Origin: Pseudoalteromonas sp. '520P1 No. 423'
Lineage (GTDB): Bacteria; Pseudomonadota; Gammaproteobacteria; Enterobacterales; Alteromonadaceae
Assembly (NCBI RefSeq): GCF_001269985.1
Contig: NZ_BBZB01000002.1
Span: 62,001-126,000 of the forward strand
Length of the DNA: 64,000 bases
Direction of reading: 5' to 3'
A model generated the notes under the pieces. That model saw nothing but the letters and a program-made list of their open reading frames with translations, was not told the DNA's origin and did no database searches. A program made the translations under genes and the position numbers. Below are positions 1 through 64,000 of the stretch, in pieces (the first letter of the stretch is position 1; each line of letters starts with the position of its first letter).

Positions 1-23
1 TTGTTGGTATGGAACTTGTTTCT

Positions 24-1220
24 TTAAAAGTTAACGTTAACCATCAGCCACAGCTTACTCGTATCTACTGAATGTGCGTCAGCACTATAATCAGCATATT
101 TAACTAAACCAGTTACTTTTTTATTGAACTTGTACTTAGCGGTTAAATCTAATTCAGAACCGTAATCTATGCTATCTACATCAGATGTAAAGTCATGGTA
201 AGTTGCGCTTACTGCAACTGGGCCAATTTTAGTTGCCACACCAGCAAATACATCTTGGATCCCCGTAGCAGGCGTGCCTAAGAACTTATCAGCGAAACCT
301 TGGTATTTATGCAAAGTCGCAAGTGGTGTTGAAAAAGCAACACCGTTATCACTGCCTAATACTTCTACACCTGCTTTAATTTTAAATGAGCTTACTTTGA
401 TACTTGCATCAACTGCATAATAATCAGTGCTGAAATCTTTTGTACTATCTGCTGTATCTGATTGTGTTGCGTAGCTAGCATGCACATTTACTGGGCCAAA
501 CTTACCGTTATAGTCAATACCTAAAGTTTGTGTTGAACTATCAGCTGATGCATCGTAATCAAGGTCGTAAACAAAGCCAGTTACTTTATGTTCTTTATTA
601 ATTTTGAAATTAACATTTGCTAATTGAAAAGCGCCATGTGCATCTGGTTTACCATCAGAATTACCGAAGATTTTATTAATATTATGAATGTAAGCGTAAT
701 CAAAATTAAGTGCTGAACTTAATGCGTACTCTATACGTAAACCATCATATGTTTGCTCATTTTGACGCCAGCCTACACCACCTACAAAACGTTGACCTTG
801 ATGTAAAATACGCTGACGACCAGCTGTTGCTTTTAAACCACCATTTTTATAGCTTAACGCAAATTGGTTTACATCTGTGCCTTCTGGATCTGCAACTACA
901 GAGTAATCTGTATTGCCATTATCTGTACTATTGTATTGGCCTATCGCTGTTACATTATCAATTTCAGCAAGTACATTAAAACCTTTAAAATCTGCTGTTT
1001 TGTAAGTTAAACGTGTACGTAAAGTACCTGCGTTTGCATCTTTTTTAGCGTTATCTTCATCAACAGCTTCATAGCGTGCTCGCATATTGATTTTTGTTGT
1101 GCCGTTTGCAACAGCTTCTGTAATTGATGGACCTTGATTTGCCATCGCCATTTGGCTCATACCTAAAACACTTGAAAGTGCTAACACTATTTTTGATACA
1201 GAGAAAATTGCTTTTTTCAT
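24..1220 (-). CDS. Outer-membrane porin
   Basis: A beta-barrel porin, presumably forming a general or anion channel in the outer membrane; the substrate cannot be told. The product starts with a signal peptide (MKKAIFSVSKIVLALSS, cut near AMANQ), is rich in alternating polar/aromatic strands, and ends in VNVNF, the terminal Phe used by the BAM assembly machinery. An in-frame GTG lies three codons upstream, but it overlaps the AGGTGA Shine-Dalgarno, so the ATG at 1220 is the likely start (398 aa). It is a single gene. An FNR-like dyad at 1306-1319, about 85 bp upstream, suggests oxygen-responsive control (inference). Porin class is confident; specificity is unknown. Confidence 0.85.
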   Translation of the reverse strand: MKKAIFSVSKIVLALSSVLGMSQMAMANQGPSITEAVANGTTKINMRARYEAVDEDNAKKDANAGTLRTRLTYKTADFKGFNVLAEIDNVTAIGQYNSTDNGNTDYSVVADPEGTDVNQFALSYKNGGLKATAGRQRILHQGQRFVGGVGWRQNEQTYDGLRIEYALSSALNFDYAYIHNINKIFGNSDGKPDAHGAFQLANVNFKINKEHKVTGFVYDLDYDASADSSTQTLGIDYNGKFGPVNVHASYATQSDTADSTKDFSTDYYAVDASIKVSSFKIKAGVEVLGSDNGVAFSTPLATLHKYQGFADKFLGTPATGIQDVFAGVATKIGPVAVSATYHDFTSDVDSIDYGSELDLTAKYKFNKKVTGLVKYADYSADAHSVDTSKLWLMVNVNF

Positions 1221-1674
1221 ATTAATCACCTGATTAGTTAACTTGCTACTTTAATTTTTTATTAACTTCTTGGCGCTAAAGATACGCCTATTTGCAGGCG
1301 ACAAATTGATTAAAATCAAATTTTAGAATTAATTCAGAGTTATTTTGAACTTTATATGATCTAAACTTGTCTTGTTAAAAATAAATTAACATTTAATTGT
1401 GTTTTATTAACTTAGTTTGGCAGTTAATTTTGTGAAATCATATATTTATAAAATTACTACAATTGATTTTGTACTTAAGTCACCAGTAATTTAAAATAGC
1501 AATCACAATGCCAATTAATATTATTTAATTAATTCAGTTGGTTATGTTTTTTTGATGAATTTATTGCACTTAGTAAGTACACACATGCACTATTTTATCT
1601 TTATTAATGTGTACAAATATCCATCAAAGCCGTTACGAGGGGATGACTTTTATTTTCTTCTTTATAGGCTAGGC
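1221..1674. other. Intergenic region upstream of porin
   Basis: No coding potential on either strand. It is strongly AT-rich and contains the FNR-like box listed separately. The rest probably holds the porin promoter on the minus strand and the end of the broken LysR gene. No convincing terminator hairpin was seen. Confidence 0.6.
1306..1319. promoter_or_regulatory. FNR-like binding site
   Basis: TTGATTAAAATCAA is a perfect TTGAT-N4-ATCAA dyad, the consensus of FNR/EtrA. It is centred about 92 bp upstream of the porin ATG. The match is seen directly; binding and the direction of regulation are inferred. Confidence 0.6.
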
Positions 1675-2381
1675 CTATTTCTTTAAAAAATTGATATCTT
1701 GTATAGGCTTAAAGGTAATTACGTCAGCATCTATAATTTCTTGCCATTTTGCAAATAACGCCGCGCCCACTGCGGCACTTACTAACTGCCAAGCATATTC
1801 GATTGTTCTGATGTTGGCTCGAGTTTGAAATTGAATATCTAACATATCAAGTTGTAACTTTAATTTATCTAATGCATCACATGGGTTGCGATTGATAAAT
1901 GGTAACTTATCAAGATCCATTGATGAAATGATGTTCTTTTGCGAAATATCCCACTGTTTAGGTAATGCGAGTTCATAATAATCTTTGAATATTGGCATGA
2001 AAACCGCTTTGGTATTGACTGATTGTGCTAACACAACTCTTGCATCACAGGTTTCGTGGGGATCTACTAAAGTTATTTCTAAATTTTCTATTTTGTCATT
2101 GAGTTTAGTCAGCAGTTGGCTCATGCGTTTGGCCCCTAAAGATCGCATAATCCCCAATCTGACAGGAACAGGAGTGGGTCCATCTTTAAATAGACTGAGC
2201 ATTGTTTTAGATTTTCCTGATATATCTTTGGCATATGGATATAGCTTTTGAGCGGCTGCATTCGGTATCACGTCTCTAGCATGTCGGTTAAATAACTGGG
2301 TCGATAAGGTTTGTTCAATTTGTAGAATTGCTGTCGTTATTGAAGGTTGCGATACATAACAATGCCTAGCAGCTGCGCTTA

Positions 2382-3497
2382 TACCAATTACACTAATTAA
2401 CCACCCAAATTTAACCAGTCTCTAAAACATAAATTTTTTACTCGTTCTATATCACTTCTGAAGTTGTTCCATGCATTGCTGCAAGACTCAACAATATCGT
2501 CATAATCCTTAAAACATTTATTCGCTAATTCATTTTGCCGTAACCACTGCCATACTTGCTCAATAGGATTCAATTCTGGTTAATATGCGGGTAATTTAAT
2601 CATGCTGACATTATCAAATTCACCAACAACATTTTCTGTATGCCAACCCGCACCATCCATTATCACAACGCTGTGCCTACCTGGTGGTGTGGCTTTTGAT
2701 ATTTGCTCCATGTGGAGCTTCATACCTTCTTTATTTGAAAATGGTACGACTAAAGCCTCTGTCTTTCCATTCGCGGGGCAAACAGCACCAAATAAGTAAG
2801 CGTTTAAAAACTGCTGCTGTTTAACTGCTCGCGGACGACTCCCTTTTTCTGCTCATAACCTCGTGGTGGTATTTTGTTGACCAAACCTTGCTTCATCTTG
2901 AAACCAGATATCTACACTACCTAAGGCTTGATCTATAGGGATCTTTTCGATCAATCTCATTTTGTATTTTTTTTAAAATCTTCTTGGATTTCTTTAGACT
3001 GCTTAGGGTGGCGAGAGCGGCTTGTTATCCATGAAAAATTAAGTACATGTAACAGCCTATAAACATTAGTTCTACTGTATTTCACTGCGAACTTTTCATT
3101 AATGAGTGAAACAAGTGTTTCAGCATTTAACCTGCCTCCACTGTCTTTTATGCTGTGCAATTGGATATATTCTTTAAGCTCGGATAATTGAGTGGTCGTA
3201 AGTTTTGAACGGCGTCCTGATCTTGTTTTTTCATTTAAACCTTCAATACCATCATTGAAGAATTTTCTCGGCCAATCATTTACTGCTTTTCGGCTAGCTT
3301 TTAAAGAAACAGCGGTTTGCGCTCTATTGGCTCCATCTTTTATGTGTGACAGAGCCAATAAACGGATACGCATTCGACCATTGGTTTCTTTAGCGATAAG
3401 GGGTTTGATATCTATCAATTTCAACTTATCTTCGAGTTGTTTTTGGGTAATATATTTCATACATACAATTTGATCACAAAATTAGTGTAATTGGTAT
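2382..3497 (-). mobile_element. IS630-family insertion sequence
   Basis: An element of 1116 bp bounded by perfect 17-bp inverted repeats, TACCAATTACACTAATT at 2382-2398 and its complement at 3480-3496. TA dinucleotides at 2380-2381 and 3498-3499 flank it, the target duplication of the IS630/Tc1-mariner superfamily. It carries one transposase frame on the minus strand, now defective, so this copy is probably not autonomous. One extra T lies between the right repeat and the right-hand TA. Confidence 0.9.
2397..3460 (-). pseudogene. IS630 transposase, degenerate
   Basis: The N-terminal 167 aa (3460-2957) carry the two helix-turn-helix domains of IS630 transposases. The DDE catalytic half follows in the -1 frame after an A8 run near 2965. 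In that frame are IWFQDEARFGQQ (first catalytic Asp), a VVIMDGAGWH motif and PELNPIEQVWQW (catalytic Glu). Two in-frame stops interrupt the catalytic half: a TGA before AEKGSRPRAV, where the family usually has Trp, and a TAA just before PELNPIE. The A8 slip could be programmed frameshifting, but the two nonsense codons make this copy inactive. Confidence 0.85.
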
Positions 3498-3610
3498 TAC
3501 ACTGCCGTGTTCATATACTGCTTCAAAATACTTAAGTGCCCTTAAATCCATATATAAATACAGTCTTGATTGGTTTTTAATCAGATTAACGTATCTATAG
3601 AACAAATAGT

Positions 3611-3624
3611 TTGATCTATATCAA
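3611..3624. promoter_or_regulatory. FNR-like binding site
   Basis: TTGATCTATATCAA fits TTGAT-N4-ATCAA exactly. It lies between the divergent LysR start (3551) and the KamA-like remnant (3734), so it could once have served either. Sequence match only. Confidence 0.5.
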
Positions 3625-3733
3625 GCTATAGTTTTTACCTATATCTGGCATAAAAATTAAATATTTATCATATATCCCCATAAATAATAAGGTTAAAAAA
3701 CATTCTATTTAAGATTCATTACAGGGCGATAAA

Positions 3734-4310
3734 ATGAGTGATCAAAGTAAGGCAAGTAATATTGCTGTTAAAGTAATTCCAACTGAAACTATAAAAAAAC
3801 AAAACATTTGGTTGTATCACAGCAAGATATTAGCGATACCATGGACAGATATGGTTATTCTGATGAAATAATAAATACAATAAATAAAGAGAACTTGTTA
3901 CCTGCTGGTTTGTTAAGTCGTTTGCATGCCTCATATCCTCAACACTCTGGGTTTATGGAGAAAAAACCATTTTTATTTACTGATAAAGAGCACTACTCAG
4001 GTTTATCGGGATTTAGAGAAGTATGTGCAATTTTGAATCAAAACGGCATAGATATAGGTCACATTGTAGAGCGTGAATTTTTTGTAGAAGTTTATCGTTT
4101 TCTTGCTGCTCGTCACTAACTTAATAGTATTAATTGGGATGACTACCCTACTGACTCAGTATTTCAGTTAGTTTTTCCACAACCTAAAATGATTAACGAC
4201 GAAACAACTCAAAAATACATAGATGCTACGGATGCAAAAGCACGAACACAAGTTGCGATTGATTATACTGAGTTAACAAACCCACATGCATGTTGCCTTA
4301 TAAAATGTTG
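3734..4310 (+). pseudogene. Degenerate gene, possibly KamA-like N-terminus
   Basis: A start with MSDQSKASNIAVKVIP at 3734 leads into an A-rich tract. The frame then shifts to one reading DISDTMDRYGYSDEI through VYRFLAARH and stops at 4119. The same frame continues past the stop with NSINWDDYPTDSVFQLVFPQPKM and then TELTNPHA. The FPQP and NPHA motifs recall the region before the radical-SAM core of KamA/lysine 2,3-aminomutase-like proteins, from memory of the family. No CxxxCxxC radical-SAM motif follows. A further coding-looking stretch (4303-4420, with YPTIYFMFNSFNIAGF) abuts it in another frame. I am confident it is broken but not of its identity. Confidence 0.5.
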
Positions 4311-4401
4311 AATGGTGTTTATCCAACTATTTATTTTATGTTTAATTCATTTAATATTGCAGGTTTTGTTGATTCAACTGAGCCACGCTTGCTTGGTACA
4401 A

Positions 4402-5181
4402 CTAACCGTCTGCTAATTCTAAATAATCAAAAAGTGTAAAAGGTATGGTGTTTTTATCTATTGAATAGCCAAATTGCAATAATTGTTTTGGTTGTTGTAA
4501 TACAGTAATGTCTGAGTTTGTCGGCTGTTGCTTTTGAAATGCTTGATATTGTTTTATACACTCTTGAATGGGTGTGAAATCGCTCTCCTTTAATGAATCT
4601 GCCATTTTAGCTCTAATTGGGTTTAAATCGGCATACATCATACAACTTAGGATGGCTGATTCGTCTAATAAAGCTTGTGATTTAAAGCGACCTTCCCAAA
4701 ACCTACCTGTGCAATTATCTTCGCTGTTGGCTTTTCTGGCTATAAACTCATTAAGGTTTCGCATAAACCAGCTAATATCATATAAACGACTACGCCACTC
4801 CTTTACTATTTCATTAATACGAAATAGACAAGCAGAATCAAGCTTTTCGCCTGCTCTATATCGGTCAACCAACATACAACCATGGTATAACTGATACCAA
4901 CGCTCAATGACTTCATCATCCGATAAACTAAATGCTTCATCTCGATTAACCTTTAAAATCAGATGATAGTGATTAGATATAATGGCATAAGCTGTAATAT
5001 CAATTAGAAATACAGAACCTAAAAGTTTTATTATATCAACTAGACAAGTGCGTCTATGGTCAAAGTTATTACCTGAATAAATATCATCACCGCATAAAAA
5101 ACTTCTACGAATACAGCGATCAATACAATGATAATAAGGTGTTGCATCTAAATCAATTAAGGACTCTCGTGCTCTGGCCAT
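4402..5181 (-). CDS. REP-associated tyrosine transposase-like protein (RAYT, Y1_Tnp)
   Basis: A 259-aa IS200-like/RAYT protein, a single-strand DNA transposase relative thought to mobilise REP palindromes. The HUH metal motif is visible in SNHYHLILKV (about residues 68-77). The family signature GRFWEGRFKSQALLDE and YADLNPIRA follow at about residues 160-195; the usual catalytic Tyr cannot be assigned by eye. AGGTGA lies just upstream of the ATG at 5181. No inverted repeats bound the gene, as expected for domesticated RAYTs. REP-like units with the GTAG signature occur at 24013-24034 and 24565-24619. It appears intact. Confidence 0.8.
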   Translation of the reverse strand: MARARESLIDLDATPYYHCIDRCIRRSFLCGDDIYSGNNFDHRRTCLVDIIKLLGSVFLIDITAYAIISNHYHLILKVNRDEAFSLSDDEVIERWYQLYHGCMLVDRYRAGEKLDSACLFRINEIVKEWRSRLYDISWFMRNLNEFIARKANSEDNCTGRFWEGRFKSQALLDESAILSCMMYADLNPIRAKMADSLKESDFTPIQECIKQYQAFQKQQPTNSDITVLQQPKQLLQFGYSIDKNTIPFTLFDYLELADG

Positions 5182-5282
5182 TATTCACCTAAAACGTTAT
5201 TAAACTAACTACTAAAGCTAAGATCATTAATTTTTAGATGGCTAAATTTTATGGGTGTTTAAAAAACGTTTAAAACGAGCAA

Positions 5283-5320
5283 TAACTGCCTATCAATTAA
5301 CTCTAATGGATAGGCAGTTA
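5283..5320 (-). terminator. Perfect 12-bp hairpin, possible terminator
   Basis: TAACTGCCTATC and GATAGGCAGTTA form a perfect 12-bp stem around a 14-base loop. It lies 30 bp past the stop of the minus-strand gene 5350-6264. The following tract on the minus strand is only weakly T-rich, so it may be an inefficient terminator or another intergenic palindrome. Confidence 0.5.
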
Positions 5321-5349
5321 AATAATATTTATCAGTCTCTATTTATGCG

Positions 5350-6264
5350 CTAACCGCAGGTTTTTATCACTAATGTACAATTCATTCCTGTAGAATCACA
5401 CTGCCATTCTGTTGTGCAACGTTCTCCTCCTAAACCACCACTTAGACCAAATACACTAATATCTTTACTCTTAAGATAATCGCCAAATGCTTCTGAACTA
5501 AAACTGGTACCATTCGCTGTGAAATTCTTTAATTCTAATTTATTTTTTGGTAAAAGGTTCCCTTGAGCATCATATGCATCAGATGTCATGGTGAGTGCTA
5601 ACTCTAATCCTTTCGATAAATCCTGACTTAAATCTATTTTTATTTTTATAGAAGTGCCATCTCTAAATTGAACAGTTCCTGTTACAGTCCTTTGTAAACT
5701 TATCGATGCAGATACCAAAGCAGAAAGTCCAACTTGTAGGCTTGCTGCTATTTTTTCCATTGCCACTTCACCTTGTTTCATTGTTGAAATAACAGTATTT
5801 AATTCGTTATTAGTATAATTCGTAACATATGAATTAAAGTCACTTCGATAACTCAAAGCATCATATGCACTTCTGTAAGGAGAACCTGCAGGTAAAACTA
5901 TGAAATCATCTCCAAATTGGGAGAAAGCTTCATCGTAGTAAGCTTTCGCCTCTTGTAAGTAACGTTCTAGGTCACTTTGATTTAGACGGCTAACCTCACT
6001 TATTGTAGCTCCTTCCGTTGGCGCACCGAACTCAGGGTTACTTTGTTCTGGTATGTGTACATCAAATTCACTATAACTTAAAAAACCCATATCAAGGACG
6101 ATAAACCTATATTCACCTCCCCTTAGCCGTGCTTGAAGGTATTGATTTGCAGTGCTAAATTTAGCTGTATCACTACAAAAATTACAATTAATTACAATAT
6201 CCTGCGCAGAAAAAGCTTTTCCAGTCCAGAGTATAAACAATATAGTAAATAAATATTTTTTCAT
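5350..6264 (-). CDS. Secreted protein of unknown function
   Basis: A 304-aa product I do not recognise. It has a clear signal peptide (MKKYLFTILFILWTGKAFSA, cut before QDI), so it is probably periplasmic or secreted. Cysteines cluster at both ends: NCNFC just after the signal and C-TTEWQC-DSTGMNC-TLVIKTC at the end, suggesting disulfides. The middle (about residues 100-200) is helical and the C-terminal half looks beta-rich. The frame is intact. It lies alone between the RAYT gene and the DUF2591 remnant, in a region with signs of transfer. Confidence 0.6.
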   Translation of the reverse strand: MKKYLFTILFILWTGKAFSAQDIVINCNFCSDTAKFSTANQYLQARLRGGEYRFIVLDMGFLSYSEFDVHIPEQSNPEFGAPTEGATISEVSRLNQSDLERYLQEAKAYYDEAFSQFGDDFIVLPAGSPYRSAYDALSYRSDFNSYVTNYTNNELNTVISTMKQGEVAMEKIAASLQVGLSALVSASISLQRTVTGTVQFRDGTSIKIKIDLSQDLSKGLELALTMTSDAYDAQGNLLPKNKLELKNFTANGTSFSSEAFGDYLKSKDISVFGLSGGLGGERCTTEWQCDSTGMNCTLVIKTCG

Positions 6265-6500
6265 TTTAAAACCCTTTTTTTGTTTAACTTAAGCTTCATT
6301 ACCTTTCTTTTTTAATTAAATTTAACGTTAATGTCTTTTTTTTACACTTAATATTAACAGCGATCATTGATTTTGAAATTAATACGTTAGTTGCAAAAAG
6401 TTTAGGGAAAGTTTTTCAGTCTTAAGATGATTCTAGCAAACTAGATATGACATCAAGTTATCACGAAAAATACCTTAACACTATTTAGGCAGCTAACACA

Positions 6501-6820
6501 TTGAACGGTGAGCAATGTGAAGCGTTTGAGCAATATGGCCCATGCAATTCAATTGAGGATGCATGGCCTTTAATATTAGAGCATAAAATTGGCACTACAT
6601 ATTTTAAACATGGTGATTTTTGGGAGGTTTATTCAAAGTATCAAAGTATCAAAGTTTCGAAAATGCAGTCGGACATAAAAATCCTTTAAGAGCTACAATG
6701 ATTTGCTATTTACAAATACATAAAGCCATAAATATAGGGATGAATGCAAAAATACCAAGTCTTTTGCTTGAAATTTCAAAGATAATTAACGAAAGAATTA
6801 AAAGTGTTAAATATGTCTAA
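6501..6820 (+). pseudogene. DUF2591-like phage protein, frameshifted
   Basis: Two overlapping frames together give one domain. The first has EQYGPCNSIEDAWPLILEHKI and TTYFKHGDFWEV; the second, from about 6640, has FENAVGHKNPLRATMICYLQ. The DAWPI, GH-NPLRA and MI-L motifs are typical of the small prophage-borne DUF2591 proteins (family knowledge). The frame changes within the repeated caaagtatcaaagt sequence near 6640-6660, which could have slipped. No start with a good ribosome site is visible. A relic of a lost prophage or island is the best reading. Confidence 0.6.
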
Positions 6821-6970
6821 TTGAAAAAAGATCACCCCTCCAGAATTGATTCACTTTTCAAAAATATATTGATTTAGAATAACAAGGACTCAGAAAGATT
6901 AAATTAAATATTTATCTCTATTTGTAATTAGTTAAAATGCAGTATCAAATTAGCATTTAATGACTTTTCA

Positions 6971-7717
6971 ATGAAACAACTCACAGATAAACAATCTTTA
7001 AGATATTGCCGCCATGTTTTAATTCCATCTATTGATTTTGAAGGTCAAGAAAAACTGTTGAACAGTAAGGTATTACTGATAGGTTTAGGTGGTTTAGGTT
7101 GTAGCTGTGCACCGTTTCTAGCAAGTTCTGGCATAGGTAAATTAACATTAGTTGATTTTGATACGGTAGAAGTGACTAACTTACAAAGACAAATTTTACA
7201 TACAGAAGCAGATGTTGGCTACTCTAAAGTTGCTTCCGCACAAGGCAGCTTAGCTGCAATTAACAGTGAATGTGACATTGAAATTATTGATAAAAAGCTC
7301 GAAAGTGAAGAATTAAACACATTAATTTCTCAACACGATATTGTTGTAGATTGTACTGATAATTTAACAACCAGAGAAATGATCAACCTTGGATGTTTTA
7401 AGTCTAAAACGCCACTTGTGTCAGGTGCTGCAATACGTATGGAAGGTCAAGTTACTAGCTTTACTATGGCAAAAGATGCGCCTTGTTATCATTGTTTTAG
7501 CCACAGGTTTGGTGAACAAGCATTAAGTTGTGTTGAGTCAGGAATAATAGCACCACTTGTTGGTATCATTGGTTCATATCAAGCATTAGAAACACTTAAA
7601 ATCCTAATGGGTGTAGGCGAGCCACTTGAAGGTAAAATACTGATGATAGATGCCATAACAAGCCAAACGATTAGCTTTAAGTTTGCTAAAGTGGCAAGTT
7701 GTAAAGTATGTAGCTAA
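6971..7717 (+). CDS. moeB: Molybdopterin-synthase adenylyltransferase MoeB
   Basis: Activates the C-terminal Gly-Gly of MoaD by adenylation so that it can be thiocarboxylated for molybdopterin synthesis in the cytoplasm. The 248-aa protein has the ThiF/MoeB/HesA fold: ATP loop VLLIGLGGLGCS (about 35-46), then LVDFDTVEVTNLQRQI. Two zinc Cys pairs are present (CYHC about 173-176 and CKVC at the end). CVESGIIAPLVGIIGSYQA matches E. coli MoeB better than ThiF. It is normally paired with moeA, which here lies 26 kb away at 32879. It would serve NasA and the IorAB-like hydroxylase in this window. Confidence 0.88.
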   Translation: MKQLTDKQSLRYCRHVLIPSIDFEGQEKLLNSKVLLIGLGGLGCSCAPFLASSGIGKLTLVDFDTVEVTNLQRQILHTEADVGYSKVASAQGSLAAINSECDIEIIDKKLESEELNTLISQHDIVVDCTDNLTTREMINLGCFKSKTPLVSGAAIRMEGQVTSFTMAKDAPCYHCFSHRFGEQALSCVESGIIAPLVGIIGSYQALETLKILMGVGEPLEGKILMIDAITSQTISFKFAKVASCKVCS

Positions 7718-7802
7718 GCTAAAAGTAATAAATAAGCTTACTTAATGGAAATTTATTTCAATTTTTAATTTAAAGTTTAACCTATTAATATAATTTAATT
7801 GA

Positions 7803-8315
7803 AAAAACGATCACTTTAAATTTATCTCGCCAGTTATTTTCACTCTAACAACAGGCATCGCTTCACCAGCTATCGCTAATTCAAAGCCATCGAAAGTAAT
7901 GTTTGATGATTTTAATTATAAAACATTAGCCGACGCACAAAAAAATGGCTGGGTTGCAAGAACAGAAAAAGGTCATCCTGGAATTAAATATGCGACTTGG
8001 TGGGACGATAGCATTAGTTTTCATCCAGATTCATTAGATCATACTAATGTTGTTATGCGTTTCACATCTAAAACAGATGGTACTGCAGCCAATACACGCC
8101 ATACTCAAATATGCCACCAACGTAAATATTTAGAAGGGACTTATGCAGCGCGTGTTTATTTTAATAATGCCCCACAGTTTGGTCCTGATGGTGACAGTGG
8201 GATAGAAACCTTTTATGCAATCAGCCCGTTAGAGTATCCGATGGCACCTAATTACAGTGAAATGGATTTTTTAAATATTATATTAATCTGGCTAAGTGGT
8301 GAAGAAAACTTTTAA
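7803..8315 (+). pseudogene. GH16-like secreted glycosidase, truncated
   Basis: The frame encodes a signal-like segment (FISPVIFTLTTGIASPAIA) followed by VMFDDFNYKTLADAQKNGW, YATWWDDS and YSEMDF. This resembles the N-terminal sandwich of family-16-like glycoside hydrolases, in which EMDF is followed by the catalytic region. No start codon remains: an in-frame TGA precedes it where ATG would be expected. Right after YSEMDF the sequence becomes unrelated and stops. Both ends are therefore damaged. An internal Met at 7899 could start a 138-aa fragment, but without a signal peptide. Confidence 0.6.
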
Positions 8316-8445
8316 AGCATATGAAAATAAATGTAAATGAAATAAGCCGGTAAATTATTGTTTTTTTTATTATTTTATTGCAAATATCCGTTTTATTGCT
8401 AGTATGCGCTAAAATTTTAATTCAAATATATAAAGGGACTTTACC

Positions 8446-10434
8446 TTGTTTAAAAAACTTCCTATTGCTATGGCTATTTCTACCTCTTTAATGATTTCTG
8501 GTTGCTTAGAAGTAGAAGATAAAAACGAAGATAATGCCGCGCTTGTAGCAGCGCTAGAAGCACAAAATGAAATTTTAAAAAATCAAAATGAAGAGCAAGC
8601 CGCTTCTGTTACCTTAGTAGGTAGTATTAAAGACTATACATCAAAAGAAGCTATTAGTGGTGCTAAAGTTCGTTATAAATTAGGCCATGAATGGTTTGAG
8701 TTGCCTATTTTAACGGATAATAAACTTACAATTACCGGCTTACCTAGTTATACAGATATCTTAATTGAGATATCAAGCCCAGATAACGCATTTGTTACCC
8801 GCGCATTTTATAAAAGAACAAGTGGCACAGTGAATAATCAAGTAGCAACAAGTCAATTAGATTCATTATTGGTTGCAAAAGGCTTAGATGTGGAGATTGA
8901 AATATTAAATGAAACAGATAATACTCCAATAAATAATATTGAATTAAGCTATAACTACTCTACTATGAGCCCTTATAACGAGCCTTCTGATATATTTGCT
9001 GATTATATTGTAAAAGCAAGTTTCAATGAGGTGACAGGTAAATACAATATCATTATTCCTGAAGGTGTTTCTGGAAGAGTAAAAGTAAAATTAGATGTTG
9101 ACGGCGACAAAATAAATGATTTTGATCTTGTTGATTATTCTGATTATATATCTTTTGACCAGCTTGATACTAACTCTGTTTTTTTTGCTAAATCAGAAAA
9201 TGAATATATAACTCAAGATTTTGAAATTCGTGTAAATGTAATTGATGAAACGGGTAATCCGTTTGAAGGTTTGACATTTTTCTCAACGAATCAAGCAAAT
9301 AAAAGTATTAATGCACTATTTGATGAAGTCACAAAACAATATGTTTTTAATTACTCAGGTTCAGGTCAATTAAACTTAAAACTGCCTAGTTTCGTCAATA
9401 ATAATGAAACTTATAAAAGCTTAACTGTCGCTGTAACGCCAAAAGAAGAAGGGATATTAATTAATGGATGGTATTCTAATGATATAACTGAAGGTTTAAT
9501 GCAGTTAGAAGATAATGTTCTAACACTAACTGTAATCCCTAATATATCAACTTCAGGTAACAGTGATTCGAATATTCAATTATTAAATGCAAAAGTCGAT
9601 GAAAATCAACATAGTTTAAATCAATTCTTTAGATCGCCTGTTCAGTTAATAGAAGGCCAAATCAACTTAAAGCAATCTAAAATTATCAGCGTGGTTAAAG
9701 GCAATGATAAAAATGATGACTTAGTATCTCCAGGCACCACAAAATTCAGCTATATTGAAAAAGTAATCCCTTTAACTATTACACAAAAATATAACAATAC
9801 TTTTGTTGATGCACAACCAACATCAGCACTAGCAGCAGGTGAATACATATATCGGGTTGGCAATATGATCAACCCTACAACAGAAACTATATTTTCATTA
9901 AATGATAGTTATACCTTTTCAGTTGAAAACAACAATCTAGCAAATTTTAACATTAATGATATAAGACTAGATAATAATGATGGTCGTTTTCAAAATGAAT
10001 TAATTGTTGCTGAAAATACTGCGGGACAGGTATCAACTCAAGGAAAGTATTCTTATGATTCATATGTATACTTTCCAGAATCAATTAAATCATTAGAATT
10101 TTTAGAGCTTATAAAAATAAATAAAGTAGAGAATAACAATTCAACAGATACATACCATTCGAGAACGCTAATCGAAAATGGTAATTTTTCGGGGCTGTCT
10201 AAAGTACATACTTTTTCTACTGCAACAAATGAGACTATTGACAGAGAAGTTAACGAGATACAACTTTATACTAATTTAGAAAATAAAACATGGTATTACC
10301 TCTCATACTTTAACACCCCTAGGTATGACCATGAACCTGAAACAAACGTAAATACAGTAACCTTTAACTATATTTATAAAGTTAAAGGCAGTGATGAAGT
10401 TAAAACGGGTACGATCACACTTAAAGTTGAATAA
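8446..10434 (+). CDS. Large outer-surface lipoprotein of unknown function
   Basis: A 662-aa lipoprotein starting at TTG, with AAAGGGA about nine bases upstream. The lipobox is LMISGC (Cys 20). A short coiled coil follows (about 30-55, AALVAALEAQNEILKNQNEE), then VTLVGSIKDYTSKEAISGAKVRYKL, typical of a carboxypeptidase-regulatory-like beta sandwich, and at least two more beta-rich repeats (around 150-240 and 250-340). No catalytic motif was seen. The composition (Asn, Ile, Thr rich) suits an extracellular or outer-membrane role. A strong terminator follows at once. Function unknown. Confidence 0.7.
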   Translation: MFKKLPIAMAISTSLMISGCLEVEDKNEDNAALVAALEAQNEILKNQNEEQAASVTLVGSIKDYTSKEAISGAKVRYKLGHEWFELPILTDNKLTITGLPSYTDILIEISSPDNAFVTRAFYKRTSGTVNNQVATSQLDSLLVAKGLDVEIEILNETDNTPINNIELSYNYSTMSPYNEPSDIFADYIVKASFNEVTGKYNIIIPEGVSGRVKVKLDVDGDKINDFDLVDYSDYISFDQLDTNSVFFAKSENEYITQDFEIRVNVIDETGNPFEGLTFFSTNQANKSINALFDEVTKQYVFNYSGSGQLNLKLPSFVNNNETYKSLTVAVTPKEEGILINGWYSNDITEGLMQLEDNVLTLTVIPNISTSGNSDSNIQLLNAKVDENQHSLNQFFRSPVQLIEGQINLKQSKIISVVKGNDKNDDLVSPGTTKFSYIEKVIPLTITQKYNNTFVDAQPTSALAAGEYIYRVGNMINPTTETIFSLNDSYTFSVENNNLANFNINDIRLDNNDGRFQNELIVAENTAGQVSTQGKYSYDSYVYFPESIKSLEFLELIKINKVENNNSTDTYHSRTLIENGNFSGLSKVHTFSTATNETIDREVNEIQLYTNLENKTWYYLSYFNTPRYDHEPETNVNTVTFNYIYKVKGSDEVKTGTITLKVE

Positions 10435-10435
10435 T

Positions 10436-11525
10436 TTATAAAAACGATAAAAAGCCATATTTATATATGGCTTTTTTAGCTAAATATTTAATTTGATCAT
10501 CTCTGATACGGCCAAAAGGAGGTCTAAAAATCCCAGCCCTATAGCCTATTGTTTCATAGAGTAAATCATTTGTAGGTTTAAACTCTTGCTGCCACCATAT
10601 GTCGTTATTTTCAAATAAACTGGTATCTGGATGTGACCATGAATGATGAGAAATTGTATGCCCTTTATCAGATATATTTTTTAAAACAGATTTATTTGCA
10701 GCTATGTTATTACTGTTCACAAAAAATGTGGCCTTAATATTATTTTTATCTAATACCTTTAAAACGCCTGAACTGTATCGTGAGGCGCCATCATCAAAGG
10801 TTAAAGCAATTTGTTTTTCATGGTGTAAACCTTCAAGAAAATATAGCTTAGGAAATAACTTAGCCTACCTTGAAAACTCTTCGTCAGGCACTTGATTAAA
10901 TTCATCAATGTTAGGCGTTCTAACATAGGGATTACTTTTTTACTTCTTATAGGGGTTAGATACAATTTTAATAGTTCATTTGTTGGTATTTGCTAAATAT
11001 TATGTAGTTTGGCTGCAGGGTTATCATTAATGTAATTATTGATTGCAGTTTTAACGATATTAATGCCTTTGAACGACTTGTTATCTAATGAAAACCATAC
11101 TGTATCTGGGATATAGGGTTTATTAATGTTATTTAAAAAATCTTGAAACAATTTTTCACTTATAATTGTATTATCTACAAATAATTTGAACCATACTGCA
11201 TTTCAATTAAAGCGTTGGCGATTGATAAAAATTTAATTACTTGCACTGAATCTAATGTGTTTAAGGGTTGTCCATTTTTATTCTTTAAAACCCGAGTCGC
11301 AGTTTCGAGGTGATTGGCAGTCAAAGAGGTGTTTTTATTAAGATATAAACCTGTAAACTCAGTTTTAAAATCCTGTTTAGTATAAGTAACGCCGTTAAAG
11401 TTAAGATCTGAGTGTAATTGTTTATGGTTTACCTCTTGAGTGACAGTCGCGCTTCCACCTGCGCAGCCAGTTAAGATAAATATAATAAATATTGCTATTG
11501 CTGAAATTGAATTCCTTTTACTCAT
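10436..11525 (-). pseudogene. Lipoprotein polysaccharide deacetylase, multiply broken
   Basis: One gene can be pieced together across frames. A lipoprotein signal (FIIFILTGCAGG) begins at 11525, followed by a region of unknown fold (PYIPDTVWFSLDNKS). A NodB domain follows with IALTFDDGASRYS, GHTISHHSWSHPDTS and FRPPFGR, the metal-binding and catalytic motifs. Lesions: a frameshift near 11180; TAG at 10993-10995; a frameshift at the T6 run 10936-10941; TAG at 10865-10867; and loss of the 3' end, whose last codons are the neighbouring terminator. It would have removed acyl groups from an envelope polysaccharide. It is clearly dead. Confidence 0.85.
10449..10477 (+). terminator. Rho-independent terminator
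   Basis: AAAAGCCATAT and ATATGGCTTTTTT form a stem with T-runs on both strands, 15 bp after the lipoprotein stop at 10434. It also overlaps the 3' end of the broken deacetylase on the other strand. Confidence 0.85.
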
Positions 11526-11690
11526 AATGTTCCTTTATTTTTGTATGCCGATAATGTCATTCTGATGTATCGCGCATATTGATTTGTTATTCTGATTGCA
11601 TTGTGTTTGGTTTACCTTTCCCTGTCTTACCGTGGCACATACTGTTATATTTCTATTTTGATAACCTATTAAATAAAGCTTTTTACCTTT

Positions 11691-11882
11691 TTAAAACCCA
11701 TTTTTATCGTCTTGTATACTGTGCTTTAGTGAGTCGATTGTAGGGTTTAAGTTTGCAGGTTTTATATGTTCTTGGTTAGAAAAATACTGCGCTATGGCAC
11801 GTATTTCCTTGAATGTATAATCTTTAAAGATATTACCCATCTCTTTGTTTGTTTTTTGACCTGATTTAAACATAAGCAACAT
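11691..11882 (-). pseudogene. C-terminal fragment of a class I cytochrome c
   Basis: Sixty-three residues reading MFKSGQKTNKEMGNIFKDYTF and then IRAIAQYFSN match the C-terminal part of cytochrome c4/c553-like domains, including the axial Met in NKEM. The CXXCH haem site is absent because upstream DNA is occupied by the end of the kinase gene (stop at 11904). It is a truncated remnant. No other gene is visible in 11526-11690. Confidence 0.6.
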
Positions 11883-11903
11883 GTTACAACAATAATCGGT
11901 ACG

Positions 11904-13658
11904 TTATTTAAACGCAACTATCAATAAGGTTAAGAATAAAAATAAAGAAACGAGTTTCCAAAACTTCACTGGTTCTCGTTCCATAAATGGTATTTCTTTA
12001 TAATGACCAATTTGTTTTATATTCTCAGCACAAATATCTGCTTCGAATTCAGAAAATGCGTTATATCTCTTTGTATGATCTGGTGAACATGCTTGTCTAA
12101 TAGCTAAGTCGATTTCTATTGGGCAATCACTACGGAAGTTTCTAATCGTTTTGTATTGCCAAAGGGCTAAGTTATGATTTATTTCATACTGATTTTTAAT
12201 CAATTTGTAGGGATATTTCCCAGATAATAACTCATAAACAACAATCGCAATTGAGAACATATCGCTTTTAAAATCGGCTTTACTTTCAATTAAGTATTCA
12301 GGGGCGCTATATTCTAACGTTCCCATAGGCATGTGTTTAATATTTTGATAACCATCATAAAATGACTTTATTTTGGCTGCACCATAATCAATTAATGTGA
12401 TGTGCCCATTGTCATCAATAATGATATTTTCAGGCCTAATATCTAAGTGAACAATTTCCATTCTTTGTAAAACACGAACAGCCGTTATCAATTGTTTTAA
12501 AATGTTTTGTATTTTGTAAAGTTCTGGTTTTGGATTGTGCGTCATCCATTGTCTTAATGATTGCCCTTTAATGTGGCCACTTAAATGATACAAAAACTGA
12601 CTTTTTTCTGGTGCAAAGGTTACTTTCATTAAATTTGCATGATCAATTCGTTCTCCTATCCATGCTTCTTGAATAAATGAACGTAAAAATTGTTTATCTT
12701 CAGAGAAATTTAATGATGGTGCTTTTAAAATTTTAATATTATCTTTGTCTTGCTCTTTGACCAAATAGATATGTGAGCGGGTATTATGCATAATGACTTG
12801 TTGAACTTGAAAATTGTCAATTTTGTCACCCACTTTTAGAGGTGGCGGGATCACTTTATTTTCAAAATAATCTGATAACGTTTGTTGATCATCTGTGACT
12901 GTTTTATCAATTTTGATAATCAAACAAGTGACGTTATCTGTACTACCTGATTCGATAGCTTTATCTACAAATTGTTTACTGAGTTGTTCTAAGTGGATTC
13001 TGGTTTGTGTGTTGTTTTTTAGTTTAGATAGCTGATTCTTAATATATTTGTCAGTTAAATGGTTAAAAACACCATCACTACTAAGTAAAAACATATCGCC
13101 TTTCTCTATAGGTACTTTTTTATAATCAACGTCAAGTCTGTTATCAGCCCCCATAGCCCGTGTTAAAACAGTATTTTTTCCACCTACTTTATGATTATGC
13201 TCTCTGGTTAATGTTTCCAATATATTATTTTGTAGTCTTGAAATGCGACAATCACCGACATGGAAAATATGTGCTGTTGAAGACTTACATACGATGGCCG
13301 AAAGTGTTGTTAACCATTGACTGGTTTTGTTTGTTTTTGCTTGACCGTATAACCAGTTATTTAAGCTAGTTAATACTTTCGCCCCCGATTTTTGCACTGA
13401 CCAGGTATCTGGCGTTGCATAAAAGCTATCTATAAATTGTGTCACACTCAGTTGTGACGCTTCAGCTGCATTATCCGCACAAGATAAACCATCAGCAATA
13501 ACGGCACTTGCTCCTTTATTTGTAAGTAAAGAGGCTTCAGGGATCAAAGCTGCAAAGGCATCTTGATTTTCAACTTTTATCCCTGCACTTGAATAACCGC
13601 CAATAATGACTTGAATTGCAGTTGATGTTTTATCCGATTTTTGCATTTTTATTTTCAC
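11904..13658 (-). CDS. Bifunctional PP2C phosphatase / Ser-Thr kinase, membrane-anchored
   Basis: A 584-aa fusion. Residues about 15-250 are a PP2C phosphatase with the metal motifs ADGLS, GDCRIS, SSDGVF and GSTDNVT. Residues about 275-545 are a Hanks-type kinase: Lys in NIKILKAP, catalytic HLDIRPEN, DYG replacing DFG, and YSAPEY. A C-terminal membrane helix (VSLFLFLTLLIVAF) ends the protein, so both enzymes face the cytoplasm. GTG at 13658 is preferred because AAGG precedes it. The gene follows narK by 111 bp and probably shares its sigma54 promoter. A similar kinase lies in the nas operon of Pseudomonas aeruginosa (PA1782), so a role in nitrate transport or reductase control is plausible but unproven. 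Confidence 0.88.
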   Translation of the reverse strand: MKIKMQKSDKTSTAIQVIIGGYSSAGIKVENQDAFAALIPEASLLTNKGASAVIADGLSCADNAAEASQLSVTQFIDSFYATPDTWSVQKSGAKVLTSLNNWLYGQAKTNKTSQWLTTLSAIVCKSSTAHIFHVGDCRISRLQNNILETLTREHNHKVGGKNTVLTRAMGADNRLDVDYKKVPIEKGDMFLLSSDGVFNHLTDKYIKNQLSKLKNNTQTRIHLEQLSKQFVDKAIESGSTDNVTCLIIKIDKTVTDDQQTLSDYFENKVIPPPLKVGDKIDNFQVQQVIMHNTRSHIYLVKEQDKDNIKILKAPSLNFSEDKQFLRSFIQEAWIGERIDHANLMKVTFAPEKSQFLYHLSGHIKGQSLRQWMTHNPKPELYKIQNILKQLITAVRVLQRMEIVHLDIRPENIIIDDNGHITLIDYGAAKIKSFYDGYQNIKHMPMGTLEYSAPEYLIESKADFKSDMFSIAIVVYELLSGKYPYKLIKNQYEINHNLALWQYKTIRNFRSDCPIEIDLAIRQACSPDHTKRYNAFSEFEADICAENIKQIGHYKEIPFMEREPVKFWKLVSLFLFLTLLIVAFK

Positions 13659-13769
13659 ATAATGCCTTGTTGCGCTTTAACTAATTATATAATTCACATT
13701 GATATCAAGTGTGATGTAAAGGCATTGAGTTTACTGCCTTTGCATCACTACCACGAAAGATATCAAGGA

Positions 13770-15254
13770 TTAACCTACATTTATCAATTGTACTGTTCCA
13801 TCGGCATTTACCTCTGCCATAGCGCCTTTTGGTTCGCTCATAAATAAAATAGCGATAAAGCCTACGACAGCACTTGCTGCAATCACCAAGAAAAATGTTT
13901 GATAATCAACTAAAGATAATATGGTTAAATATACAACTGCACCCACATTACCATAGGCTCCTGTCATGCCTGCAATCTGTCCTGTTAAACGTCTTTTTAT
14001 TAATGGTACAGCTGCAAATACCGCACCTTCACCGGATTGAACAAAGAAAGAACACAGCATAACTGCAGCGACTGCTAAATACAGCGGCCATTCACTGTTC
14101 AATTGAGCAAGAATAAAATAGCCTCCAGCAAGTCCAAACGTTAAAATTAACAATACTTTTTTTCTGCCAAACTTATCACTTAGCCAGCCGCCGACAGGAC
14201 GAGAGCCTAAATTCATAAATGCATATAATGAAGCTAGAAAACCTGCTTGCACTATATCTAAACTAAAAGTTTCACTAAAAAATAATGGCAGCATTGAGAC
14301 AACTGCTAGCTCAGAACCAAATGTCGCAAAGTATAAAATATTTAAAACCGCAACTTGCTTAAATGAATATCTGTGAACTTCTTCAACAGGCGTTTTAAAT
14401 ATATGGCCATTAACTCTCCAAGTTTGTTTAACTTCATATAAAAATAACAAAATCAAACAGAAGTAGATTCCGATAGCAAAGTTATCGGTAATCATATTGA
14501 CAGCTGCAGGAGATAATTTCCAAGTTAGTAATGCAAGTGCTGCATAAAGTGGTAATTTCATTAATAATAACAAGAAAAAGTCACCTGTTGATGTTACTTC
14601 CATAGCGCCAGTTGTTTTAGGCTTAAAGTATGTTGCGCCTTTTGGTGTATCAGACACATTGAAATACCAAATAAAACTAAATGCTAAACATAACAAGCCT
14701 GTTAACCCAATAGAATAGCGCCATGCGTTATCACCGGCAATGCCGATATCGACAAAATATAAAGTTAATACAGGTAATAACATAGCTGCGGCTGCTGAAC
14801 CAAAATTACCCCAGCCCCCGTAAATCCCTTCTGCGGTACCTAACTCATTTGCAGGGAACCATTCACTTACCATACGTATACCAATTACAAATCCGGCACC
14901 AATAAAACCTAACGCAAACCTGGCAATTGCAGCTTGCATAAATGAATCCGCCAACGCAAATGCAAAACAGGGAATACTCGATATAGCGAGTAAAAGTGCA
15001 TAAGTTATTTTAGGTCCATATTTATCAGTTAACATACCGATAACAATTCTAGCTGGGATAGTGAGCGCCACGTTGAGAATGAGCAATGTTTTTATTTGAT
15101 CTGAAGTTAAACCTAAGCTTTTTGCTATCATACCCAGCAATGGCGCGTGATTAAACCACACTAAAAATGTGATAAAAAACGCCATCCAACTTAAGTGTAG
15201 TATTTTCATCTTTCCTGAAAAAGACCTGAGTTTAATGCCCGCTGCATCAGTCAT
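13770..15254 (-). CDS. narK: Nitrate transporter, MFS NNP family
   Basis: Imports nitrate (and perhaps nitrite) across the inner membrane. It is a 494-aa protein with about 12 membrane helices. The NNP features are visible: [16 protein letters not shown] in helix 1, the first-half loop [10 protein letters not shown], nitrate-signature Gly-rich helices ([17 protein letters not shown] and [16 protein letters not shown]) and [18 protein letters not shown] precedes the ATG. The gene would be called nasA in some assimilatory systems. It precedes the kinase/phosphatase gene and has its own sigma54/NtrC-type control region, listed separately. Confidence 0.9.
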
Positions 15255-15328
15255 ATGTGAATCCTTATCATCTAAATATCTAATTTTTGATTAGAAATTG
15301 AAGTTTAATTTTATCTAAATGATTAAGA

Positions 15329-15343
15329 GCAAAGGCAATGCCA
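15329..15343 (-). promoter_or_regulatory. Sigma54 (-24/-12) promoter of narK
   Basis: On the minus strand the sequence is TGGCAT-TGCCT-TTGC, matching TGGCAY-N5-TTGC, with the invariant GG and GC at correct spacing. The predicted transcript start is about 63 nt before the narK ATG. Confidence 0.75.
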
Positions 15344-15405
15344 ATATGATTATTAAATATAAAACAATAAGTTAATGTTTTATCGTTTGCTATGAATGGA
15401 ATTGA

Positions 15406-15443
15406 AGCACCAAACAAAAACACCAATGCACAGCTTAAGTGCA
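15406..15443. promoter_or_regulatory. Tandem NtrC-like enhancer sites of narK
   Basis: The distal site 15427-15443 is a perfect dyad, TGCAC-N7-GTGCA. The proximal site 15406-15422 retains the half-site AGCACCA. They are offset by exactly 21 bp and lie 62 bp upstream of the -24 element. Consensus TGCACYA-N3-TRGTGCA is known for NtrC; binding is inferred. Confidence 0.65.
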
Positions 15444-15569
15444 ACTAATTGAGTGTCTTGATTGTTTGTTTATTAAACTAAAGTTTGATAAATACTCAGA
15501 TAATTCTATATTTAGCAATGAAGCTTTTCTTGTGTGTTAGTTATCAACTGCTCTATGAGGAATCAAACA

Positions 15570-16010
15570 ATGTTTAAACACTATAATAAAAAACAGTTCA
15601 GCATCATGTTCACTGCAATGCTTGTTGGGATGTTATCAACTCACTCTGTATCTGCAGAAATTGCAGTAATAGTTAACTCAGCCAATGGCTCTACTTTAGA
15701 TAAAAATTCAATTGAAAGAATATTCATGGGAAAAATGAAAAAATTCCCTAATGGCCAAGTAGCATTGCCAATGAATGCATCTAAAGGCATGAATTCTCGT
15801 GATGAATTTAATAAAGCCGTTATTGGTCGCTCTAGCAGCCAAGTAAATGCATATTGGTCCAAATTAGTTTTTACGGGTAAAGGAAGTATGCCTAATGAGC
15901 TCTCATCAGACGCAGAAATTATTGCAACCATTTCATCAAATAAAGGTGCGATAGGTTATATAAACTCAAGTTCTGTGACAGACGCCGTTAAAGTTATTGC
16001 TAAATTTTAA
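15570..16010 (+). CDS. Small PstS-like periplasmic binding protein
   Basis: A 146-aa secreted protein with a signal peptide cut near SVSAEIAV. It resembles the phosphate-ABC-type PBP-like domain: NSANGSTLDKNSIERIFMGK, DEFNKAVIGRSS, YWSKLVFTGKG and AIGYINSSS. It is about half the length of true PstS and has no transport genes beside it, so it is unlikely to feed a phosphate ABC transporter. GAGGA lies before the ATG at 15570; an in-frame start 12 codons upstream has no ribosome site. It forms an operon with the porin 11 bp downstream. Confidence 0.75.
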   Translation: MFKHYNKKQFSIMFTAMLVGMLSTHSVSAEIAVIVNSANGSTLDKNSIERIFMGKMKKFPNGQVALPMNASKGMNSRDEFNKAVIGRSSSQVNAYWSKLVFTGKGSMPNELSSDAEIIATISSNKGAIGYINSSSVTDAVKVIAKF

Positions 16011-16021
16011 GTGAGGACAAA

Positions 16022-17209
16022 ATGAAAGTTTTAAAAAAATCACTATCAGCCTTACTTGTATCAAGTGTTTTTATATCAGGCTATACAGTTGCTGATGTGA
16101 AAATTTCCGGCTTTGGGTCTGTTGTTGCAGGTCGAACTCTAGATGATGTAACGCTGGATAATGTTAACTATGATTGGAGTCAGCCTCCGAGTGCTTCTAA
16201 CCCACCATCAGTTACCAGAGAGCAAATATTAACAGCTGATTTCTATGACGTAGGTCAATATAGTAACGACTTTAGTTTTAAACCTGAAACCGTATTTGCA
16301 TTACAAGTTGTAGCTGATATGGGAGAAAATTTAAAAGTAACAGGCCAATTGGTTGCTAAAGGCACTGACGACTTTAGCCCTGAATTTGATTGGTATTATT
16401 TAACTTATCAAGCTACAGATGAGCTAACTTTAATGGCAGGAAGGCGAAATATCCCTATGTATTATTTTTCTGAGTTTTCAGAGGTGGGTTATGCGTACCC
16501 TTGGATGAGGCCGCCTTCAAATCTTTATTGGTGGCAAGTGACACAGTTTAATGGTTTAAATGCCATGTACGATTTTTCTTTGGCGGATTATTCAAATACG
16601 ATTAGTGTCTTTTATGGTAATGAATATTCCAATGATAACAAAGAAATGAAATATTACGATGAATTATATGGAGGCAGTGCAAAATCAGTCAATGAATTAT
16701 GGACAGATATCCTAGGATTTAATTGGAATCTTTCAGGTGATTTTTTTGATGTACGTTTTGTATATTTTCAAAATGATAGAGACAGAGAAACCATCGCTCA
16801 GGATGGTAGTATTGCAGATTACACTCCATTTTCACAAACGTTTTTAGGGTTTGGTGGCACAGTCGATCTAGCGATGTTCACATTTTTATTTGATTGGAAC
16901 CTGGTAACTTATGATGATGCCCATGGTACAGAGTTTCCTACATACTTAATTTCAGCAGTATATAACTTAGATGAGTTCCACCCATTTATTAGTTACTCAA
17001 AGGCTGATCATAAACGGAAAAAACGCGTTAACACTGAGGATTATGAAGAGCATTACATGCTAAGTTATGGTATTCGTTATGACTTTCACCCAAGTGCATC
17101 TTTTAAAATACAATATGATAAATTTGTAGATGAAGCGGTGCCTGAGTCTGGTTGGCGTTATCACGGTGATTCCGATACTGTCACAGTAGGAGTAGATTTT
17201 ATTTTTTAG
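16022..17209 (+). CDS. Porin-like outer-membrane beta-barrel protein
   Basis: A 395-aa protein with a signal peptide (cut near GYTVADVK) and a beta-barrel body with aromatic girdles. It ends in TVTVGVDFIF with a C-terminal Phe. GTGAGGA is the ribosome site. Related barrels often accompany short PstS-like proteins in marine gammaproteobacteria (family impression, not checked). The pair lies between narK and the nir operon, so a nitrogen-related role is possible but not shown. A strong terminator follows. Confidence 0.75.
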   Translation: MKVLKKSLSALLVSSVFISGYTVADVKISGFGSVVAGRTLDDVTLDNVNYDWSQPPSASNPPSVTREQILTADFYDVGQYSNDFSFKPETVFALQVVADMGENLKVTGQLVAKGTDDFSPEFDWYYLTYQATDELTLMAGRRNIPMYYFSEFSEVGYAYPWMRPPSNLYWWQVTQFNGLNAMYDFSLADYSNTISVFYGNEYSNDNKEMKYYDELYGGSAKSVNELWTDILGFNWNLSGDFFDVRFVYFQNDRDRETIAQDGSIADYTPFSQTFLGFGGTVDLAMFTFLFDWNLVTYDDAHGTEFPTYLISAVYNLDEFHPFISYSKADHKRKKRVNTEDYEEHYMLSYGIRYDFHPSASFKIQYDKFVDEAVPESGWRYHGDSDTVTVGVDFIF

Positions 17210-17215
17210 ATTTAG

Positions 17216-17260
17216 AGAAATAGCTACTGGGTGTTTTGGTAGCTATTTCTTTGAGTTTTA
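17216..17260 (+). terminator. Rho-independent terminator
   Basis: AGAAATAGCTAC and GTAGCTATTTCT form a 12-bp stem followed by TTGAGTTTT, just after the porin stop at 17209. Confidence 0.85.
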
Positions 17261-17327
17261 TTGAAGTACATTAATTTAAATAACTAAAATTATTAGTTAT
17301 TTTTATGCAAGATTTTTTTTTCCACGG

Positions 17328-17735
17328 CTAGCGCATTTTAATCCCGGACTCTAACAGGGTTGAGCGATATTCATCGTCTAGCCCTGACATTTTCTTTTTG
17401 GCCGCCATACTGGCTCGTTTCGACTCATCTTGCTTGAAAAATGCCATCCCTATCTTTCTCATAACGTTGAAGACCAGAGGACCTTGAGCTTTACGTATTC
17501 GTGACTCATCTTCTCTAAACGTCATATCAAGTACCCACTGCATACTTTCTACCTGCCAATGGCTTCGCACCGAATCTAGAGCCTCCTTGGCATTTAAGCC
17601 TAACGAGCTAATATACCAACGTGTCTCACTCGTCTCTTTACTTGTGGCCTTTTCAATAACATCTGATGTCACTTTGATGATGCTTTTTAGACCTTTGCAC
17701 TGATATTTCTTATCTAGCCATACTTTATCAATCAT
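17328..17735 (-). pseudogene. ISAs1-family transposase, 5'-truncated
   Basis: One hundred thirty-five residues match the C-terminal third of ISAs1-type transposases: VWLDKKYQCKGLKSI, RWYISSLGLNAKEAL, VRSHWQVESMQWVLDMTFREDE and GPLVFNVMRKIG. The N-terminal two thirds and the 5' end of the element are missing; unrelated sequence begins at about 17736. The catalytic Glu region (FREDESR) survives but the protein cannot be active. It abuts the truncated cadherin-like gene, suggesting that an IS-mediated deletion removed that gene's 5' end. Confidence 0.8.
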
Positions 17736-17787
17736 TAATAAATATAATATATCTGTTGAAGAAGTTGTAAGTTATGAAGGAAGATTC

Positions 17788-18924
17788 GTGTTTTTAGTTT
17801 CTGTTAATCAAGAGCTATATTTATCTTCTATGCAAATAAAACAAAATAAATTGTTTTTAGAGGCTTTACTGCATTTAGGTAATGGCAATAAATTCTCTAA
17901 TTTAGTTAAAGGTAACTCAAGTAACTTTTATGTCATAGACACAAACTATGGGAGTAACATTAGAGTTAGGCATATACAGATATTAACTGATTATTCTATG
18001 ATACAAATAACGTCAAAAGAGTTTGGCGTGATACCAGATAATCAACAAACTACTCATGAGCAACTTCTTGCCAGCCCTACTGATTCTGAATCAGATGTGG
18101 TTGCTTACAGTGTGTTAGAGCAAGGAGATAAAGGTGTTATCCGTATAGAAAGTAATATTATGACCTTTTTGCCTGAAATGAACCAAAATGGTGAAGATAG
18201 CACTAAATTATTAGTCAGTGATATACATGGTAATAGCACTGAATTTAATATCAATTATTCAATAACACCTGTAAATGATGCGCCTGAATTAGATATAGCT
18301 AAATTTGAAGTAGCTGAAGACACAGTATTAAATTCTGTTTTTAAAATTACTGAAGTCGAAAATCATATTCATGAATTTACTTTAAAGGATTCATCCCATT
18401 TAAAAGGGGAAATTAAAATAGAAAAAAATGGCGTTTTCGAATTTACGCCAAATAAAAACTTTAATGGTGATACATCATTTGAGCTGAGATTAACAGATGA
18501 AATTGGCGATACTTTTGATTATGAAATTAATATTGTAGTTACTCCTGTTGATGATCTTCCTTTCGTTGTGACGGTACTTGAAACTGTAGCTTATGAAAGT
18601 AATGTTAAAGGGAAATTTGCAACAACTTATATTGATGGAGATGTACTTGAATATTTAATTTTTTAAGGCCCATTACATGGTTCTGTCACCATTTCAAATA
18701 CGGGTGAATATAGTTATTCAGCTAATTCAGGTTTCACAGGGAAAGATTCATTTATTTATCAAGTATCAGATGGTGTTAATATAGTTTAAGGAAAAATAGA
18801 ATTAACAATCTTAGCAAAACAAGAAGCTAAAAAAGCCGAATCAAGTTCAGGTGGTAGTATTTCAATACTCTTGTTATGTTTACTACTTTTTAATATGCGT
18901 CGACTAATAAAAATCAATAATTAA
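17788..18924 (+). pseudogene. Cadherin-like surface protein with GlyGly-CTERM, remnant
   Basis: The 3' end of a large surface or secreted protein. It has cadherin-like/VCBS-type beta repeats with linkers ITPVNDAPELD and VTPVDDLPFVV, and acidic FEFTPNKNFNGD segments. After TAA at 18664-18666 the same frame continues (GPLHGSVTISNTGEYSYSA, GFTGKDSFIYQVSDG). A second TAA stands at 18787-18789. The frame then ends in SSSGGSISILLLCLLLFNMRR, a GlyGly-CTERM sorting signal used by rhombosortase, and stops at 18922-18924. The 5' part is missing at the ISAs1 fragment. Two nonsense codons plus truncation make it dead. Confidence 0.85.
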
Positions 18925-18933
18925 ACTTAAAAC

Positions 18934-18966
18934 AGCCTCAATATATTTTTATATCGAGGCTTTTTC
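18934..18966. terminator. Bidirectional terminator
   Basis: AGCCTCAATATA pairs with TATATCGAGGCT (one mismatch), followed by TTTTTCT on the plus strand. It lies between the convergent cadherin-like remnant and the nir operon end at 18975. Confidence 0.8.
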
Positions 18967-18974
18967 TATACAGT

Positions 18975-19976
18975 TTAATTAAAATATCGCATGATATTTC
19001 TATCATTCCATAAACAAGTTGCTTGCTCTAACGCTTCCCGACTATTTAATCTTTGAGTTAAACTCAACATTACAGCTAAAGTGCCTGTTATTGCAGATAT
19101 TGCATACTCATTTTGCAATTGACCTTGCCAAACAGATTTTAATTGTGAAATATCTTCCATATCTGCTTTGTGCTGCCTGCCAGAATATAACTGAGGAAAA
19201 TCTACTGTATGATTTAACCCCTCGTTATCATTTAAATGTAATGTGAATTCTCTATCTGATTTAACTTCGACTTCTCCACCCTCTCCTCTAAAACACGCAA
19301 CATTGGTATCATTAACTAAATTAGCAACTTGGATATGGCGTTCATCAAACTCTTTATGATATACCCCATGTAGGCTATAAGCGGCATTTGTAGGGTTTAA
19401 CATTCTGGCTAAGGTATTTGCACAGGTTCGCAAGCCGAATAGCTCTCTTAAATCAATGAGTTGCTTTAATTTAGGGTTGAGATCGCCTAATTCTACGTAA
19501 CAAAACCCATGAGCTTCTAAAAAGAGGTTTGCTTCAACCGTATTTGTACTGATCGGTAAGTTTAATAATTTGAAAACTTGGTCAAGATAAAGTCTTTGTG
19601 ATTGCGGCTCTTTAGTGCCATGCAAAAATACTTTTTGTCCACTATCTGCGAGAGTTAATACCGCTAATAAAAACCAAGGAAGTTGTCGACGTTTTCCTGC
19701 ATAACAACCAAGGTCTAAGTTAATACCTTTAATACTTTTAAATTCAGCTATTGTTGACTGACGCACTGCTTGTAAAAAACCGGCCAATTCATCTTCACTT
19801 TCTTCTCGTACTCTCAGCAGCATTAAAAAAGCGCCAAGTTGTTCTTTACTTACTTCACCATTAATTACTTGGTTCATAGCATCAAAGGCTTGTTCTTGGG
19901 ATAAATATTTACCTGCTTTTTTGCCTCGACCAATATGACGGATATATTCAGAAAAAGGGGTTTTAACTTGACTCAT
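18975..19976 (-). CDS. YbiB/TrpD2-like phosphoribosyltransferase-fold protein
   Basis: A 333-aa member of the anthranilate phosphoribosyltransferase-like family typified by E. coli YbiB. It begins with EYIRHIGRGKKAGKYLSQEQA and the helical N-terminal domain, then LDLGCYAGKRRQLPWFLLA, ELFGLRTCANTLARMLNP and HGVYHKEFD. YbiB proteins bind nucleic acids and lack proven transferase activity (literature knowledge). The start overlaps the cobA end by 14 bp, so the two are translationally coupled as the last genes of the nirB operon. Its role in nitrite assimilation is unknown. Confidence 0.8.
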   Translation of the reverse strand: MSQVKTPFSEYIRHIGRGKKAGKYLSQEQAFDAMNQVINGEVSKEQLGAFLMLLRVREESEDELAGFLQAVRQSTIAEFKSIKGINLDLGCYAGKRRQLPWFLLAVLTLADSGQKVFLHGTKEPQSQRLYLDQVFKLLNLPISTNTVEANLFLEAHGFCYVELGDLNPKLKQLIDLRELFGLRTCANTLARMLNPTNAAYSLHGVYHKEFDERHIQVANLVNDTNVACFRGEGGEVEVKSDREFTLHLNDNEGLNHTVDFPQLYSGRQHKADMEDISQLKSVWQGQLQNEYAISAITGTLAVMLSLTQRLNSREALEQATCLWNDRNIMRYFN

Positions 19977-20847
19977 TCACGACTTCACTCATTTTTAGCA
20001 TATCTAAATCAACAATTTGACGGGCATTGATCACTTCGCCCACAACAATCAGTGCAGGACCTAATAATTTTAACCCTTTCATTGTTTCAGTGATATCTTT
20101 TAATGTACTTATAATGACCTGTTGTTGTTCTGTCGCACCTTTATCAATAATCGCAATAGGCATTGTAGCTATCATGCCATGTTTGATCAGGCTTTCTCTT
20201 ATTTGATTAATGCGGTTTAATCCCATGTAAAATACTAAAGTATCTTTGCTGGATGCTAAATTTTGCCAATCAGCTTGTAATTCTTCCCGTTTTAAATGAG
20301 CAGTAACAAAACGAACAGATTGGGAATATTCTCTATGGGTTAAAGGAATACCTGAATAGGCTGCACAACCTGATGCGGCTGTAATACCGGGAACAATCGC
20401 AAATTTAATATTGTTATTTTTTAATGCATCTGCTTCTTCGGCTAAGCGTCCAAAAATACTGGGATCTCCTCCTTTTAATCGGACAACTTTTTTACCTGAT
20501 AAACCCGCTTTTACCAGTAAATTACATATATTGTCTTGTTTGATACTATGTTTACCACAACGTTTACCTACAAATACTTTTTGTGTTTTTTTTGGTATTA
20601 ATTGCAACATTTCGTCTGTGATCAAACTATCATAAAAAACGATTTCTGCTTCTTGCAACAGTCTATATGCTTTAATGGTTAATAACTCTGGATCACCAGG
20701 GCCAGCACCTATCAAGTAAACTTGTCCATGGCTTTCTTTATTTTTATTTATGTTTCTAACGTTATATTTTACGAGTAATTTTTTTATGCCGTTAAAGAAA
20801 GTCAAGTCACTGCTTATTCTCAATTGTGGCCAATTTAGCGCTGTCAT
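19963..20847 (-). CDS. cobA: Uroporphyrinogen-III C-methyltransferase
   Basis: Transfers two methyl groups from SAM to uroporphyrinogen III, making precorrin-2, the precursor of the siroheme needed by NirB. The SUMT signatures are clear: VYLIGAGPGDPELLTIKA (about 43-60), VVRLKGGDPSIFGR, GITAASGCAAYSGIPLTHR and TLVFYMG. The 294 aa include a 40-residue N-terminal extension of unknown use. There is no CysG oxidase/chelatase domain, so those steps are encoded elsewhere. Third gene of the nirBD operon. Confidence 0.92.
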   Translation of the reverse strand: MTALNWPQLRISSDLTFFNGIKKLLVKYNVRNINKNKESHGQVYLIGAGPGDPELLTIKAYRLLQEAEIVFYDSLITDEMLQLIPKKTQKVFVGKRCGKHSIKQDNICNLLVKAGLSGKKVVRLKGGDPSIFGRLAEEADALKNNNIKFAIVPGITAASGCAAYSGIPLTHREYSQSVRFVTAHLKREELQADWQNLASSKDTLVFYMGLNRINQIRESLIKHGMIATMPIAIIDKGATEQQQVIISTLKDITETMKGLKLLGPALIVVGEVINARQIVDLDMLKMSEVVNESS

Positions 20848-20914
20848 ACAGTAACTCCTGCTCTTAAGTTTTGATTTATGGGCGATAATCGCCCATTATT
20901 TTTATATAAATATG

Positions 20915-21256
20915 CTAAGCAACTTTCAGCTGCACTAAATCATCAATAATGCGTGTTTTAAATACGGCAACTGATTTAGTTTCATCTTGTATGCATAAAC
21001 CTGAAGTTAATGAAAAGTGTTGTTTATATAATGGTGATGAGACAACGATATCTTCATCAATTGAGCCTATAATGCCCCGGTATAAAACATTTGCTTTACC
21101 AATTGGATCGTAATTACTGATCGCATAAGCTTGGTTAGTAGCTTTAAGATAAAAGATAGCGACTTGTTGTTCATCATTAAGCAATGCGCATATACCAGAA
21201 TCATGTATTAAATCTTGTTGTTGGCAAATTGTTTGCCATTTTGTTGCAGCAGTCAT
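20915..21256 (-). CDS. nirD: Nitrite reductase (NADH) small subunit
   Basis: A 113-aa Rieske-fold NirD protein without cluster ligands, the partner of NirB. It contains WQTICQQQDLIHDSGICALL, VAIFYLKATNQAYAISNYDPIGKANVLYRGIIG and the family C-terminus GLCIQDETKSVAVFKTRI. The usual [2Fe-2S] Cys/His ligands are absent, as in other NirD proteins. It starts 10 bp after nirB ends. Confidence 0.92.
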   Translation of the reverse strand: MTAATKWQTICQQQDLIHDSGICALLNDEQQVAIFYLKATNQAYAISNYDPIGKANVLYRGIIGSIDEDIVVSSPLYKQHFSLTSGLCIQDETKSVAVFKTRIIDDLVQLKVA

Positions 21257-21266
21257 AGAGTGCTCC

Positions 21267-23795
21267 TTATAATTCTTTGATTGTGATCAGTTGTTTTTCA
21301 TCTGGTGTTGCAGGTCTTATTTGCTCACGTTCTGTAACAAACTGAATATTGCTATCGGTAAGTTCGCTATTAACAAATTGACGGAAACGCTTAAGAGACT
21401 CAGGGTTTTCAATCGTGGTTTTCCATTCACATTGGTAACTGTCTACAACACTTTGCATCTGACTTTCTAACTCAAGTGCTAATCCTAAGTTATCTTCAAT
21501 AATGACTTGTTGTAAATATTCTAAACCGCCATCAAGTTCTTCTAACCAAACTGAAGTGCGTTGTAACCTATCTGCGGTGCGAACATAAAACATCAGAATG
21601 CGATCAATATATCTAACCATAGTTTGCGTATCTAAATCAGTTGCAAATAAGTCGCCATGACGTGGTTTCATACCGCCATTACCACATACGTATAAATTCC
21701 AGCCATTTTCAGTAGCTATGATCCCGATATCTTTACTTTGTGCTTCGGCACATTCACGTGTACAACCTGATACTGCAAACTTTATTTTGTGAGGAGAGCG
21801 CAGACCTTTATACCGGTTTTCAAGTTCAATTGCTTGTCCTACACTATCTTGCACACCATATCGGCACCAAGTACTACCCACACATGATTTAACGGTACGT
21901 AATGATTTACCGTATGCATGACCTGTTTCAAAACCAGCTTGAATTAATTCTTCCCAAATAGGCGGTAGTTGATCAACTCTTGCACCAAATAAATCAATAC
22001 GTTGACCACCAGTAAGTTTGGTATATAAATTGTATTTTTTAGCAACTTCACCTAGTACTATGAGCTTGTCAGGTGTTATTTCGCCACCAGCAATACGAGG
22101 CACAATTGAATAGGTACCATCCTTTTGCATATTACCCAAATAGGTATCATTGGTATCTTGTAAAGGTAAGTGGCTTTGCTCCAGAATATACTCATTCCAC
22201 ACAGATGCTAAAATATTGCCAACTGCGGGTTTACAAATTTCGCAACCATGGCCTTTACCGTGCTTATCTCTTAATTCATCAAAAGATTTTATTTGCTCTA
22301 CTTTTACAATATGGAATAATTGTTTACGGCTATAAGCAAAGTGTTCACAAATGTCATCTTTTACTTCTACGCCTAAAACAAGTAATTCTTTATCGACTGT
22401 TGTTTTTAATAATGCAGTACAACCACCACAGCCAGTACTGGCTTTAGTGCATTGTTTTAGTTCAGATAAATCAGTTGTACCATCAGCAATCGCTTGTTTG
22501 ATATCGCCTTTAGTTACATTGTGACAAGAGCAAATCATTGCACTATCTGGTAGCTCAAATGCACCCATAGGTTCTGCATCCGAAGAGTGTGGTAAAATTA
22601 AAGACTCAGGAGCGTCTGGTAAATCCATATCGTTAAGTGAAATCTGCAATAACGAATCGTAATCACTGGTATCCCCTACCAATACAGCACCTAAAATTTT
22701 ATTTTTATCTTCATCAATGACAAGTTTTTTATAAACGCCTTTGATTTGGTTTTCAAATATATAAGATTTTGAGCCAGGTGTTTTAGCATGTGCATCGCCA
22801 ATAGAACCAACTTCTACACCCATTAGTTTTAATTTAGTGCTCATATCAGCACCATTAAACATCATTGAACCGCCACTTAATTGATCGGCCACAACACGTG
22901 CCATGGTATAACCTGGTGCAACTAAGCCAAAAATGAAGTTTTGCCACAATGCACATTCTCCGATGGCGAATATGTTTTCATCTGAGGTTTGGCATTGGTC
23001 GTTAATTACGATACCGCCACGTTCACCTATTGCTAAGTCGAATTTTTTAGCCAATTCATCTTGTGGTCTAATACCGGCTGAAAATAAAACCAGATCGGTT
23101 TCTAACTCTGTACCATCTGAGAACTTCAATTTATAACGGCATAAATCACCTTGTTCGATAACTTGTGTGGCTTTTTGGGTATGAACGGTTACACCTAAAT
23201 CTTCAATTTTATTTTTTAATAACTTACCACCAGCTTGATCAAGTTGAACAGCCATTAGCTGAGGTGCGAATTCAACTACATGGGTATCTAACCCTAATTG
23301 TTTAATTGCGTTGGCAGCTTCTAAGCCTAATAACCCGCCACCTATGACAACCCCCACTTTTCCTGATTTAGCAGAAGCACTTATTGCCTCTAAATCTTCT
23401 ATTGTGCGATAAACTAAGCAATGTTCTTGAGTGTTACCTGGGATGGGCGGGACAAATGGATATGATCCTGTCGCTAAAACCAGTTTGTCGTAATGATACG
23501 TTTGGCCAGACCTTGCTGTGACAAATTTATCAGTGCGATTAATATCAGTTATTTTTTCATTGGTAACAAAATTAACGCCTAGTTCATCATAATGCTCAGA
23601 TGTCGTTAACGCTAAATCATTAGCACTCTTACCACCAAAAAACTCTGATAAATGCACTCTATCATATGCTAACCTTGGCTCTGCTGATAAAACAGTAATG
23701 TCACATGCTTGTTGTTTTTCAACCATACTTTCGACGAACTGATGACCAACCATGCCATTACCAACAACTAATATTTTTATTCTATTCGTATCCAT
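21267..23795 (-). CDS. nirB: Nitrite reductase (NADH) large subunit
   Basis: Reduces nitrite to ammonium with NADH in the cytoplasm; 842 aa from ATG 23795. It has an FAD/NAD domain (ILVVGNGMVGHQF at the start, GVVIGGGLLGLEAA about 150), then a BFD-like [2Fe-2S] domain (MICSCHNVTKGDIKQAI about 420, CTGCGGC-type ligands STGCGGC). The siroheme/[4Fe-4S] domain follows with CVGSTWCRYG and SGCTRECAEAQSKDIG. An ATG five codons upstream overlaps the AGGGG ribosome site, so MDTNRIK is the better start. It is the first gene of nirB-nirD-cobA-ybiB and is preceded by a consensus sigma54 promoter. Confidence 0.93.
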   Translation of the reverse strand: MDTNRIKILVVGNGMVGHQFVESMVEKQQACDITVLSAEPRLAYDRVHLSEFFGGKSANDLALTTSEHYDELGVNFVTNEKITDINRTDKFVTARSGQTYHYDKLVLATGSYPFVPPIPGNTQEHCLVYRTIEDLEAISASAKSGKVGVVIGGGLLGLEAANAIKQLGLDTHVVEFAPQLMAVQLDQAGGKLLKNKIEDLGVTVHTQKATQVIEQGDLCRYKLKFSDGTELETDLVLFSAGIRPQDELAKKFDLAIGERGGIVINDQCQTSDENIFAIGECALWQNFIFGLVAPGYTMARVVADQLSGGSMMFNGADMSTKLKLMGVEVGSIGDAHAKTPGSKSYIFENQIKGVYKKLVIDEDKNKILGAVLVGDTSDYDSLLQISLNDMDLPDAPESLILPHSSDAEPMGAFELPDSAMICSCHNVTKGDIKQAIADGTTDLSELKQCTKASTGCGGCTALLKTTVDKELLVLGVEVKDDICEHFAYSRKQLFHIVKVEQIKSFDELRDKHGKGHGCEICKPAVGNILASVWNEYILEQSHLPLQDTNDTYLGNMQKDGTYSIVPRIAGGEITPDKLIVLGEVAKKYNLYTKLTGGQRIDLFGARVDQLPPIWEELIQAGFETGHAYGKSLRTVKSCVGSTWCRYGVQDSVGQAIELENRYKGLRSPHKIKFAVSGCTRECAEAQSKDIGIIATENGWNLYVCGNGGMKPRHGDLFATDLDTQTMVRYIDRILMFYVRTADRLQRTSVWLEELDGGLEYLQQVIIEDNLGLALELESQMQSVVDSYQCEWKTTIENPESLKRFRQFVNSELTDSNIQFVTEREQIRPATPDEKQLITIKEL

Positions 23796-23868
23796 TTGAG
23801 CCCCTATCATGTTAGTGAATTACACCTAACTTTCATTACAACTGTTATCAATGCTATATATTAGAATG

Positions 23869-23883
23869 GCAATAAGAGTGCCA
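23869..23883 (-). promoter_or_regulatory. Sigma54 (-24/-12) promoter of nirB
   Basis: On the minus strand TGGCAC-TCTTA-TTGC is a perfect match to TGGCAC-N5-TTGC. The predicted start of transcription lies about 62 nt before the nirB ATG at 23795. Confidence 0.85.
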
Positions 23884-23943
23884 TTATTTAACCTTTTAAA
23901 TTTCAATAGCTTATTGTATTTTATGTTTTTTGAGTCAGCTGTT

Positions 23944-23981
23944 TGCACTATTATGAAAAGGGATTGCACTTAGGGTGTGCG
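23944..23981. promoter_or_regulatory. Tandem NtrC-like enhancer sites of nirB
   Basis: The distal site 23965-23981 reads TGCAC-N7-GTGCG. The proximal site 23944-23960 begins TGCACTATTATG, a perfect left half. They are 21 bp apart and lie 60 bp upstream of the -24 box. Confidence 0.65.
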
Positions 23982-24012
23982 TGAAAATTAAGGCTAAATA
24001 TTCAGTAATTCT

Positions 24013-24034
24013 GCGCGAATAAATTCCGGCCTAC
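24013..24034 (-). repeat. REP-like unit with GTAG head
   Basis: On the minus strand GTAGGCCGGAATTTATTCGC has the GTAG tetranucleotide followed by an imperfect palindrome, the form recognised by RAYT transposases. A single unit. Confidence 0.45.
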
Positions 24035-24078
24035 AGATTTATTTAAATACAAGGTTCTGATAACGACTCAATATAAAA

Positions 24079-24116
24079 CAAAAAAAGCGTATCAACTCTC
24101 AAGGTAAGATACGCTT
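24079..24116 (-). terminator. Rho-independent terminator
   Basis: AGCGTATC (24086-24093) pairs with GATACGCT (24108-24115). On the minus strand the stem is followed by a run of seven T. It ends the nasA transcript after the 123-aa gene. Confidence 0.8.
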
Positions 24117-24163
24117 AGGTTTTGGTTGGAGCCAAATCGGTTAATTTAATACGATTGAATCAA

Positions 24164-24535
24164 TTAGTTAATGTTAGGTTTTATACATCTGGGCTGCCAC
24201 TGCCACCATTGTTGTTCACCATCTGGGGTATTGTCTTTTGTTTGATGTATATCCCAAGTGATCAAATAATTGGGATTGATCACTTTTATGTCAGCTTGAC
24301 TGGTATGAAACTCGCCTTTTGGTGCTACAAACCAGCATGATAAATCACCAGGAATAATAAATTCTGCTTGGTTCGTTTTATCTGAAACAAGTCTTAATGT
24401 AATGCCTATTTCTTTATCGACGGACTTAACTGTACCTGCTAAAACAGTTTTTTTAAGTGTTTTACCGCTTATGTCAAAGTAACTCAATGCGATAAGGCAC
24501 GACTTGTTAAGTGTATCATTTATGTCTTTAAGCAA
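24164..24535 (-). CDS. Small conserved-looking protein in nas operon, function unknown
   Basis: A 123-aa soluble protein without signal peptide or obvious motif; I do not recognise it. Beta-rich segments (VLAGTVKSVDKEIGITLRLV, AEFIIPGDLSCWFVAPKGEF) suggest a small barrel such as an SH3-like or PilZ-like fold, with a Trp-rich tail (QQWWQWQPRC). It is the third gene behind nasA and the FeS/anchor fusion, 90 bp away with a REP pair in between, and ends at a strong terminator. Its position suggests a maturation or regulatory role in nitrate reduction (inference). Confidence 0.65.
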   Translation of the reverse strand: MLKDINDTLNKSCLIALSYFDISGKTLKKTVLAGTVKSVDKEIGITLRLVSDKTNQAEFIIPGDLSCWFVAPKGEFHTSQADIKVINPNYLITWDIHQTKDNTPDGEQQWWQWQPRCIKPNIN

Positions 24536-24564
24536 TTTAATACCTTAATAATGTTGTAATATTT

Positions 24565-24619
24565 GTAGGAGGGTCTTTAGGTCCGAATAAATACTTTCGT
24601 GTCTAAAGCTAACTCCTAC
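24565..24619. repeat. BIME-like pair of inverted REP units
   Basis: GTAGGAG at 24565 and CTCCTAC ending at 24619 face each other, with CTTTAG and CTAAAG inside. Each half is GTAGGAG plus a degenerate palindrome around CTTTAG. It lies between two genes of one operon and could fold into a long hairpin that tunes expression of the downstream gene. Confidence 0.6.
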
Positions 24620-24625
24620 AATTAT

Positions 24626-26602
24626 TTAATGGGCTAAAGGCGCGACACCTGTTGCTGGGTTATCTGCTAAACCCACATCTCTAGCATGTTGTTCAAATCC
24701 TTTATTTTTCCAAAAGAATGCACCAGGCATGGTTGTTGGAATAACTAAAATATAAAACAAAGCACGACCAATTAGAGATGTAATACAGTTTAAAATTGCG
24801 AATAAACCCCATAATATTAACTGGTTGCCTTCTAATATATTAAGGAGCTGAGCACTCAATAAAACACAGGTGAATAAAATATTTACAGCTAATAAAGTGT
24901 TTCTTAAAAGGTATGTTTTGCCAAAAGTTGTATTTTGCACATAATGGGCTGCACCGCCTTCATTTTCATTACGGTTTAAATCTGAGTTATGTTTTATTAA
25001 GCCTAAAGCTTCAAAGAACATACCTAGAATAAATACCATGCTAAATACGAATAAAGACTGGGTTAAATCAATATTCATTACATATAAAGTCGGTAATATG
25101 ATTATTGCACTTGTCATAGCGCCTAGAGACAAAGTATTGCCTATAAATGCGGTTGCAGTTTGTAGGTGATTCCAAAATGGACGCGCTTTTATTTGGTAAC
25201 ATTGATTCATATAATACAGACCTGCTAACCCTGAAATAACTGCAAACATACCAGTGCCAATAATGATATTGTTTAATGGCAATGTTTGCGTTAATTCGAC
25301 TAAATCTAAACCAATATAGGCTTTTGTTAAGCCTACTAAGGTTTTATTTAGTGGTAATGAAAATAGCGCCGTAAGGCCACAACCCGCACTAAACATGGCT
25401 AAACCAAATCCTTCTCTGCTCATTGGGGAATGCCTTAAATTATTAAATCCACGGTAAAATCTAAATGGTTTGCCTAAATGTGTCACGCTCATAAATAAAC
25501 CAAATGAGGTCATGAGTAAAGCGATGACAGTGAGTGGTAAAAACATGTCTGAAACCATGAATTGCTCAAATGATGTGATACCCAACAGAGCTGCAATAAA
25601 TGGAATTAAAAATGTACCTAAAGCTGCTTGGGCAAATAAAGTAAATAAAACTAAAGGGTTTTCTCTGCTATTTAACTTCCCAAAATTCCAGCTTCTGGCT
25701 TTGCCTTTCTTTTGATCAATAACAGGTTTGTAATCACCTTTGTCATTTTTATGATATTTAACGGGCATATCATCAGTACGTGTCATTTCATCAGGTAAGC
25801 TTTTGGTTTGTTGAAAACGTATATTTGGGTTTGTAATGCTTGGATCAGGGAAACCTGGTATAGATATTTTACATTGTTGACGTTTTTCAGGCGTATTTTC
25901 AATTACGCCAAAATCTAATGCATTGCCAACACAGGCGGAGACACAAGCAGGCTTTAGTCCAACCTCTAATCTATCAACACACATATTACATTTAGAGACC
26001 TGACCTTCTACTGGGTCTAACTGAGGTGCATTATAAGGGCAAACCCAAGTACAATAACCACAACCAAAACATGTATCCGGATCTTGTAAAACAGCGCCAT
26101 ATTCAGCATGTTTAGTATAAGCACGCGTTGGACAGCCCTTTAAACAGACAGGATCATCACAGTGATTACACGCCATAGAAATATTCATGCGTTTATAATC
26201 AGGGTATGAGCCCCCTTCAACATAACCAACAGATCTAAATGATAAGTGGGCAGGAGTTTCATTTTTTTCTGCACATGCTGATTCACATGCATGACAACCA
26301 ATGCAGTTATCTGCTGTGAAAAAGAAACCATGTTGTTTATTTCTATTAGGGTTCGAACCCACTTCTGGATTTTCATTAATAAACATTGATCGCTCTTTTG
26401 GATGATCGGTAATATCTATTAAATCAATACGTTTACCATAACGATTGGTCTCTTTTGCTTTAACATCAGGTAAGTACGCATATTTTTGCTCATCAGTTCT
26501 CACTTCCCAATGATTTGAGCGCCCTGCCTGCTCTTTTGAAACTTTCATCGTTTTAGGATCAAAGCTTTGTACATTCAATTCTTCTTGTCTTGCTTTAGTC
26601 AT
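24626..26602 (-). CDS. Fused four-cluster ferredoxin and DmsC-like membrane anchor
   Basis: A 658-aa fusion. Residues about 90-240 are a DmsB/NrfC-type ferredoxin with four [4Fe-4S] Cys groups: CIGCHACESAC, CNHCDDPVCLKGCP, CFGCGYCTWVCP and CNMC...CVSAC. After a linker come about eight membrane helices of the DmsC/YnfH anchor family (from FTLFAQAALGTFLI onward, including FGLFMSVTHLGKPFR). It would take electrons from quinol and pass them to NasA. It starts 11 bp after nasA ends. No signal peptide is seen, so the clusters should be cytoplasmic like NasA. This is unlike the NADH- or ferredoxin-linked NasB/NarB systems. Confidence 0.88.
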   Translation of the reverse strand: MTKARQEELNVQSFDPKTMKVSKEQAGRSNHWEVRTDEQKYAYLPDVKAKETNRYGKRIDLIDITDHPKERSMFINENPEVGSNPNRNKQHGFFFTADNCIGCHACESACAEKNETPAHLSFRSVGYVEGGSYPDYKRMNISMACNHCDDPVCLKGCPTRAYTKHAEYGAVLQDPDTCFGCGYCTWVCPYNAPQLDPVEGQVSKCNMCVDRLEVGLKPACVSACVGNALDFGVIENTPEKRQQCKISIPGFPDPSITNPNIRFQQTKSLPDEMTRTDDMPVKYHKNDKGDYKPVIDQKKGKARSWNFGKLNSRENPLVLFTLFAQAALGTFLIPFIAALLGITSFEQFMVSDMFLPLTVIALLMTSFGLFMSVTHLGKPFRFYRGFNNLRHSPMSREGFGLAMFSAGCGLTALFSLPLNKTLVGLTKAYIGLDLVELTQTLPLNNIIIGTGMFAVISGLAGLYYMNQCYQIKARPFWNHLQTATAFIGNTLSLGAMTSAIIILPTLYVMNIDLTQSLFVFSMVFILGMFFEALGLIKHNSDLNRNENEGGAAHYVQNTTFGKTYLLRNTLLAVNILFTCVLLSAQLLNILEGNQLILWGLFAILNCITSLIGRALFYILVIPTTMPGAFFWKNKGFEQHARDVGLADNPATGVAPLAH

Positions 26603-26613
26603 AATAACCTCTC

Positions 26614-28803
26614 CTAAAATACGCGACGTTCAACATTCAAACGTGCCGCTTCAACTTGATCTATTTGTTCAATTTTTACTGAGCACTGCTTAAATGCAGG
26701 TTGACGAGAATAAGGGTCTAGTAGACCTAAAGTTAAACGATTGACACAATCGTGAAAATGAAATGGAATAAACACCATATTGCGAGGAACCCTTTGCGTA
26801 AGTTGTACCATGACAACCGCATCCCCTCGCCTGCTAGTCAATCTAACGTAAGACTGGTGGCTAATACCTAGCTCAATAGCTGCATCTGGGTTCATTTCCA
26901 TATATACAGTTGGGCTAAATTTATTACAGTTACCAATTTTCCCTGTTCGAGTACGGGTATGAAAATGTTCAACGACCCTGCCGCTGTTTAACCAAAAAGG
27001 AAACTCATCACAGGGTTGTTCATTATTATTGTAAAAGTTAACGGGAATTAAGTTAGCTTTGCCTGATTGTGTTTGGAATTTTCCATCAGTATATAAACGC
27101 GGATCTCCTTTTAAACTGGTTTGCCCTTCCCGATAAGGCCATTGAATACCTTTCGCTTGTTCAATTTTTTCATAACTCATGCCTGAAATATCTAATGTTC
27201 TATCTTTGCCTTTAGACAGTTGCTTCATTTCATTAAATACATCTTCAGGAGCGTCAGGAAAATTAATAATCTTGCCATTATCAAAACGTTTGGCCAGTTG
27301 GTTAAAAATCCAAAAATCAGGTTTAGCGTTTTTATATGGTGGCATGGCATTGTTTATTAAATTCACACGACGTTCTGTATTGGTATGACAGCCTTGTTTT
27401 TCAGCCCAAACAGCTGCAGGGAAATAAACATGGGAATACTGGTTCGTTTCTACATCTTCATAAACATCCTGAATCACTAAAAAATCTAAATTTTCTAATG
27501 CTTTGCGAATACGGGCTGTATTTGGCATGGAAGTCATTGGATTGGTTGCAACTATCCACATGCCTTTTATTTCACCGGTTTCAATTGCGGGAAAAATATC
27601 AGTTTCAGCTAATCCGCGTTTTTTAGGGAAAAACTCAGGATCGATACCCCAAAACTGTGCAATTTCTTTTCTATCGGCTTCGTTTTCTAGATAACGGTAA
27701 CCAGGTAAGCCAGAACAAGATGACCATTCTCTTGTGCCCATAGCATTACATTGACCCGTAATTGATAAACTTGTCCCTCCTGGCTTGCCTATATTGCCAG
27801 TTATCAGGTTAAGGTTATTAATATTAGCGACACCGTCAGAGCCATGAGTTGATTGATTAATGCCCATAGTCCAAATAGACATAGCAGCTGGTGCTTTGGC
27901 GTAGATTCGTGCCACGTTTCTTATGGTATCTTCATCTATACCACAAATATGTTGTGCTGTTTTTGGTGAGTAGTCTTGTACTAAAGTTTTTATTTCATCA
28001 AAACCTTCAGTATGTGCATTAATATAGTCTTGATCTTGTAACTCTTCATTGATGATCACATACATCATTGAATTGATTAATACACAGTCGGTACCTGGGG
28101 TGATAGGCAGATGAATATCAGCAAATTGCGCCAGCATAGTGACACGAGGGTCTACAACAATCAGAGGGAACTTTCTTTTTTCTAACGCTTCTTTCAAACG
28201 CCAATAAATGATTGGATGTTGCTCCGGTAAATTTGAACCAAACGCCATAAAACAATGGGTATGTTCAAAATCATCATAACATCCTGGCGGGCCATCAGAA
28301 CCAAATGATCTTTTATAACCACTTACCGCTGATGCCATGCATAAAGTCGTATTACCATCATAGTTGTTTGTGCCAATACAGCCACGAGCGAGTTTACCTA
28401 AAGTATAAAACTCTTCTGTTAATAATTGACCGCTTGAGACAATTGCAAAAGCGTCTTTACCATATTTTTTTTGTATTTCTTTTATTTTTTCAGCTGTAGT
28501 ATCTAAAGCATTATCCCAAGAAGTTTTCTCAAAAGACTCAAAATGTTTTTCTCTTATTAAAGGCTCACTACCTCGACCTGGGCTTTCAAATAACTCATGC
28601 TCTAAAATACCTTTAATGCAGAGCTTTCCGCGATTTACATCAGCCCCTGCATGGCCGCGAGTTGTAACAATTTTATTTTCTTCGTTTAGACCAATTTCAA
28701 TTGAACAGCCCGTAGAACAGTAATTACATGTTGTATACTTCCACTGTGCAACTTTTTTACTTGGGATTTTTATTGGTTTTCTTTTTTTTCGCCCAAACAA
28801 CAT
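26614..28803 (-). CDS. nasA: Assimilatory nitrate reductase catalytic subunit
   Basis: A 729-aa molybdenum bis-MGD enzyme reducing nitrate to nitrite. The N-terminal [4Fe-4S] ligands are Cys26, Cys29, Cys33 and Cys62 (CNYCSTGC and GKLCIKG). LCMASAV at about residue 154 supplies the Cys ligand to Mo seen in Nap/Nas enzymes. Other family motifs are GSNLPEQHPI, SIWTMGINQSTHG, NNLNLITGNIGKPGG and, near the end, HFHDCVNRLT. There is no Tat signal, so it is cytoplasmic. It lacks the C-terminal [2Fe-2S] domain of some NasA proteins. First gene of its operon, with a sigma54/NtrC-type control region upstream. Confidence 0.9.
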   Translation of the reverse strand: MLFGRKKRKPIKIPSKKVAQWKYTTCNYCSTGCSIEIGLNEENKIVTTRGHAGADVNRGKLCIKGILEHELFESPGRGSEPLIREKHFESFEKTSWDNALDTTAEKIKEIQKKYGKDAFAIVSSGQLLTEEFYTLGKLARGCIGTNNYDGNTTLCMASAVSGYKRSFGSDGPPGCYDDFEHTHCFMAFGSNLPEQHPIIYWRLKEALEKRKFPLIVVDPRVTMLAQFADIHLPITPGTDCVLINSMMYVIINEELQDQDYINAHTEGFDEIKTLVQDYSPKTAQHICGIDEDTIRNVARIYAKAPAAMSIWTMGINQSTHGSDGVANINNLNLITGNIGKPGGTSLSITGQCNAMGTREWSSCSGLPGYRYLENEADRKEIAQFWGIDPEFFPKKRGLAETDIFPAIETGEIKGMWIVATNPMTSMPNTARIRKALENLDFLVIQDVYEDVETNQYSHVYFPAAVWAEKQGCHTNTERRVNLINNAMPPYKNAKPDFWIFNQLAKRFDNGKIINFPDAPEDVFNEMKQLSKGKDRTLDISGMSYEKIEQAKGIQWPYREGQTSLKGDPRLYTDGKFQTQSGKANLIPVNFYNNNEQPCDEFPFWLNSGRVVEHFHTRTRTGKIGNCNKFSPTVYMEMNPDAAIELGISHQSYVRLTSRRGDAVVMVQLTQRVPRNMVFIPFHFHDCVNRLTLGLLDPYSRQPAFKQCSVKIEQIDQVEAARLNVERRVF

Positions 28804-28845
28804 AATAACTTCCTGAAATTAAATTAAACGCTCAGTAGATATAAC

Positions 28846-28860
28846 GCAGATACTATGCCA
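28846..28860 (-). promoter_or_regulatory. Sigma54 (-24/-12) promoter of nasA
   Basis: On the minus strand TGGCAT-AGTAT-CTGC keeps the invariant GG and GC with correct spacing, with one mismatch (CTGC for TTGC). The predicted transcript start is about 31 nt before the nasA ATG. Confidence 0.65.
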
Positions 28861-28910
28861 AATAAAATATCCTTTAATTTCAATGAGTAATGCTTGATGT
28901 GATGTAATAA

Positions 28911-28948
28911 TGTGCTTTGATGGTGAGGTGTTGGAATATATTGGTGCA
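28911..28948. promoter_or_regulatory. Tandem NtrC-like sites of nasA
   Basis: The distal site 28932-28948 ends in a perfect right half TGGTGCA. The proximal site 28911-28927 ends TGGTGAG. They are 21 bp apart and 50 bp upstream of the -24 box. They are weaker than the sites at nirB and narK but have the same layout. Confidence 0.5.
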
Positions 28949-29054
28949 ATTATAATGCTGAAAAGAGTTATTGTATTATTTGCAATTTATGTCAAAAAAC
29001 AATCGACCTTTTTACCGCATAGTTCTATATTTAGTTAATAAGTAAAATACTTAG

Positions 29055-29900
29055 GTGAAGAATATTAAGTATATATTTTTACTATTTCTTTTATTGTTTA
29101 ATAACACGAGTTTTTCGAAAGAAATTAATTGGCTAGTTTATGATTTTCCTCCTTATTATATTATTGATGATTATGGTCAAGGTATGGGACGAGATGAAGG
29201 TATTATTAAACTGCTAGATAAAATGATGCCAAATTATAAATTTACTTTTATGTATATTCCAGGCTCAAGATTGATACACGAGCTATCAGATCCAAATAAG
29301 AGTTTTTGCACACTTTCTCTTTATAAAACGCCAAAAAGACAAAAACATATCGCTTTTACAGATTCTTCTTCAACAATTGGTTTGCCTGTATCAATTGCTA
29401 TGAGGAAAAGTGATATTGAAGCTTTAAACATTTCTATCGATAAGCCTTTATCGTTAATTAAATTATTAGAGAATAAAAATTTGATGCTGGGCGCAATTCC
29501 TAATCGCTCTTACGGCGTTGAAATAGATTCAATCATTGCAACTACAAGATCTACACAAGTGACATTTCGTCCAGGAAGTAACGTGTTAGAGAGCATCACC
29601 AAAATGCTTGTGATGGACAGAGTTGATATTGTGTTAGGTTATCCTGATGAGCATGAATATATTGCTAAAAAGCTCGGTTTAGTTGGAGATATTATATCTC
29701 TTATGATCACTGAAACACCAAAATTTAGTGAAGGATATATAGGCTGCAATACTAATGAAATAGGCAAAAAAAATATAGCGATACTTGAAGCAACTTTACA
29801 AAAAATGCAGAGACACAATGCTTTTTATAAGATTTTAACCCGTTGGCTACCACGCAATTTTCATCCAACGATTAAGGAAATATTAAATAATAAAAACTAA
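29055..29900 (+). CDS. Periplasmic solute-binding-like protein
   Basis: A 281-aa protein with signal peptide (IFLLFLLLFNNTSFSKEI) and the two-lobe fold of SBP_bac_3 proteins: YDFPPYYIIDDYGQGMGRDE, LYKTPKRQKHIAFTDSS and VDIVLGYPDE. It resembles the stand-alone family TIGR02285 (from memory). No transporter genes are adjacent, so it may act as a sensor or scavenger. The GTG start directly follows ACTTAGG with unusually tight spacing; no better start is in frame. Confidence 0.7.
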   Translation: MKNIKYIFLLFLLLFNNTSFSKEINWLVYDFPPYYIIDDYGQGMGRDEGIIKLLDKMMPNYKFTFMYIPGSRLIHELSDPNKSFCTLSLYKTPKRQKHIAFTDSSSTIGLPVSIAMRKSDIEALNISIDKPLSLIKLLENKNLMLGAIPNRSYGVEIDSIIATTRSTQVTFRPGSNVLESITKMLVMDRVDIVLGYPDEHEYIAKKLGLVGDIISLMITETPKFSEGYIGCNTNEIGKKNIAILEATLQKMQRHNAFYKILTRWLPRNFHPTIKEILNNKN

Positions 29901-30025
29901 GTTTTGTAAATTTAATAACCCTAAATTTGATTTTCAACATAAAAACCATGCTTTTTATCTTATTTCTTTGCACTTATTACCATTTTAATGTTTCATGTCT
30001 GTGGACAATAAAATGGAAGACACAA

Positions 30026-32170
30026 ATGAAAAAAATTCTAACGCCAATTGCCTTAGCAATTGCACTCGCTGGTTGCCAAGCAACAGGTGATAATAATGAA
30101 TCTGTTGCTGCTAAAACAGAAGTTGCAACTCAAGCAAATCCTTTTTTCGAAAAATACGATACACCTTTTGGTATCGCACCATTTGAAAAAATTAAAAATG
30201 AACATTACTTACCTGCATTTGCTAAAGGTATTGCACAAAGCAAAGCGCAAACGTTAGAAATTGCTAACTCTCCATTAAAACCTACATTTGAAAATACCAT
30301 TGAAGCGATGGAAAAAAACGGTGTTTTACTGAATAAAGTAAGCAATGTTTTTTATGGTTTAACGGGTTCTATGTCAAGTGATGAAGTTCGCACGATTGCA
30401 AAAGAACTTTCTCCAAAATTATCAGCATTAAGTGATGATATTTTATTAAATGAAAAATTATTTAAACGTGTAAAATCAGTATACGATAGTAAAGACTCGT
30501 TAGAGTTACGTGTTGATCAAAAAACGTTATTAGAAGTGACTTATAAAAGCTTCGTACGTGGTGGCGCTAATTTAAATGAAAATGAAAAACAGCAATTACG
30601 TGATTTAAACCAAGAGATCAGTAAGCTTTCTTTAAAATTTGGTGAAAATTTATTGGCTGAAACAAACAGCTTTGAAGTTGTCATTGATAAAGAGTCTGAT
30701 TTAGCAGGCTTACCAGCTGATATTATTGCTGCTGCTGCACAAACTGCTATCGAGCGTGGTCATAAAGGTAAATGGGTATTCACAACGCATAGACCAAGTA
30801 AAAACCCATTTTTAACTTACGCTGAAAATCGTGAGCTACGTAAAGCCGTTTATAATGGTTATACACATCGTGGTGATAACAATAATGAATTTGATAATAA
30901 AAAACTAGCATCTAAAATTGCTTCTTTACGTTACCAACGCGCACAAGTCTTAGGTTACAAAACCCATGCTGATTATGTTTTAGAAAATGCGACAGCAAAA
31001 ACACCACAAAATGTATTTAAATTGTTAGATCAAGTTTGGCCTGCAGCACTTGCTAAAGCTAAAATTGAAGCTGCAGATATGCAAAAAATGATTGATGCTG
31101 AAGGTGGCAAGTTTGAATTAGAAGCTTGGGATTGGTGGTATTACGCAGAAAAAATCAGAAAAGATCGTTATGACCTAGATGCTTCTGAAGCAAAACCATA
31201 CTTTTCTTTAGAAAATACATTACAAGGTATTTTTTATACAGCAGAAAAGCTCTGGGGTGTGACATTTGTGGAACGTTTTGATGTACCAAAATATCATGAA
31301 GATGTACGTACTTTTGAAATGTTTGAAAAAGACGGTACAAGTGCGGGTTTATTCCTAACAGATCACTATGTGCGTGAAAGCAAACGCGGCGGTGCTTGGA
31401 TGAGTTCATTCCGCAAGCAACACCGTATGTATGGTGAAGATGTAAAGCCTATTATCTACAATGTATTAAACTACCCTCGCCCAGTAGGCGATACGCCAAC
31501 ATTATTAACTTTTGATCAAGCATCAACATTGTTCCATGAATTTGGTCATGCGATTCAAGGTTTATTATCAAATGGTTATTACCGTTCTCAAACGGGTACT
31601 GCTTTACCGCGTGATTATGTTGAGTATCCATCACAAGTAATGGAAAACTGGATGATGGAACCTGAAGTGTTAGCACAATTTGCTAAACACTATAAAACAG
31701 GTGAAGTAATTCCTATGGCGTTGATTGAAAAGATCCAAGCTGCGGGTCAATTTAATCAAGGTTTTGGTACAACAGAATACTTAGCCGCAGCATTATTAGA
31801 TATGAATTGGCATTCACTTGAAACTGCTGAACTTCAAGATGCAGATGCATTTGAAAAATCATATTTAGATAAAATTGGTTTAATCAAAGAGATTGCACCT
31901 AGATATCGTACAACTTACTTCTCTCATATATTCGCTGGTGGATACTCATCAGGTTATTATGGGTACATTTGGTCAAATATCTATGATGCTGATACTTGGG
32001 AAGTATTTAAAGAAAAAGGTATCTTTGATCAAGCTACAGCTGAAGGTTACCGTAAACATGTACTAGAACCTGGCGGTACAGAAGATCCAGCGCTTATGTA
32101 CAAGCGATTTAGAGGTCAAGATCCAAAAATTGAACCTTTATTAAAACGTCGTGGTTTATTAAATAAATAG
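30026..32170 (+). CDS. dcp: M3-family dipeptidyl carboxypeptidase lipoprotein
   Basis: A zinc metallopeptidase that removes C-terminal dipeptides. It has 715 aa from ATG 30026, with lipobox ALAGC (Cys about 16), so it is probably periplasmic and lipid-anchored, unlike cytoplasmic E. coli Dcp. The catalytic HEFGH is at about residue 503, in TLFHEFGHAIQGLL, with the second zinc ligand region (EYPSQVMENWM) downstream. The start further upstream (29927) would bury the lipobox behind a second hydrophobic stretch and is rejected. Confidence 0.88.
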   Translation: MKKILTPIALAIALAGCQATGDNNESVAAKTEVATQANPFFEKYDTPFGIAPFEKIKNEHYLPAFAKGIAQSKAQTLEIANSPLKPTFENTIEAMEKNGVLLNKVSNVFYGLTGSMSSDEVRTIAKELSPKLSALSDDILLNEKLFKRVKSVYDSKDSLELRVDQKTLLEVTYKSFVRGGANLNENEKQQLRDLNQEISKLSLKFGENLLAETNSFEVVIDKESDLAGLPADIIAAAAQTAIERGHKGKWVFTTHRPSKNPFLTYAENRELRKAVYNGYTHRGDNNNEFDNKKLASKIASLRYQRAQVLGYKTHADYVLENATAKTPQNVFKLLDQVWPAALAKAKIEAADMQKMIDAEGGKFELEAWDWWYYAEKIRKDRYDLDASEAKPYFSLENTLQGIFYTAEKLWGVTFVERFDVPKYHEDVRTFEMFEKDGTSAGLFLTDHYVRESKRGGAWMSSFRKQHRMYGEDVKPIIYNVLNYPRPVGDTPTLLTFDQASTLFHEFGHAIQGLLSNGYYRSQTGTALPRDYVEYPSQVMENWMMEPEVLAQFAKHYKTGEVIPMALIEKIQAAGQFNQGFGTTEYLAAALLDMNWHSLETAELQDADAFEKSYLDKIGLIKEIAPRYRTTYFSHIFAGGYSSGYYGYIWSNIYDADTWEVFKEKGIFDQATAEGYRKHVLEPGGTEDPALMYKRFRGQDPKIEPLLKRRGLLNK

Positions 32171-32192
32171 TATTTAGTAATAAATAATGATT

Positions 32193-32227
32193 AAAGCCCT
32201 CTAATTTTATAAATTAGAGGGCTTTTT
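32193..32227 (+). terminator. Rho-independent terminator
   Basis: AAAGCCCTCTAATTT and AAATTAGAGGGCTTT form a perfect stem with a TATA-containing loop, followed by T-rich sequence after dcp. Confidence 0.9.
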
Positions 32228-32279
32228 ATTTTAACTTATGAGATATAATTAATGTATTAAACACATGTAAGAATATTTT

Positions 32280-32789
32280 ATGACTGAAGAACACTTTTGG
32301 ACATTAGTTCAAGCTCCTGACTTTCACGCAACTCCTGATGAAATCTCTGAAAACTTAAAAAATAAACTAGAACAGCTTTGCGATTCTGAACTTGCTGATT
32401 TTGATAAATACTTTAATCAAAAGATGCGTATTAGTTATACATGGGATTTATGGGCTGCTGCTTTTATTATTTGTGGCTGTAATTCTGAATATGCTTTTTC
32501 AGAATTTCGTTCTTGGTTAATTTCACGTGGTCGTGCCATTTTTGATAAAGCACTTGAAAATCCAGATAATTTAGCTGGTTATGATGTAATTCCTGTAAAA
32601 GATGAACAACCTTACCCTTATCTAGATGAATATGATCTTTTAGCAGGTCAAATATACGAAAACAGAAATGAAGATGAACTTCCTTTTGTACCATCTGGTG
32701 TTGATGAACCTCAAGGGAAACGTTTTAAAAACAAAGCTAAATTTCTAAAATTACAATATCCAGAATTATTTAAATTATATTGGCAATGA
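32280..32789 (+). CDS. DUF4240 domain protein
   Basis: A 169-aa cytoplasmic protein of the DUF4240 family: MTEEHFWTLV at the start, WDLWAAAFIICGCNSEYAF and FRSWLISRGRAIFDKAL are the conserved pieces. The function is unknown; the family is often seen near polymorphic-toxin or regulatory genes but nothing here supports that. It lies between the dcp terminator and moeA. No clear Shine-Dalgarno was seen. Confidence 0.75.
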   Translation: MTEEHFWTLVQAPDFHATPDEISENLKNKLEQLCDSELADFDKYFNQKMRISYTWDLWAAAFIICGCNSEYAFSEFRSWLISRGRAIFDKALENPDNLAGYDVIPVKDEQPYPYLDEYDLLAGQIYENRNEDELPFVPSGVDEPQGKRFKNKAKFLKLQYPELFKLYWQ

Positions 32790-32801
32790 TCTACCAGAAA
32801 T

Positions 32802-32815
32802 ATGATTTTAATCAT
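32802..32815. promoter_or_regulatory. FNR-like imperfect dyad upstream of moeA
   Basis: ATGATTTTAATCAT is a perfect 14-bp palindrome resembling TTGAT-N4-ATCAA but with changed outer bases. It is about 70 bp upstream of moeA. Weak evidence. Confidence 0.3.
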
Positions 32816-32878
32816 AAGAATCAAATAGTATTGTTTGTATAATTCGAAAATAAATTAATATATGAAGGCCTAAAAATT

Positions 32879-34117
32879 ATGTCGTGTGATTGTGATAGCC
32901 AGCAAGGGTATTTACTGCCTTTTGAAGATGCACTTAAACGTTTATTATGTAGTGCTGTACCAAGTCTTGACGCTGAATTGATTTCAATAAATAAAGCATT
33001 TGGGCGTATTCTAGCACAAGATATTACCTCTCCTGTTAATGTGCCACCGCATCACAACTCTGCGATGGATGGTTATGCTTTAAGAAGTGAAGATTTAGAG
33101 AGTAATAATACCCTAAACAAGGTTGGTTACTCTTTTGCTGGACAGCCATTTGAGGGCATAGTTGAACAAGGTCAATGTGTTCGCATTATGACTGGAGCCG
33201 TGATCCCACAAGGTGTTGATTGTGTGATTATGCAAGAAAATACTGAAGTGGCTGAGGACAAAATTACTTTTATTAAACCTGCTGCTAAAGGCGCTAATAT
33301 CCGTAACTTAGGGGAAGATATTCAGAAAGGCGCTTTAGTTTTAAATAAAGGTCATAAATTAGTTGCTGCTGATATTGGTTTACTTGCGTCATTAGGCATT
33401 GAAGCAATTGATGTATTTTCAAAAGTAAAAGTAGCTGTAATGTCGACAGGTGATGAATTAGTCGAACCAGGTGGTCAATTAAAGGCTGGTCAAATTTTTG
33501 AATCTAATAGGTATACCGTTATTTCAATGCTTAAAGAGTTACCGGTTGAAATCATAGATTTAGGCATTATTAGCGATGATCAAATGATTTTAAGAAATAC
33601 ATTTGAACATGCAAATAAAGTTGCCGATGTTGTCGTTTCTTCAGGTGGTGTGTCTGTAGGTGAAGCGGATTATGTCAAAGATATATTAACCGAAATGGGT
33701 GAAATTAACTTTTGGAAAATTGCGATAAAACCTGGAAAACCATTTGCATGTGGAAAGTTACCTGATAGCTATTTTATTGGTTTACCAGGCAATCCGGTTT
33801 CTGCGACTGTCACTTTTGATCAGTTAGCGATCCCATTTATTAAAAAATTATCCGGTGAAAATCAAACTGTTAGGACAAGATTAAATGCAGTTTCGATTGC
33901 TGACTTTAAAAAACGTCCAGGTAGGTTAGAGTTTCAGCGAGGTATCGCAAGTCAAGATGAAGCGGGTTTATGGCAGGTTAACTCTACTGGTAAACAGGGA
34001 TCTGGCATTTTAAGCTCGTTAAGCCGTGCTAATTGTTATGTCATGTTAGTGCAAGATTCATATGGTGTATCTTCAGGTGAAGACGTTACTATTGAGCTTT
34101 TTAATCAAAAATCATAA
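32879..34117 (+). CDS. moeA: Molybdopterin molybdotransferase MoeA
   Basis: Inserts molybdenum into adenylylated molybdopterin. A 412-aa protein with HHNSAMDGYALR (about 60-71), IMTGAVIPQGVDCVIMQE, AVMSTGDELVEPGG, VVVSSGGVSVGEADYVK and GLPGNPVSATVTF in the usual order. It is full length. It lies alone rather than with moeB (6971). It supports NasA and the Mo hydroxylase at 38898-41606. Confidence 0.93.
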   Translation: MSCDCDSQQGYLLPFEDALKRLLCSAVPSLDAELISINKAFGRILAQDITSPVNVPPHHNSAMDGYALRSEDLESNNTLNKVGYSFAGQPFEGIVEQGQCVRIMTGAVIPQGVDCVIMQENTEVAEDKITFIKPAAKGANIRNLGEDIQKGALVLNKGHKLVAADIGLLASLGIEAIDVFSKVKVAVMSTGDELVEPGGQLKAGQIFESNRYTVISMLKELPVEIIDLGIISDDQMILRNTFEHANKVADVVVSSGGVSVGEADYVKDILTEMGEINFWKIAIKPGKPFACGKLPDSYFIGLPGNPVSATVTFDQLAIPFIKKLSGENQTVRTRLNAVSIADFKKRPGRLEFQRGIASQDEAGLWQVNSTGKQGSGILSSLSRANCYVMLVQDSYGVSSGEDVTIELFNQKS

Positions 34118-34495
34118 TTAAGTCACATTAGCTATATCACTTCCGATAATTCACTTGTCATTTAATTATCGGAAATGCTATAAAAGTTCAACCTGAGCTA
34201 CATACGTCAAATCCTAAATACCATGTCAGTTATATTTCTAATTTTTTCTTTAAATTAAGCAATAATGTAGAGTTTAAACTCTATTTAGTGTTTGGCAGCA
34301 TAAAACTAATTAACTGTTTAATCATATATTTACCGCCTTTAGTCCCTAAATGCAGCCCTGTAATAAAATATTACATTTTCTTAATGAACTTTTGTATACA
34401 GTATAAGGTATTCCGTATAGCCTAGAAATAGTTTCACTTAATGAGTGTGTGAAACAAATACAAAATGTTATATCAAAAAATTATACGGGATAATA
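34118..34495. other. Intergenic region upstream of TonB receptor
   Basis: About 380 bp. It contains palindrome 34141-34174 and otherwise AT-rich sequence presumably holding the receptor promoter. No gene is supported. Confidence 0.55.
34141..34174. repeat. Dispersed palindromic repeat, copy A
   Basis: TTCCGATAATT and AATTATCGGAA form a perfect 11-bp stem, with the inner GTCATTTAATTATC motif shared with the copy at 61904-61949 and the TTAATTATCGGAA part shared with 58460-58494. Confidence 0.6.
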
Positions 34496-37186
34496 ATGAA
34501 AACATTTAAGACAACACCACTTATGTTAGCAATGCTAACAGCATTAACAGCGCCAACTATTCAGGCTGCAGAAGGCGCAAAAGATGTTGAGCGTATTATG
34601 GTTACGGGTTCAAGGATTGCGCGTACAGAATTAGCATCAACTTCTCCTATCACTGTTATAGACAAACAATCCATGATTAATATGGGGATCACTGATGTAA
34701 GTTCAGCATTACGTCGTCTACCAGCACTAACGGGCAATACAACAAATAACCAAAGTAGCTCAGGTGCAAATTCTATTCAAACAGCAACATTACGGGGAAT
34801 AGAAGCAACAAATACCTTAGTATTGGTTAATGGACGTCGTGTTGTAGGTTCTGATGCCAATGGTTTAGTTGATTTGTCAGGTATACCGTTTGAAGCTGTT
34901 CAAGAAATGCAGGTACTTAAAGATGGTGCATCTGCAATTTATGGCTCTGATGCGATAGCGGGTGTTATTAATATCATAACTAAGCAAAGGTTTGATGGTT
35001 TTGATGTGAGTACACATTATGGTATTTCATCAGAAGGTGATGCTCAGGAACGTAAAGTTGGATTAGTAACGGGTGCAAGTACTGATAAAGCCAGTTTTAT
35101 GCTTGCAGCATCAACAACCAATGTCTCAGGCTGGAAAGAAAGAGATCGTCATTTAACACATGATGCTGATTTTGGTTTTATCGGTGGTGATAATAAACGC
35201 TCAAGTACAGCACCAAATGCAAAGTTATCAGGTTTTGGTCTAGGTGAAGGCAATTGGACAGTATTAGATGCAGCTAACCCAAGTGTTGTAGTGCCTTTTG
35301 ATTACGATACTATGGGTTATAATTATCGTGATGTGCAGTCAGGTGCAAATGATAGTAAAACAACTTCAATATTTATGACTGCTGACTATCAATTAAATGA
35401 TGATACGCGCTTCTTTAGTGAGTTATCTTTCCATGATGGATTTGTTCAAGGTAATCAGGCTCCTCCTGGTGTAGATACCGGTTGGTATGCAGGTGGTGCT
35501 GAAACACCAAACGCATTTTTAGGCTATGATGATGCAGATGGTAATCACTTTGGTGTAGGCCCAAATCAAAAATATAATCCTTTTGGTGTTGCAGGTAATG
35601 TAGCACGTCGTTTTAGTGAATATGGTCCCCGTATTTATAAAACAGAGAATAAAATAAATCGTTATACTTTAGGTTTACAAGGGGTTGTTGCTGATGAGTA
35701 TGATTGGGAAGTTGTATTTTCTCAACAATCTGCGGAACTTGTAACTTCAGGTGGTTCTCAACCATCAATTAATCGTATTGAACGTGCTTTATCGGACGAA
35801 TGTGAGACTGATGAAGATCCAAATTGTGTAGCATTAAACGTTTTTGGTCCAGAAGGGTCAATTACACAAGAAATGCTTGATTACATAAATATCACGGTCC
35901 CAGTTCAAACTAACAAAAATGATTTAATGTTTATACAAGGTAGTGTTTCAGGTCCATTAATGGAGCTACCAGCGGGTGAAATGATGTTTGCTGTGGGTGT
36001 AGAATATCGTGAAGATCAACTAACTCAAGAAGTTGATATCAGTCAGCGCACAGAAAGTTTTGATGTATCTTGGGCTTCTGCAAGTACTCCTGTTATTTCA
36101 CCTGTTCGTGAAATCACTGAGCTTTACTTAGAAACGAAAATTCCAGTACTTGATAACTTAGAGCTTGAAGCCGCAGTTAGATATACCGAGTATAGCGATA
36201 TCGACGAAAGTACCACCAACCCTAAGTTTGGTGTTATTTATAAACCTATGGATGAGCTAACGTTACGTGGTAGTTTCAGTACTGGTTTTAGAGCACCTAC
36301 AATGGCGCAAATGTACCAAGGCCAAACAGTTAGCTTAACTGAAGATTTACATGATCCGTGTAATCCAGATAATACAGAAAATTATTTTAATACGAGTATT
36401 CCTGGATGTCAGGGATTAGATCCTGCTGTAAGTAAAAATACCATTCTAAGTTCAAATGTAATTGGTGGTGGTAACCCAGATCTTAAGCCTGAAGAAGCTG
36501 ATAACATGACTTTAGGTATTGTATATGAAGCATCTGATAATCTTGCTTTTACTTTAGATTATTTTGAAATTGAACAAAGCAATGTTGTATTTGCAAGTAC
36601 AAATTATGTAATCGATCAATATGTTGCTGGTAACCCTGATTATGCTAATGATGTAGAACGTTCAAACAATGGTACTGGTTATATTTCATCAACTTATGCT
36701 CCTGCTAATAATATCGCATCTCGTAATATTTCAGGTGTTGATTTAAATGCTAATTACTTATTCGAAACACAAATTGGTGAATTTAGAGTGAATATGGATG
36801 TATCTCGTATGCTTGCTTTTGAAGTGCAAGATACAAACGATACACCATTTAGAGATATTGTAGGTGACTACGATAGTGCATTTGGCAGTATTCCTGAAAC
36901 AAAAGCAACTTTACAGCTTGATTGGAGCATGGATAATATGCGTGCAACTTATGATGCGACATATAATTCAGAAATTGAAGGTAAAAATGTAATGGCTTCA
37001 ACGGTTTCCCATAATGTTCAAGTGGGTTACTTCATTGAAGAATACAAAATGGATGTGAAGTTTGGTATTCAAAACGTATTTGATAAAATGCCTCCTTACC
37101 TAGAAAATGGCGTAACAGGCACTGATGATAATTTATATTCATTTCGTGGACGTTTCTTCTACGGTGATGTATCAGTTTCATTTTAA
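34496..37186 (+). CDS. TonB-dependent receptor
   Basis: Imports an unknown ligand across the outer membrane with TonB energy. From ATG 34496 (897 aa) it has a signal peptide (LTAPTIQAAEGA), a TonB-box-like stretch (ERIMVTGSRI), a plug domain (LRRLPALTGN, ATLRGIEATNTLVLVNGRR, EMQVLKDGASAIYGSDAIAGVINII), and a 22-strand barrel ending in FYGDVSVSF. The plug type resembles receptors for larger organic substrates in Shewanella-like bacteria. No neighbouring substrate genes help. The earlier start at 34445 would precede the signal and is not used. Confidence 0.88.
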   Translation: MKTFKTTPLMLAMLTALTAPTIQAAEGAKDVERIMVTGSRIARTELASTSPITVIDKQSMINMGITDVSSALRRLPALTGNTTNNQSSSGANSIQTATLRGIEATNTLVLVNGRRVVGSDANGLVDLSGIPFEAVQEMQVLKDGASAIYGSDAIAGVINIITKQRFDGFDVSTHYGISSEGDAQERKVGLVTGASTDKASFMLAASTTNVSGWKERDRHLTHDADFGFIGGDNKRSSTAPNAKLSGFGLGEGNWTVLDAANPSVVVPFDYDTMGYNYRDVQSGANDSKTTSIFMTADYQLNDDTRFFSELSFHDGFVQGNQAPPGVDTGWYAGGAETPNAFLGYDDADGNHFGVGPNQKYNPFGVAGNVARRFSEYGPRIYKTENKINRYTLGLQGVVADEYDWEVVFSQQSAELVTSGGSQPSINRIERALSDECETDEDPNCVALNVFGPEGSITQEMLDYINITVPVQTNKNDLMFIQGSVSGPLMELPAGEMMFAVGVEYREDQLTQEVDISQRTESFDVSWASASTPVISPVREITELYLETKIPVLDNLELEAAVRYTEYSDIDESTTNPKFGVIYKPMDELTLRGSFSTGFRAPTMAQMYQGQTVSLTEDLHDPCNPDNTENYFNTSIPGCQGLDPAVSKNTILSSNVIGGGNPDLKPEEADNMTLGIVYEASDNLAFTLDYFEIEQSNVVFASTNYVIDQYVAGNPDYANDVERSNNGTGYISSTYAPANNIASRNISGVDLNANYLFETQIGEFRVNMDVSRMLAFEVQDTNDTPFRDIVGDYDSAFGSIPETKATLQLDWSMDNMRATYDATYNSEIEGKNVMASTVSHNVQVGYFIEEYKMDVKFGIQNVFDKMPPYLENGVTGTDDNLYSFRGRFFYGDVSVSF

Positions 37187-37201
37187 CCAAATGGTATAAA
37201 T

Positions 37202-37229
37202 AACTTGGGGGTTTAATTCCCCAAGTTTT
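37202..37229 (+). terminator. Rho-independent terminator
   Basis: AACTTGGGG and CCCCAAGTTTT form a strong stem after the TonB receptor stop. Confidence 0.85.
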
Positions 37230-37278
37230 GCTTAAAAATTAAAACTTCCCTAAATAAAGTCATTTTTAACATTTATTG

Positions 37279-38117
37279 TTAATTACACTGCTTTTCTTCT
37301 ATGGGTTTTGCCAAAACTTCTATTAAATTAATACCCTCTGAATCCATACTGGTTTTAAAGCTTTGCTTAAATTCATTGACAGTTTTACACGTTGTAGAGT
37401 TTCCTGAATAAGCTTGAATGATATTATGCACATTGAATTTTTCATCGTTACAGTTGTAAATATTGGCATCACTGCTTTTACCTAAATCATATATATTGTT
37501 GCGCATATAAATGATAGTAACTTGAGTATTATCTTTTAAAAAATTTATTAATTCATTTAGTTGAAAATGAAATCCGCCATCACCTATGATGATCACAGTC
37601 CTATCTTTATTGCCAGTTTCTTGAATTTTTTGGCAAATAAACATATGGCGTATGATCTTCACTTTGCAGCTCATTTAATTTGTCAGCTAAATTATTAAAA
37701 TCTAAATCATCTTTTGGTTTTATATTTATGTGTGTCTCTATAGGTTTCTATTTTCTGAGTGCCTGTGCCAAATGCTGTATTTGAGTCTTGTGCAAGAATG
37801 CTTGTTGCTATTTCTAAAACATAATCGGTTTGAGATTCAATGTAGTCTTTACCTGATGTTTGTGTAAACACACCGTTATATGCACCTAAACACAAAGGCG
37901 AAAACTCATCAAACATGCCTTTAGCAAACCAACTTGTAGCAAATGGAATGTTAAATTTTTCTGAAAACTTGATCTCTTGGTACTTCTATAAATACAGGTT
38001 GTTTTGTTCTATAAGCATTGGCCACAATTTGATAAAATTGCTCTCCAGCAGTATTTGGCTGACCAACTGATCTTTGCCTGCTGTAAACTCACTTGTTTGA
38101 TAAAAAGATCTTCGGCA
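37279..38117 (-). pseudogene. TPP-dependent decarboxylase, degraded
   Basis: Pieces of a pyruvate/indolepyruvate decarboxylase-like enzyme lie in different frames. Upstream is QPNTAGEQFYQIVANAYRT and PVFIEVPRDQ; then MFDEFSPLCLGAYNGVFT; then the TPP-binding segment VIIIGDGGFHFQLNEL with NNIYDLG. Several frameshifts and stops separate them (around 37700 and 37915-37975), and the N-terminal third is missing at the end of the haemoglobin gene. It is dead. Confidence 0.8.
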
Positions 38118-38486
38118 TTAACGATTCAATACATCATTAATTGTAACCGCTGCAATAGGCATTACTTGAGCACTTAATTCTTTTGGTACACCTAATTAGT
38201 CTAAAGTGGACTGTAGATGACCTGCTACAGCCATAAAGTGTGTTTCATTAAGGCCATTATTAACTAAGGGGGTATGTACATTCTTCAAAGGTTTACCTGC
38301 ATAGTTATTAGGTCCACCAAAAGCAAAGGTAAAAAAGCTTTTTGATTTATTTCTTTGTGCATCCATATCGGTGCTTTCAAAAAAATGGCTGATAGACTCA
38401 TCCATTAAAACTTTTCTATAAAATAAATCTACGGCTGCATTTACAGCGCCTTCTCCCCCAATACTTTCAAATAACGAATCGCTCAT
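38118..38486 (-). pseudogene. Group I truncated haemoglobin with internal stop codon
   Basis: A 2-on-2 globin that would bind haem and handle O2 or NO. Residues 1-96 (LFESIGGEGAVNAAVDLFYRK, FFTFAFGGPNNYAGK, HTPLVNNGLNETHF with the proximal His region) end at a TAA (38196-38198). The same frame then reads LGVPKELSAQVMPIAAVT and INDVLNR, exactly the expected family C-terminus, and stops at 38118. Repairing one codon gives a normal 122-aa protein. A 96-aa product would lack helix H and is probably unstable. Everything else is conserved, so the mutation looks recent. Confidence 0.85.
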
Positions 38487-38651
38487 ATCACTCTCCCTGA
38501 TACTATTTTTTATGATTTCGCTACGATTTCAAGTATAGAAAGAAATATTTAGAGTGCTGTGATCTTTTAATTTAATTTTTTAAACTATTAGACTAAAGTC
38601 TAATAAGGTGACTGCTTACATTAAAAAACAATGGAAGTTTTGGAGGTACTG

Positions 38652-38891
38652 ATGAGTACTGCTAATAAGTTTCAATTTGTAAAAGTATTTATTTACGTAA
38701 TAAGTATTATTATGATGTTTAATTTGATGTCTAGTGAGTATACAAACTGGGTAGCAAAATTGAATTGTCAGGATAAATGTGCAGTTCAGGGATTCAAAAA
38801 TTGTACTTATACCCCAGAAAATTATAATAAAGGTCAATCAGAGCGCTGTTTATGTGGCGCCCAAACTGACCATTATTTAGTCTTAAATTAA
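38652..38891 (+). CDS. Small Cys-rich membrane protein
   Basis: A 79-aa product with a good ribosome site (GGAGG, five bases before ATG 38652). One membrane helix (VKVFIYVISIIMMFNLM, about 8-26) is followed by a short domain with five Cys (NCQDKC, KNC, RCLC). I do not recognise it. An upstream in-frame start (38631) adds seven residues but overlaps the ribosome site. It converges on the IorB-like gene with only 6 bp between the stops. Confidence 0.5.
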   Translation: MSTANKFQFVKVFIYVISIIMMFNLMSSEYTNWVAKLNCQDKCAVQGFKNCTYTPENYNKGQSERCLCGAQTDHYLVLN

Positions 38892-38897
38892 CACTTA

Positions 38898-41141
38898 TTA
38901 TACTTGAAATACCTTATTAACCGGTAAGTCTCTGATCCGTGTTTTACTTGCATGGTAAATGGCGTTTGTAATGCTAGGTGCAACAGGTGGCACACCAGGC
39001 TCGCCAATACCACCAGGTGGTGCATCAGAGTCAACTAAGTGTACGAAGAGTTTAGGTACTTGATTGATTCTGGTAACAGGATAATCATGAAAATTACTCT
39101 GCTCAACTATGCCTTTATCTACTGTTATTTCACCCATGAGGGCGATTGATAGACCAAAAATCATAGCGCCTTCCATTTGTGCTTTTACGCGATCTGGTGT
39201 TACAACTATACCGCAATCAACTGCCGTATGCATTTCCAAAACTGTGACTTTTTTATCTTTAACCTCAACTTTAGTGGCCGCAGCGACAAAAGAGCCAAAA
39301 CTGCGTAAAAAGCTGATGCCCCACCCTTGTCCTTGAGGTAGTTTGTGTTCAACATTCGCTTTATCGCTGATCAGATTGATTATATGTTTGATTCGTTTTG
39401 TATCTATAGGATGTGCTTTAGGATCTAAATTATAATTAGAATATTTGAAACCATTTTCAGTTGGATCAACAACTCTGTCTGAACCTATTAAATCTAGCCA
39501 CATTTTTCTTGGTGGCACTTGTGCTTTCACTGCTAATTCATCAACAAAAGAGCCTAATGCAAACCCATTATTAATACAGGCGACTGAGCGTACCCAACCT
39601 GGACGTACAAAAGAATCAACCTCATGATTCTCATAACTTAATGTATTTAAATCAAAAGGCAAGTCGGTAAAACCTAAAGAGAGCTGACTATCACTGGGTG
39701 TTTTAGTTTTATCATTAAAAAGCCAACCGATTGGCGGGTAAGCGTTTCTTGAAATTAAATTATCGACTTTGCCATTATCTAAAATTTCAGCTTTGAAATA
39801 GTTAGCGGCGCTTGAGTGATAAAATCCATGTTTAATGTCATCTTCACGACTCCAAATTACTTTTATTGGACGCCCTGTGGCCTTTGCTAGTTCCACGGCC
39901 TCTATAATAAAATCACCTTTAGACTTACGGCCAAATGCACCACCCATCAAGGTGACATTTAGCTCAACTTTATGCGCATCCTCTCGCTTTAAGCCAAGTT
40001 CTTGTGCAACCATGCCTTGTGCCCATTGCGGATTCTGAGTACCAGCCCAAATAGTACATTTATCACCTTGAATCATGGCTGTGGCAGCGGGTGTTTCCAT
40101 AGGTGCATGATTAATATAAGGGACTGTATATGTGGCCTCTAGGGTATTTTGTGGATTGTATTTATGTGCATATACATCACCTTTACTATTTACCGCATTG
40201 CCTGGTTGATTAACTTTTGTGATCAGCTCTTTTTTAAATGATTCGCTATTATGAACTTGTTTGTTGCCATGATCCCACTGAATTAAAAGCTTTTTTCTGC
40301 CTTCAATTGCAGCCCATGTATTAGTTGCCACAACTGCAATACCCGATAAAGGCATTACGTTTACCGGAAACGGCCGTTCTTTTAGTTGAATGACATCAAC
40401 AACCCCTTTTACTTTTTTAGCTTCTGTAGCATCAAAAGATTTAACTTTTCCACCAACTACAGGCGGTCTTTGAATGCTAGCGATTAACATATTGTCTAGT
40501 TGAATATCTTGCGCATACTGTGCTTTACCTTCAACAATATTATCTAGGTCTACTTGTTTTACGTCTTTGCCAATTAACGAGAAGTCCGTATTAGCTTTTA
40601 ATTTAATCGTTTTAGGATCTGGCGGTGTTAATTTCGCTGCATGTTTTGCTAACTCACCAAAACCAATCTTTTGCCCAGTTGTTTTATGGTGAATATAATG
40701 TTGTTTTGCTTGCACTGCTGATTTATCTACTTGCCAAATATTTGCAGCTGCTTGCTCTAACATATCTCTAGCAACGGCACCTGTTTGTCGAATTGTTGTA
40801 AAATAATTACGAATTGATGCTGAACCTGCTGTACCTTGTGAACCATATTTTCTATCGGCTTTGGCTTGTACAACCGAGATCTTATTCCAATCAGCTTCAA
40901 GTTCATCCGCTATGATTTGTGGAACACTTGTTCTGATCCCTTGGCCCATTTCTGATCTATGACATACTAAAGTGACATCACCATTGCTATCTAGACTTAC
41001 AAAAAAGTTAAGTTCGTGATTGCCTACTTCCTCAGCTTGTACTTTTGATAAAGGCAAATTCACACCCAACATAAAAGCTGTGGCACTAATGCCTGATAGC
41101 TTTAAAAAATCTCTACGGCTTACATTTTCAATATTTTTCAT
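38898..41141 (-). CDS. Molybdenum hydroxylase large subunit, IorB-like
   Basis: A 747-aa member of the xanthine dehydrogenase/isoquinoline 1-oxidoreductase family that hydroxylates aldehydes or N-heterocycles with a Mo-MCD cofactor. It begins with a twin-arginine signal (SRRDFLKLSG), so the folded enzyme is exported to the periplasm. Motifs include HRSEMGQGIRT, MGGAFGRKSKGDF and the catalytic Glu in GGIGEPGVPPVAPSI. Its [2Fe-2S] partner starts 15 bp upstream and XdhC follows further upstream in the same direction, so the three form one operon. The substrate and the electron acceptor are unknown; no cytochrome c domain is present. Confidence 0.88.
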   Translation of the reverse strand: MKNIENVSRRDFLKLSGISATAFMLGVNLPLSKVQAEEVGNHELNFFVSLDSNGDVTLVCHRSEMGQGIRTSVPQIIADELEADWNKISVVQAKADRKYGSQGTAGSASIRNYFTTIRQTGAVARDMLEQAAANIWQVDKSAVQAKQHYIHHKTTGQKIGFGELAKHAAKLTPPDPKTIKLKANTDFSLIGKDVKQVDLDNIVEGKAQYAQDIQLDNMLIASIQRPPVVGGKVKSFDATEAKKVKGVVDVIQLKERPFPVNVMPLSGIAVVATNTWAAIEGRKKLLIQWDHGNKQVHNSESFKKELITKVNQPGNAVNSKGDVYAHKYNPQNTLEATYTVPYINHAPMETPAATAMIQGDKCTIWAGTQNPQWAQGMVAQELGLKREDAHKVELNVTLMGGAFGRKSKGDFIIEAVELAKATGRPIKVIWSREDDIKHGFYHSSAANYFKAEILDNGKVDNLISRNAYPPIGWLFNDKTKTPSDSQLSLGFTDLPFDLNTLSYENHEVDSFVRPGWVRSVACINNGFALGSFVDELAVKAQVPPRKMWLDLIGSDRVVDPTENGFKYSNYNLDPKAHPIDTKRIKHIINLISDKANVEHKLPQGQGWGISFLRSFGSFVAAATKVEVKDKKVTVLEMHTAVDCGIVVTPDRVKAQMEGAMIFGLSIALMGEITVDKGIVEQSNFHDYPVTRINQVPKLFVHLVDSDAPPGGIGEPGVPPVAPSITNAIYHASKTRIRDLPVNKVFQV

Positions 41142-41156
41142 TATCGAATATCCTTA

Positions 41157-41606
41157 TTATTTTTTTGCTGCCGATTGAATTGCTTTTTTTATTCTTTTAT
41201 AGGTACCACAGCGACAAATATTGCCTTGCATAAAGCTTTCTATTTGTTGCTCTGTAGGATCTGAATTGTGTTTTAATAATGCAGCTGCACTCATCATTTG
41301 ACCACTTTGACAATAACCACATTGCGGCACTTTGAACTCTTTCCATGCAATTTGTATTTTATGGTCATCACTTCCCCCTAAACCTTCAATTGTTGTTATG
41401 TTTTTATCTGCTACAACTGAAATTGGTGTGATACAAGATCTGATCGCTTGACCATCTAAATGAACTGTACAGGCGCCACATTGTCCAGCACCACAGCCGA
41501 ATTTTGTACCTGTTAATTTAAGTTCATCTCTTAATGCATATAACAATGGCATTTGAGGTTCGATATCAAGTTTCAGAATTTTATTATTGACGGTTAAACT
41601 GATCAT
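41157..41606 (-). CDS. [2Fe-2S] subunit of molybdenum hydroxylase, IorA-like
   Basis: A 149-aa electron-transfer subunit with two [2Fe-2S] clusters: plant-type CGAGQCGACTVHLDGQAIRSC (about residues 38-60) and the alpha-helical CGYCQSGQ ... CRCGTY cluster (about 97-137). It matches IorA/CoxS in length. It has no export signal of its own and is expected to travel with the Tat-signalled large subunit. Confidence 0.92.
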   Translation of the reverse strand: MISLTVNNKILKLDIEPQMPLLYALRDELKLTGTKFGCGAGQCGACTVHLDGQAIRSCITPISVVADKNITTIEGLGGSDDHKIQIAWKEFKVPQCGYCQSGQMMSAAALLKHNSDPTEQQIESFMQGNICRCGTYKRIKKAIQSAAKK

Positions 41607-41658
41607 ACTTGCTCCGGTTGATTGTTTTTTGCTGACTAATTATTCGATTATCAATTTT

Positions 41659-42657
41659 TTAATTGGAATAAGCTAACTCGATAATCGTTTCTTGTTGATA
41701 AAAACCTAAAGATTTCGCGGTGCTGTTTTCAATTTTGGCATGCGCTTGAGATAAGATAGATAAAGCGATTGATTCAGGCAATTCACCGCCTAAATCTAAG
41801 CCTATTGGGTTTGCTAATGGCTTTTTAAAAGTAAGTGGTGTAAGACCAGCTTGTGAAAATACTTTTTCAGTTCTATGTTGTGGGCCTAATAAACCGATAT
41901 ATTTTGCTTTTGAATCATTTGCCAAATTAAGTGCTTGGGCATCTAAACTTACATTGTGGTGCATAATGACAATTGCATCAGCTTGTTGAATTTTTACATC
42001 ATCAGTTAATGTTTTATAGTTTTGTTTGATTATGGCGTTAGCCTCTTTAAAGTATGCGTTTCGTGCGTAGCCAGGGCGACTATCTATTAACGTAATATCC
42101 CAACCTAGCGTATTTGCCATTTTAATAAGGGGTTTACTATCAATCCCACCACCAAAAACGATTAATGATGGCGTTGGGAAAATTTTGATATTAAAAAAGG
42201 AGTTTAAATTAGCTTCACTTTGAATAGTAAAAACATGATTGTTACTCGACTCTAAATTGACTTGGTAGGTGCATTGCTTTCTCTGAGCCAATACATCTTT
42301 TAGCTTTATCAGGTCTAAGTAATTATTGTTTTTAAGGATTGGCTGCAAAAGTACTTTGACTAAACCGCCACAACCTATTCCCAACTGCCAAGCGATATCA
42401 GCCTCATCTTGCATATCATAACATACAGAAATATTGCTATTTTTAGTTATGCATTTTTGAGCTTGTCGTAATAAATCTGATTCAAGACAGCCGCCACTTA
42501 ATAAGCCATAACTTTTTCCTAAACTATTAAAAAGCATGATAGCGCCCGCTTTTCGATAAGAGGAACCTTTAGTCTCTATAATACTTGCTAAAACCCACTG
42601 ACACTCATCTTTTTGTTTAAACCAAATATCTAATAAAGGGGCTAACCGATTACTCAT
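41659..42657 (-). CDS. XdhC/CoxI family molybdenum-hydroxylase maturation factor
   Basis: A 332-aa protein needed for insertion of sulfurated MCD cofactor into Mo hydroxylases. It has the N-terminal XdhC domain (VLASIIETKGSSYRKAGAIML, SGGCLESDL, IGCGGLVKV) and a C-terminal NAD-binding Rossmann-like domain (LIVFGGGIDSKPLIKMA, YIGLLGPQHR, IGLDLGGELPESIALSI). It is the first gene of the operon with the IorA/IorB-like subunits. Confidence 0.9.
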   Translation of the reverse strand: MSNRLAPLLDIWFKQKDECQWVLASIIETKGSSYRKAGAIMLFNSLGKSYGLLSGGCLESDLLRQAQKCITKNSNISVCYDMQDEADIAWQLGIGCGGLVKVLLQPILKNNNYLDLIKLKDVLAQRKQCTYQVNLESSNNHVFTIQSEANLNSFFNIKIFPTPSLIVFGGGIDSKPLIKMANTLGWDITLIDSRPGYARNAYFKEANAIIKQNYKTLTDDVKIQQADAIVIMHHNVSLDAQALNLANDSKAKYIGLLGPQHRTEKVFSQAGLTPLTFKKPLANPIGLDLGGELPESIALSILSQAHAKIENSTAKSLGFYQQETIIELAYSN

Positions 42658-42751
42658 TTATTATTTTTCTTATGCAATCATTTAATTACAGTTAAGATAG
42701 TTGACTATGACTATAAATCATAATAAATAAATGTAACTAATTACGAATGTG

Positions 42752-43467
42752 TTAGTTATTAATTTTATTAAACAAGTGAGATTTATGAAGGTTATCTTCT
42801 AATACAGCGAGTGCAACAGATACTTCATCATCACTAAAAATACTCTCATAGGCATAAGTGACTTCTATCTCTGCAAAAATACTATTTGTAATGTGTTGAT
42901 GTGCCGTTTCTAATTCATTAATTAGTTGCTTGGCTAAATAGATATTCGTATCAGGGCAGTAAATAATAAATTGCTCCGAATGTCATTGTACTATCAATTG
43001 TGAAGCAGTTAATTGATCAGTTACATGATTTAAGTATTGTATTAGGGAGTGTTCAGCTAGAGAGACCTAAGCGCTCTTTTATCCTTTGTAGGCCTTGTAT
43101 ATCAACTAAAATAAGTGATACCGGATATTGGGCTGATTGAGGTAAGTCGGTTAATAATTTTTGATTACTCGACGGTTGGGTAAATGAGTGAGCGGATCGA
43201 TTAGTGACAGTCCTTAACAATACAGTGATAGGTATTTCGCTTCTTTCCACCTTCTGTATGAAAGTGCAATAAAACAAAAAGAACTGACTATTAAGGTAGG
43301 GATAATTTCATCAAGTTCCAATTGTTCAAATTTTCTTGATGCTTTATATAAAAGTTCAAAGGTTTCGATAAAACAAAAAATGACAACGGTATATACAACT
43401 GCGTAACATATCACATAGAGATCTTTTATTGTTCTTTTTTTATATGATCTTTTATTTTATCAGGCAA
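42752..43467 (-). pseudogene. Membrane GGDEF protein, degraded
   Basis: Fragments in order: a start after CAGGTGATT near 43467 (LPDKIKDHIKKEQ); a membrane part (VICYAVVYTVVIFCFIETF, IIPTLIVSSFCFIALSYRR); then the beginning of a GGDEF domain (PVSLILVDIQGLQRIKERL). Last comes its C-terminal region in another frame (FAEIEVTYAYESIFSDDE) with an in-frame stop. The GGDEF motif itself is not present. There are at least three frame changes. It is a dead diguanylate-cyclase-like gene. It also explains the 400 bp downstream of XdhC that look empty. Confidence 0.75.
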
Positions 43468-43600
43468 AATAATCACCTGTTTGTTACATAAATTATTTAT
43501 ATCAAATTAAACAATAATAAAGAATCGCTTTTTGTAATAAATAGGTAATATTTGGAAGTCGTTTATTATTTATTGGCGCGGAAATAGTTGTGAAAAGGTA

Positions 43601-43626
43601 AAGCAACCAGCCTGTACTGGTTGCTT
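43601..43626 (-). terminator. dnaJ terminator
   Basis: AAGCAACCAG and CTGGTTGCTT form a perfect 10-bp stem with a six-base loop, 13 bp after the dnaJ stop on the minus strand. Confidence 0.75.
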
Positions 43627-43638
43627 ATATTGATTAAC

Positions 43639-44775
43639 TTATTTAGTTAAATCATCAAAAAACTTTTTAACACCATCAAAAAAGCCTTGCTCTTTTGGAC
43701 GATTCTTTGAATTATTATCGCTCATACTATCTTCAAATTCTTGAAGCAGTTCTTTTTGACGCTCGTTTAATTTTACAGGTGTTTCAATAACAACTTTACA
43801 AATTAAATCACCAATCGCGCCACTGCGTACAGACTTAACACCTTTGCCACGCATACGGAACATTTTATCTGTCTGACATTCAGCTGGGATTTTTAATTTT
43901 GCTCTACCATCTAGTGTCGGTACTTCAATACCACCACCTAATGCGGCAGTTGTAAAGCCAATTGGCACTTCACAATAAAGGTTGTTACCATCACGTGTGA
44001 AAATAGCATGTTCACGTACTGAAACTTGAACATATAAATCACCGGCTGGTGCACCATGTACGCCTGCCTCACCCTCACCTGAAAGGCGAATACGATCCCC
44101 AGTATCAACACCTGCTGGTATTTTCACAGATAAAGTTTTGTTTTTTTCAACACGACCTTGTCCATGACAATGTTTACATGGGTCTGATATGATTTGGCCT
44201 TGACCACCACAAGTAGGACAAGTTTGTTGCACAGCAAAGAAACCTTGTCGCATTTGAACTTGACCTGAACCATGACAGGTTGTACATGTTTTTGGTTTTG
44301 AGCCTTTCTTAGCGCCACTGCCATCACATGGTTCACAACCAACCCAAGTTGGAACTTTAATTTCCACTTCTTTACCACGGACAGCTTCTTCTAAACTTAA
44401 TTCCATGTTGTAGCGTAAATCGGCACCGCGTTGCTGACGAGATTGACGTCGACCGCCGCCGCCGCCACCAAATATATCACCAAATACATCACCAAAAATA
44501 TCGCCGAAGTCACCTTGGCCGCCGCCGTAACCGCCACCGCCGCCGCCTTGTTCAAATGCAGCATGACCGTATTGATCATAAGTTTGACGTTTTTGACTAT
44601 CACTTAGAATTTCATAAGCATCTTTTACTTCTTTAAATTTAGCTTCTAATGCTTTATCACCTGCCGTACGGTCTGGGTGATATTTCATTGCTAATTTTTT
44701 ATATGCTTTTTTGATGTCTCTTTCACTGGCATCTTTTGAGATCCCAAGGACTTCATAACAATCGCGTTTAGACAT
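43639..44775 (-). CDS. dnaJ: Chaperone DnaJ
   Basis: Hsp40 co-chaperone that delivers substrates to DnaK and stimulates its ATPase. The 378 aa include the J domain (1-70, with YHPDRT), a Gly-rich linker with GGGGGYGGG and IFGGGGGG, and the zinc domain with four CXXCXGXG repeats ([32 protein letters not shown]). The C-terminal substrate-binding domain starts at about 215. Normal length and order, downstream of dnaK as in most proteobacteria. Confidence 0.96.
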
Positions 44776-44854
44776 AATTTTCTCTGTATCAATTTAACTC
44801 GAATTAATTGACAATTAAGTTTATTGAAAAAATCTTAATTGCGAATTAATACAA

Positions 44855-44887
44855 AGGGCGCATCAAGTTTATATACTTGTGCGCCCT
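44855..44887 (-). terminator. Hairpin between dnaK and dnaJ
   Basis: AGGGCGCA and TGCGCCCT enclose a further AGT/ACT pairing; moderately T-rich sequence follows on the minus strand. It lies 34 bp after the dnaK stop and probably attenuates read-through into dnaJ. Confidence 0.7.
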
Positions 44888-44920
44888 AAATAACTCTTTA
44901 ATTTAATTACGCTTTAAAAG

Positions 44921-46843
44921 TTATTTATTATCTTCTTTCACTTCTTCAAACTCAGCATCAACAACATCGTCGTCTTGCTTAGCTGAAGGTTCAGCTTGCT
45001 CTGCACCTGGTTGTTGTTCAGCTTGTTGCTTAGCTTGAGCAATTTCCATTAGCTTTTGAGATTTTTCCATTAATGCTTGAGTTTTAGCATCAATTTCAGC
45101 TTTATCTTCGCCTTTGCTTGCTGTTTCTAGTTCAGCTAGTGCAGCTTCAATTGCTTCTTTATCTTCTGCTGGTAATGCTTCGCCTGCTTCTTCGATTTGT
45201 TTCTTAGTACCGTGAACCATCGCATCAGCTTGGTTACGTGCAGCAGCTAGTTCTTCAAACTCTTTATCTGCTTCAGCATTTGCTTCAGCATCACGAACCA
45301 TAGCTTCTACTTCTTCATCTGAAAGACCTGAAGATGCTTGGATAGTGATTTTTTGCTCAGTACCAGTATCTTTATCTTTTGCAGATACATGTAAGATACC
45401 ATCAGCATCAACATCAAAAGTTACTTCGATTTGTGGTGTACCACGTTGTGCTGCACGGATACCTTCAAGGTTAAACTGACCTAAAGATTTATTGTCAGAA
45501 GAACGCTTACGCTCACCTTGTAATACGTGGATCGTTACAGCTGATTGGTTATCTTCCGCAGTTGAGAAAGTCTGTGACTTTTTCGTAGGGATAGTTGTAT
45601 TTTTCTCGATTAATGTAGTCATCATTTGACCCATAGTTTCGATACCTAGAGAAAGCGGGCTTACATCTAGTAATAATACATCTTTAACGTCACCAGCTAG
45701 AACACCAGCTTGGATTGCAGCACCCATAGCTACAGCTTCATCAGGGTTAACGTCTTTACGTGATTCTTTACCAAAGAAGTCAGCAACTTCTTTTTGAACC
45801 ATAGGCATACGTGTTTGACCACCAACTAAGATAACATCATGGATGTCACCAACAGATAAATCTGCATCTGCAAGTGCTTGCTTAAGCGGAGCTAAAGACT
45901 GTGCTACTAAATCTTCAACTAAAGATTCTAATTTAGCACGTGTGATCTTAACATTCATGTGCTTAGGACCAGTTGCATCAGCAGTTACGTATGGTAAATT
46001 AACATCTGTTTGTTGTGCAGAAGATAATTCAATCTTCGCTTTTTCAGCTGCTTCTTTAACACGTTGCATTGCAAGCGGGTCATTTCTTAAGTCGATTGAC
46101 TGCTCTTTTTTGAACTCTTCTACTAAGTAGTTGATTACGCGGTTATCGAAATCTTCACCACCTAAGTGCGTATCACCGTTTGTAGCTAGTACTTCAAAAG
46201 TGTGCTCGCCTTCAACTTCATCGATTTCGATGATTGAAATATCGAAAGTACCACCACCAAGGTCGTAAACAGCTACTACGTTGTCGCCTTTCTTCTTGTC
46301 CATACCGTATGCTAATGCAGCAGCAGTTGGTTCATTGATAATACGTTTAACTTCAAGACCCGCTATACGACCAGCATCTTTAGTTGCTTGACGTTGTGAA
46401 TCGTTAAAGTATGCAGGAACAGTAATTACTGCACCAGTTACTTCTTCACCTAAGTAATCTTCAGCAGTCTTTTTCATTTTCTTCAAGATTTCTGCAGAGA
46501 TTTGTGGTGCTGCTAATTTTTCATCTTTAGCTTGTACCCATGCATCGCCGTTATCAGCTTCAACAATTTTGAAAGGCATGATGTCGATGTCACGTTGTAC
46601 TTCTTTGTCTTTAAAACGACGACCGATTAAACGCTTGATAGCGAATAAGGTATTTGTCGGGTTTGTTACAGCTTGGCGCTTAGCAGGTTGACCTACTAGA
46701 ATCTCACCTTCATCAGCATATGCGATGATTGAAGGAGTTGTACGATCGCCTTCAGCATTTTCAATAACGCGTGGCACACCGCCGTCAAGTACTGCAACAC
46801 AAGAGTTAGTAGTACCTAAATCGATTCCGATAATCTTACCCAT
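44921..46843 (-). CDS. dnaK: Chaperone DnaK (Hsp70)
   Basis: ATP-driven chaperone of 640 aa. Nucleotide-binding signatures: [13 protein letters not shown] at the start, [28 protein letters not shown]. The linker [15 protein letters not shown] precedes the substrate-binding domain; the C-terminus ends [10 protein letters not shown], close to the EEVKD type. ATG 46843 ([10 protein letters not shown]) is preferred over a TTG five codons upstream because that TTG overlaps the GGAG ribosome site. A sigma32-type promoter lies upstream. grpE is not adjacent. Confidence 0.97.
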
Positions 46844-46908
46844 GAAACTTTTCTCCAACTTCTAAAATTCTGTAATATTTTGTAATACACTTGCTCGATG
46901 ATTAGTTA

Positions 46909-46935
46909 ATATGGGTGGGTCAAAGCAATTTCAAC
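46909..46935 (-). promoter_or_regulatory. Sigma32-type heat-shock promoter of dnaK
   Basis: On the minus strand GTTGAAA, 12 bases, then ACCCATAT, close to CTTGAAA-N11-15-CCCCATNT with one mismatch in each box. It is 66 bp upstream of the dnaK ATG. Confidence 0.7.
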
Positions 46936-47009
46936 AGTAAAACTAAATTTTTTTTAAACTTTTTGAAATTTTTTTTGAAAATACCTTTTTATGCTTATTA
47001 ATAATGTAA

Positions 47010-47033
47010 AAAGCCTGCTATTTAGCTGGCTTT
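47010..47033 (-). terminator. Rho-independent terminator
   Basis: On the minus strand AAAGCCAGCTA-AA-TAGCAGGCTTT (one mismatch) is followed by T-rich sequence. It serves the TonB-like gene at 47234. Confidence 0.7.
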
Positions 47034-47233
47034 CATTATTTTTAATTAGTAAATCTATAACCACTAACAACCATGAATATCATCTTGGTCACAATAAAAG
47101 TAAGGTAATGAATATCGAGTTTTATCAGATGTTAACTCACTATTTATAGTAACTAAATAGTGATATACCAACTAGTTAAAAACAAGCAATAGCCCCTGCT
47201 TGCAAATATCCTAATTACCTTACGCTTTAGAAT

Positions 47234-48280
47234 TTATAATAACTGAGTTTGATTTTTTTCTGTAATAATGATTTTACTACCTTCAGCACCTTTTAATAAA
47301 AATGAACAATTGTGGAAGTCATTTGGTATGACAATAGAGTTTAAGTTATCCATTTCAATGTTGTATACGACATTGGTGCATCGAAATTGTGCAGAGTCTA
47401 ATTTCCCTTGCTCGACTTTGACACTTAATACCTTACGGCCAACAGAGTATTGCCATGCTATGTCTTTTTTTAAATTTGCCTCAATTTTTATTGCAACTGA
47501 GCTGTTCAACTTTTTTGATAAAGGTAATATCATTGCTTTGATAGTATCAGGTTTAATTTCTGCGTTTTTAATATTCTTCATTTTATAAACGGTATTAACA
47601 GCATCTGCATATTGTTGAGTAAACTCGTAATAAGATAATAGATTTTGACTATTTTTGATTGCCATTTTAGTTGGTAACATTTCTCTTAAATGATTAGCTA
47701 TTTGTACCATTTCTCCATAATTAGACCAATCTTTTTGAGATGCGTAGTAGTTACTATAAAGCCATGCTGTCAAGGCTTGCTCAGTTAAATTTTTACTATG
47801 ATCTTCATTGAGTTGATCAAGTTCACTTTTTGCTTTAGTAAATTCTTTTGTTTGTAAATATTTATCAACACGATTAAACCCATATCTATACCCAGTAGAA
47901 ATGCCTTCATTATTGCTACCATAAAAACTAATTGTATGTTTAAGCAAATATGTTTTAGCAGACTCTACAGGCTTACCTTTATATAATGCGGCTTCATAGC
48001 GAAGGCTTTCTACTCTTTTATATGCATGATGTAAATTAGCACCTTTAGTGGAATAGGCTAATATTTCAATATCTTTAGTTTTCCCATCCACATCTACTAT
48101 ATAACTCATATATACCCAACCTTCGAGCCTTGTTGCATGAGGTACTTCCTTTACATTATGAGATTTAGGTATTAACTTTGCTGGCGTAAAACTATTTTCT
48201 GATTCAAAGGGAGTTGCTAATAGATGTGTTGTTTTTAGCAATAAAAAAAGAAAACAAATTACTTTAGTGAAACTGTTCAT
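47234..48280 (-). CDS. TonB C-terminal-like periplasmic protein
   Basis: A 348-aa protein with a signal peptide (VICFLFLLLKTTHLLA). Residues about 30-115 resemble a TonB C-terminal domain (EGWVYMSYIVDVDGKTKDIEIL, YKRVESLRYEAALYKGKPV). A helical TPR-like region (about 125-245) and a beta-rich tail follow. With no membrane anchor beyond the signal and no Pro-rich spacer, it is not a classical TonB. It may be one of the stand-alone energy-transducer-like proteins of Alteromonadales. Role unknown. Confidence 0.65.
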   Translation of the reverse strand: MNSFTKVICFLFLLLKTTHLLATPFESENSFTPAKLIPKSHNVKEVPHATRLEGWVYMSYIVDVDGKTKDIEILAYSTKGANLHHAYKRVESLRYEAALYKGKPVESAKTYLLKHTISFYGSNNEGISTGYRYGFNRVDKYLQTKEFTKAKSELDQLNEDHSKNLTEQALTAWLYSNYYASQKDWSNYGEMVQIANHLREMLPTKMAIKNSQNLLSYYEFTQQYADAVNTVYKMKNIKNAEIKPDTIKAMILPLSKKLNSSVAIKIEANLKKDIAWQYSVGRKVLSVKVEQGKLDSAQFRCTNVVYNIEMDNLNSIVIPNDFHNCSFLLKGAEGSKIIITEKNQTQLL

Positions 48281-48512
48281 TGATTACCCTTATTGATCAT
48301 AATAAATGTAATTTTATATAGGTTTGATACTATCATTAATTATCAAAATAGATAAATCTTAGATAAGAAATCTATGTAATTTATAAACTTATATTATTAT
48401 TTTCAATACAATTACAAGATGCTATAACCTTAGATTATATTTTATTGGTATCTGTGAAGTAGTAATTTTGACTTGTTTGGTACAATAAAAGACTATTATT
48501 AGTTTTTTCTGC

Positions 48513-48962
48513 TTAGCTAAAGACTTGTTTTATAAAAGATAGAATTTGATTACATTCTTTAATTGATTTTGGGAGCAGCATTACATTATCGTCTCCGGCT
48601 ATTGTCGCTAGGATCTGAGTTTTAACAGGTAAGCTTTCAATTATTCTTGCAATGACGTCAGCTGAACCAGGAATAGTTTCCACCATTACAATATATTGAT
48701 TAGTATGGCTATCGATCACAAGTTCTTTTACCTGCGTATCAAGTGTTGGCATCATGAGTTCATGTTTTATTGTATAAACTGATTCACCGTTGCTATTTTT
48801 AATGCTTATCGCACCAATTTGTTTTAAAATGCGAGAGATCTGAGGCTGACTGGTATTTTCAAAACCGCGCTCAGCCAAATAATAAGACAATTCGTAATGA
48901 CTACGAATATGTTGCTTTTTGAGCAGCTCTTTAATATTTTGGATAAGCGGGTTTTGTTTCAT
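48513..48962 (-). CDS. argR: ArgR-family arginine repressor
   Basis: A 149-aa winged-helix regulator. The N-terminal DNA-binding part has SHYELSYYLAERGFENTSQPQISRILKQIGA; the C-terminal hexamerisation/arginine-binding domain has ETIPGSADVIARIIESL and ILATIAGDDNVMLLP with the GDD arginine motif. It starts 12 bp after the arginase-family gene, so they form an operon. It may be a catabolic paralogue rather than the main biosynthetic ArgR, whose usual neighbour mdh is not seen here. Confidence 0.85.
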   Translation of the reverse strand: MKQNPLIQNIKELLKKQHIRSHYELSYYLAERGFENTSQPQISRILKQIGAISIKNSNGESVYTIKHELMMPTLDTQVKELVIDSHTNQYIVMVETIPGSADVIARIIESLPVKTQILATIAGDDNVMLLPKSIKECNQILSFIKQVFS

Positions 48963-48974
48963 TATTAAACTCTA

Positions 48975-50102
48975 TTATTTATTCATTGCATCAATTAAAA
49001 ACGCTGAAATTTTTGCGCCTTCTTTTAATGTCGTTTCTGAACTTGATTGACCAACTAAAGAGCTATCTGTGAAAGGTGCTATTTCCATCATATCAGCACC
49101 TGTAATTGGGAACTGTTTACTTAATGCTTTTAAGATTAATAAAGATTCATCTGGTGTCATACCATCTGGTTCTGGTGTACCAGTTGCTGATGCCCATTTA
49201 GCATCTAATGCATCGATATCAAAGCTCACATAAAGTTCATCTACATTGTCACGCTTTAATTGTTCAATAATACCATCAACAATTTTTTGAGCGCCTTGCT
49301 CTTGAATTTCATGTGCCCAATGCTGTTTTACGCCAAATGTATCTTCCCAATGAGATTTTGGTTTACCACTAGAGCGTATGCCAATTTGAATTAAGTGACT
49401 TGGATCAGGCAAATATTCAAGAATATGTGTACACCAAGAACCAAAACATAGATCTATACCTAAACGTTCTACCAACAAATCAGTATGAGCATCAAAATGT
49501 ATAATTGCAGTACGGATACCACGATCACGTTTTGCTTTTAAAAATGATTTTGTTAATGGGTAGCTAATTGAGTGATCACCACCGATACCAAAAATACCTT
49601 TCTCAGGGAGATTGGCATAGAAGCTATCACATACATCTTCTGTAATAGATAACGGGCTTACAGCATAATCTGATTTATTGTTAGCATCATCTTTTTTATA
49701 TAGCGCTTTTTGACAATTTTCTATGGTGCCATTGTTCAAGTATTTATCGTGTAATAAATGAGGAATAATTCGAATATCACCCATATCAAATGCTTGGGTT
49801 TGTGCTTGTTGTTCAACCATAGTTGCGCGAAGTAATAAAGGACCCCAGTTCGCGCCACGTAAAATACCGCCACCACAGTCTGAACTGATCCCTAGGATCA
49901 CCGCTTTATGCTCTGAACTTGGCATCTCAGATAAAGATGATTGCCATAAAGCAGTTACTTTCTCTTGTGATGTTTCATTATAAAGTTTTTGATGTAACGC
50001 TTCTTTACGTTCTTTTGCAGTATTAACCGTGAATACGCCATTACCTGGTGGACATAGACAGTTCTCTAGCTGTGTTTTAAATTCATTCCAGTTATTACTC
50101 AT
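48975..50102 (-). CDS. Arginase/agmatinase-family ureohydrolase
   Basis: A 375-aa binuclear manganese hydrolase cleaving a guanidino compound. The metal motifs are present in order: GIGGDHSISYP, HFDAHTDLLVE, and SFDIDALDAKWASATGTPEPDG. It is longer than arginase (about 300 aa) because of an 80-aa N-terminal extension and an insert. The exact substrate (arginine, agmatine, or another) cannot be read from sequence, but the ArgR-family partner gene points to arginine. Confidence 0.85.
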   Translation of the reverse strand: MSNNWNEFKTQLENCLCPPGNGVFTVNTAKERKEALHQKLYNETSQEKVTALWQSSLSEMPSSEHKAVILGISSDCGGGILRGANWGPLLLRATMVEQQAQTQAFDMGDIRIIPHLLHDKYLNNGTIENCQKALYKKDDANNKSDYAVSPLSITEDVCDSFYANLPEKGIFGIGGDHSISYPLTKSFLKAKRDRGIRTAIIHFDAHTDLLVERLGIDLCFGSWCTHILEYLPDPSHLIQIGIRSSGKPKSHWEDTFGVKQHWAHEIQEQGAQKIVDGIIEQLKRDNVDELYVSFDIDALDAKWASATGTPEPDGMTPDESLLILKALSKQFPITGADMMEIAPFTDSSLVGQSSSETTLKEGAKISAFLIDAMNK

Positions 50103-50581
50103 TTAATACCCTTACTGTATAAAATCGATTATTTATTCAATTTATTAAATTTTATGAATTACAAAATAAAACCTGACGTTCTGATAGAACAATTTATTCA
50201 GTTTTATTTTTCATGGTATTTCATCTAGATAAACCTCAATGTAAGCTTGTATATTTAATCAATAAAATTATAGGCTTACGGAATTTACTTTTAAGTATTG
50301 TTTTGAAGGTTTAAATCTAGACCTTATTAATAATTGAAATAAAAACGGCTTATTTAAACTAATATATTGTATCTATACCCCTGTCAACTTAGGGTTTTTC
50401 TCATTAATTTTTGAGAGTGTTATATATGCAGATTAGCTGCATAAAACTGTGAACCTATAATATATACATAATGACTATAGATAATAATTGTAACTTACTT
50501 GTAACTTTATATGAGGTTTGGTAATTTGCTTAAATATTTCAAATGTTTTATTTAAAACTGGCAACAATTAAGAAGGAATTT
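50103..50581. other. Divergent intergenic region arginase / S41 peptidase
   Basis: About 480 bp with no supported gene. It contains several ARG-box-like half sites (ATTCA at about 50130 and 50200, TGAAT at about 50153), which could allow ArgR autoregulation. None forms a full consensus dyad. The rest is AT-rich. Confidence 0.4.
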
Positions 50582-52213
50582 ATGGTATTTCATAAATCGG
50601 ATAAAACTAAAATTTTCTTAGCTTTAAGCGCATTAACATTAACGGCTTGTGGTGGTTCATCAAATAGTGGCACAAATTTAGTTACTGATCCTGGCACAGG
50701 TACTGGTGATACTCCTTCTTGGGTTGCGGGTACTTTTGAAGCAGACTCTAAATTTAAAGATTATTGTGAAACCCCAAGAACCGGTAGTGATCCTTATAAT
50801 AACAATGCACCTTACCCTGACAAAGCTGGCAGTGCACTACATGAAAAAATGTGGTTAAGATCTTATAGTGATAACACTTACCTATGGTACAGCGAAATTG
50901 AAGATAATGATCCAAATAACTTTAATGTAGCAGATTATTTTAAACAACTTAAAACCACTCAAACAACAGATTCAGGTGCAAAAAAAGATAACTTTCATGG
51001 CTCCCAAAACACAGCTGACTATAAAAAACAAACGCAATCTGGTGTTACATCGGGTTATGGCATAAGTTGGCAATTTAATGCTCGGATCCCACCTAGGAAT
51101 TTAACTGTAAGATACACTGAACCAGACTCTCCAGCAGCGTTAGCTGATTTAAAGCGTGGTACACAGATTTTGGAAGTTGATGGTGTGGATTTTGTAAATG
51201 GTGACAATGTGGATGTTATCAACGCAGGTTTGTTTCCAGCTGAAGTAGGTGAATCTCATGATTTTAAATTACTCGAACCTGATGGCACAATCATCACTAA
51301 GAGATTTGTTTCAGCAGATGTTGTTTCATCCCCAGTACAAAATACAAAAATAATTGAGACTGAAATCGGCAAAGTCGGCTATTTACAATTTAATTCTCAT
51401 ATTGGTTTAGCACAAGAAGGTTTAATTGCAGCAGTTAAGCAATTTTCAGATGAAAATGTTTCAGAGCTTGTTGTTGATTTACGTTATAACGGTGGCGGAT
51501 TATTGGCAATGGCTTCTCAACTTGCTTATATGGTTGCCGGAGATAATGCTACTAGTAACCGAACATTTGAAAATACGATCTTTAATGATAAGTATCCTAG
51601 TACTAACCCTGTAACCGGAAGTTCGCTTTCGCCAACGCCTTTTTATAATAAAAAAATTGATTACGTATCGTATCAATTTACATCTGAGGATTTACCAAGC
51701 GTAGCTTTACAACGTATATTTGTTTTAACTACAGGCTCTACTTGTTCTGCCAGTGAAGCCTTTATGAATGGCTTACGTGGTATAGATATTGATGTTATTC
51801 AAATAGGCAATAAAACATGTGGAAAACCTTATGGTTTCTATCCGCAAGATAACTGTGGCGATACTTATTTCACTATTCAATTTAAAGGTGTAAATGAAAA
51901 AGGTTTTGGCGAATATTCTGATGGTTTTGTGCCAAAAGAGTTTCCTCAATTTTCATCAGAAGTTAAAGGTTGTAATGTTGCTGATGATTATTCTAAGGCA
52001 CTAGGCGATCCAACAGAGGGCATGTTCAGTGCCGCACTTGAATATATGAAAACTGAATCTTGTCCGGTCGTTGCTTTATCTAGAGCATCGAAGGCCAACG
52101 ACGTATTGCAAAGTGCTTCTTTGAATGATGGTTTAGCGATAAAAGTCCCTAACCAAATTTTAAAATCTATTATTTTGGAAAATAAAATCCTTCACCGTAG
52201 AGAAATTAAATAA
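50582..52213 (+). CDS. S41-family (C-terminal processing) peptidase lipoprotein
   Basis: A 543-aa serine protease lipoprotein; lipobox ALTLTACGG. A PDZ-like domain (about 155-240, PDSPAALADLKRGTQILEVDG) precedes the S41 catalytic domain (GKVGYLQFNSH, LVVDLRYNGGGLL). The catalytic Ser is in GSTCSASEAF and Lys in GNKTCGKPYGF. AAGGA precedes ATG 50582; an earlier start at 50543 would spoil the lipoprotein signal. Several Cys suggest disulfides in the periplasm or outside. Followed by a terminator. Confidence 0.88.
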   Translation: MVFHKSDKTKIFLALSALTLTACGGSSNSGTNLVTDPGTGTGDTPSWVAGTFEADSKFKDYCETPRTGSDPYNNNAPYPDKAGSALHEKMWLRSYSDNTYLWYSEIEDNDPNNFNVADYFKQLKTTQTTDSGAKKDNFHGSQNTADYKKQTQSGVTSGYGISWQFNARIPPRNLTVRYTEPDSPAALADLKRGTQILEVDGVDFVNGDNVDVINAGLFPAEVGESHDFKLLEPDGTIITKRFVSADVVSSPVQNTKIIETEIGKVGYLQFNSHIGLAQEGLIAAVKQFSDENVSELVVDLRYNGGGLLAMASQLAYMVAGDNATSNRTFENTIFNDKYPSTNPVTGSSLSPTPFYNKKIDYVSYQFTSEDLPSVALQRIFVLTTGSTCSASEAFMNGLRGIDIDVIQIGNKTCGKPYGFYPQDNCGDTYFTIQFKGVNEKGFGEYSDGFVPKEFPQFSSEVKGCNVADDYSKALGDPTEGMFSAALEYMKTESCPVVALSRASKANDVLQSASLNDGLAIKVPNQILKSIILENKILHRREIK

Positions 52214-52230
52214 TACATTTATAAAATGAT

Positions 52231-52268
52231 AAAGTTGAAGGGTTTAAATATTAGCCCTTCAACTTTTT
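52231..52268 (+). terminator. Rho-independent terminator
   Basis: AAAGTTGAAGGG and CCCTTCAACTTT form a 12-bp stem with trailing T residues, after the S41 peptidase. Confidence 0.9.
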
Positions 52269-52434
52269 AAAATCAAAAATATTAACCGTATCCTCTTAAA
52301 AAGCTCGTCACTCATCACATCTAAACAGCTAAATTTAATTAATATGAAGAAAATCTAAAGCCCTACGGCTTTATATTGCTTTAATACTGACAGAATAGAA
52401 ATTTTTGCTATATTTTATTAATACTTATCAGGCT

Positions 52435-52884
52435 ATGGAGATACTCCAATTGGATACAAGCTTTTCTGACAAAGCCCAGCCTTGGATAGATAAGATTTCA
52501 AAACAAGAAATGCCTGCATTAGCATCTACAGTAAGAGAGCTTGAAAACGTAGCAAAGGACGATACAGCATCTTTAGCTAAATTAGGTCAAGCAGTGTTAC
52601 ATGATCATGCATTAACATCTAAATTACTCAGTAGCTTATTAAAAAATAAAAATTTAACCCCAATTGTTTACAATCGTTTAATTAATTTAATGACGCAGTC
52701 TTTTCATGCTGGAATGATAGCTAAAATGATGGTTTCTAAACACGACATTGAAATACAGGAACAAACTTTTATTGCAGTATTACTTAATAAATTATGTGAA
52801 AGTAAATTTTGGAGCATGGGGGGCGAAGTAACTGATAACTTAGATCACCAAACAATCAGAAATGAAAACACAGTTGGTATATAG
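52435..52884 (+). pseudogene. HDOD-domain protein with internal deletion
   Basis: The start (MEILQLDTSFSDKAQPWIDKIS, EMPALASTVRELENVA) and the later segment (LTPIVYNRLINLMTQSFHAGMIAKMM, FWSMGGEVTDNLD) belong to an HDOD signalling protein. The middle of the domain, expected between DHALTSKLL and SSLLKNKNL (about 40-50 residues), is missing. The C-terminus is cut soon after GGEVTDNLD. The reading frame is open, so the deletion may have been in frame, but the fold cannot be complete. Confidence 0.7.
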
Positions 52885-53714
52885 TAATAATTACGACCAT
52901 TTAACTGGTTTAAATAACCGCCAATACTTTATTCAATGTTTGAATAAAGTCATAGATGAAAAACATCAAAAGTCGATAACAATTACTGGAGTTGTATTTC
53001 ATATAGATTTAGATAAGTTTCAGGTAATTAATAATAATTTTGGATATGCGTTTGGAGATAAGTTTTTAAATTTTATATCACATTCTCTTTTAGATTTTTT
53101 ATTAGAACCTAATATCACCAGCACTGTTTATACCTGCAGCAGAAAAGTACGGTTTAATTATTAAGTTAGATAGATGGGTTATCGATAGGACTTTTTTAGC
53201 AATTTCAGAACTAGAACATAAACTCACTGATGACAAGCAATTTCAGTATAGTATTAATTTATCTGGCTTAACGCTAACAGATCCCTTTTATATGATTATA
53301 TAAAAGAAAAGATGTTACTTTATAAAATCAATGCTAAAAATATATCATTTGAAGTAACAGAAACTTCAGCTATCACTCATATAGAGTCAGCATTAGAGTT
53401 TATGAATAAGATAAATTTATTAGGTTGTCATTTCTAATTAGATGATTTTGGCAGTGGTTTTTCGTCTTTTAGCTATTTGTAAAAATTACCCATTAATATT
53501 ATTAAAATAGATGGCATATTTATACGTGACATACATACATATAAATGAAGTTAATTCCGTATTTGTTGAGAACATCCAAAGAACAGCAAAAATTATGGGT
53601 AAAAAAACAGTGGCGGAATTTGTAGAAGATGCACTTATTTTAAAAAAACTAAATGAAATTGGTGTTTATTATGTACAGGGTTATCATATACATAAGCCTC
53701 AAAAATGGTTCTAA
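52862..53714 (+). pseudogene. GGDEF-EAL protein, degraded
   Basis: A GGDEF start (YDHLTGLNNRQYFIQ, FHIDLDKFQVINNNFG) breaks off after about 95 residues with the GGDEF motif lost. Directly after it, in other frames, are EAL-domain pieces: YGLIIKLDRWVIDRT, YSINLSGLTLTD, ISFEVTETSAI, LDDFGSGFSS and TVAEFVEDALILKKL. Stops and frame changes occur near 53160, 53300, 53440, 53480 and 53550. A c-di-GMP phosphodiesterase/cyclase gene in advanced decay, fused by overlap to the HDOD remnant. Confidence 0.85.
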
Positions 53715-53782
53715 CACATATTTTTATTTAAATTTATCAAATGATATGCAGTTTTAATTACAATTTCATGTCAAAAATTAAT

Positions 53783-53801
53783 TTGATAATCGTTATCATT
53801 T
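53783..53801. promoter_or_regulatory. Fur box upstream of bfd
   Basis: TTGATAATCGTTATCATTT closely fits the GATAATGATAATCATTATC Fur consensus, 45 bp upstream of bfd. Confidence 0.7.
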
Positions 53802-53845
53802 ACATTAAAATTAGCGCATTGAAATGAGAATGAGTTTGTTTAAGT

Positions 53846-54040
53846 ATGTATGTTTGTATTTGTAATGGTGTTACAACAAAAAAAATTGAAACCGCTATAG
53901 ATAATGGTGCACATACGTTAAAACAACTCTCAACAGAACTACATATTGGTAAACAATGTGGCAAGTGTTGCAAATGTACAAAAAAGATTTTGAATAATAA
54001 ATTAATCCAAATATCAAACCTTGAGCCTGATGTTGCATAA
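53846..54040 (+). CDS. bfd: Bacterioferritin-associated ferredoxin
   Basis: A 64-aa [2Fe-2S] protein that reduces bacterioferritin to release iron. MYVCICNGVTTKKIETAI supplies the first Cys pair and QCGKC the second, giving the C-X-C ... C-X2-C ligand set. A Fur box just upstream fits induction in iron starvation. No bacterioferritin gene is in this window. Confidence 0.88.
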   Translation: MYVCICNGVTTKKIETAIDNGAHTLKQLSTELHIGKQCGKCCKCTKKILNNKLIQISNLEPDVA

Positions 54041-54200
54041 TTTCTTCAATTAACTTATAAATTTCAAAATTCCTTTATTGACAGGACACAAGTCCTCTTC
54101 TAAATAAAATAAACCTTTTATCCTAAGTTAAAATACTCTGCTATATATAAATAATAACATTTTTTAGTATTAGCATTTATGCCGTTTCTAAGGATTTTTC

Positions 54201-54965
54201 ATGAAAACAGTGTTTCATTTAGGTTTACACTCAGAACAAATCAATAATGCAAAACTAGCAATCGTACCTGGTGATCCCGCAAGAGCAGAACGTATAGCCT
54301 CACATTTAGAAAACATTACTTGTCTCGCTCAAACACGTGAATATCATGTTTATTTAGGATATTTAGATGAACATCCAATTGTTGTTTGTTCAACAGGTAT
54401 AGGCGGTCCTTCCACTTCGATTGCTGTGGAAGAGTTAGCTCAATTAGGTATACGCACATTTTTAAGAATTGGGACGACAGGTGCTATTCAACCTCATATT
54501 AATGAAGGTGATGTATTGATCTCCCATGGTGCAGTTCGCCTTGATGGTGCAAGTCAGCACTTTGCACCAATCACCTACCCTGCTGTTGCTGATTTTTTTG
54601 CAACAAAAGCTATGGTAGAAGCATGTGATGCATTAGAGATGCCATATCATTTAGGGATCACTGCATCATCAGATACTTTTTATCCTGGACAAGAACGCTA
54701 CGATACTTATTCTGGCTATGTTACAAATTCATTCCAAGGCAGTTTTGTTGAATGGCAAAAGCTTGGCGTAATGAATTATGAAATGGAGTCAGCTACATTA
54801 TTTACTATGTGTTCAGCACTGGGTTTAAAAGCAGCCTGTGTTGCTGGTGTACTTGTAAATCGAACTCGCCAAGAAATCCCTGATGTTGATCATAGCTTAA
54901 TTGAAGCAAAAAGTGTTTCAGTGGTACTTGAAGCTGCTAAGACATTATGTAAACAGCCGGCATAA
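54201..54965 (+). CDS. udp: Uridine phosphorylase
   Basis: Cleaves uridine with phosphate to uracil and ribose 1-phosphate. A 254-aa PNP/UDP-fold protein: VFHLGLHSEQINNAKLAIVPGDPARAERIA at the start carries the phosphate-binding GDPARA, then STGIGGPSTSIAVEEL, RIGTTGAIQ and NYEMESATLF. Length equals the E. coli enzyme. It faces cdd across a palindromic repeat, a common pyrimidine-salvage pairing. Confidence 0.94.
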   Translation: MKTVFHLGLHSEQINNAKLAIVPGDPARAERIASHLENITCLAQTREYHVYLGYLDEHPIVVCSTGIGGPSTSIAVEELAQLGIRTFLRIGTTGAIQPHINEGDVLISHGAVRLDGASQHFAPITYPAVADFFATKAMVEACDALEMPYHLGITASSDTFYPGQERYDTYSGYVTNSFQGSFVEWQKLGVMNYEMESATLFTMCSALGLKAACVAGVLVNRTRQEIPDVDHSLIEAKSVSVVLEAAKTLCKQPA

Positions 54966-54967
54966 GA

Positions 54968-55015
54968 ATACCAATTCTAATTTATATTAAATCACTTTTT
55001 TATTAGAATCGGTAT
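54968..55015. repeat. Dispersed palindromic repeat, copy E
   Basis: ATACCAATTCTAAT and ATTAGAATCGGTAT (one mismatch) bound a 48-bp palindrome between convergent udp and cdd, where it can also act as a bidirectional terminator. Its end TACCAATT equals the IS630 terminal repeat start. Confidence 0.6.
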
Positions 55016-55022
55016 AACGAAT

Positions 55023-55916
55023 TTATGTATTATTACCTAATAATACATAATTAAACGGTACTTTAAAGTCATAACTTTCTAGTACCGCTTTAGTAACACT
55101 CAACTGATTTTCTATATTTTCCATCTCAACAAGTGTTACTTGTTTGATGACCTCTTTAGAAAAAGCATTTCCTGATAAAATTAATTGACTGATCGCCGCC
55201 TGAAGTGGGGATAAACTCGGACTGTACGCGGCATTTTCTGCATAACGGCCATAAAATACCTGACCATCAAAGGTTTGTATTTCACAAGCCGCTAAATTGT
55301 TTGAATAAGGTGCATAACTTAAACTGATCTGTTGAAATAATTCAGATGAAATACTGTCTGGCTTTTCACTATTTTTAAGGTTTTCCTTAAGTGTCAATAA
55401 TCCAAAATCGTTACCTAAATCTTTTGGTCCAAAGGACATAGGTAAAAACTTATCAAAAGCGATCACTTCACCATTTAACAAAATCTCAATATGATGAGCA
55501 CATGCCAATTCATTAATAAATTGTCTACAATAGCCACAAGGTGCTGCATTTATTGCAAGTTTGGTAATATGTGTTTCACCATGTAGCCAGGCATTACTAA
55601 TAGCAGATTGTTCTCCGTGTAGTACTAAAGATAGTGCTTGATTAGTAAACTCTAAATTGGCGCCAAAGTATAAATTACCAGAAGACCCGACCGCGATAGC
55701 TCCAACATAAAAGTTAGAAATGGGCGCAACAGAAAACTCTGATGCAAATGGTAATAACGCGGTTAATAAATCATCTAAAGAAGTATCTAACTCACTTTTT
55801 AACTTGCTAATAAATTGCGAATTAAGCATGCCGCTAGTGTTTTTTAAAAGTGAATTAATATCTAATATGTGGGAAGTTGAAAAGTTAATTTTTTGATTTG
55901 GTGAACTTAAAATCAT
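55023..55916 (-). CDS. cdd: Cytidine deaminase
   Basis: Deaminates cytidine and deoxycytidine to uridine forms. A 297-aa two-domain dimeric-type enzyme like E. coli Cdd. The zinc and catalytic motifs are LHGEQSA (Glu) and APCGYCRQF (Cys pair), with SNFYVGAIAVGSSGNLYFGAN upstream. The second, degenerate domain holds YSPSLSPLQAAISQLIL. The ATG at 55916 has no strong ribosome site but no better start is seen. Confidence 0.92.
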   Translation of the reverse strand: MILSSPNQKINFSTSHILDINSLLKNTSGMLNSQFISKLKSELDTSLDDLLTALLPFASEFSVAPISNFYVGAIAVGSSGNLYFGANLEFTNQALSLVLHGEQSAISNAWLHGETHITKLAINAAPCGYCRQFINELACAHHIEILLNGEVIAFDKFLPMSFGPKDLGNDFGLLTLKENLKNSEKPDSISSELFQQISLSYAPYSNNLAACEIQTFDGQVFYGRYAENAAYSPSLSPLQAAISQLILSGNAFSKEVIKQVTLVEMENIENQLSVTKAVLESYDFKVPFNYVLLGNNT

Positions 55917-55956
55917 ATTATTATTGTTGTAATTAATGGTTCACTATTTTATGAAT

Positions 55957-56335
55957 TTAAGCCGCAGTATTCAACCAATGTTTTGCTTTTTTACTACAAT
56001 CAAAGTTTTCAGCGTAAACATTTAAGCGTTTTGCTTTTAGCTTTTTGCTGTACTAAATCATGGTGAAACCCTTTAAATCCAATGATTCTAGCAACTTTAA
56101 AACCTTGCAAAATAGATGTGATTTGTACAACTAAATTAATAACTTCTATTGCTGGATATTCATGTTCGAGCTCCATCATATCAACCAATAATTTATTTGT
56201 TGCGTTGAGTTTTGCGTACTCAGTTATTTTCTTGTAAATGCTGACGACATCTTTAACATTAGCTGTGCCGAAAAGTTTTACCATTACTAAATTCTCAGAA
56301 GCATCATAGCTTAGATTAGTGATTAGATTTGACAT
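55957..56335 (-). pseudogene. STAS-like protein, frameshifted near the C-terminus
   Basis: Residues 1-98 (SYDASENLVMVKLFGTANVKD, NKLLVDMMELEHEYP, VARIIGFKGFHHDLVQQKAK) resemble the SpoIIAA/STAS-like single-domain proteins. After an extra A in AAAA near 56035 the frame runs off into KTLKCLR. The other frame gives the expected tail AKRLNVYAENFDCSKKAKH-WLNTAA and stops at 55957. A single-base indel separates a normal protein (about 125 aa) from the 108-aa version. It could be a recent mutation or a sequencing error. Confidence 0.7.
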
Positions 56336-56411
56336 TAATTAATCAGATTAAATCATAAATAATAAAAGCTAGGAATAAATATCGCAGCGAATTTATTAAA
56401 TATTATATTTA

Positions 56412-56456
56412 ATACCGTTTCCTCTGAATGGCAGTTAATTAACAGAAATGCTATAA
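56412..56456. repeat. Dispersed palindromic repeat, copy D
   Basis: A degenerate copy beginning ATACCGTTTC and ending AGAAATGCTATAA, the latter end nearly shared with copy A (GGAAATGCTATAA). Confidence 0.35.
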
Positions 56457-56610
56457 GGCTAGTTATTTAATTATCAAAGTCTTAGGGATATTCAATTTAA
56501 TTCACATAAAATAAACTTAGCATCAAAGATGTAATTTATGTATATTGTATTCAAATTTAAAATTTAAACTATATCTATAGTTAACTGTGTGGGTAAATTA
56601 GGGGAAATGT

Positions 56611-58380
56611 GTGTCAGATGAACAGACAATAAAAAGGGATTCAAATAATAGTCGCGACATAAGTAAAAATAATTCAATTTTTAGTTTTAGCAGTAATTAT
56701 TTCGTTGCTAATACAATGGAAATTTTTGAGCGACTAGCTTGGTATGGTATTTTTGGTGTTTTATCTCTTTATATGACTGCGCCATTAGAGCTTGGTGGAT
56801 TAGGTGCAACTGATCAGCAAAGAGGAACTTTATCTGCTGTTGTTATGAGCTTTATTTATCTTTTACCTGTATTGACTGGCGCATTAGGAGATAGGTACGG
56901 TTATAGAAAAATGTTATTAATATCCTTTGCTTTGATGACACCTTCTTATTATATGTTAGGCCAAGTTGATTCCTATGGTGCATTTTTTATAACTTATATG
57001 GTTCTCGCTGTTGGTGCCGCGATATTTAAACCGCTTATTGTTGGTACTGTTAGCCGTGAAACAACAGATGCAAATCGTAGCCTAGGTTTTGGCTTATTTT
57101 ATACTATGGTTAATATAGGTGGTTTTTTAGGGCCTCTTACAGTTGCTTATCTGAGAGAAATCAGCTGGGAATTAGCGTTTACAATGGCTGCTGTTTCGAT
57201 TGCTATCAACTTTATTCCTGCCATATTTTTCTTTAGGGACCCAACAAAAAGTGTTGAGTCATCAAAGAATAATAAGTCTATAAAAGAAACTTTAGTTGAA
57301 GTACAAGATGTGCTTGGTAATGGTAGGCTCGCATTAATGGTTGTCCCAATTATGGTGATGTTGTTGATCCCCGGAACAGGTCTTTTATCCTGGAAGTTGA
57401 TTTCAATTTTCTGTGCATCATGGCTAGTCATTAATTTCATTTGGGATAAGGTCGCACAAGATGATAATAGAACTTGGTATGGTGAAAAAATAAAACTTGG
57501 CAATGTACCTTTTATATTGTACTTACTTATTTTGGCTGGTTTTTGGGCTGTATATCTGCAAATATTTGTCTCCTTGAATATATTTATTAGGGATTATATA
57601 AATACAGGGGATCTGATCACATTTTTTAACTCACTTAACCCAAACGTATCAAATTTTATGTCAGGTGCTAATTCTGAAAAATTAGTTCAGTTTCTGCAGC
57701 AGCTTAATCTGACACATGGAGGAAATATAAGCCTTGAAGTGATCCAACAATCATATTTTAAGCTAACTAATTATAGTGTTATGGTGCCTTTTGATGAGAT
57801 ATCAAAGCTATTAAGTTTAGACAAAGGTATGCTAGATATGAGTAAAACAGCCGTAATAGCCAATCAATGGATTAATAAATATCAGCAAGTGAAACCTGAA
57901 CTTATAGCATCAATTAACTTTGGTTCAATCGTCATTTTACAACTGTTCTTTAGTAAAATGTCATCAAAATTTAAAATATTCCATGTCTTAGTTGGCGGAA
58001 CATTATTGTTATCTTTAAGCTATTTGATGTTAGCGATTGCGCCATCATTGCTTATTGCTGGTACTGCGGTGGTCGCTGCTGTATTACTATTTTCAATTGG
58101 TGAAATGTTAGTATCACCAAAAAGTATGGAATATATCGCGATGGTAATGCCTAAAGAAAAATCTGCAATGTATCAAGGATATTTGTATTTAGCGTCTGCT
58201 TTTGGTTTTTTAGCCGGAGGACTTTTATCGGGTGTTGGCTATGAATATTTTGCTAAAACCCTTAATAAACCAGAATTATTCTGGTTTATGTTTGCCGCAA
58301 TAGGCGTATTATCAGCGTTAGCCTTATTTGCATATGATAAGTTTTTTGCTCATAAGTTAGAATCTCAAAAGCAAAATTAA
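56611..58380 (+). CDS. POT-family peptide MFS transporter
   Basis: A proton-coupled oligopeptide symporter of 589 aa with about 14 helices. The POT signatures are FERLAWYGIFGVLSLYM in helix 1 (with the ExxER-type FER), LTGALGDRYGYRKMLLI, and GLFYTMVNIGGFLGPL. An insert at about 290-430 places a helical, possibly periplasmic or cytoplasmic, domain (TFFNSLNPNVSNFMSGANS, LLSLDKGMLDMSK) in mid-protein, longer than usual. GTG start with AGGGGA upstream. Followed by a terminator. Confidence 0.85.
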   Translation: MSDEQTIKRDSNNSRDISKNNSIFSFSSNYFVANTMEIFERLAWYGIFGVLSLYMTAPLELGGLGATDQQRGTLSAVVMSFIYLLPVLTGALGDRYGYRKMLLISFALMTPSYYMLGQVDSYGAFFITYMVLAVGAAIFKPLIVGTVSRETTDANRSLGFGLFYTMVNIGGFLGPLTVAYLREISWELAFTMAAVSIAINFIPAIFFFRDPTKSVESSKNNKSIKETLVEVQDVLGNGRLALMVVPIMVMLLIPGTGLLSWKLISIFCASWLVINFIWDKVAQDDNRTWYGEKIKLGNVPFILYLLILAGFWAVYLQIFVSLNIFIRDYINTGDLITFFNSLNPNVSNFMSGANSEKLVQFLQQLNLTHGGNISLEVIQQSYFKLTNYSVMVPFDEISKLLSLDKGMLDMSKTAVIANQWINKYQQVKPELIASINFGSIVILQLFFSKMSSKFKIFHVLVGGTLLLSLSYLMLAIAPSLLIAGTAVVAAVLLFSIGEMLVSPKSMEYIAMVMPKEKSAMYQGYLYLASAFGFLAGGLLSGVGYEYFAKTLNKPELFWFMFAAIGVLSALALFAYDKFFAHKLESQKQN

Positions 58381-58392
58381 CTTAAAATTTAC

Positions 58393-58423
58393 AGTTGCTC
58401 TTTAATATTAAGAGCAACTTTTT
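58393..58423 (+). terminator. Rho-independent terminator
   Basis: AGTTGCTCTT and AAGAGCAACTTTTT form a perfect 10-bp stem and T-run after the POT transporter. Confidence 0.9.
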
Positions 58424-58459
58424 GAAACAAGATACCAGTACCTTGCCTAAAACACTCTG

Positions 58460-58494
58460 AATTCCCGATGATTGACTTATTAATTATCGGAATT
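58460..58494. repeat. Dispersed palindromic repeat, copy B
   Basis: AATTCCCGATGATT and AATTATCGGAATT pair imperfectly; it is followed by GGTAAT. It shares TTAATTATCGGAA with copy A and AATTGGTA with copy C. Confidence 0.55.
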
Positions 58495-58615
58495 GGTAAT
58501 ATCCCTCCCTTTGAATGTTCCATTAGATTGAACTTTATGCGTTGAATAATTTTAACGAGATTCACACGAGTAAATTGTATGCATTATACCCAAAAATTCA
58601 GTGATAAGAATTATA

Positions 58616-59744
58616 ATGAAACATTACAAAAACTATTCATCAACCAGTAAAAAGATGATTCTTACGATATCAATTAGTATTACGATTGTTTTAGCTATTA
58701 TCACAGTTGCATTAAGCCAATATTTAGCAAATCAAAGGCATTTATAGTGATGATAACTATAGTGTTTACGGTCGTTCATGGTGGGAAGAGATCAAACAAA
58801 CACATGAAACGAGTATTTCAGAAGTTCAACTATACCCTGCCTTTAAATCTTTATAAAGCAATTAACGTTCTTGTTTTTCATAAAAATGAGTTTATAGGTG
58901 TTGGTGGTGCTGATATTTTAGTAACAACTATTTCAAATATGGTTGAAGAATTAAAGTTTCAAAATCAAGGGCAAGCATTTTTATTTGATTCTTTAGGGCG
59001 CACCATTCACTTTTCAAAGCTAAATAATTTTCGATTGAATCAACCCATTGCTGAAAAAGTAGCAACGGCAGTTAATAATATTATCTCACACTTGCAGTTA
59101 ATAATTTCACAAATTATCTGCTATACCAATGAGTTAGATAAGCTGTTAGTCATGTCGCTGATTTATCTAAAATGTCAGTAATCAAAGCATATTAAATTAT
59201 ATGGATACTGTAGTTAAATCAATTGATGAATTAATGCAATCTCCAACTAAAATCGATATACAAGCGCATGATACTGAAGATTCTGTTAATCAAGCAAATG
59301 CACTCAGTGATTAAGGACAGGCTATGATCCTAAAAAGTAATCAAGACTTAATAGACTTAGCGCAACAGTTTACTCATACGGCATTGGAAATTGATAAATC
59401 AAATGAGCAAACTAATGATATAACAGCAGTACTTGATGTTATTAAGTCGGTCGCAGAGCAAACGAATCTACTTGCTTTAAATGCAGCGATTGAAGCAGCA
59501 AGAGCGGGTGAAAATGGCAGAGGTTTTGCGGTAGTTGCTGATGAAGTTCGTCAATTAGCAGGAAGAAGCCAAGAGTCTAAGAATCAAATACATGAGATTA
59601 TTGAAAAGTTACAAACAAGAGCAAAAATTGCAATCCGAAGTGTCAGAGCAAATGAATCGCTCTTGTGAAATAGCGCTGTGCCAAAACCAATTAGCAGCCT
59701 CGAGTTCAAACCTTTTCAATTTAGTTAAAAGATTTAAAGTTTAA
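58616..59744 (+). pseudogene. Methyl-accepting chemotaxis protein, degraded
   Basis: The start MKHYKNYSSTSKKMILTISIS with a first membrane helix hits stops at 58746. Sensor-domain pieces (FIGVGGADILVTTISNMVEEL, GQAFLFDSLGRTIHFSK) follow in other frames. The signalling tip [20 protein letters not shown], then [15 protein letters not shown], is intact (about 59460-59570). A final frameshift near 59630 separates the end ([26 protein letters not shown]). At least four lesions; the second membrane helix and HAMP are not recognisable. Dead. Confidence 0.88.
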
Positions 59745-59905
59745 ATGAATTGTTAAATAAAATTAAAATTGTTTCCATTGTTTTCATACACTATAATTTG
59801 AATGTATTTTGTAATAATAATAAATCAATATGTTGTGTTTTATATGCTGTTTTTAGGAAGTTATGTCGTAGTGGTTGAAATTAATGTAAATAAAAGGACT
59901 TTAAG

Positions 59906-61864
59906 TTGAAAAATCATAGACATTGGTTTTTAAAATCAGTTTTTGTCCTTTTCTTTAGTGCCCTCTTAGCATATATCGTTCTTGTTTTATCTTTTACACA
60001 GGGAATGTCAGCTTTACATCAAGATTTATTTCCGTCGAGTGTCGAAAAAATTTCAATTTCAGAGACTGAACAATCAAAGAATTCGTTTCTGTCAGCGTTA
60101 TTTTTGCATAACACGGTATTTATACAAGACAAAAAAATTTATTTTGTCGTAAAAAAAGATCACAAAAATTATCATGCTGTACCCATGCGTGCTATGTTCA
60201 ATAAAGTGATTCTATTAACTAATTTTCCATTGTTAGTTTTATTCCTTAGTGCCTTTTTAATACCTTTTTATTTAAATATAAAAAATAAGAGAAAAAACTT
60301 TATTTTAATCGAAGGTATTAATAATAAGTTAAACTCAATTCATAAAGTTTTTGATATTCCAATATTAGAGAAATCAAATCATGATACATTTTCAAAATTA
60401 AATACCTCGTTAGATCTTATTTTAGATAAAGCAAATAAATTTCAACATGAATCTTCAATCAATATATTTCAAGATAAATTGACTGGATTATCTGATAGGC
60501 ATGCTTATTTGCAGCATTTAAGCGAGCAATTAGAAATAGCTGAAAAACTGAAAACTAAAAAAAGCCTGCTTTTTATTGATTTAGATGGCTTTAAACAAGT
60601 GAACGATTCGTTTGGGCACAGTTTTGGCGACGAAATATTAATTCAAGTTGCAGAAAGACTTAAAACAACCGTTAGAAATCAATCTTTAAGCTCTTTAGAT
60701 TCAGTCACTTTACTAGAACAAAACTTATCTCGTTTAGGAGGTGATGAATTTTCTGTTTTCATTGAAGATGTCGCAGATCCAGAAAAAGCAGTAGAAGTTG
60801 CACAGAATATTATTCAGGAAATTGAGCGTGATTTTGTACTTGGTAACAAGGTTATAAAGATTGGAGCGAGTATTGGCATTGCAGTTTATCCTGATAGTGG
60901 TGTTCATGCACATGCCCTATTACAGATGGCTGATGTGGCCATGTATCGTGCAAAAACCGATGGCAGAGGCATCTTTAGAATCTATTCCCCTGAAATGGGA
61001 AATAAAATGCGACGCTATCATTATTTATTAGAAGAAATGAGGCTTGCGCTTGCAAACCAAAATTTTAAACTTTCATTTCAACCAATCGTAAATGTCCAAG
61101 ATTGCAGCATTTTGTATTTTGAGTCTCTAATACGTTGGAATCATCCTGTTGAAGGTGAAATTACACCGAGTGAATTTATCCCTATTGCTGAGGATTCTAA
61201 TTTGATTTTGCCTTTAGGTGATTGGATTATTCATGAGGCTTGTAGGCAGATGGCTGCTTGGTTTAACGCGGGTATGAAAAAAGTAAAGATATCGGTAAAC
61301 ATATCTGGCGTGCAACTAAAACACAGAGAACTACATCCTTGGGTGATGGATATTTTAGACAAAACAGGTCTACCATCACATGCTTTACTGTTAGAGATCA
61401 CTGAATCTTGCTTTATAGAAGCAACAAGTGACACCATTGAGCAGCTAGACTTATTAAGAAAAGAAGGTGTTCAAATTGCGATTGATGATTTTGGCACCGG
61501 TTTTAGTTCTTTAAGTACGTTAGCTGATTTACCCGTTGATATAATTAAAATTGATAAGTTATTTATAGATCAAGCTAATGAAAAAACTAAATATAACAAA
61601 ATACTAGAGTCAATTAGTGAATTGGGTAAAAAGCTGAATTTAAAATTAGTTGCCGAAGGTGTTGAAGAGACCGAGCAATTTGAACTAGTACGTAAATTAG
61701 GAATTCAATGTGCGCAAGGATATTTAATAAGTAGGCCTGAAACATCAAGAAACGTTGGTACAAAAGTGTTAAAGAATAATCTAAACCATGTTGCTATGAC
61801 TGGCACCAATGTTTGGCTACCTCAGAAGCTTAATACTACTGTGAATAATCTTGTTATTAAATAA
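59906..61864 (+). CDS. Membrane GGDEF-EAL c-di-GMP enzyme
   Basis: A 652-aa protein that should make or degrade c-di-GMP at the inner membrane. Two membrane helices (about 10-32 and 92-118) enclose a short periplasmic domain. The GGDEF domain (about 190-350) begins DKLTGLSDRHAYL and has intact LGGDEF; the RxxD inhibitory site five residues upstream is absent. The EAL domain (about 375-620) has YFESLIRWNHP (E-S-L for E-A-L), NISGVQL, LEITESCF, IDDFGTGFSSLS and LVAEGVEETEQ. Catalytic residues of the EAL domain look complete, so phosphodiesterase activity is likely; cyclase activity is possible. It starts at TTG with AAAGGA upstream. Confidence 0.9.
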   Translation: MKNHRHWFLKSVFVLFFSALLAYIVLVLSFTQGMSALHQDLFPSSVEKISISETEQSKNSFLSALFLHNTVFIQDKKIYFVVKKDHKNYHAVPMRAMFNKVILLTNFPLLVLFLSAFLIPFYLNIKNKRKNFILIEGINNKLNSIHKVFDIPILEKSNHDTFSKLNTSLDLILDKANKFQHESSINIFQDKLTGLSDRHAYLQHLSEQLEIAEKLKTKKSLLFIDLDGFKQVNDSFGHSFGDEILIQVAERLKTTVRNQSLSSLDSVTLLEQNLSRLGGDEFSVFIEDVADPEKAVEVAQNIIQEIERDFVLGNKVIKIGASIGIAVYPDSGVHAHALLQMADVAMYRAKTDGRGIFRIYSPEMGNKMRRYHYLLEEMRLALANQNFKLSFQPIVNVQDCSILYFESLIRWNHPVEGEITPSEFIPIAEDSNLILPLGDWIIHEACRQMAAWFNAGMKKVKISVNISGVQLKHRELHPWVMDILDKTGLPSHALLLEITESCFIEATSDTIEQLDLLRKEGVQIAIDDFGTGFSSLSTLADLPVDIIKIDKLFIDQANEKTKYNKILESISELGKKLNLKLVAEGVEETEQFELVRKLGIQCAQGYLISRPETSRNVGTKVLKNNLNHVAMTGTNVWLPQKLNTTVNNLVIK

Positions 61865-61903
61865 GTACAATTATGGCAATAAAATTTAATTAACACTGTT
61901 TGC

Positions 61904-61949
61904 TACCATTTTCGTTAATTAACAGGTCATTTAATTATCTGAATTGGTA
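61904..61949. repeat. Dispersed palindromic repeat, copy C
   Basis: TACCATTTTCGTTAATT and AATTATCTGAATTGGTA form an imperfect palindrome around AACAGGTCATTT. Both ends carry ACCA/TGGT, like the IS630 repeats. Confidence 0.55.
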
Positions 61950-62028
61950 TTATCATAGAAAAAACTGGATATGATGATTTATGCAAGCTAGAATTAATGA
62001 ATCAACTTAAATTTATGTGGCTAACAAT

Positions 62029-62748
62029 ATGATATTTAGACAATTGAAGTACGTTATTTTATCTACCGCTTTATTATCTGTCCCTGTATTTGCTGATTTA
62101 CAAAAGGGCATAAATGCTGCAAATAATGGAGATTTCGAAACTGCTATTCATGAGTTTCAATATTTAGTTGATCTTGACTATCCTTCTGGTATGTATCATC
62201 TAGCAGAATTATATTCTCGTGGTTTAGGTGTGCCAAAAGATCAGCAAAAAGCAATCGAACTGTATGAGAGCGCTTCTAAAAAAGATTTTACAGATGCGAC
62301 CTTTGCCTTAGCTGTTATTTATAAATATGGTAACGGTGTTAAGTCTAATACAACAAAGTCATTAGATTTATTTACGATTGCTGCTGAAAAAGGCATGGCT
62401 GCTGCACAATATAATTTAGGTGTTATGTATACAAATGGTGAAGGTACCAGACAAAACTATCATACTGCGGTAAAGTGGTATATTAAATCAGCAGCGCAAA
62501 ACTATACCTTAGCGCAATTTAACTTAGCTCTGATGTATTATGAGGGATTAGGTGTAGATAAAAGCATTGAAATGTCTTACATCTGGAATACTATCGCTGA
62601 ATATAATGGTAATGACCAAGCAAGTAAAAGTCGAATGTTAGATGAAAAAAAGCTTTCTCCTAGCCAAATTGAATTAGCAAAAGAAAAAGCAGATAGCATG
62701 TATTATAAAATCAAAGGTGGTAAATATTTTGGAGAAAGACGTATTTAA
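62029..62748 (+). CDS. Secreted Sel1-repeat protein
   Basis: A 239-aa protein with a signal peptide (VILSTALLSVPVFA) and Sel1-like TPR repeats: MYHLAELYSRGLGVPKDQQKAIELYE, FALAVIYKYGNGV, YNLGVMYTNGEG and FNLALMYYEGLGVD. Such repeats mediate protein contacts in the periplasm. ATG 62029 is preferred to a GTG four codons upstream because it puts the signal at the start; neither has a good ribosome site. Its TAA overlaps the stop of the convergent aldehyde dehydrogenase. Confidence 0.8.
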   Translation: MIFRQLKYVILSTALLSVPVFADLQKGINAANNGDFETAIHEFQYLVDLDYPSGMYHLAELYSRGLGVPKDQQKAIELYESASKKDFTDATFALAVIYKYGNGVKSNTTKSLDLFTIAAEKGMAAAQYNLGVMYTNGEGTRQNYHTAVKWYIKSAAQNYTLAQFNLALMYYEGLGVDKSIEMSYIWNTIAEYNGNDQASKSRMLDEKKLSPSQIELAKEKADSMYYKIKGGKYFGERRI

Positions 62749-64000
62749 TTTATAAATAGTTTTTCAAGCGCTGCATGCATTAGCTTTTTATAGTGATTAA
62801 GAAGCGAGCTTCTAGGGCTAAATCGGTAACTTGTGAGTACTGTTTTAGCTTTAGAAAAAGTTAAAAACCCCTCTTTCCCATGATACTGTCCCATACCAGA
62901 AGGCCCTATACCGCCAAAAGGCGCGTCATCAGCTGAAACATGCATCAAAGTATCATTAATACACACACCGCCGCTATGAGTTTGTTTAAGTACTTTTTTC
63001 TGTGTTTTATTATTAAAACTCATGATATATAAGGCTAAAGGTCGCTCTTTTTTGTTAATGATATCGATTGCTTCATCCAAATTATTGTAACCTATTAATG
63101 GTAAAATCGGACCAAAGATCTCATCTTTCATTAACAACATATCTTCAGATACATTAGTAACTAGTTGGGGTAATAATCTGTGTTTAGTTAAATCTATTGA
63201 TTGATTTGTTACTGGCGTAATATTTGCGCCTTTGTCCTTTGCATCTTCTAAATAAGCGTTTAATCGTAAAAACTGTTTAACATTAATGATGGAACTATAG
63301 TTTTTATCTTCTAAACCTTGTGGGTAAGCTTTATTAAACTCTTGAATAAAATGCTTTTTAAACTCTTCAATTTTTTCTTTTGGTAATAAAACATAATCGG
63401 GTGCAACACAGATTTGTCCTGCATTTAATGTTTTGCCGATTAACAAACGTGAAACAGCTGTTTTTATATTAATTTCATCATCAATAATGACTGGAGACTT
63501 ACCGCCTAATTCTAAAGTAACGGGCGTTAAATTTTCTGCGGCAGCTCGCATGACATGTTTCCCTACCTCTGTTGAACCTGTAAATAATAAATGGTCGAAC
63601 TTTAGAGAAGAGAATTTTTGGGCAACTTCACTTTCACCTTCAATAACTGTGATTTCGTCAGAAAGTGGCTTTAGTAGATTTAGAATTACTTGGTTGGTAT
63701 TCGGTGTAAACTCACTGAGTTTCACCATAATTTTATTACCTGCAGCTAATGCTGTCGCGATAGGGCCTAAGCTTAAAAATATTGGAAAGTTCCAAGGCAC
63801 AATTATACCAACAACGCCTAATGGTTGATATTGTACTTTTATAGTTGATGGAGCCAAAAGTAACCCACTACTTCTTCTAGAAGGTTTCATCCATTTTGAT
63901 AAGTTCTTAATTGAATATTTTATGTGTTGAATGGTTGGTAATATATCAGCTAAAACAGAATCAAAATCACTTCGATGACCATAATCAGTTTCAAGTGCAT
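62745..64000 (-). CDS. NAD(P)-dependent aldehyde dehydrogenase, partial
   Basis: The gene runs off the window end: the frame continues upstream of the first Met at 63890 with ALETDYGHRSDFDSVLADIL, so at least 418 residues are present and the 5' end is missing. Motifs: PLGVVGIIVPWNFPIFL (NAD site), FTGSTEVGKHVM, catalytic Glu in TLELGGKSPVII, and catalytic Cys in NAGQICVAPDYVL. The PSTIKVQYQPLGVVG start and NDTLMHVSADDAPFGGIGPSGMG resemble coniferyl-aldehyde/long-chain aldehyde dehydrogenases. The substrate is uncertain. Confidence 0.88.
   Translation of the reverse strand, partial: ALETDYGHRSDFDSVLADILPTIQHIKYSIKNLSKWMKPSRRSSGLLLAPSTIKVQYQPLGVVGIIVPWNFPIFLSLGPIATALAAGNKIMVKLSEFTPNTNQVILNLLKPLSDEITVIEGESEVAQKFSSLKFDHLLFTGSTEVGKHVMRAAAENLTPVTLELGGKSPVIIDDEINIKTAVSRLLIGKTLNAGQICVAPDYVLLPKEKIEEFKKHFIQEFNKAYPQGLEDKNYSSIINVKQFLRLNAYLEDAKDKGANITPVTNQSIDLTKHRLLPQLVTNVSEDMLLMKDEIFGPILPLIGYNNLDEAIDIINKKERPLALYIMSFNNKTQKKVLKQTHSGGVCINDTLMHVSADDAPFGGIGPSGMGQYHGKEGFLTFSKAKTVLTSYRFSPRSSLLNHYKKLMHAALEKLFIN

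Follow-up and report, generated by a model that had tools for sequence, protein, structure and literature searches.

The promoters of nasA, nirB-nirD and narK, and probably that of a porin-like gene, of Pseudoalteromonas sp. '520P1 No. 423' form, with a probability of roughly 0.85, a nitrate branch of the NtrC regulon, predicted from their sequences to work on an IHF-bent, helically phased loop. The window, i.e. the whole stretch of DNA analysed here, comprises 64,000 nt (GCF_001269985.1, contig NZ_BBZB01000002.1, positions 62,001–126,000, forward strand); pattern scans of the organism's own genome covered 5.39 Mb, and relatives were searched at the level of genus (108 genomes), order (80) and class (115). 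Boxes, sites, their positions and conservation, and the presence of ntrC and rpoN were read directly from these data. The initial annotation had proposed a single sigma54/NtrC nitrogen regulon, and this proposal is well supported: the same sites and spacing occur at glnA and glnK-amtB, and the comparison of upstream regions in relatives, a check set beforehand, showed this arrangement again upstream of nasA, nirB and narK in related genomes.

Promoters in the window and the core nitrogen genes

The scan with the strict sigma54 pattern TGGCAYN5YTGC identified four boxes in the window against 0.51 expected (none of 100 shuffles reached four) and 50 in the genome against 14 for the reversed pattern. 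The four belong to nasA, nirB, narK and the porin gene, all with an NtrC-like site upstream and with the -24 GG / -12 GC spacing; the 6 of 46 other sigma54-like boxes that have an NtrC-like site (at least 8/10) at 28–241 bp were treated as background. The number of sigma54 boxes is thus beyond chance. The boxes and NtrC-like sites of the three nitrate genes lie exactly at the coordinates given in the initial annotation, and these three promoters look real. The consensus of NtrC sites, TGCAC-N7-GTGCA, occurs without mismatch six times in the genome and never in the reversed control, the distal site of narK (TGCACTTAAGCTGTGCA) being one of the six, and with at most one mismatch at 55 places (control: 30), while the 24 sites with at most two mismatches in the window correspond to the chance level (22.6 expected) and were not used as evidence. 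The core of the best site scores 10/10 at narK, 9/10 at nirB and at the porin gene, and 8/10 at nasA, and since sites with two mismatches are no more frequent in the window than chance predicts, the nasA site owes its support to where it lies and to its conservation, not to its sequence. Three of the six perfect palindromes, in or beside genes judged by eye, without a family search, to be rpoA, collagen-like and HAD-like, have no sigma54 box nearby and were discarded as targets.

All features described below lie on the minus strand. The nirB gene (21267..23810; TIGR02374 and NF011565 over cut-off) encodes the nitrite reductase large subunit and is followed by a nirD-like small subunit (20915..21256; PF13806, Rieske_2) and, downstream of nirBD, by a uroporphyrinogen-III C-methyltransferase (19963..20847; TIGR01469 over cut-off). 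Its promoter comprises a TGGCAC-N5-TTGC box (23869..23883), a 9/9 IHF-like site TAAGCTATTGAAA (23901..23913), a proximal half-site TAGTGCA at +21 (23944..23960), which is perfect, and a distal NtrC-like site with one mismatch, 98 bp from the -24 T (23965..23981). The narK gene (13770..15254; TIGR00886 over cut-off), a nitrate/nitrite MFS transporter, is preceded by a TGGCAT-N5-TTGC box (15329..15343), an 8/9 IHF-like site TAACTTATTGTTT (15362..15374), a 4/5 proximal half-site GGTGCT at +21 (15406..15422) and the perfect distal palindrome, 100 bp from the -24 T (15427..15443). The product of nasA (26614..28803) is an assimilatory-type molybdopterin nitrate reductase, recognized by TIGR01591, NF047855 and NapA models, all under their curated cut-offs, and the adjoining gene encodes a fusion of Fe-S (DmsB-like) and DmsC-like parts (24626..26602, from the profile scan). 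The nasA box, TGGCAT-N5-CTGC (28846..28860), is matched by boxes in the equivalent position of related nasA promoters; an 8/9 IHF-like site TTACTCATTGAAA lies 30 bp above the -24 T (28878..28890), and the distal NtrC-like site with its two mismatches lies at 88 bp (28932..28948). The claimed proximal site of nasA (28911..28927) is weak, scoring 6/10 (3+3) in a hand count. An Rfam scan of positions 11000–30000 of the window gave no matches.

A fourth promoter (1499–1602), absent from the initial annotation as are the IHF-like sites, precedes a porin-like outer-membrane protein (24..1229; PF13372, Alginate_exp). Here the box (1499..1513) is followed upstream by an 8/9 IHF-like site TAACCAACTGAAT (1532..1544), a proximal NtrC-like site 68 bp from the -24 T (1565..1581) and, exactly 21 bp farther up at 89 bp, a distal half-site TAGTGCA (1586..1602), also recovered by the pair scan. 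The sigma54 promoter, next to which the porin gene also has an FNR-type box as a candidate control element, is absent from the two nearest porin homologues. Of the 23 nasA-bearing genomes of the genus, 16 have a 39–44% homologue at most 4 kb from a nasA of the divergent type; the present genome, in which some 26 kb separate porin and nasA, is not one of these 16.

The distances of 50 (nasA), 60 (nirB) and 62 bp (narK) from the -24 box to the nearest site, as well as the better match of the distal site at these three promoters, agree with what had been annotated; at glnK and the porin gene it is the proximal site that matches better. Of the three promoters for which sites paired at exactly 21 bp had been claimed, nirB and narK do have them, but nasA does not, since no half-site of at least 4/5 is present there at +21. 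More generally, nirB, narK, porin, glnA and glnK have a half-site exactly 21 bp away, as the proposed two-turn NtrC pair would require; such a pair is not shown at nasA, and the offset differs among relatives (19–22 bp, or 31–33 bp at glnK of many of them). The composite pattern GTGC-N17-GTGC-N45-75-TGGCA has 7 matches in 5.39 Mb and none in the reversed control: glnA, narK, nirB, porin, the glnK-amtB pair in the opposite reading (C1:3353003), and two matches inside ORFs (C1:3623493 and C2:493255), the last three without a -12 box.

The glnA and glnK-amtB genes, the classic targets of NtrC, are preceded in this genome by the same layout as the nitrate genes, with the palindrome at 100 bp and a half-site at +21 in glnA (named by eye from its translation), and the palindrome at 79 bp and a 4/5 half-site 21 bp up in glnK-amtB (which carries PF00909). 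Their -12 boxes are imperfect, AAGC at glnA and, in all 29 glnK promoters (own genome included, L165 set aside), TTGG, TTGA, TTGT and similar, without the C; both promoters were therefore accepted on their -24 box and place. The genome encodes rpoN (PF04552 at C1:183105, 243 bits) and ntrC. The latter, some 2 kb downstream of glnA, is the sole match over the cut-off of TIGR01818 (701 bits vs 558.6), and 17 further places reach at least 140 bits with the NtrC-family profile.

Spacing in related genomes

Promoters of relatives were retained at a sigma54 score of at least 10.4; counting the own promoters, rows that failed numbered 5/37 for nasA, 1/12 for nirB, 1/11 for narK, 4/30 for glnA, 0/30 for glnK and 15/28 for the class-wide glnK set (among them L201, a short locus with a misplaced upstream stretch). 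Eight nasA rows (L032, L033, L034, L036, L038, L040, L041, L043) and one of glnK (L165) have their best box off the conserved place and were for this reason excluded from the IHF, partner-offset, periodicity and co-shift counts, the nasA rows also from the printed promoter comparison; the distance listing (103 entries) retained all nine. These loci are cases against universality. Eight nasA loci from beta-proteobacteria, Pseudomonas and Neptuniibacter show no 8/10 NtrC-like site 60–130 bp from the best box, except L041 (125 bp); in L033 and L041 NtrC-like sites are present nearer the gene.

The annotated phasing, said to be roughly kept among the promoters, turned out to be understated. In the promoters of the five genes, NtrC sites of relatives lie at about 69, 79, 89, 101 and 111 bp from the -24 box, i.e. 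on a ladder of about 10.5 bp, and clades differ in this distance mostly by whole helical turns. None of the 103 entries falls at 71–77, 83–87, 93–97 or 104–107 bp; beyond about 113 bp the steps become less distinct, with entries at 113–115, 125–129 and 139–140 bp. At a period of 10.5, the 143 sites with a core of at least 8/10 give R=0.66, and merging them by gene into 33 clusters gives R=0.60 (Rayleigh p 8e-6); the 70 sites of at least 9/10 give R=0.73 (22 clusters, p 2e-5), these p-values being approximate because the promoters share ancestry. Measured to the start codon, the same sites yield only R=0.09 (8/10; 42 clusters, p 0.28) and R=0.20 (9/10; 32 clusters, p 0.08). Any site less than 16 bp from a better one had been removed from this count, since overlapping half-sites produce false matches 13 bp apart. 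A decoy motif gave R=0.25 (36 sites), and at the stricter cut-off R=0.76 from only 4 sites; the class-wide glnK set, with 13/28 promoters past the filter, is a weak replicate (19 sites, R 0.50).

The DNA above the -24 box is rich in A and T. An IHF-like pattern, YAANNNNTTGAWW, itself AT-rich, scored out of 9 and fixed only after the promoter sequences had been printed, reaches at least 8/9 in 102 matches in 101 promoters, about four times the 25.6 found in letter shuffles, and 51 of the 102 begin at 30–31 bp above the -24 box. In the window it stands at this place, between activator site and promoter, in nasA, nirB, narK and porin (8/9 or 9/9); the control, 30 boxes taken from the start of the list of 46 other sigma54-like boxes, has 2/30 (reverse) and 1/30 (forward) that reach the pattern. 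At nirB, 10/11 promoters have the element (at least 8/9) at 30–31 bp, and 10/11 have the NtrC-like site at 98–101 bp. At narK the element occurs at 30–31 bp in 1/10 promoters and at 41–42 bp in five more, and 4/10 have none at 26–45 bp.

The joint movement of both sites was followed in promoters with an 8/9 IHF-like site at 26–45 bp and an 8/10 NtrC site (nasA 14/24, nirB 10/11, narK 6/10, glnK 19/29). The NtrC and IHF-like sites of narK lie at 100 and 31 bp in the window and at 110–111 and 41–42 bp in four relatives, remaining 69 bp apart in 5/6. The best nasA site is at 88–89 bp in 9 of the 14 promoters (window included), with the IHF-like site at 30–31 bp, and at 98 bp in L018, with the IHF-like site at 40 bp, so that the two are 58 bp apart in 10/10 distal-anchored promoters; in three Shewanella and one Colwellia the best site is a proximal one at 69–70 bp. 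The nasA partner site of relatives has an offset of 19 bp in 12/17 anchors.

Proposed mechanism, alternatives and known systems

NtrC binding, IHF bending, activation and a response to nitrogen starvation are what we infer from this layout. Phosphorylated NtrC would occupy two sites, one of them stronger than the other, which are separated by about two helical turns and centred roughly at -97 and -118 in the usual -24 numbering (nearer by about one turn at nasA and porin), while RNA polymerase-sigma54 would wait at -24/-12; a bend introduced by IHF just above the -24 box may help the NtrC oligomer to reach the polymerase. A short bent loop would need the sites on the same face of the helix, and it is for this reason, we propose, that spacing evolves mostly in whole turns. 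A stricter version, in which phased NtrC, IHF and sigma54 modules obey a fixed grammar in this group, NtrC and IHF forming a rigid block and spacing changing only by whole turns, is one towards which we lean slightly.

Or perhaps the phasing comes from a torsionally stiff or intrinsically bent short loop, the IHF-like element being a bend in itself or a by-product, with no need for IHF? The AT-rich stretch, the 4/10 narK promoters without the element and the helically stepped qrr/LuxO enhancers of Vibrio, for which no IHF site is named in the part of the source consulted (PMC4740811), speak for this explanation; nevertheless, the fourfold excess of the element over letter shuffles and its concentration at one position, its shift together with the NtrC site and its rarity at other sigma54-like boxes make it unlikely. 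Common ancestry of the promoters could by itself conserve spacing, since many of them are orthologues from related genomes, yet periodicity is lost when distances are taken to the start codon (R 0.09 vs 0.66), and clades differ mostly by whole turns with the intermediate distances empty, which leaves this explanation hardly any weight.

It is improbable that NtrC targets nirB and narK only, the nasA and porin matches being due to chance or decay. Two-mismatch sites at chance level in the window, the missing half-site of nasA and the poor conservation of the porin promoter agree with such a restriction, which is opposed by the recurrence of the nasA site at 88–89 bp in relatives and by the porin promoter's combination of box, exact 21-bp half-site pair, phased distance and IHF-like site. 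The 17 further places related to the NtrC family speak for another activator of sigma54 promoters that recognizes a GCAC/GTGC site like that of NtrC; however, glnA and glnK-amtB share the site, the pair offset and the distances, none of the NtrC-family matches lies in the window, and no activator was identified among its proteins that were scanned, so such a regulator of the nitrate promoters is very improbable.

Several known systems come close to the preferred reading, NtrC acting over a phased and bent loop. The Klebsiella nifLA promoter has two NtrC sites near -142 and -163, 21 bp apart. Its activation by NtrC was reported by Minchin et al. in 1989 to depend on the helix face. That is another target and a single promoter, while our comparison runs across genes and genomes. 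Likewise, Claverie-Martin and Magasanik (1991) reportedly described NtrC, sigma54 and IHF together at E. coli glnHp2; in the present set, glnK, glnA, nasA, nirB and part of narK have IHF-like sites in constant positions. The sigma54 promoter glnAp2 of E. coli is also preceded by two NtrC sites, near -108 and -140, but these are three turns apart, in contrast to two turns here, although many glnK relatives have 31–33 bp. A survey of the NtrC regulon in Proteobacteria lists, in the part consulted, the core glnA, amtB, glnBK and ntrBC, an expansion to nasAB, nitrite reductase and narK in alpha- and beta-proteobacteria, and urease and urea transport for Alteromonadales (PMC5343134); the present analysis places the nitrate branch in Pseudoalteromonas and other gamma-proteobacteria and describes a site geometry that is not discussed in that part of the survey. 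The 61 putative tandem enhancers of Vibrio qrr/LuxO sigma54 promoters, with loops of about 80–120 bp whose lengths group at intervals of about 11 bp, bear the same helical fingerprint, but they concern LuxO and one gene family, and the portion consulted names no IHF site (PMC4740811); the present case concerns NtrC and five gene families, and its IHF-like site moves together with that of the activator. Literature searches found nothing on NtrC control of nasA in Pseudoalteromonas or on NtrC, sigma54 and nitrate in Alteromonas, and broader ones no paper on such a nitrate-promoter architecture among the matches listed (titles and abstract starts).

Implications

The textbook view holds NtrC enhancers to be distance-independent elements. 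If the strict grammar is true, this would capture their capabilities but not the way in which selection maintains them, and the succession of half-site, 21 bp, half-site, phased gap and -24 box would alone suffice to find members of the regulon in raw sequence. The geometry predicts that insertions of 10–11 bp are tolerated and those of 5 bp are not, and that IHF is needed. Nitrate reductase, nitrite reductase, nitrate transport and perhaps a porin would thus be tied to general nitrogen starvation through a readable promoter grammar, which could serve to annotate NtrC targets in other genomes.

Nitrate promoters and nitrogen regulators in the source genome

The window (positions 62001–126000 of contig C2, 1.32 Mb, in a genome of 5.39 Mb in two contigs) carries on its minus strand nasA, its Fe-S/DmsC-like fusion partner, nirB, a nirD-like gene, a uroporphyrinogen methyltransferase gene and narK. 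The initial annotation had proposed that nasA, nirB and narK share one layout, with a sigma54 box and two NtrC-like sites exactly 21 bp apart upstream of it, and we recovered all three minus-strand boxes (28846–28860, 23869–23883 and 15329–15343), the six sites (within 28911–28948, 23944–23981 and 15406–15443) and the gaps from each -24 box to its nearest site (50, 60 and 62 bp). The 21-bp partner holds for nirB (perfect half-site) and narK (4/5 half-site), but not for nasA, where none scores at least 4/5. Strict sigma54 boxes occur four times in the window vs 0.51 expected, a number reached in 0 of 100 shuffles, and 50 times genome-wide vs 14 for the reversed control. The perfect NtrC palindrome, TGCAC-N7-GTGCA, is found at six places in 5.39 Mb (control: 0), three of them upstream of glnA, glnK-amtB and narK and the other three within or next to unrelated genes. 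The nirB and nasA sites deviate from it at one and two positions, respectively, and the letters of the nasA site alone are unremarkable.

A single gene, located about 2 kb downstream of glnA, exceeds the NtrC family cut-off (701 bits vs 558.6), and there is one rpoN. With distances counted upstream from the T of the -24 box, the palindrome of the glnA promoter in this genome is at 100 bp, with a perfect half-site 21 bp nearer the box, and that of the glnK-amtB promoter is at 79 bp, with a 4/5 half-site 21 bp farther from it. The offset equals, and the distances nearly equal, those of narK (100/79) and nirB (98/77). The -12 box is imperfect at both glnA (AAGC) and glnK (TTGG), and the set of 50 strict boxes contains neither promoter. 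A whole-genome search for two half-sites 21 bp apart followed by TGGCA at 45–75 bp returned seven matches (reversed control: 0), namely glnA, a porin gene, narK, nirB, the glnK-amtB pair in the opposite direction and two inside open reading frames. A one-mismatch NtrC site also lies between glnA and ntrC (contig C1, 119841–119857).

Several features of the locus itself can be recorded here. The nearest relative of nasA, at 93% identity, is in Pseudoalteromonas sp. NBT06-2 (L037), and this nasA type was found in only two of 108 genus genomes, the source genome and G070, the latter apparently identical with L037 to judge by coordinates; in the remaining 21 genus genomes with a nasA match the best match has 34–37% identity. 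The nasA partner (24626–26602) is a single ORF fusing a DmsB-like Fe-S part to a DmsC-like membrane anchor. Such a partner seems atypical for an assimilatory nitrate reductase; a match to it is present in 36 of 39 related loci. A PP2C phosphatase–protein kinase fusion (11904–13658) directly follows narK on the same strand and may share its transcript. Two ORFs divergent from narK (15534–17209) resemble a PBP and a porin at scores under the Pfam cut-offs; the second has a partial 89% match at the contig end of L037.

Spacing of NtrC-like and IHF-like sites among relatives

The 39 nasA-related loci yielded readable upstream regions for 37 nasA, 12 nirB and 11 narK genes (window counted), and the glnK and glnA sets comprised 30 loci each from the order (own genome counted). 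An acceptable sigma54 box is present in 32/37 nasA, 11/12 nirB, 10/11 narK, 30/30 glnK and 26/30 glnA regions. The partner lies at 21–22 bp in glnA (23 entries in 26 anchors) and nirB (7 in 11), at 19 bp in nasA (12 in 17), at 19 bp (6 in 10) or 21 bp (2) in narK, and at 31–33 bp (16 in 27) or 18–22 bp (5/27) in glnK; site pairing is therefore common among relatives, and its precise offset is not conserved. In all 29 glnK promoters considered (L138–L164, L166 and L167, the misplaced L165 being set aside) the -12 box is devoid of C (reading TTGA, TTGT, TTGG or similar), which sets this gene consistently apart from the sigma54 consensus; most of these promoters have a near-perfect -24 box.

Taken between the start of the NtrC site and the -24 T, the distances fall into groups at about 69, 79–80, 88–90, 100–103 and 110–112 bp, becoming blurrier further out. 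Among 103 distinct gene-clade-distance entries (60–140 bp) none falls at 71–77, 83–87, 93–97 or 104–107 bp; off-ladder entries (64, 113–115, 125–129, 139–140 bp) include some overlapping half-sites 13 bp apart. Once overlaps were taken out, 143 sites gave R=0.66 at 10.5 bp, and R=0.60 when collapsed to 33 per-gene distance clusters (Rayleigh p 8e-6), whereas with the start codon as reference point R for these sites was 0.09 (42 clusters, p 0.28). Raising the cut-off to 9/10 gave 0.73 for 70 sites (22 clusters, p 2e-5) and, to the start codon, 0.20 (32 clusters, p 0.08). For a decoy motif R was 0.25 with 36 sites (30 clusters, p 0.31) and, at its stricter cut-off, 0.76 with four sites only (p 0.10). 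The best period by scan was 10.35 bp (103 entries) or 10.55 bp (stricter 47), and a class-wide glnK set of 19 sites is a weaker replicate (R 0.50).

The pattern YAANNNNTTGAWW, obtained from the opposite-strand reading of the IHF consensus by narrowing one position and widening another, was fixed after inspecting the promoters and scanned at all positions; at a score of at least 8/9 it gave 102 matches in 101 promoters vs 25.6 (sd 4.9) in letter shuffles, 51 of the 102 beginning 30–31 bp upstream of the -24 T. By gene, a site at 30–31 bp is present in 10/11 nirB, 18/24 nasA, 13/29 glnK, 8/26 glnA and 1/10 narK promoters. The forward consensus gave 39 matches vs 22.2 (sd 4.7), 23 of them at 18–19 bp (glnA 16/26, glnK 6/29, nasA 1/24). 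Thirty other sigma54-like boxes of the source genome, taken as control, gave two matches of the 30–31 bp type and one forward. Five further narK promoters have the IHF-like site at 41–42 bp. Where both elements were found, the NtrC–IHF distance is 68–70 bp in 10/10 nirB promoters, 69 bp in 5/6 narK promoters (100/31 in the window, 110–111/41–42 in four relatives) and 58 bp in 10/10 distal-anchored nasA promoters, including that of the related locus L018, in which both sites lie about 9–10 bp further out; four proximal-anchored nasA promoters have 39–40 bp. In nine of these 14 nasA promoters the best NtrC-like site is 88–89 bp from the -24 T.

A fourth sigma54 promoter at a porin gene

The fourth strict box (1513–1499, minus strand) precedes a porin-like protein (24–1229, PF13372). 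Upstream of this box lie an IHF-like site at 31 bp and, at 68 bp, an NtrC-like site scoring 9/10, which is followed exactly 21 bp farther upstream by a perfect half-site. Of 23 nasA-bearing genus genomes, 16 have a homologue (39–44% identity) within 4 kb of a nasA gene of the divergent type, consistent with a role in nitrate use; the source genome has about 26 kb between porin and nasA. Absence of the sigma54/NtrC promoter from the two nearest homologues (L227 and L228) counts against membership of the porin. A perfect TTGAT-TTTA-ATCAA, which we take to be an FNR-type box, lies upstream of the porin (1306–1319, minus strand) and is shared by both of these homologues; since they have the box without the sigma54/NtrC promoter, two promoters may serve the porin gene.

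Proposed mechanism and relation to known systems

The elements, their positions and conservation and the NtrC and RpoN genes are established at the sequence level, and from them we infer NtrC and IHF binding, bending, activation and a nitrogen response at these promoters. Phosphorylated NtrC would bind the site pair, IHF would bend the DNA directly upstream of the -24 box, and the NtrC oligomer would contact sigma54-RNA polymerase over a short loop; spacing would change by whole turns because sites on such a loop must face the same way. In a nifLA study NtrC action reportedly depends on the face of the helix. Helical steps are described for 61 putative qrr enhancers of sigma54 promoters (PMC4740811), and IHF assistance to sigma54 promoters is general knowledge (PMC7962754 and PMC7057263).

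According to PMC5343134, NtrC controls glnA and glnK/amtB, and in alpha- and beta-proteobacteria its targets also include nas, nitrite reductase and narK genes; PMC8443478 reports nas genes strongly down in a Pseudomonas stutzeri ntrC mutant. In the literature searched, with most subscription journals outside its scope, we found neither nitrate NtrC promoters of Pseudoalteromonas or Alteromonas nor a survey of IHF and NtrC spacing. As such control is known elsewhere and none was found for these genera, the nitrate NtrC regulon would be an addition to a known type; the part deserving specialist attention is the NtrC–IHF geometry that shifts together over several gene families.
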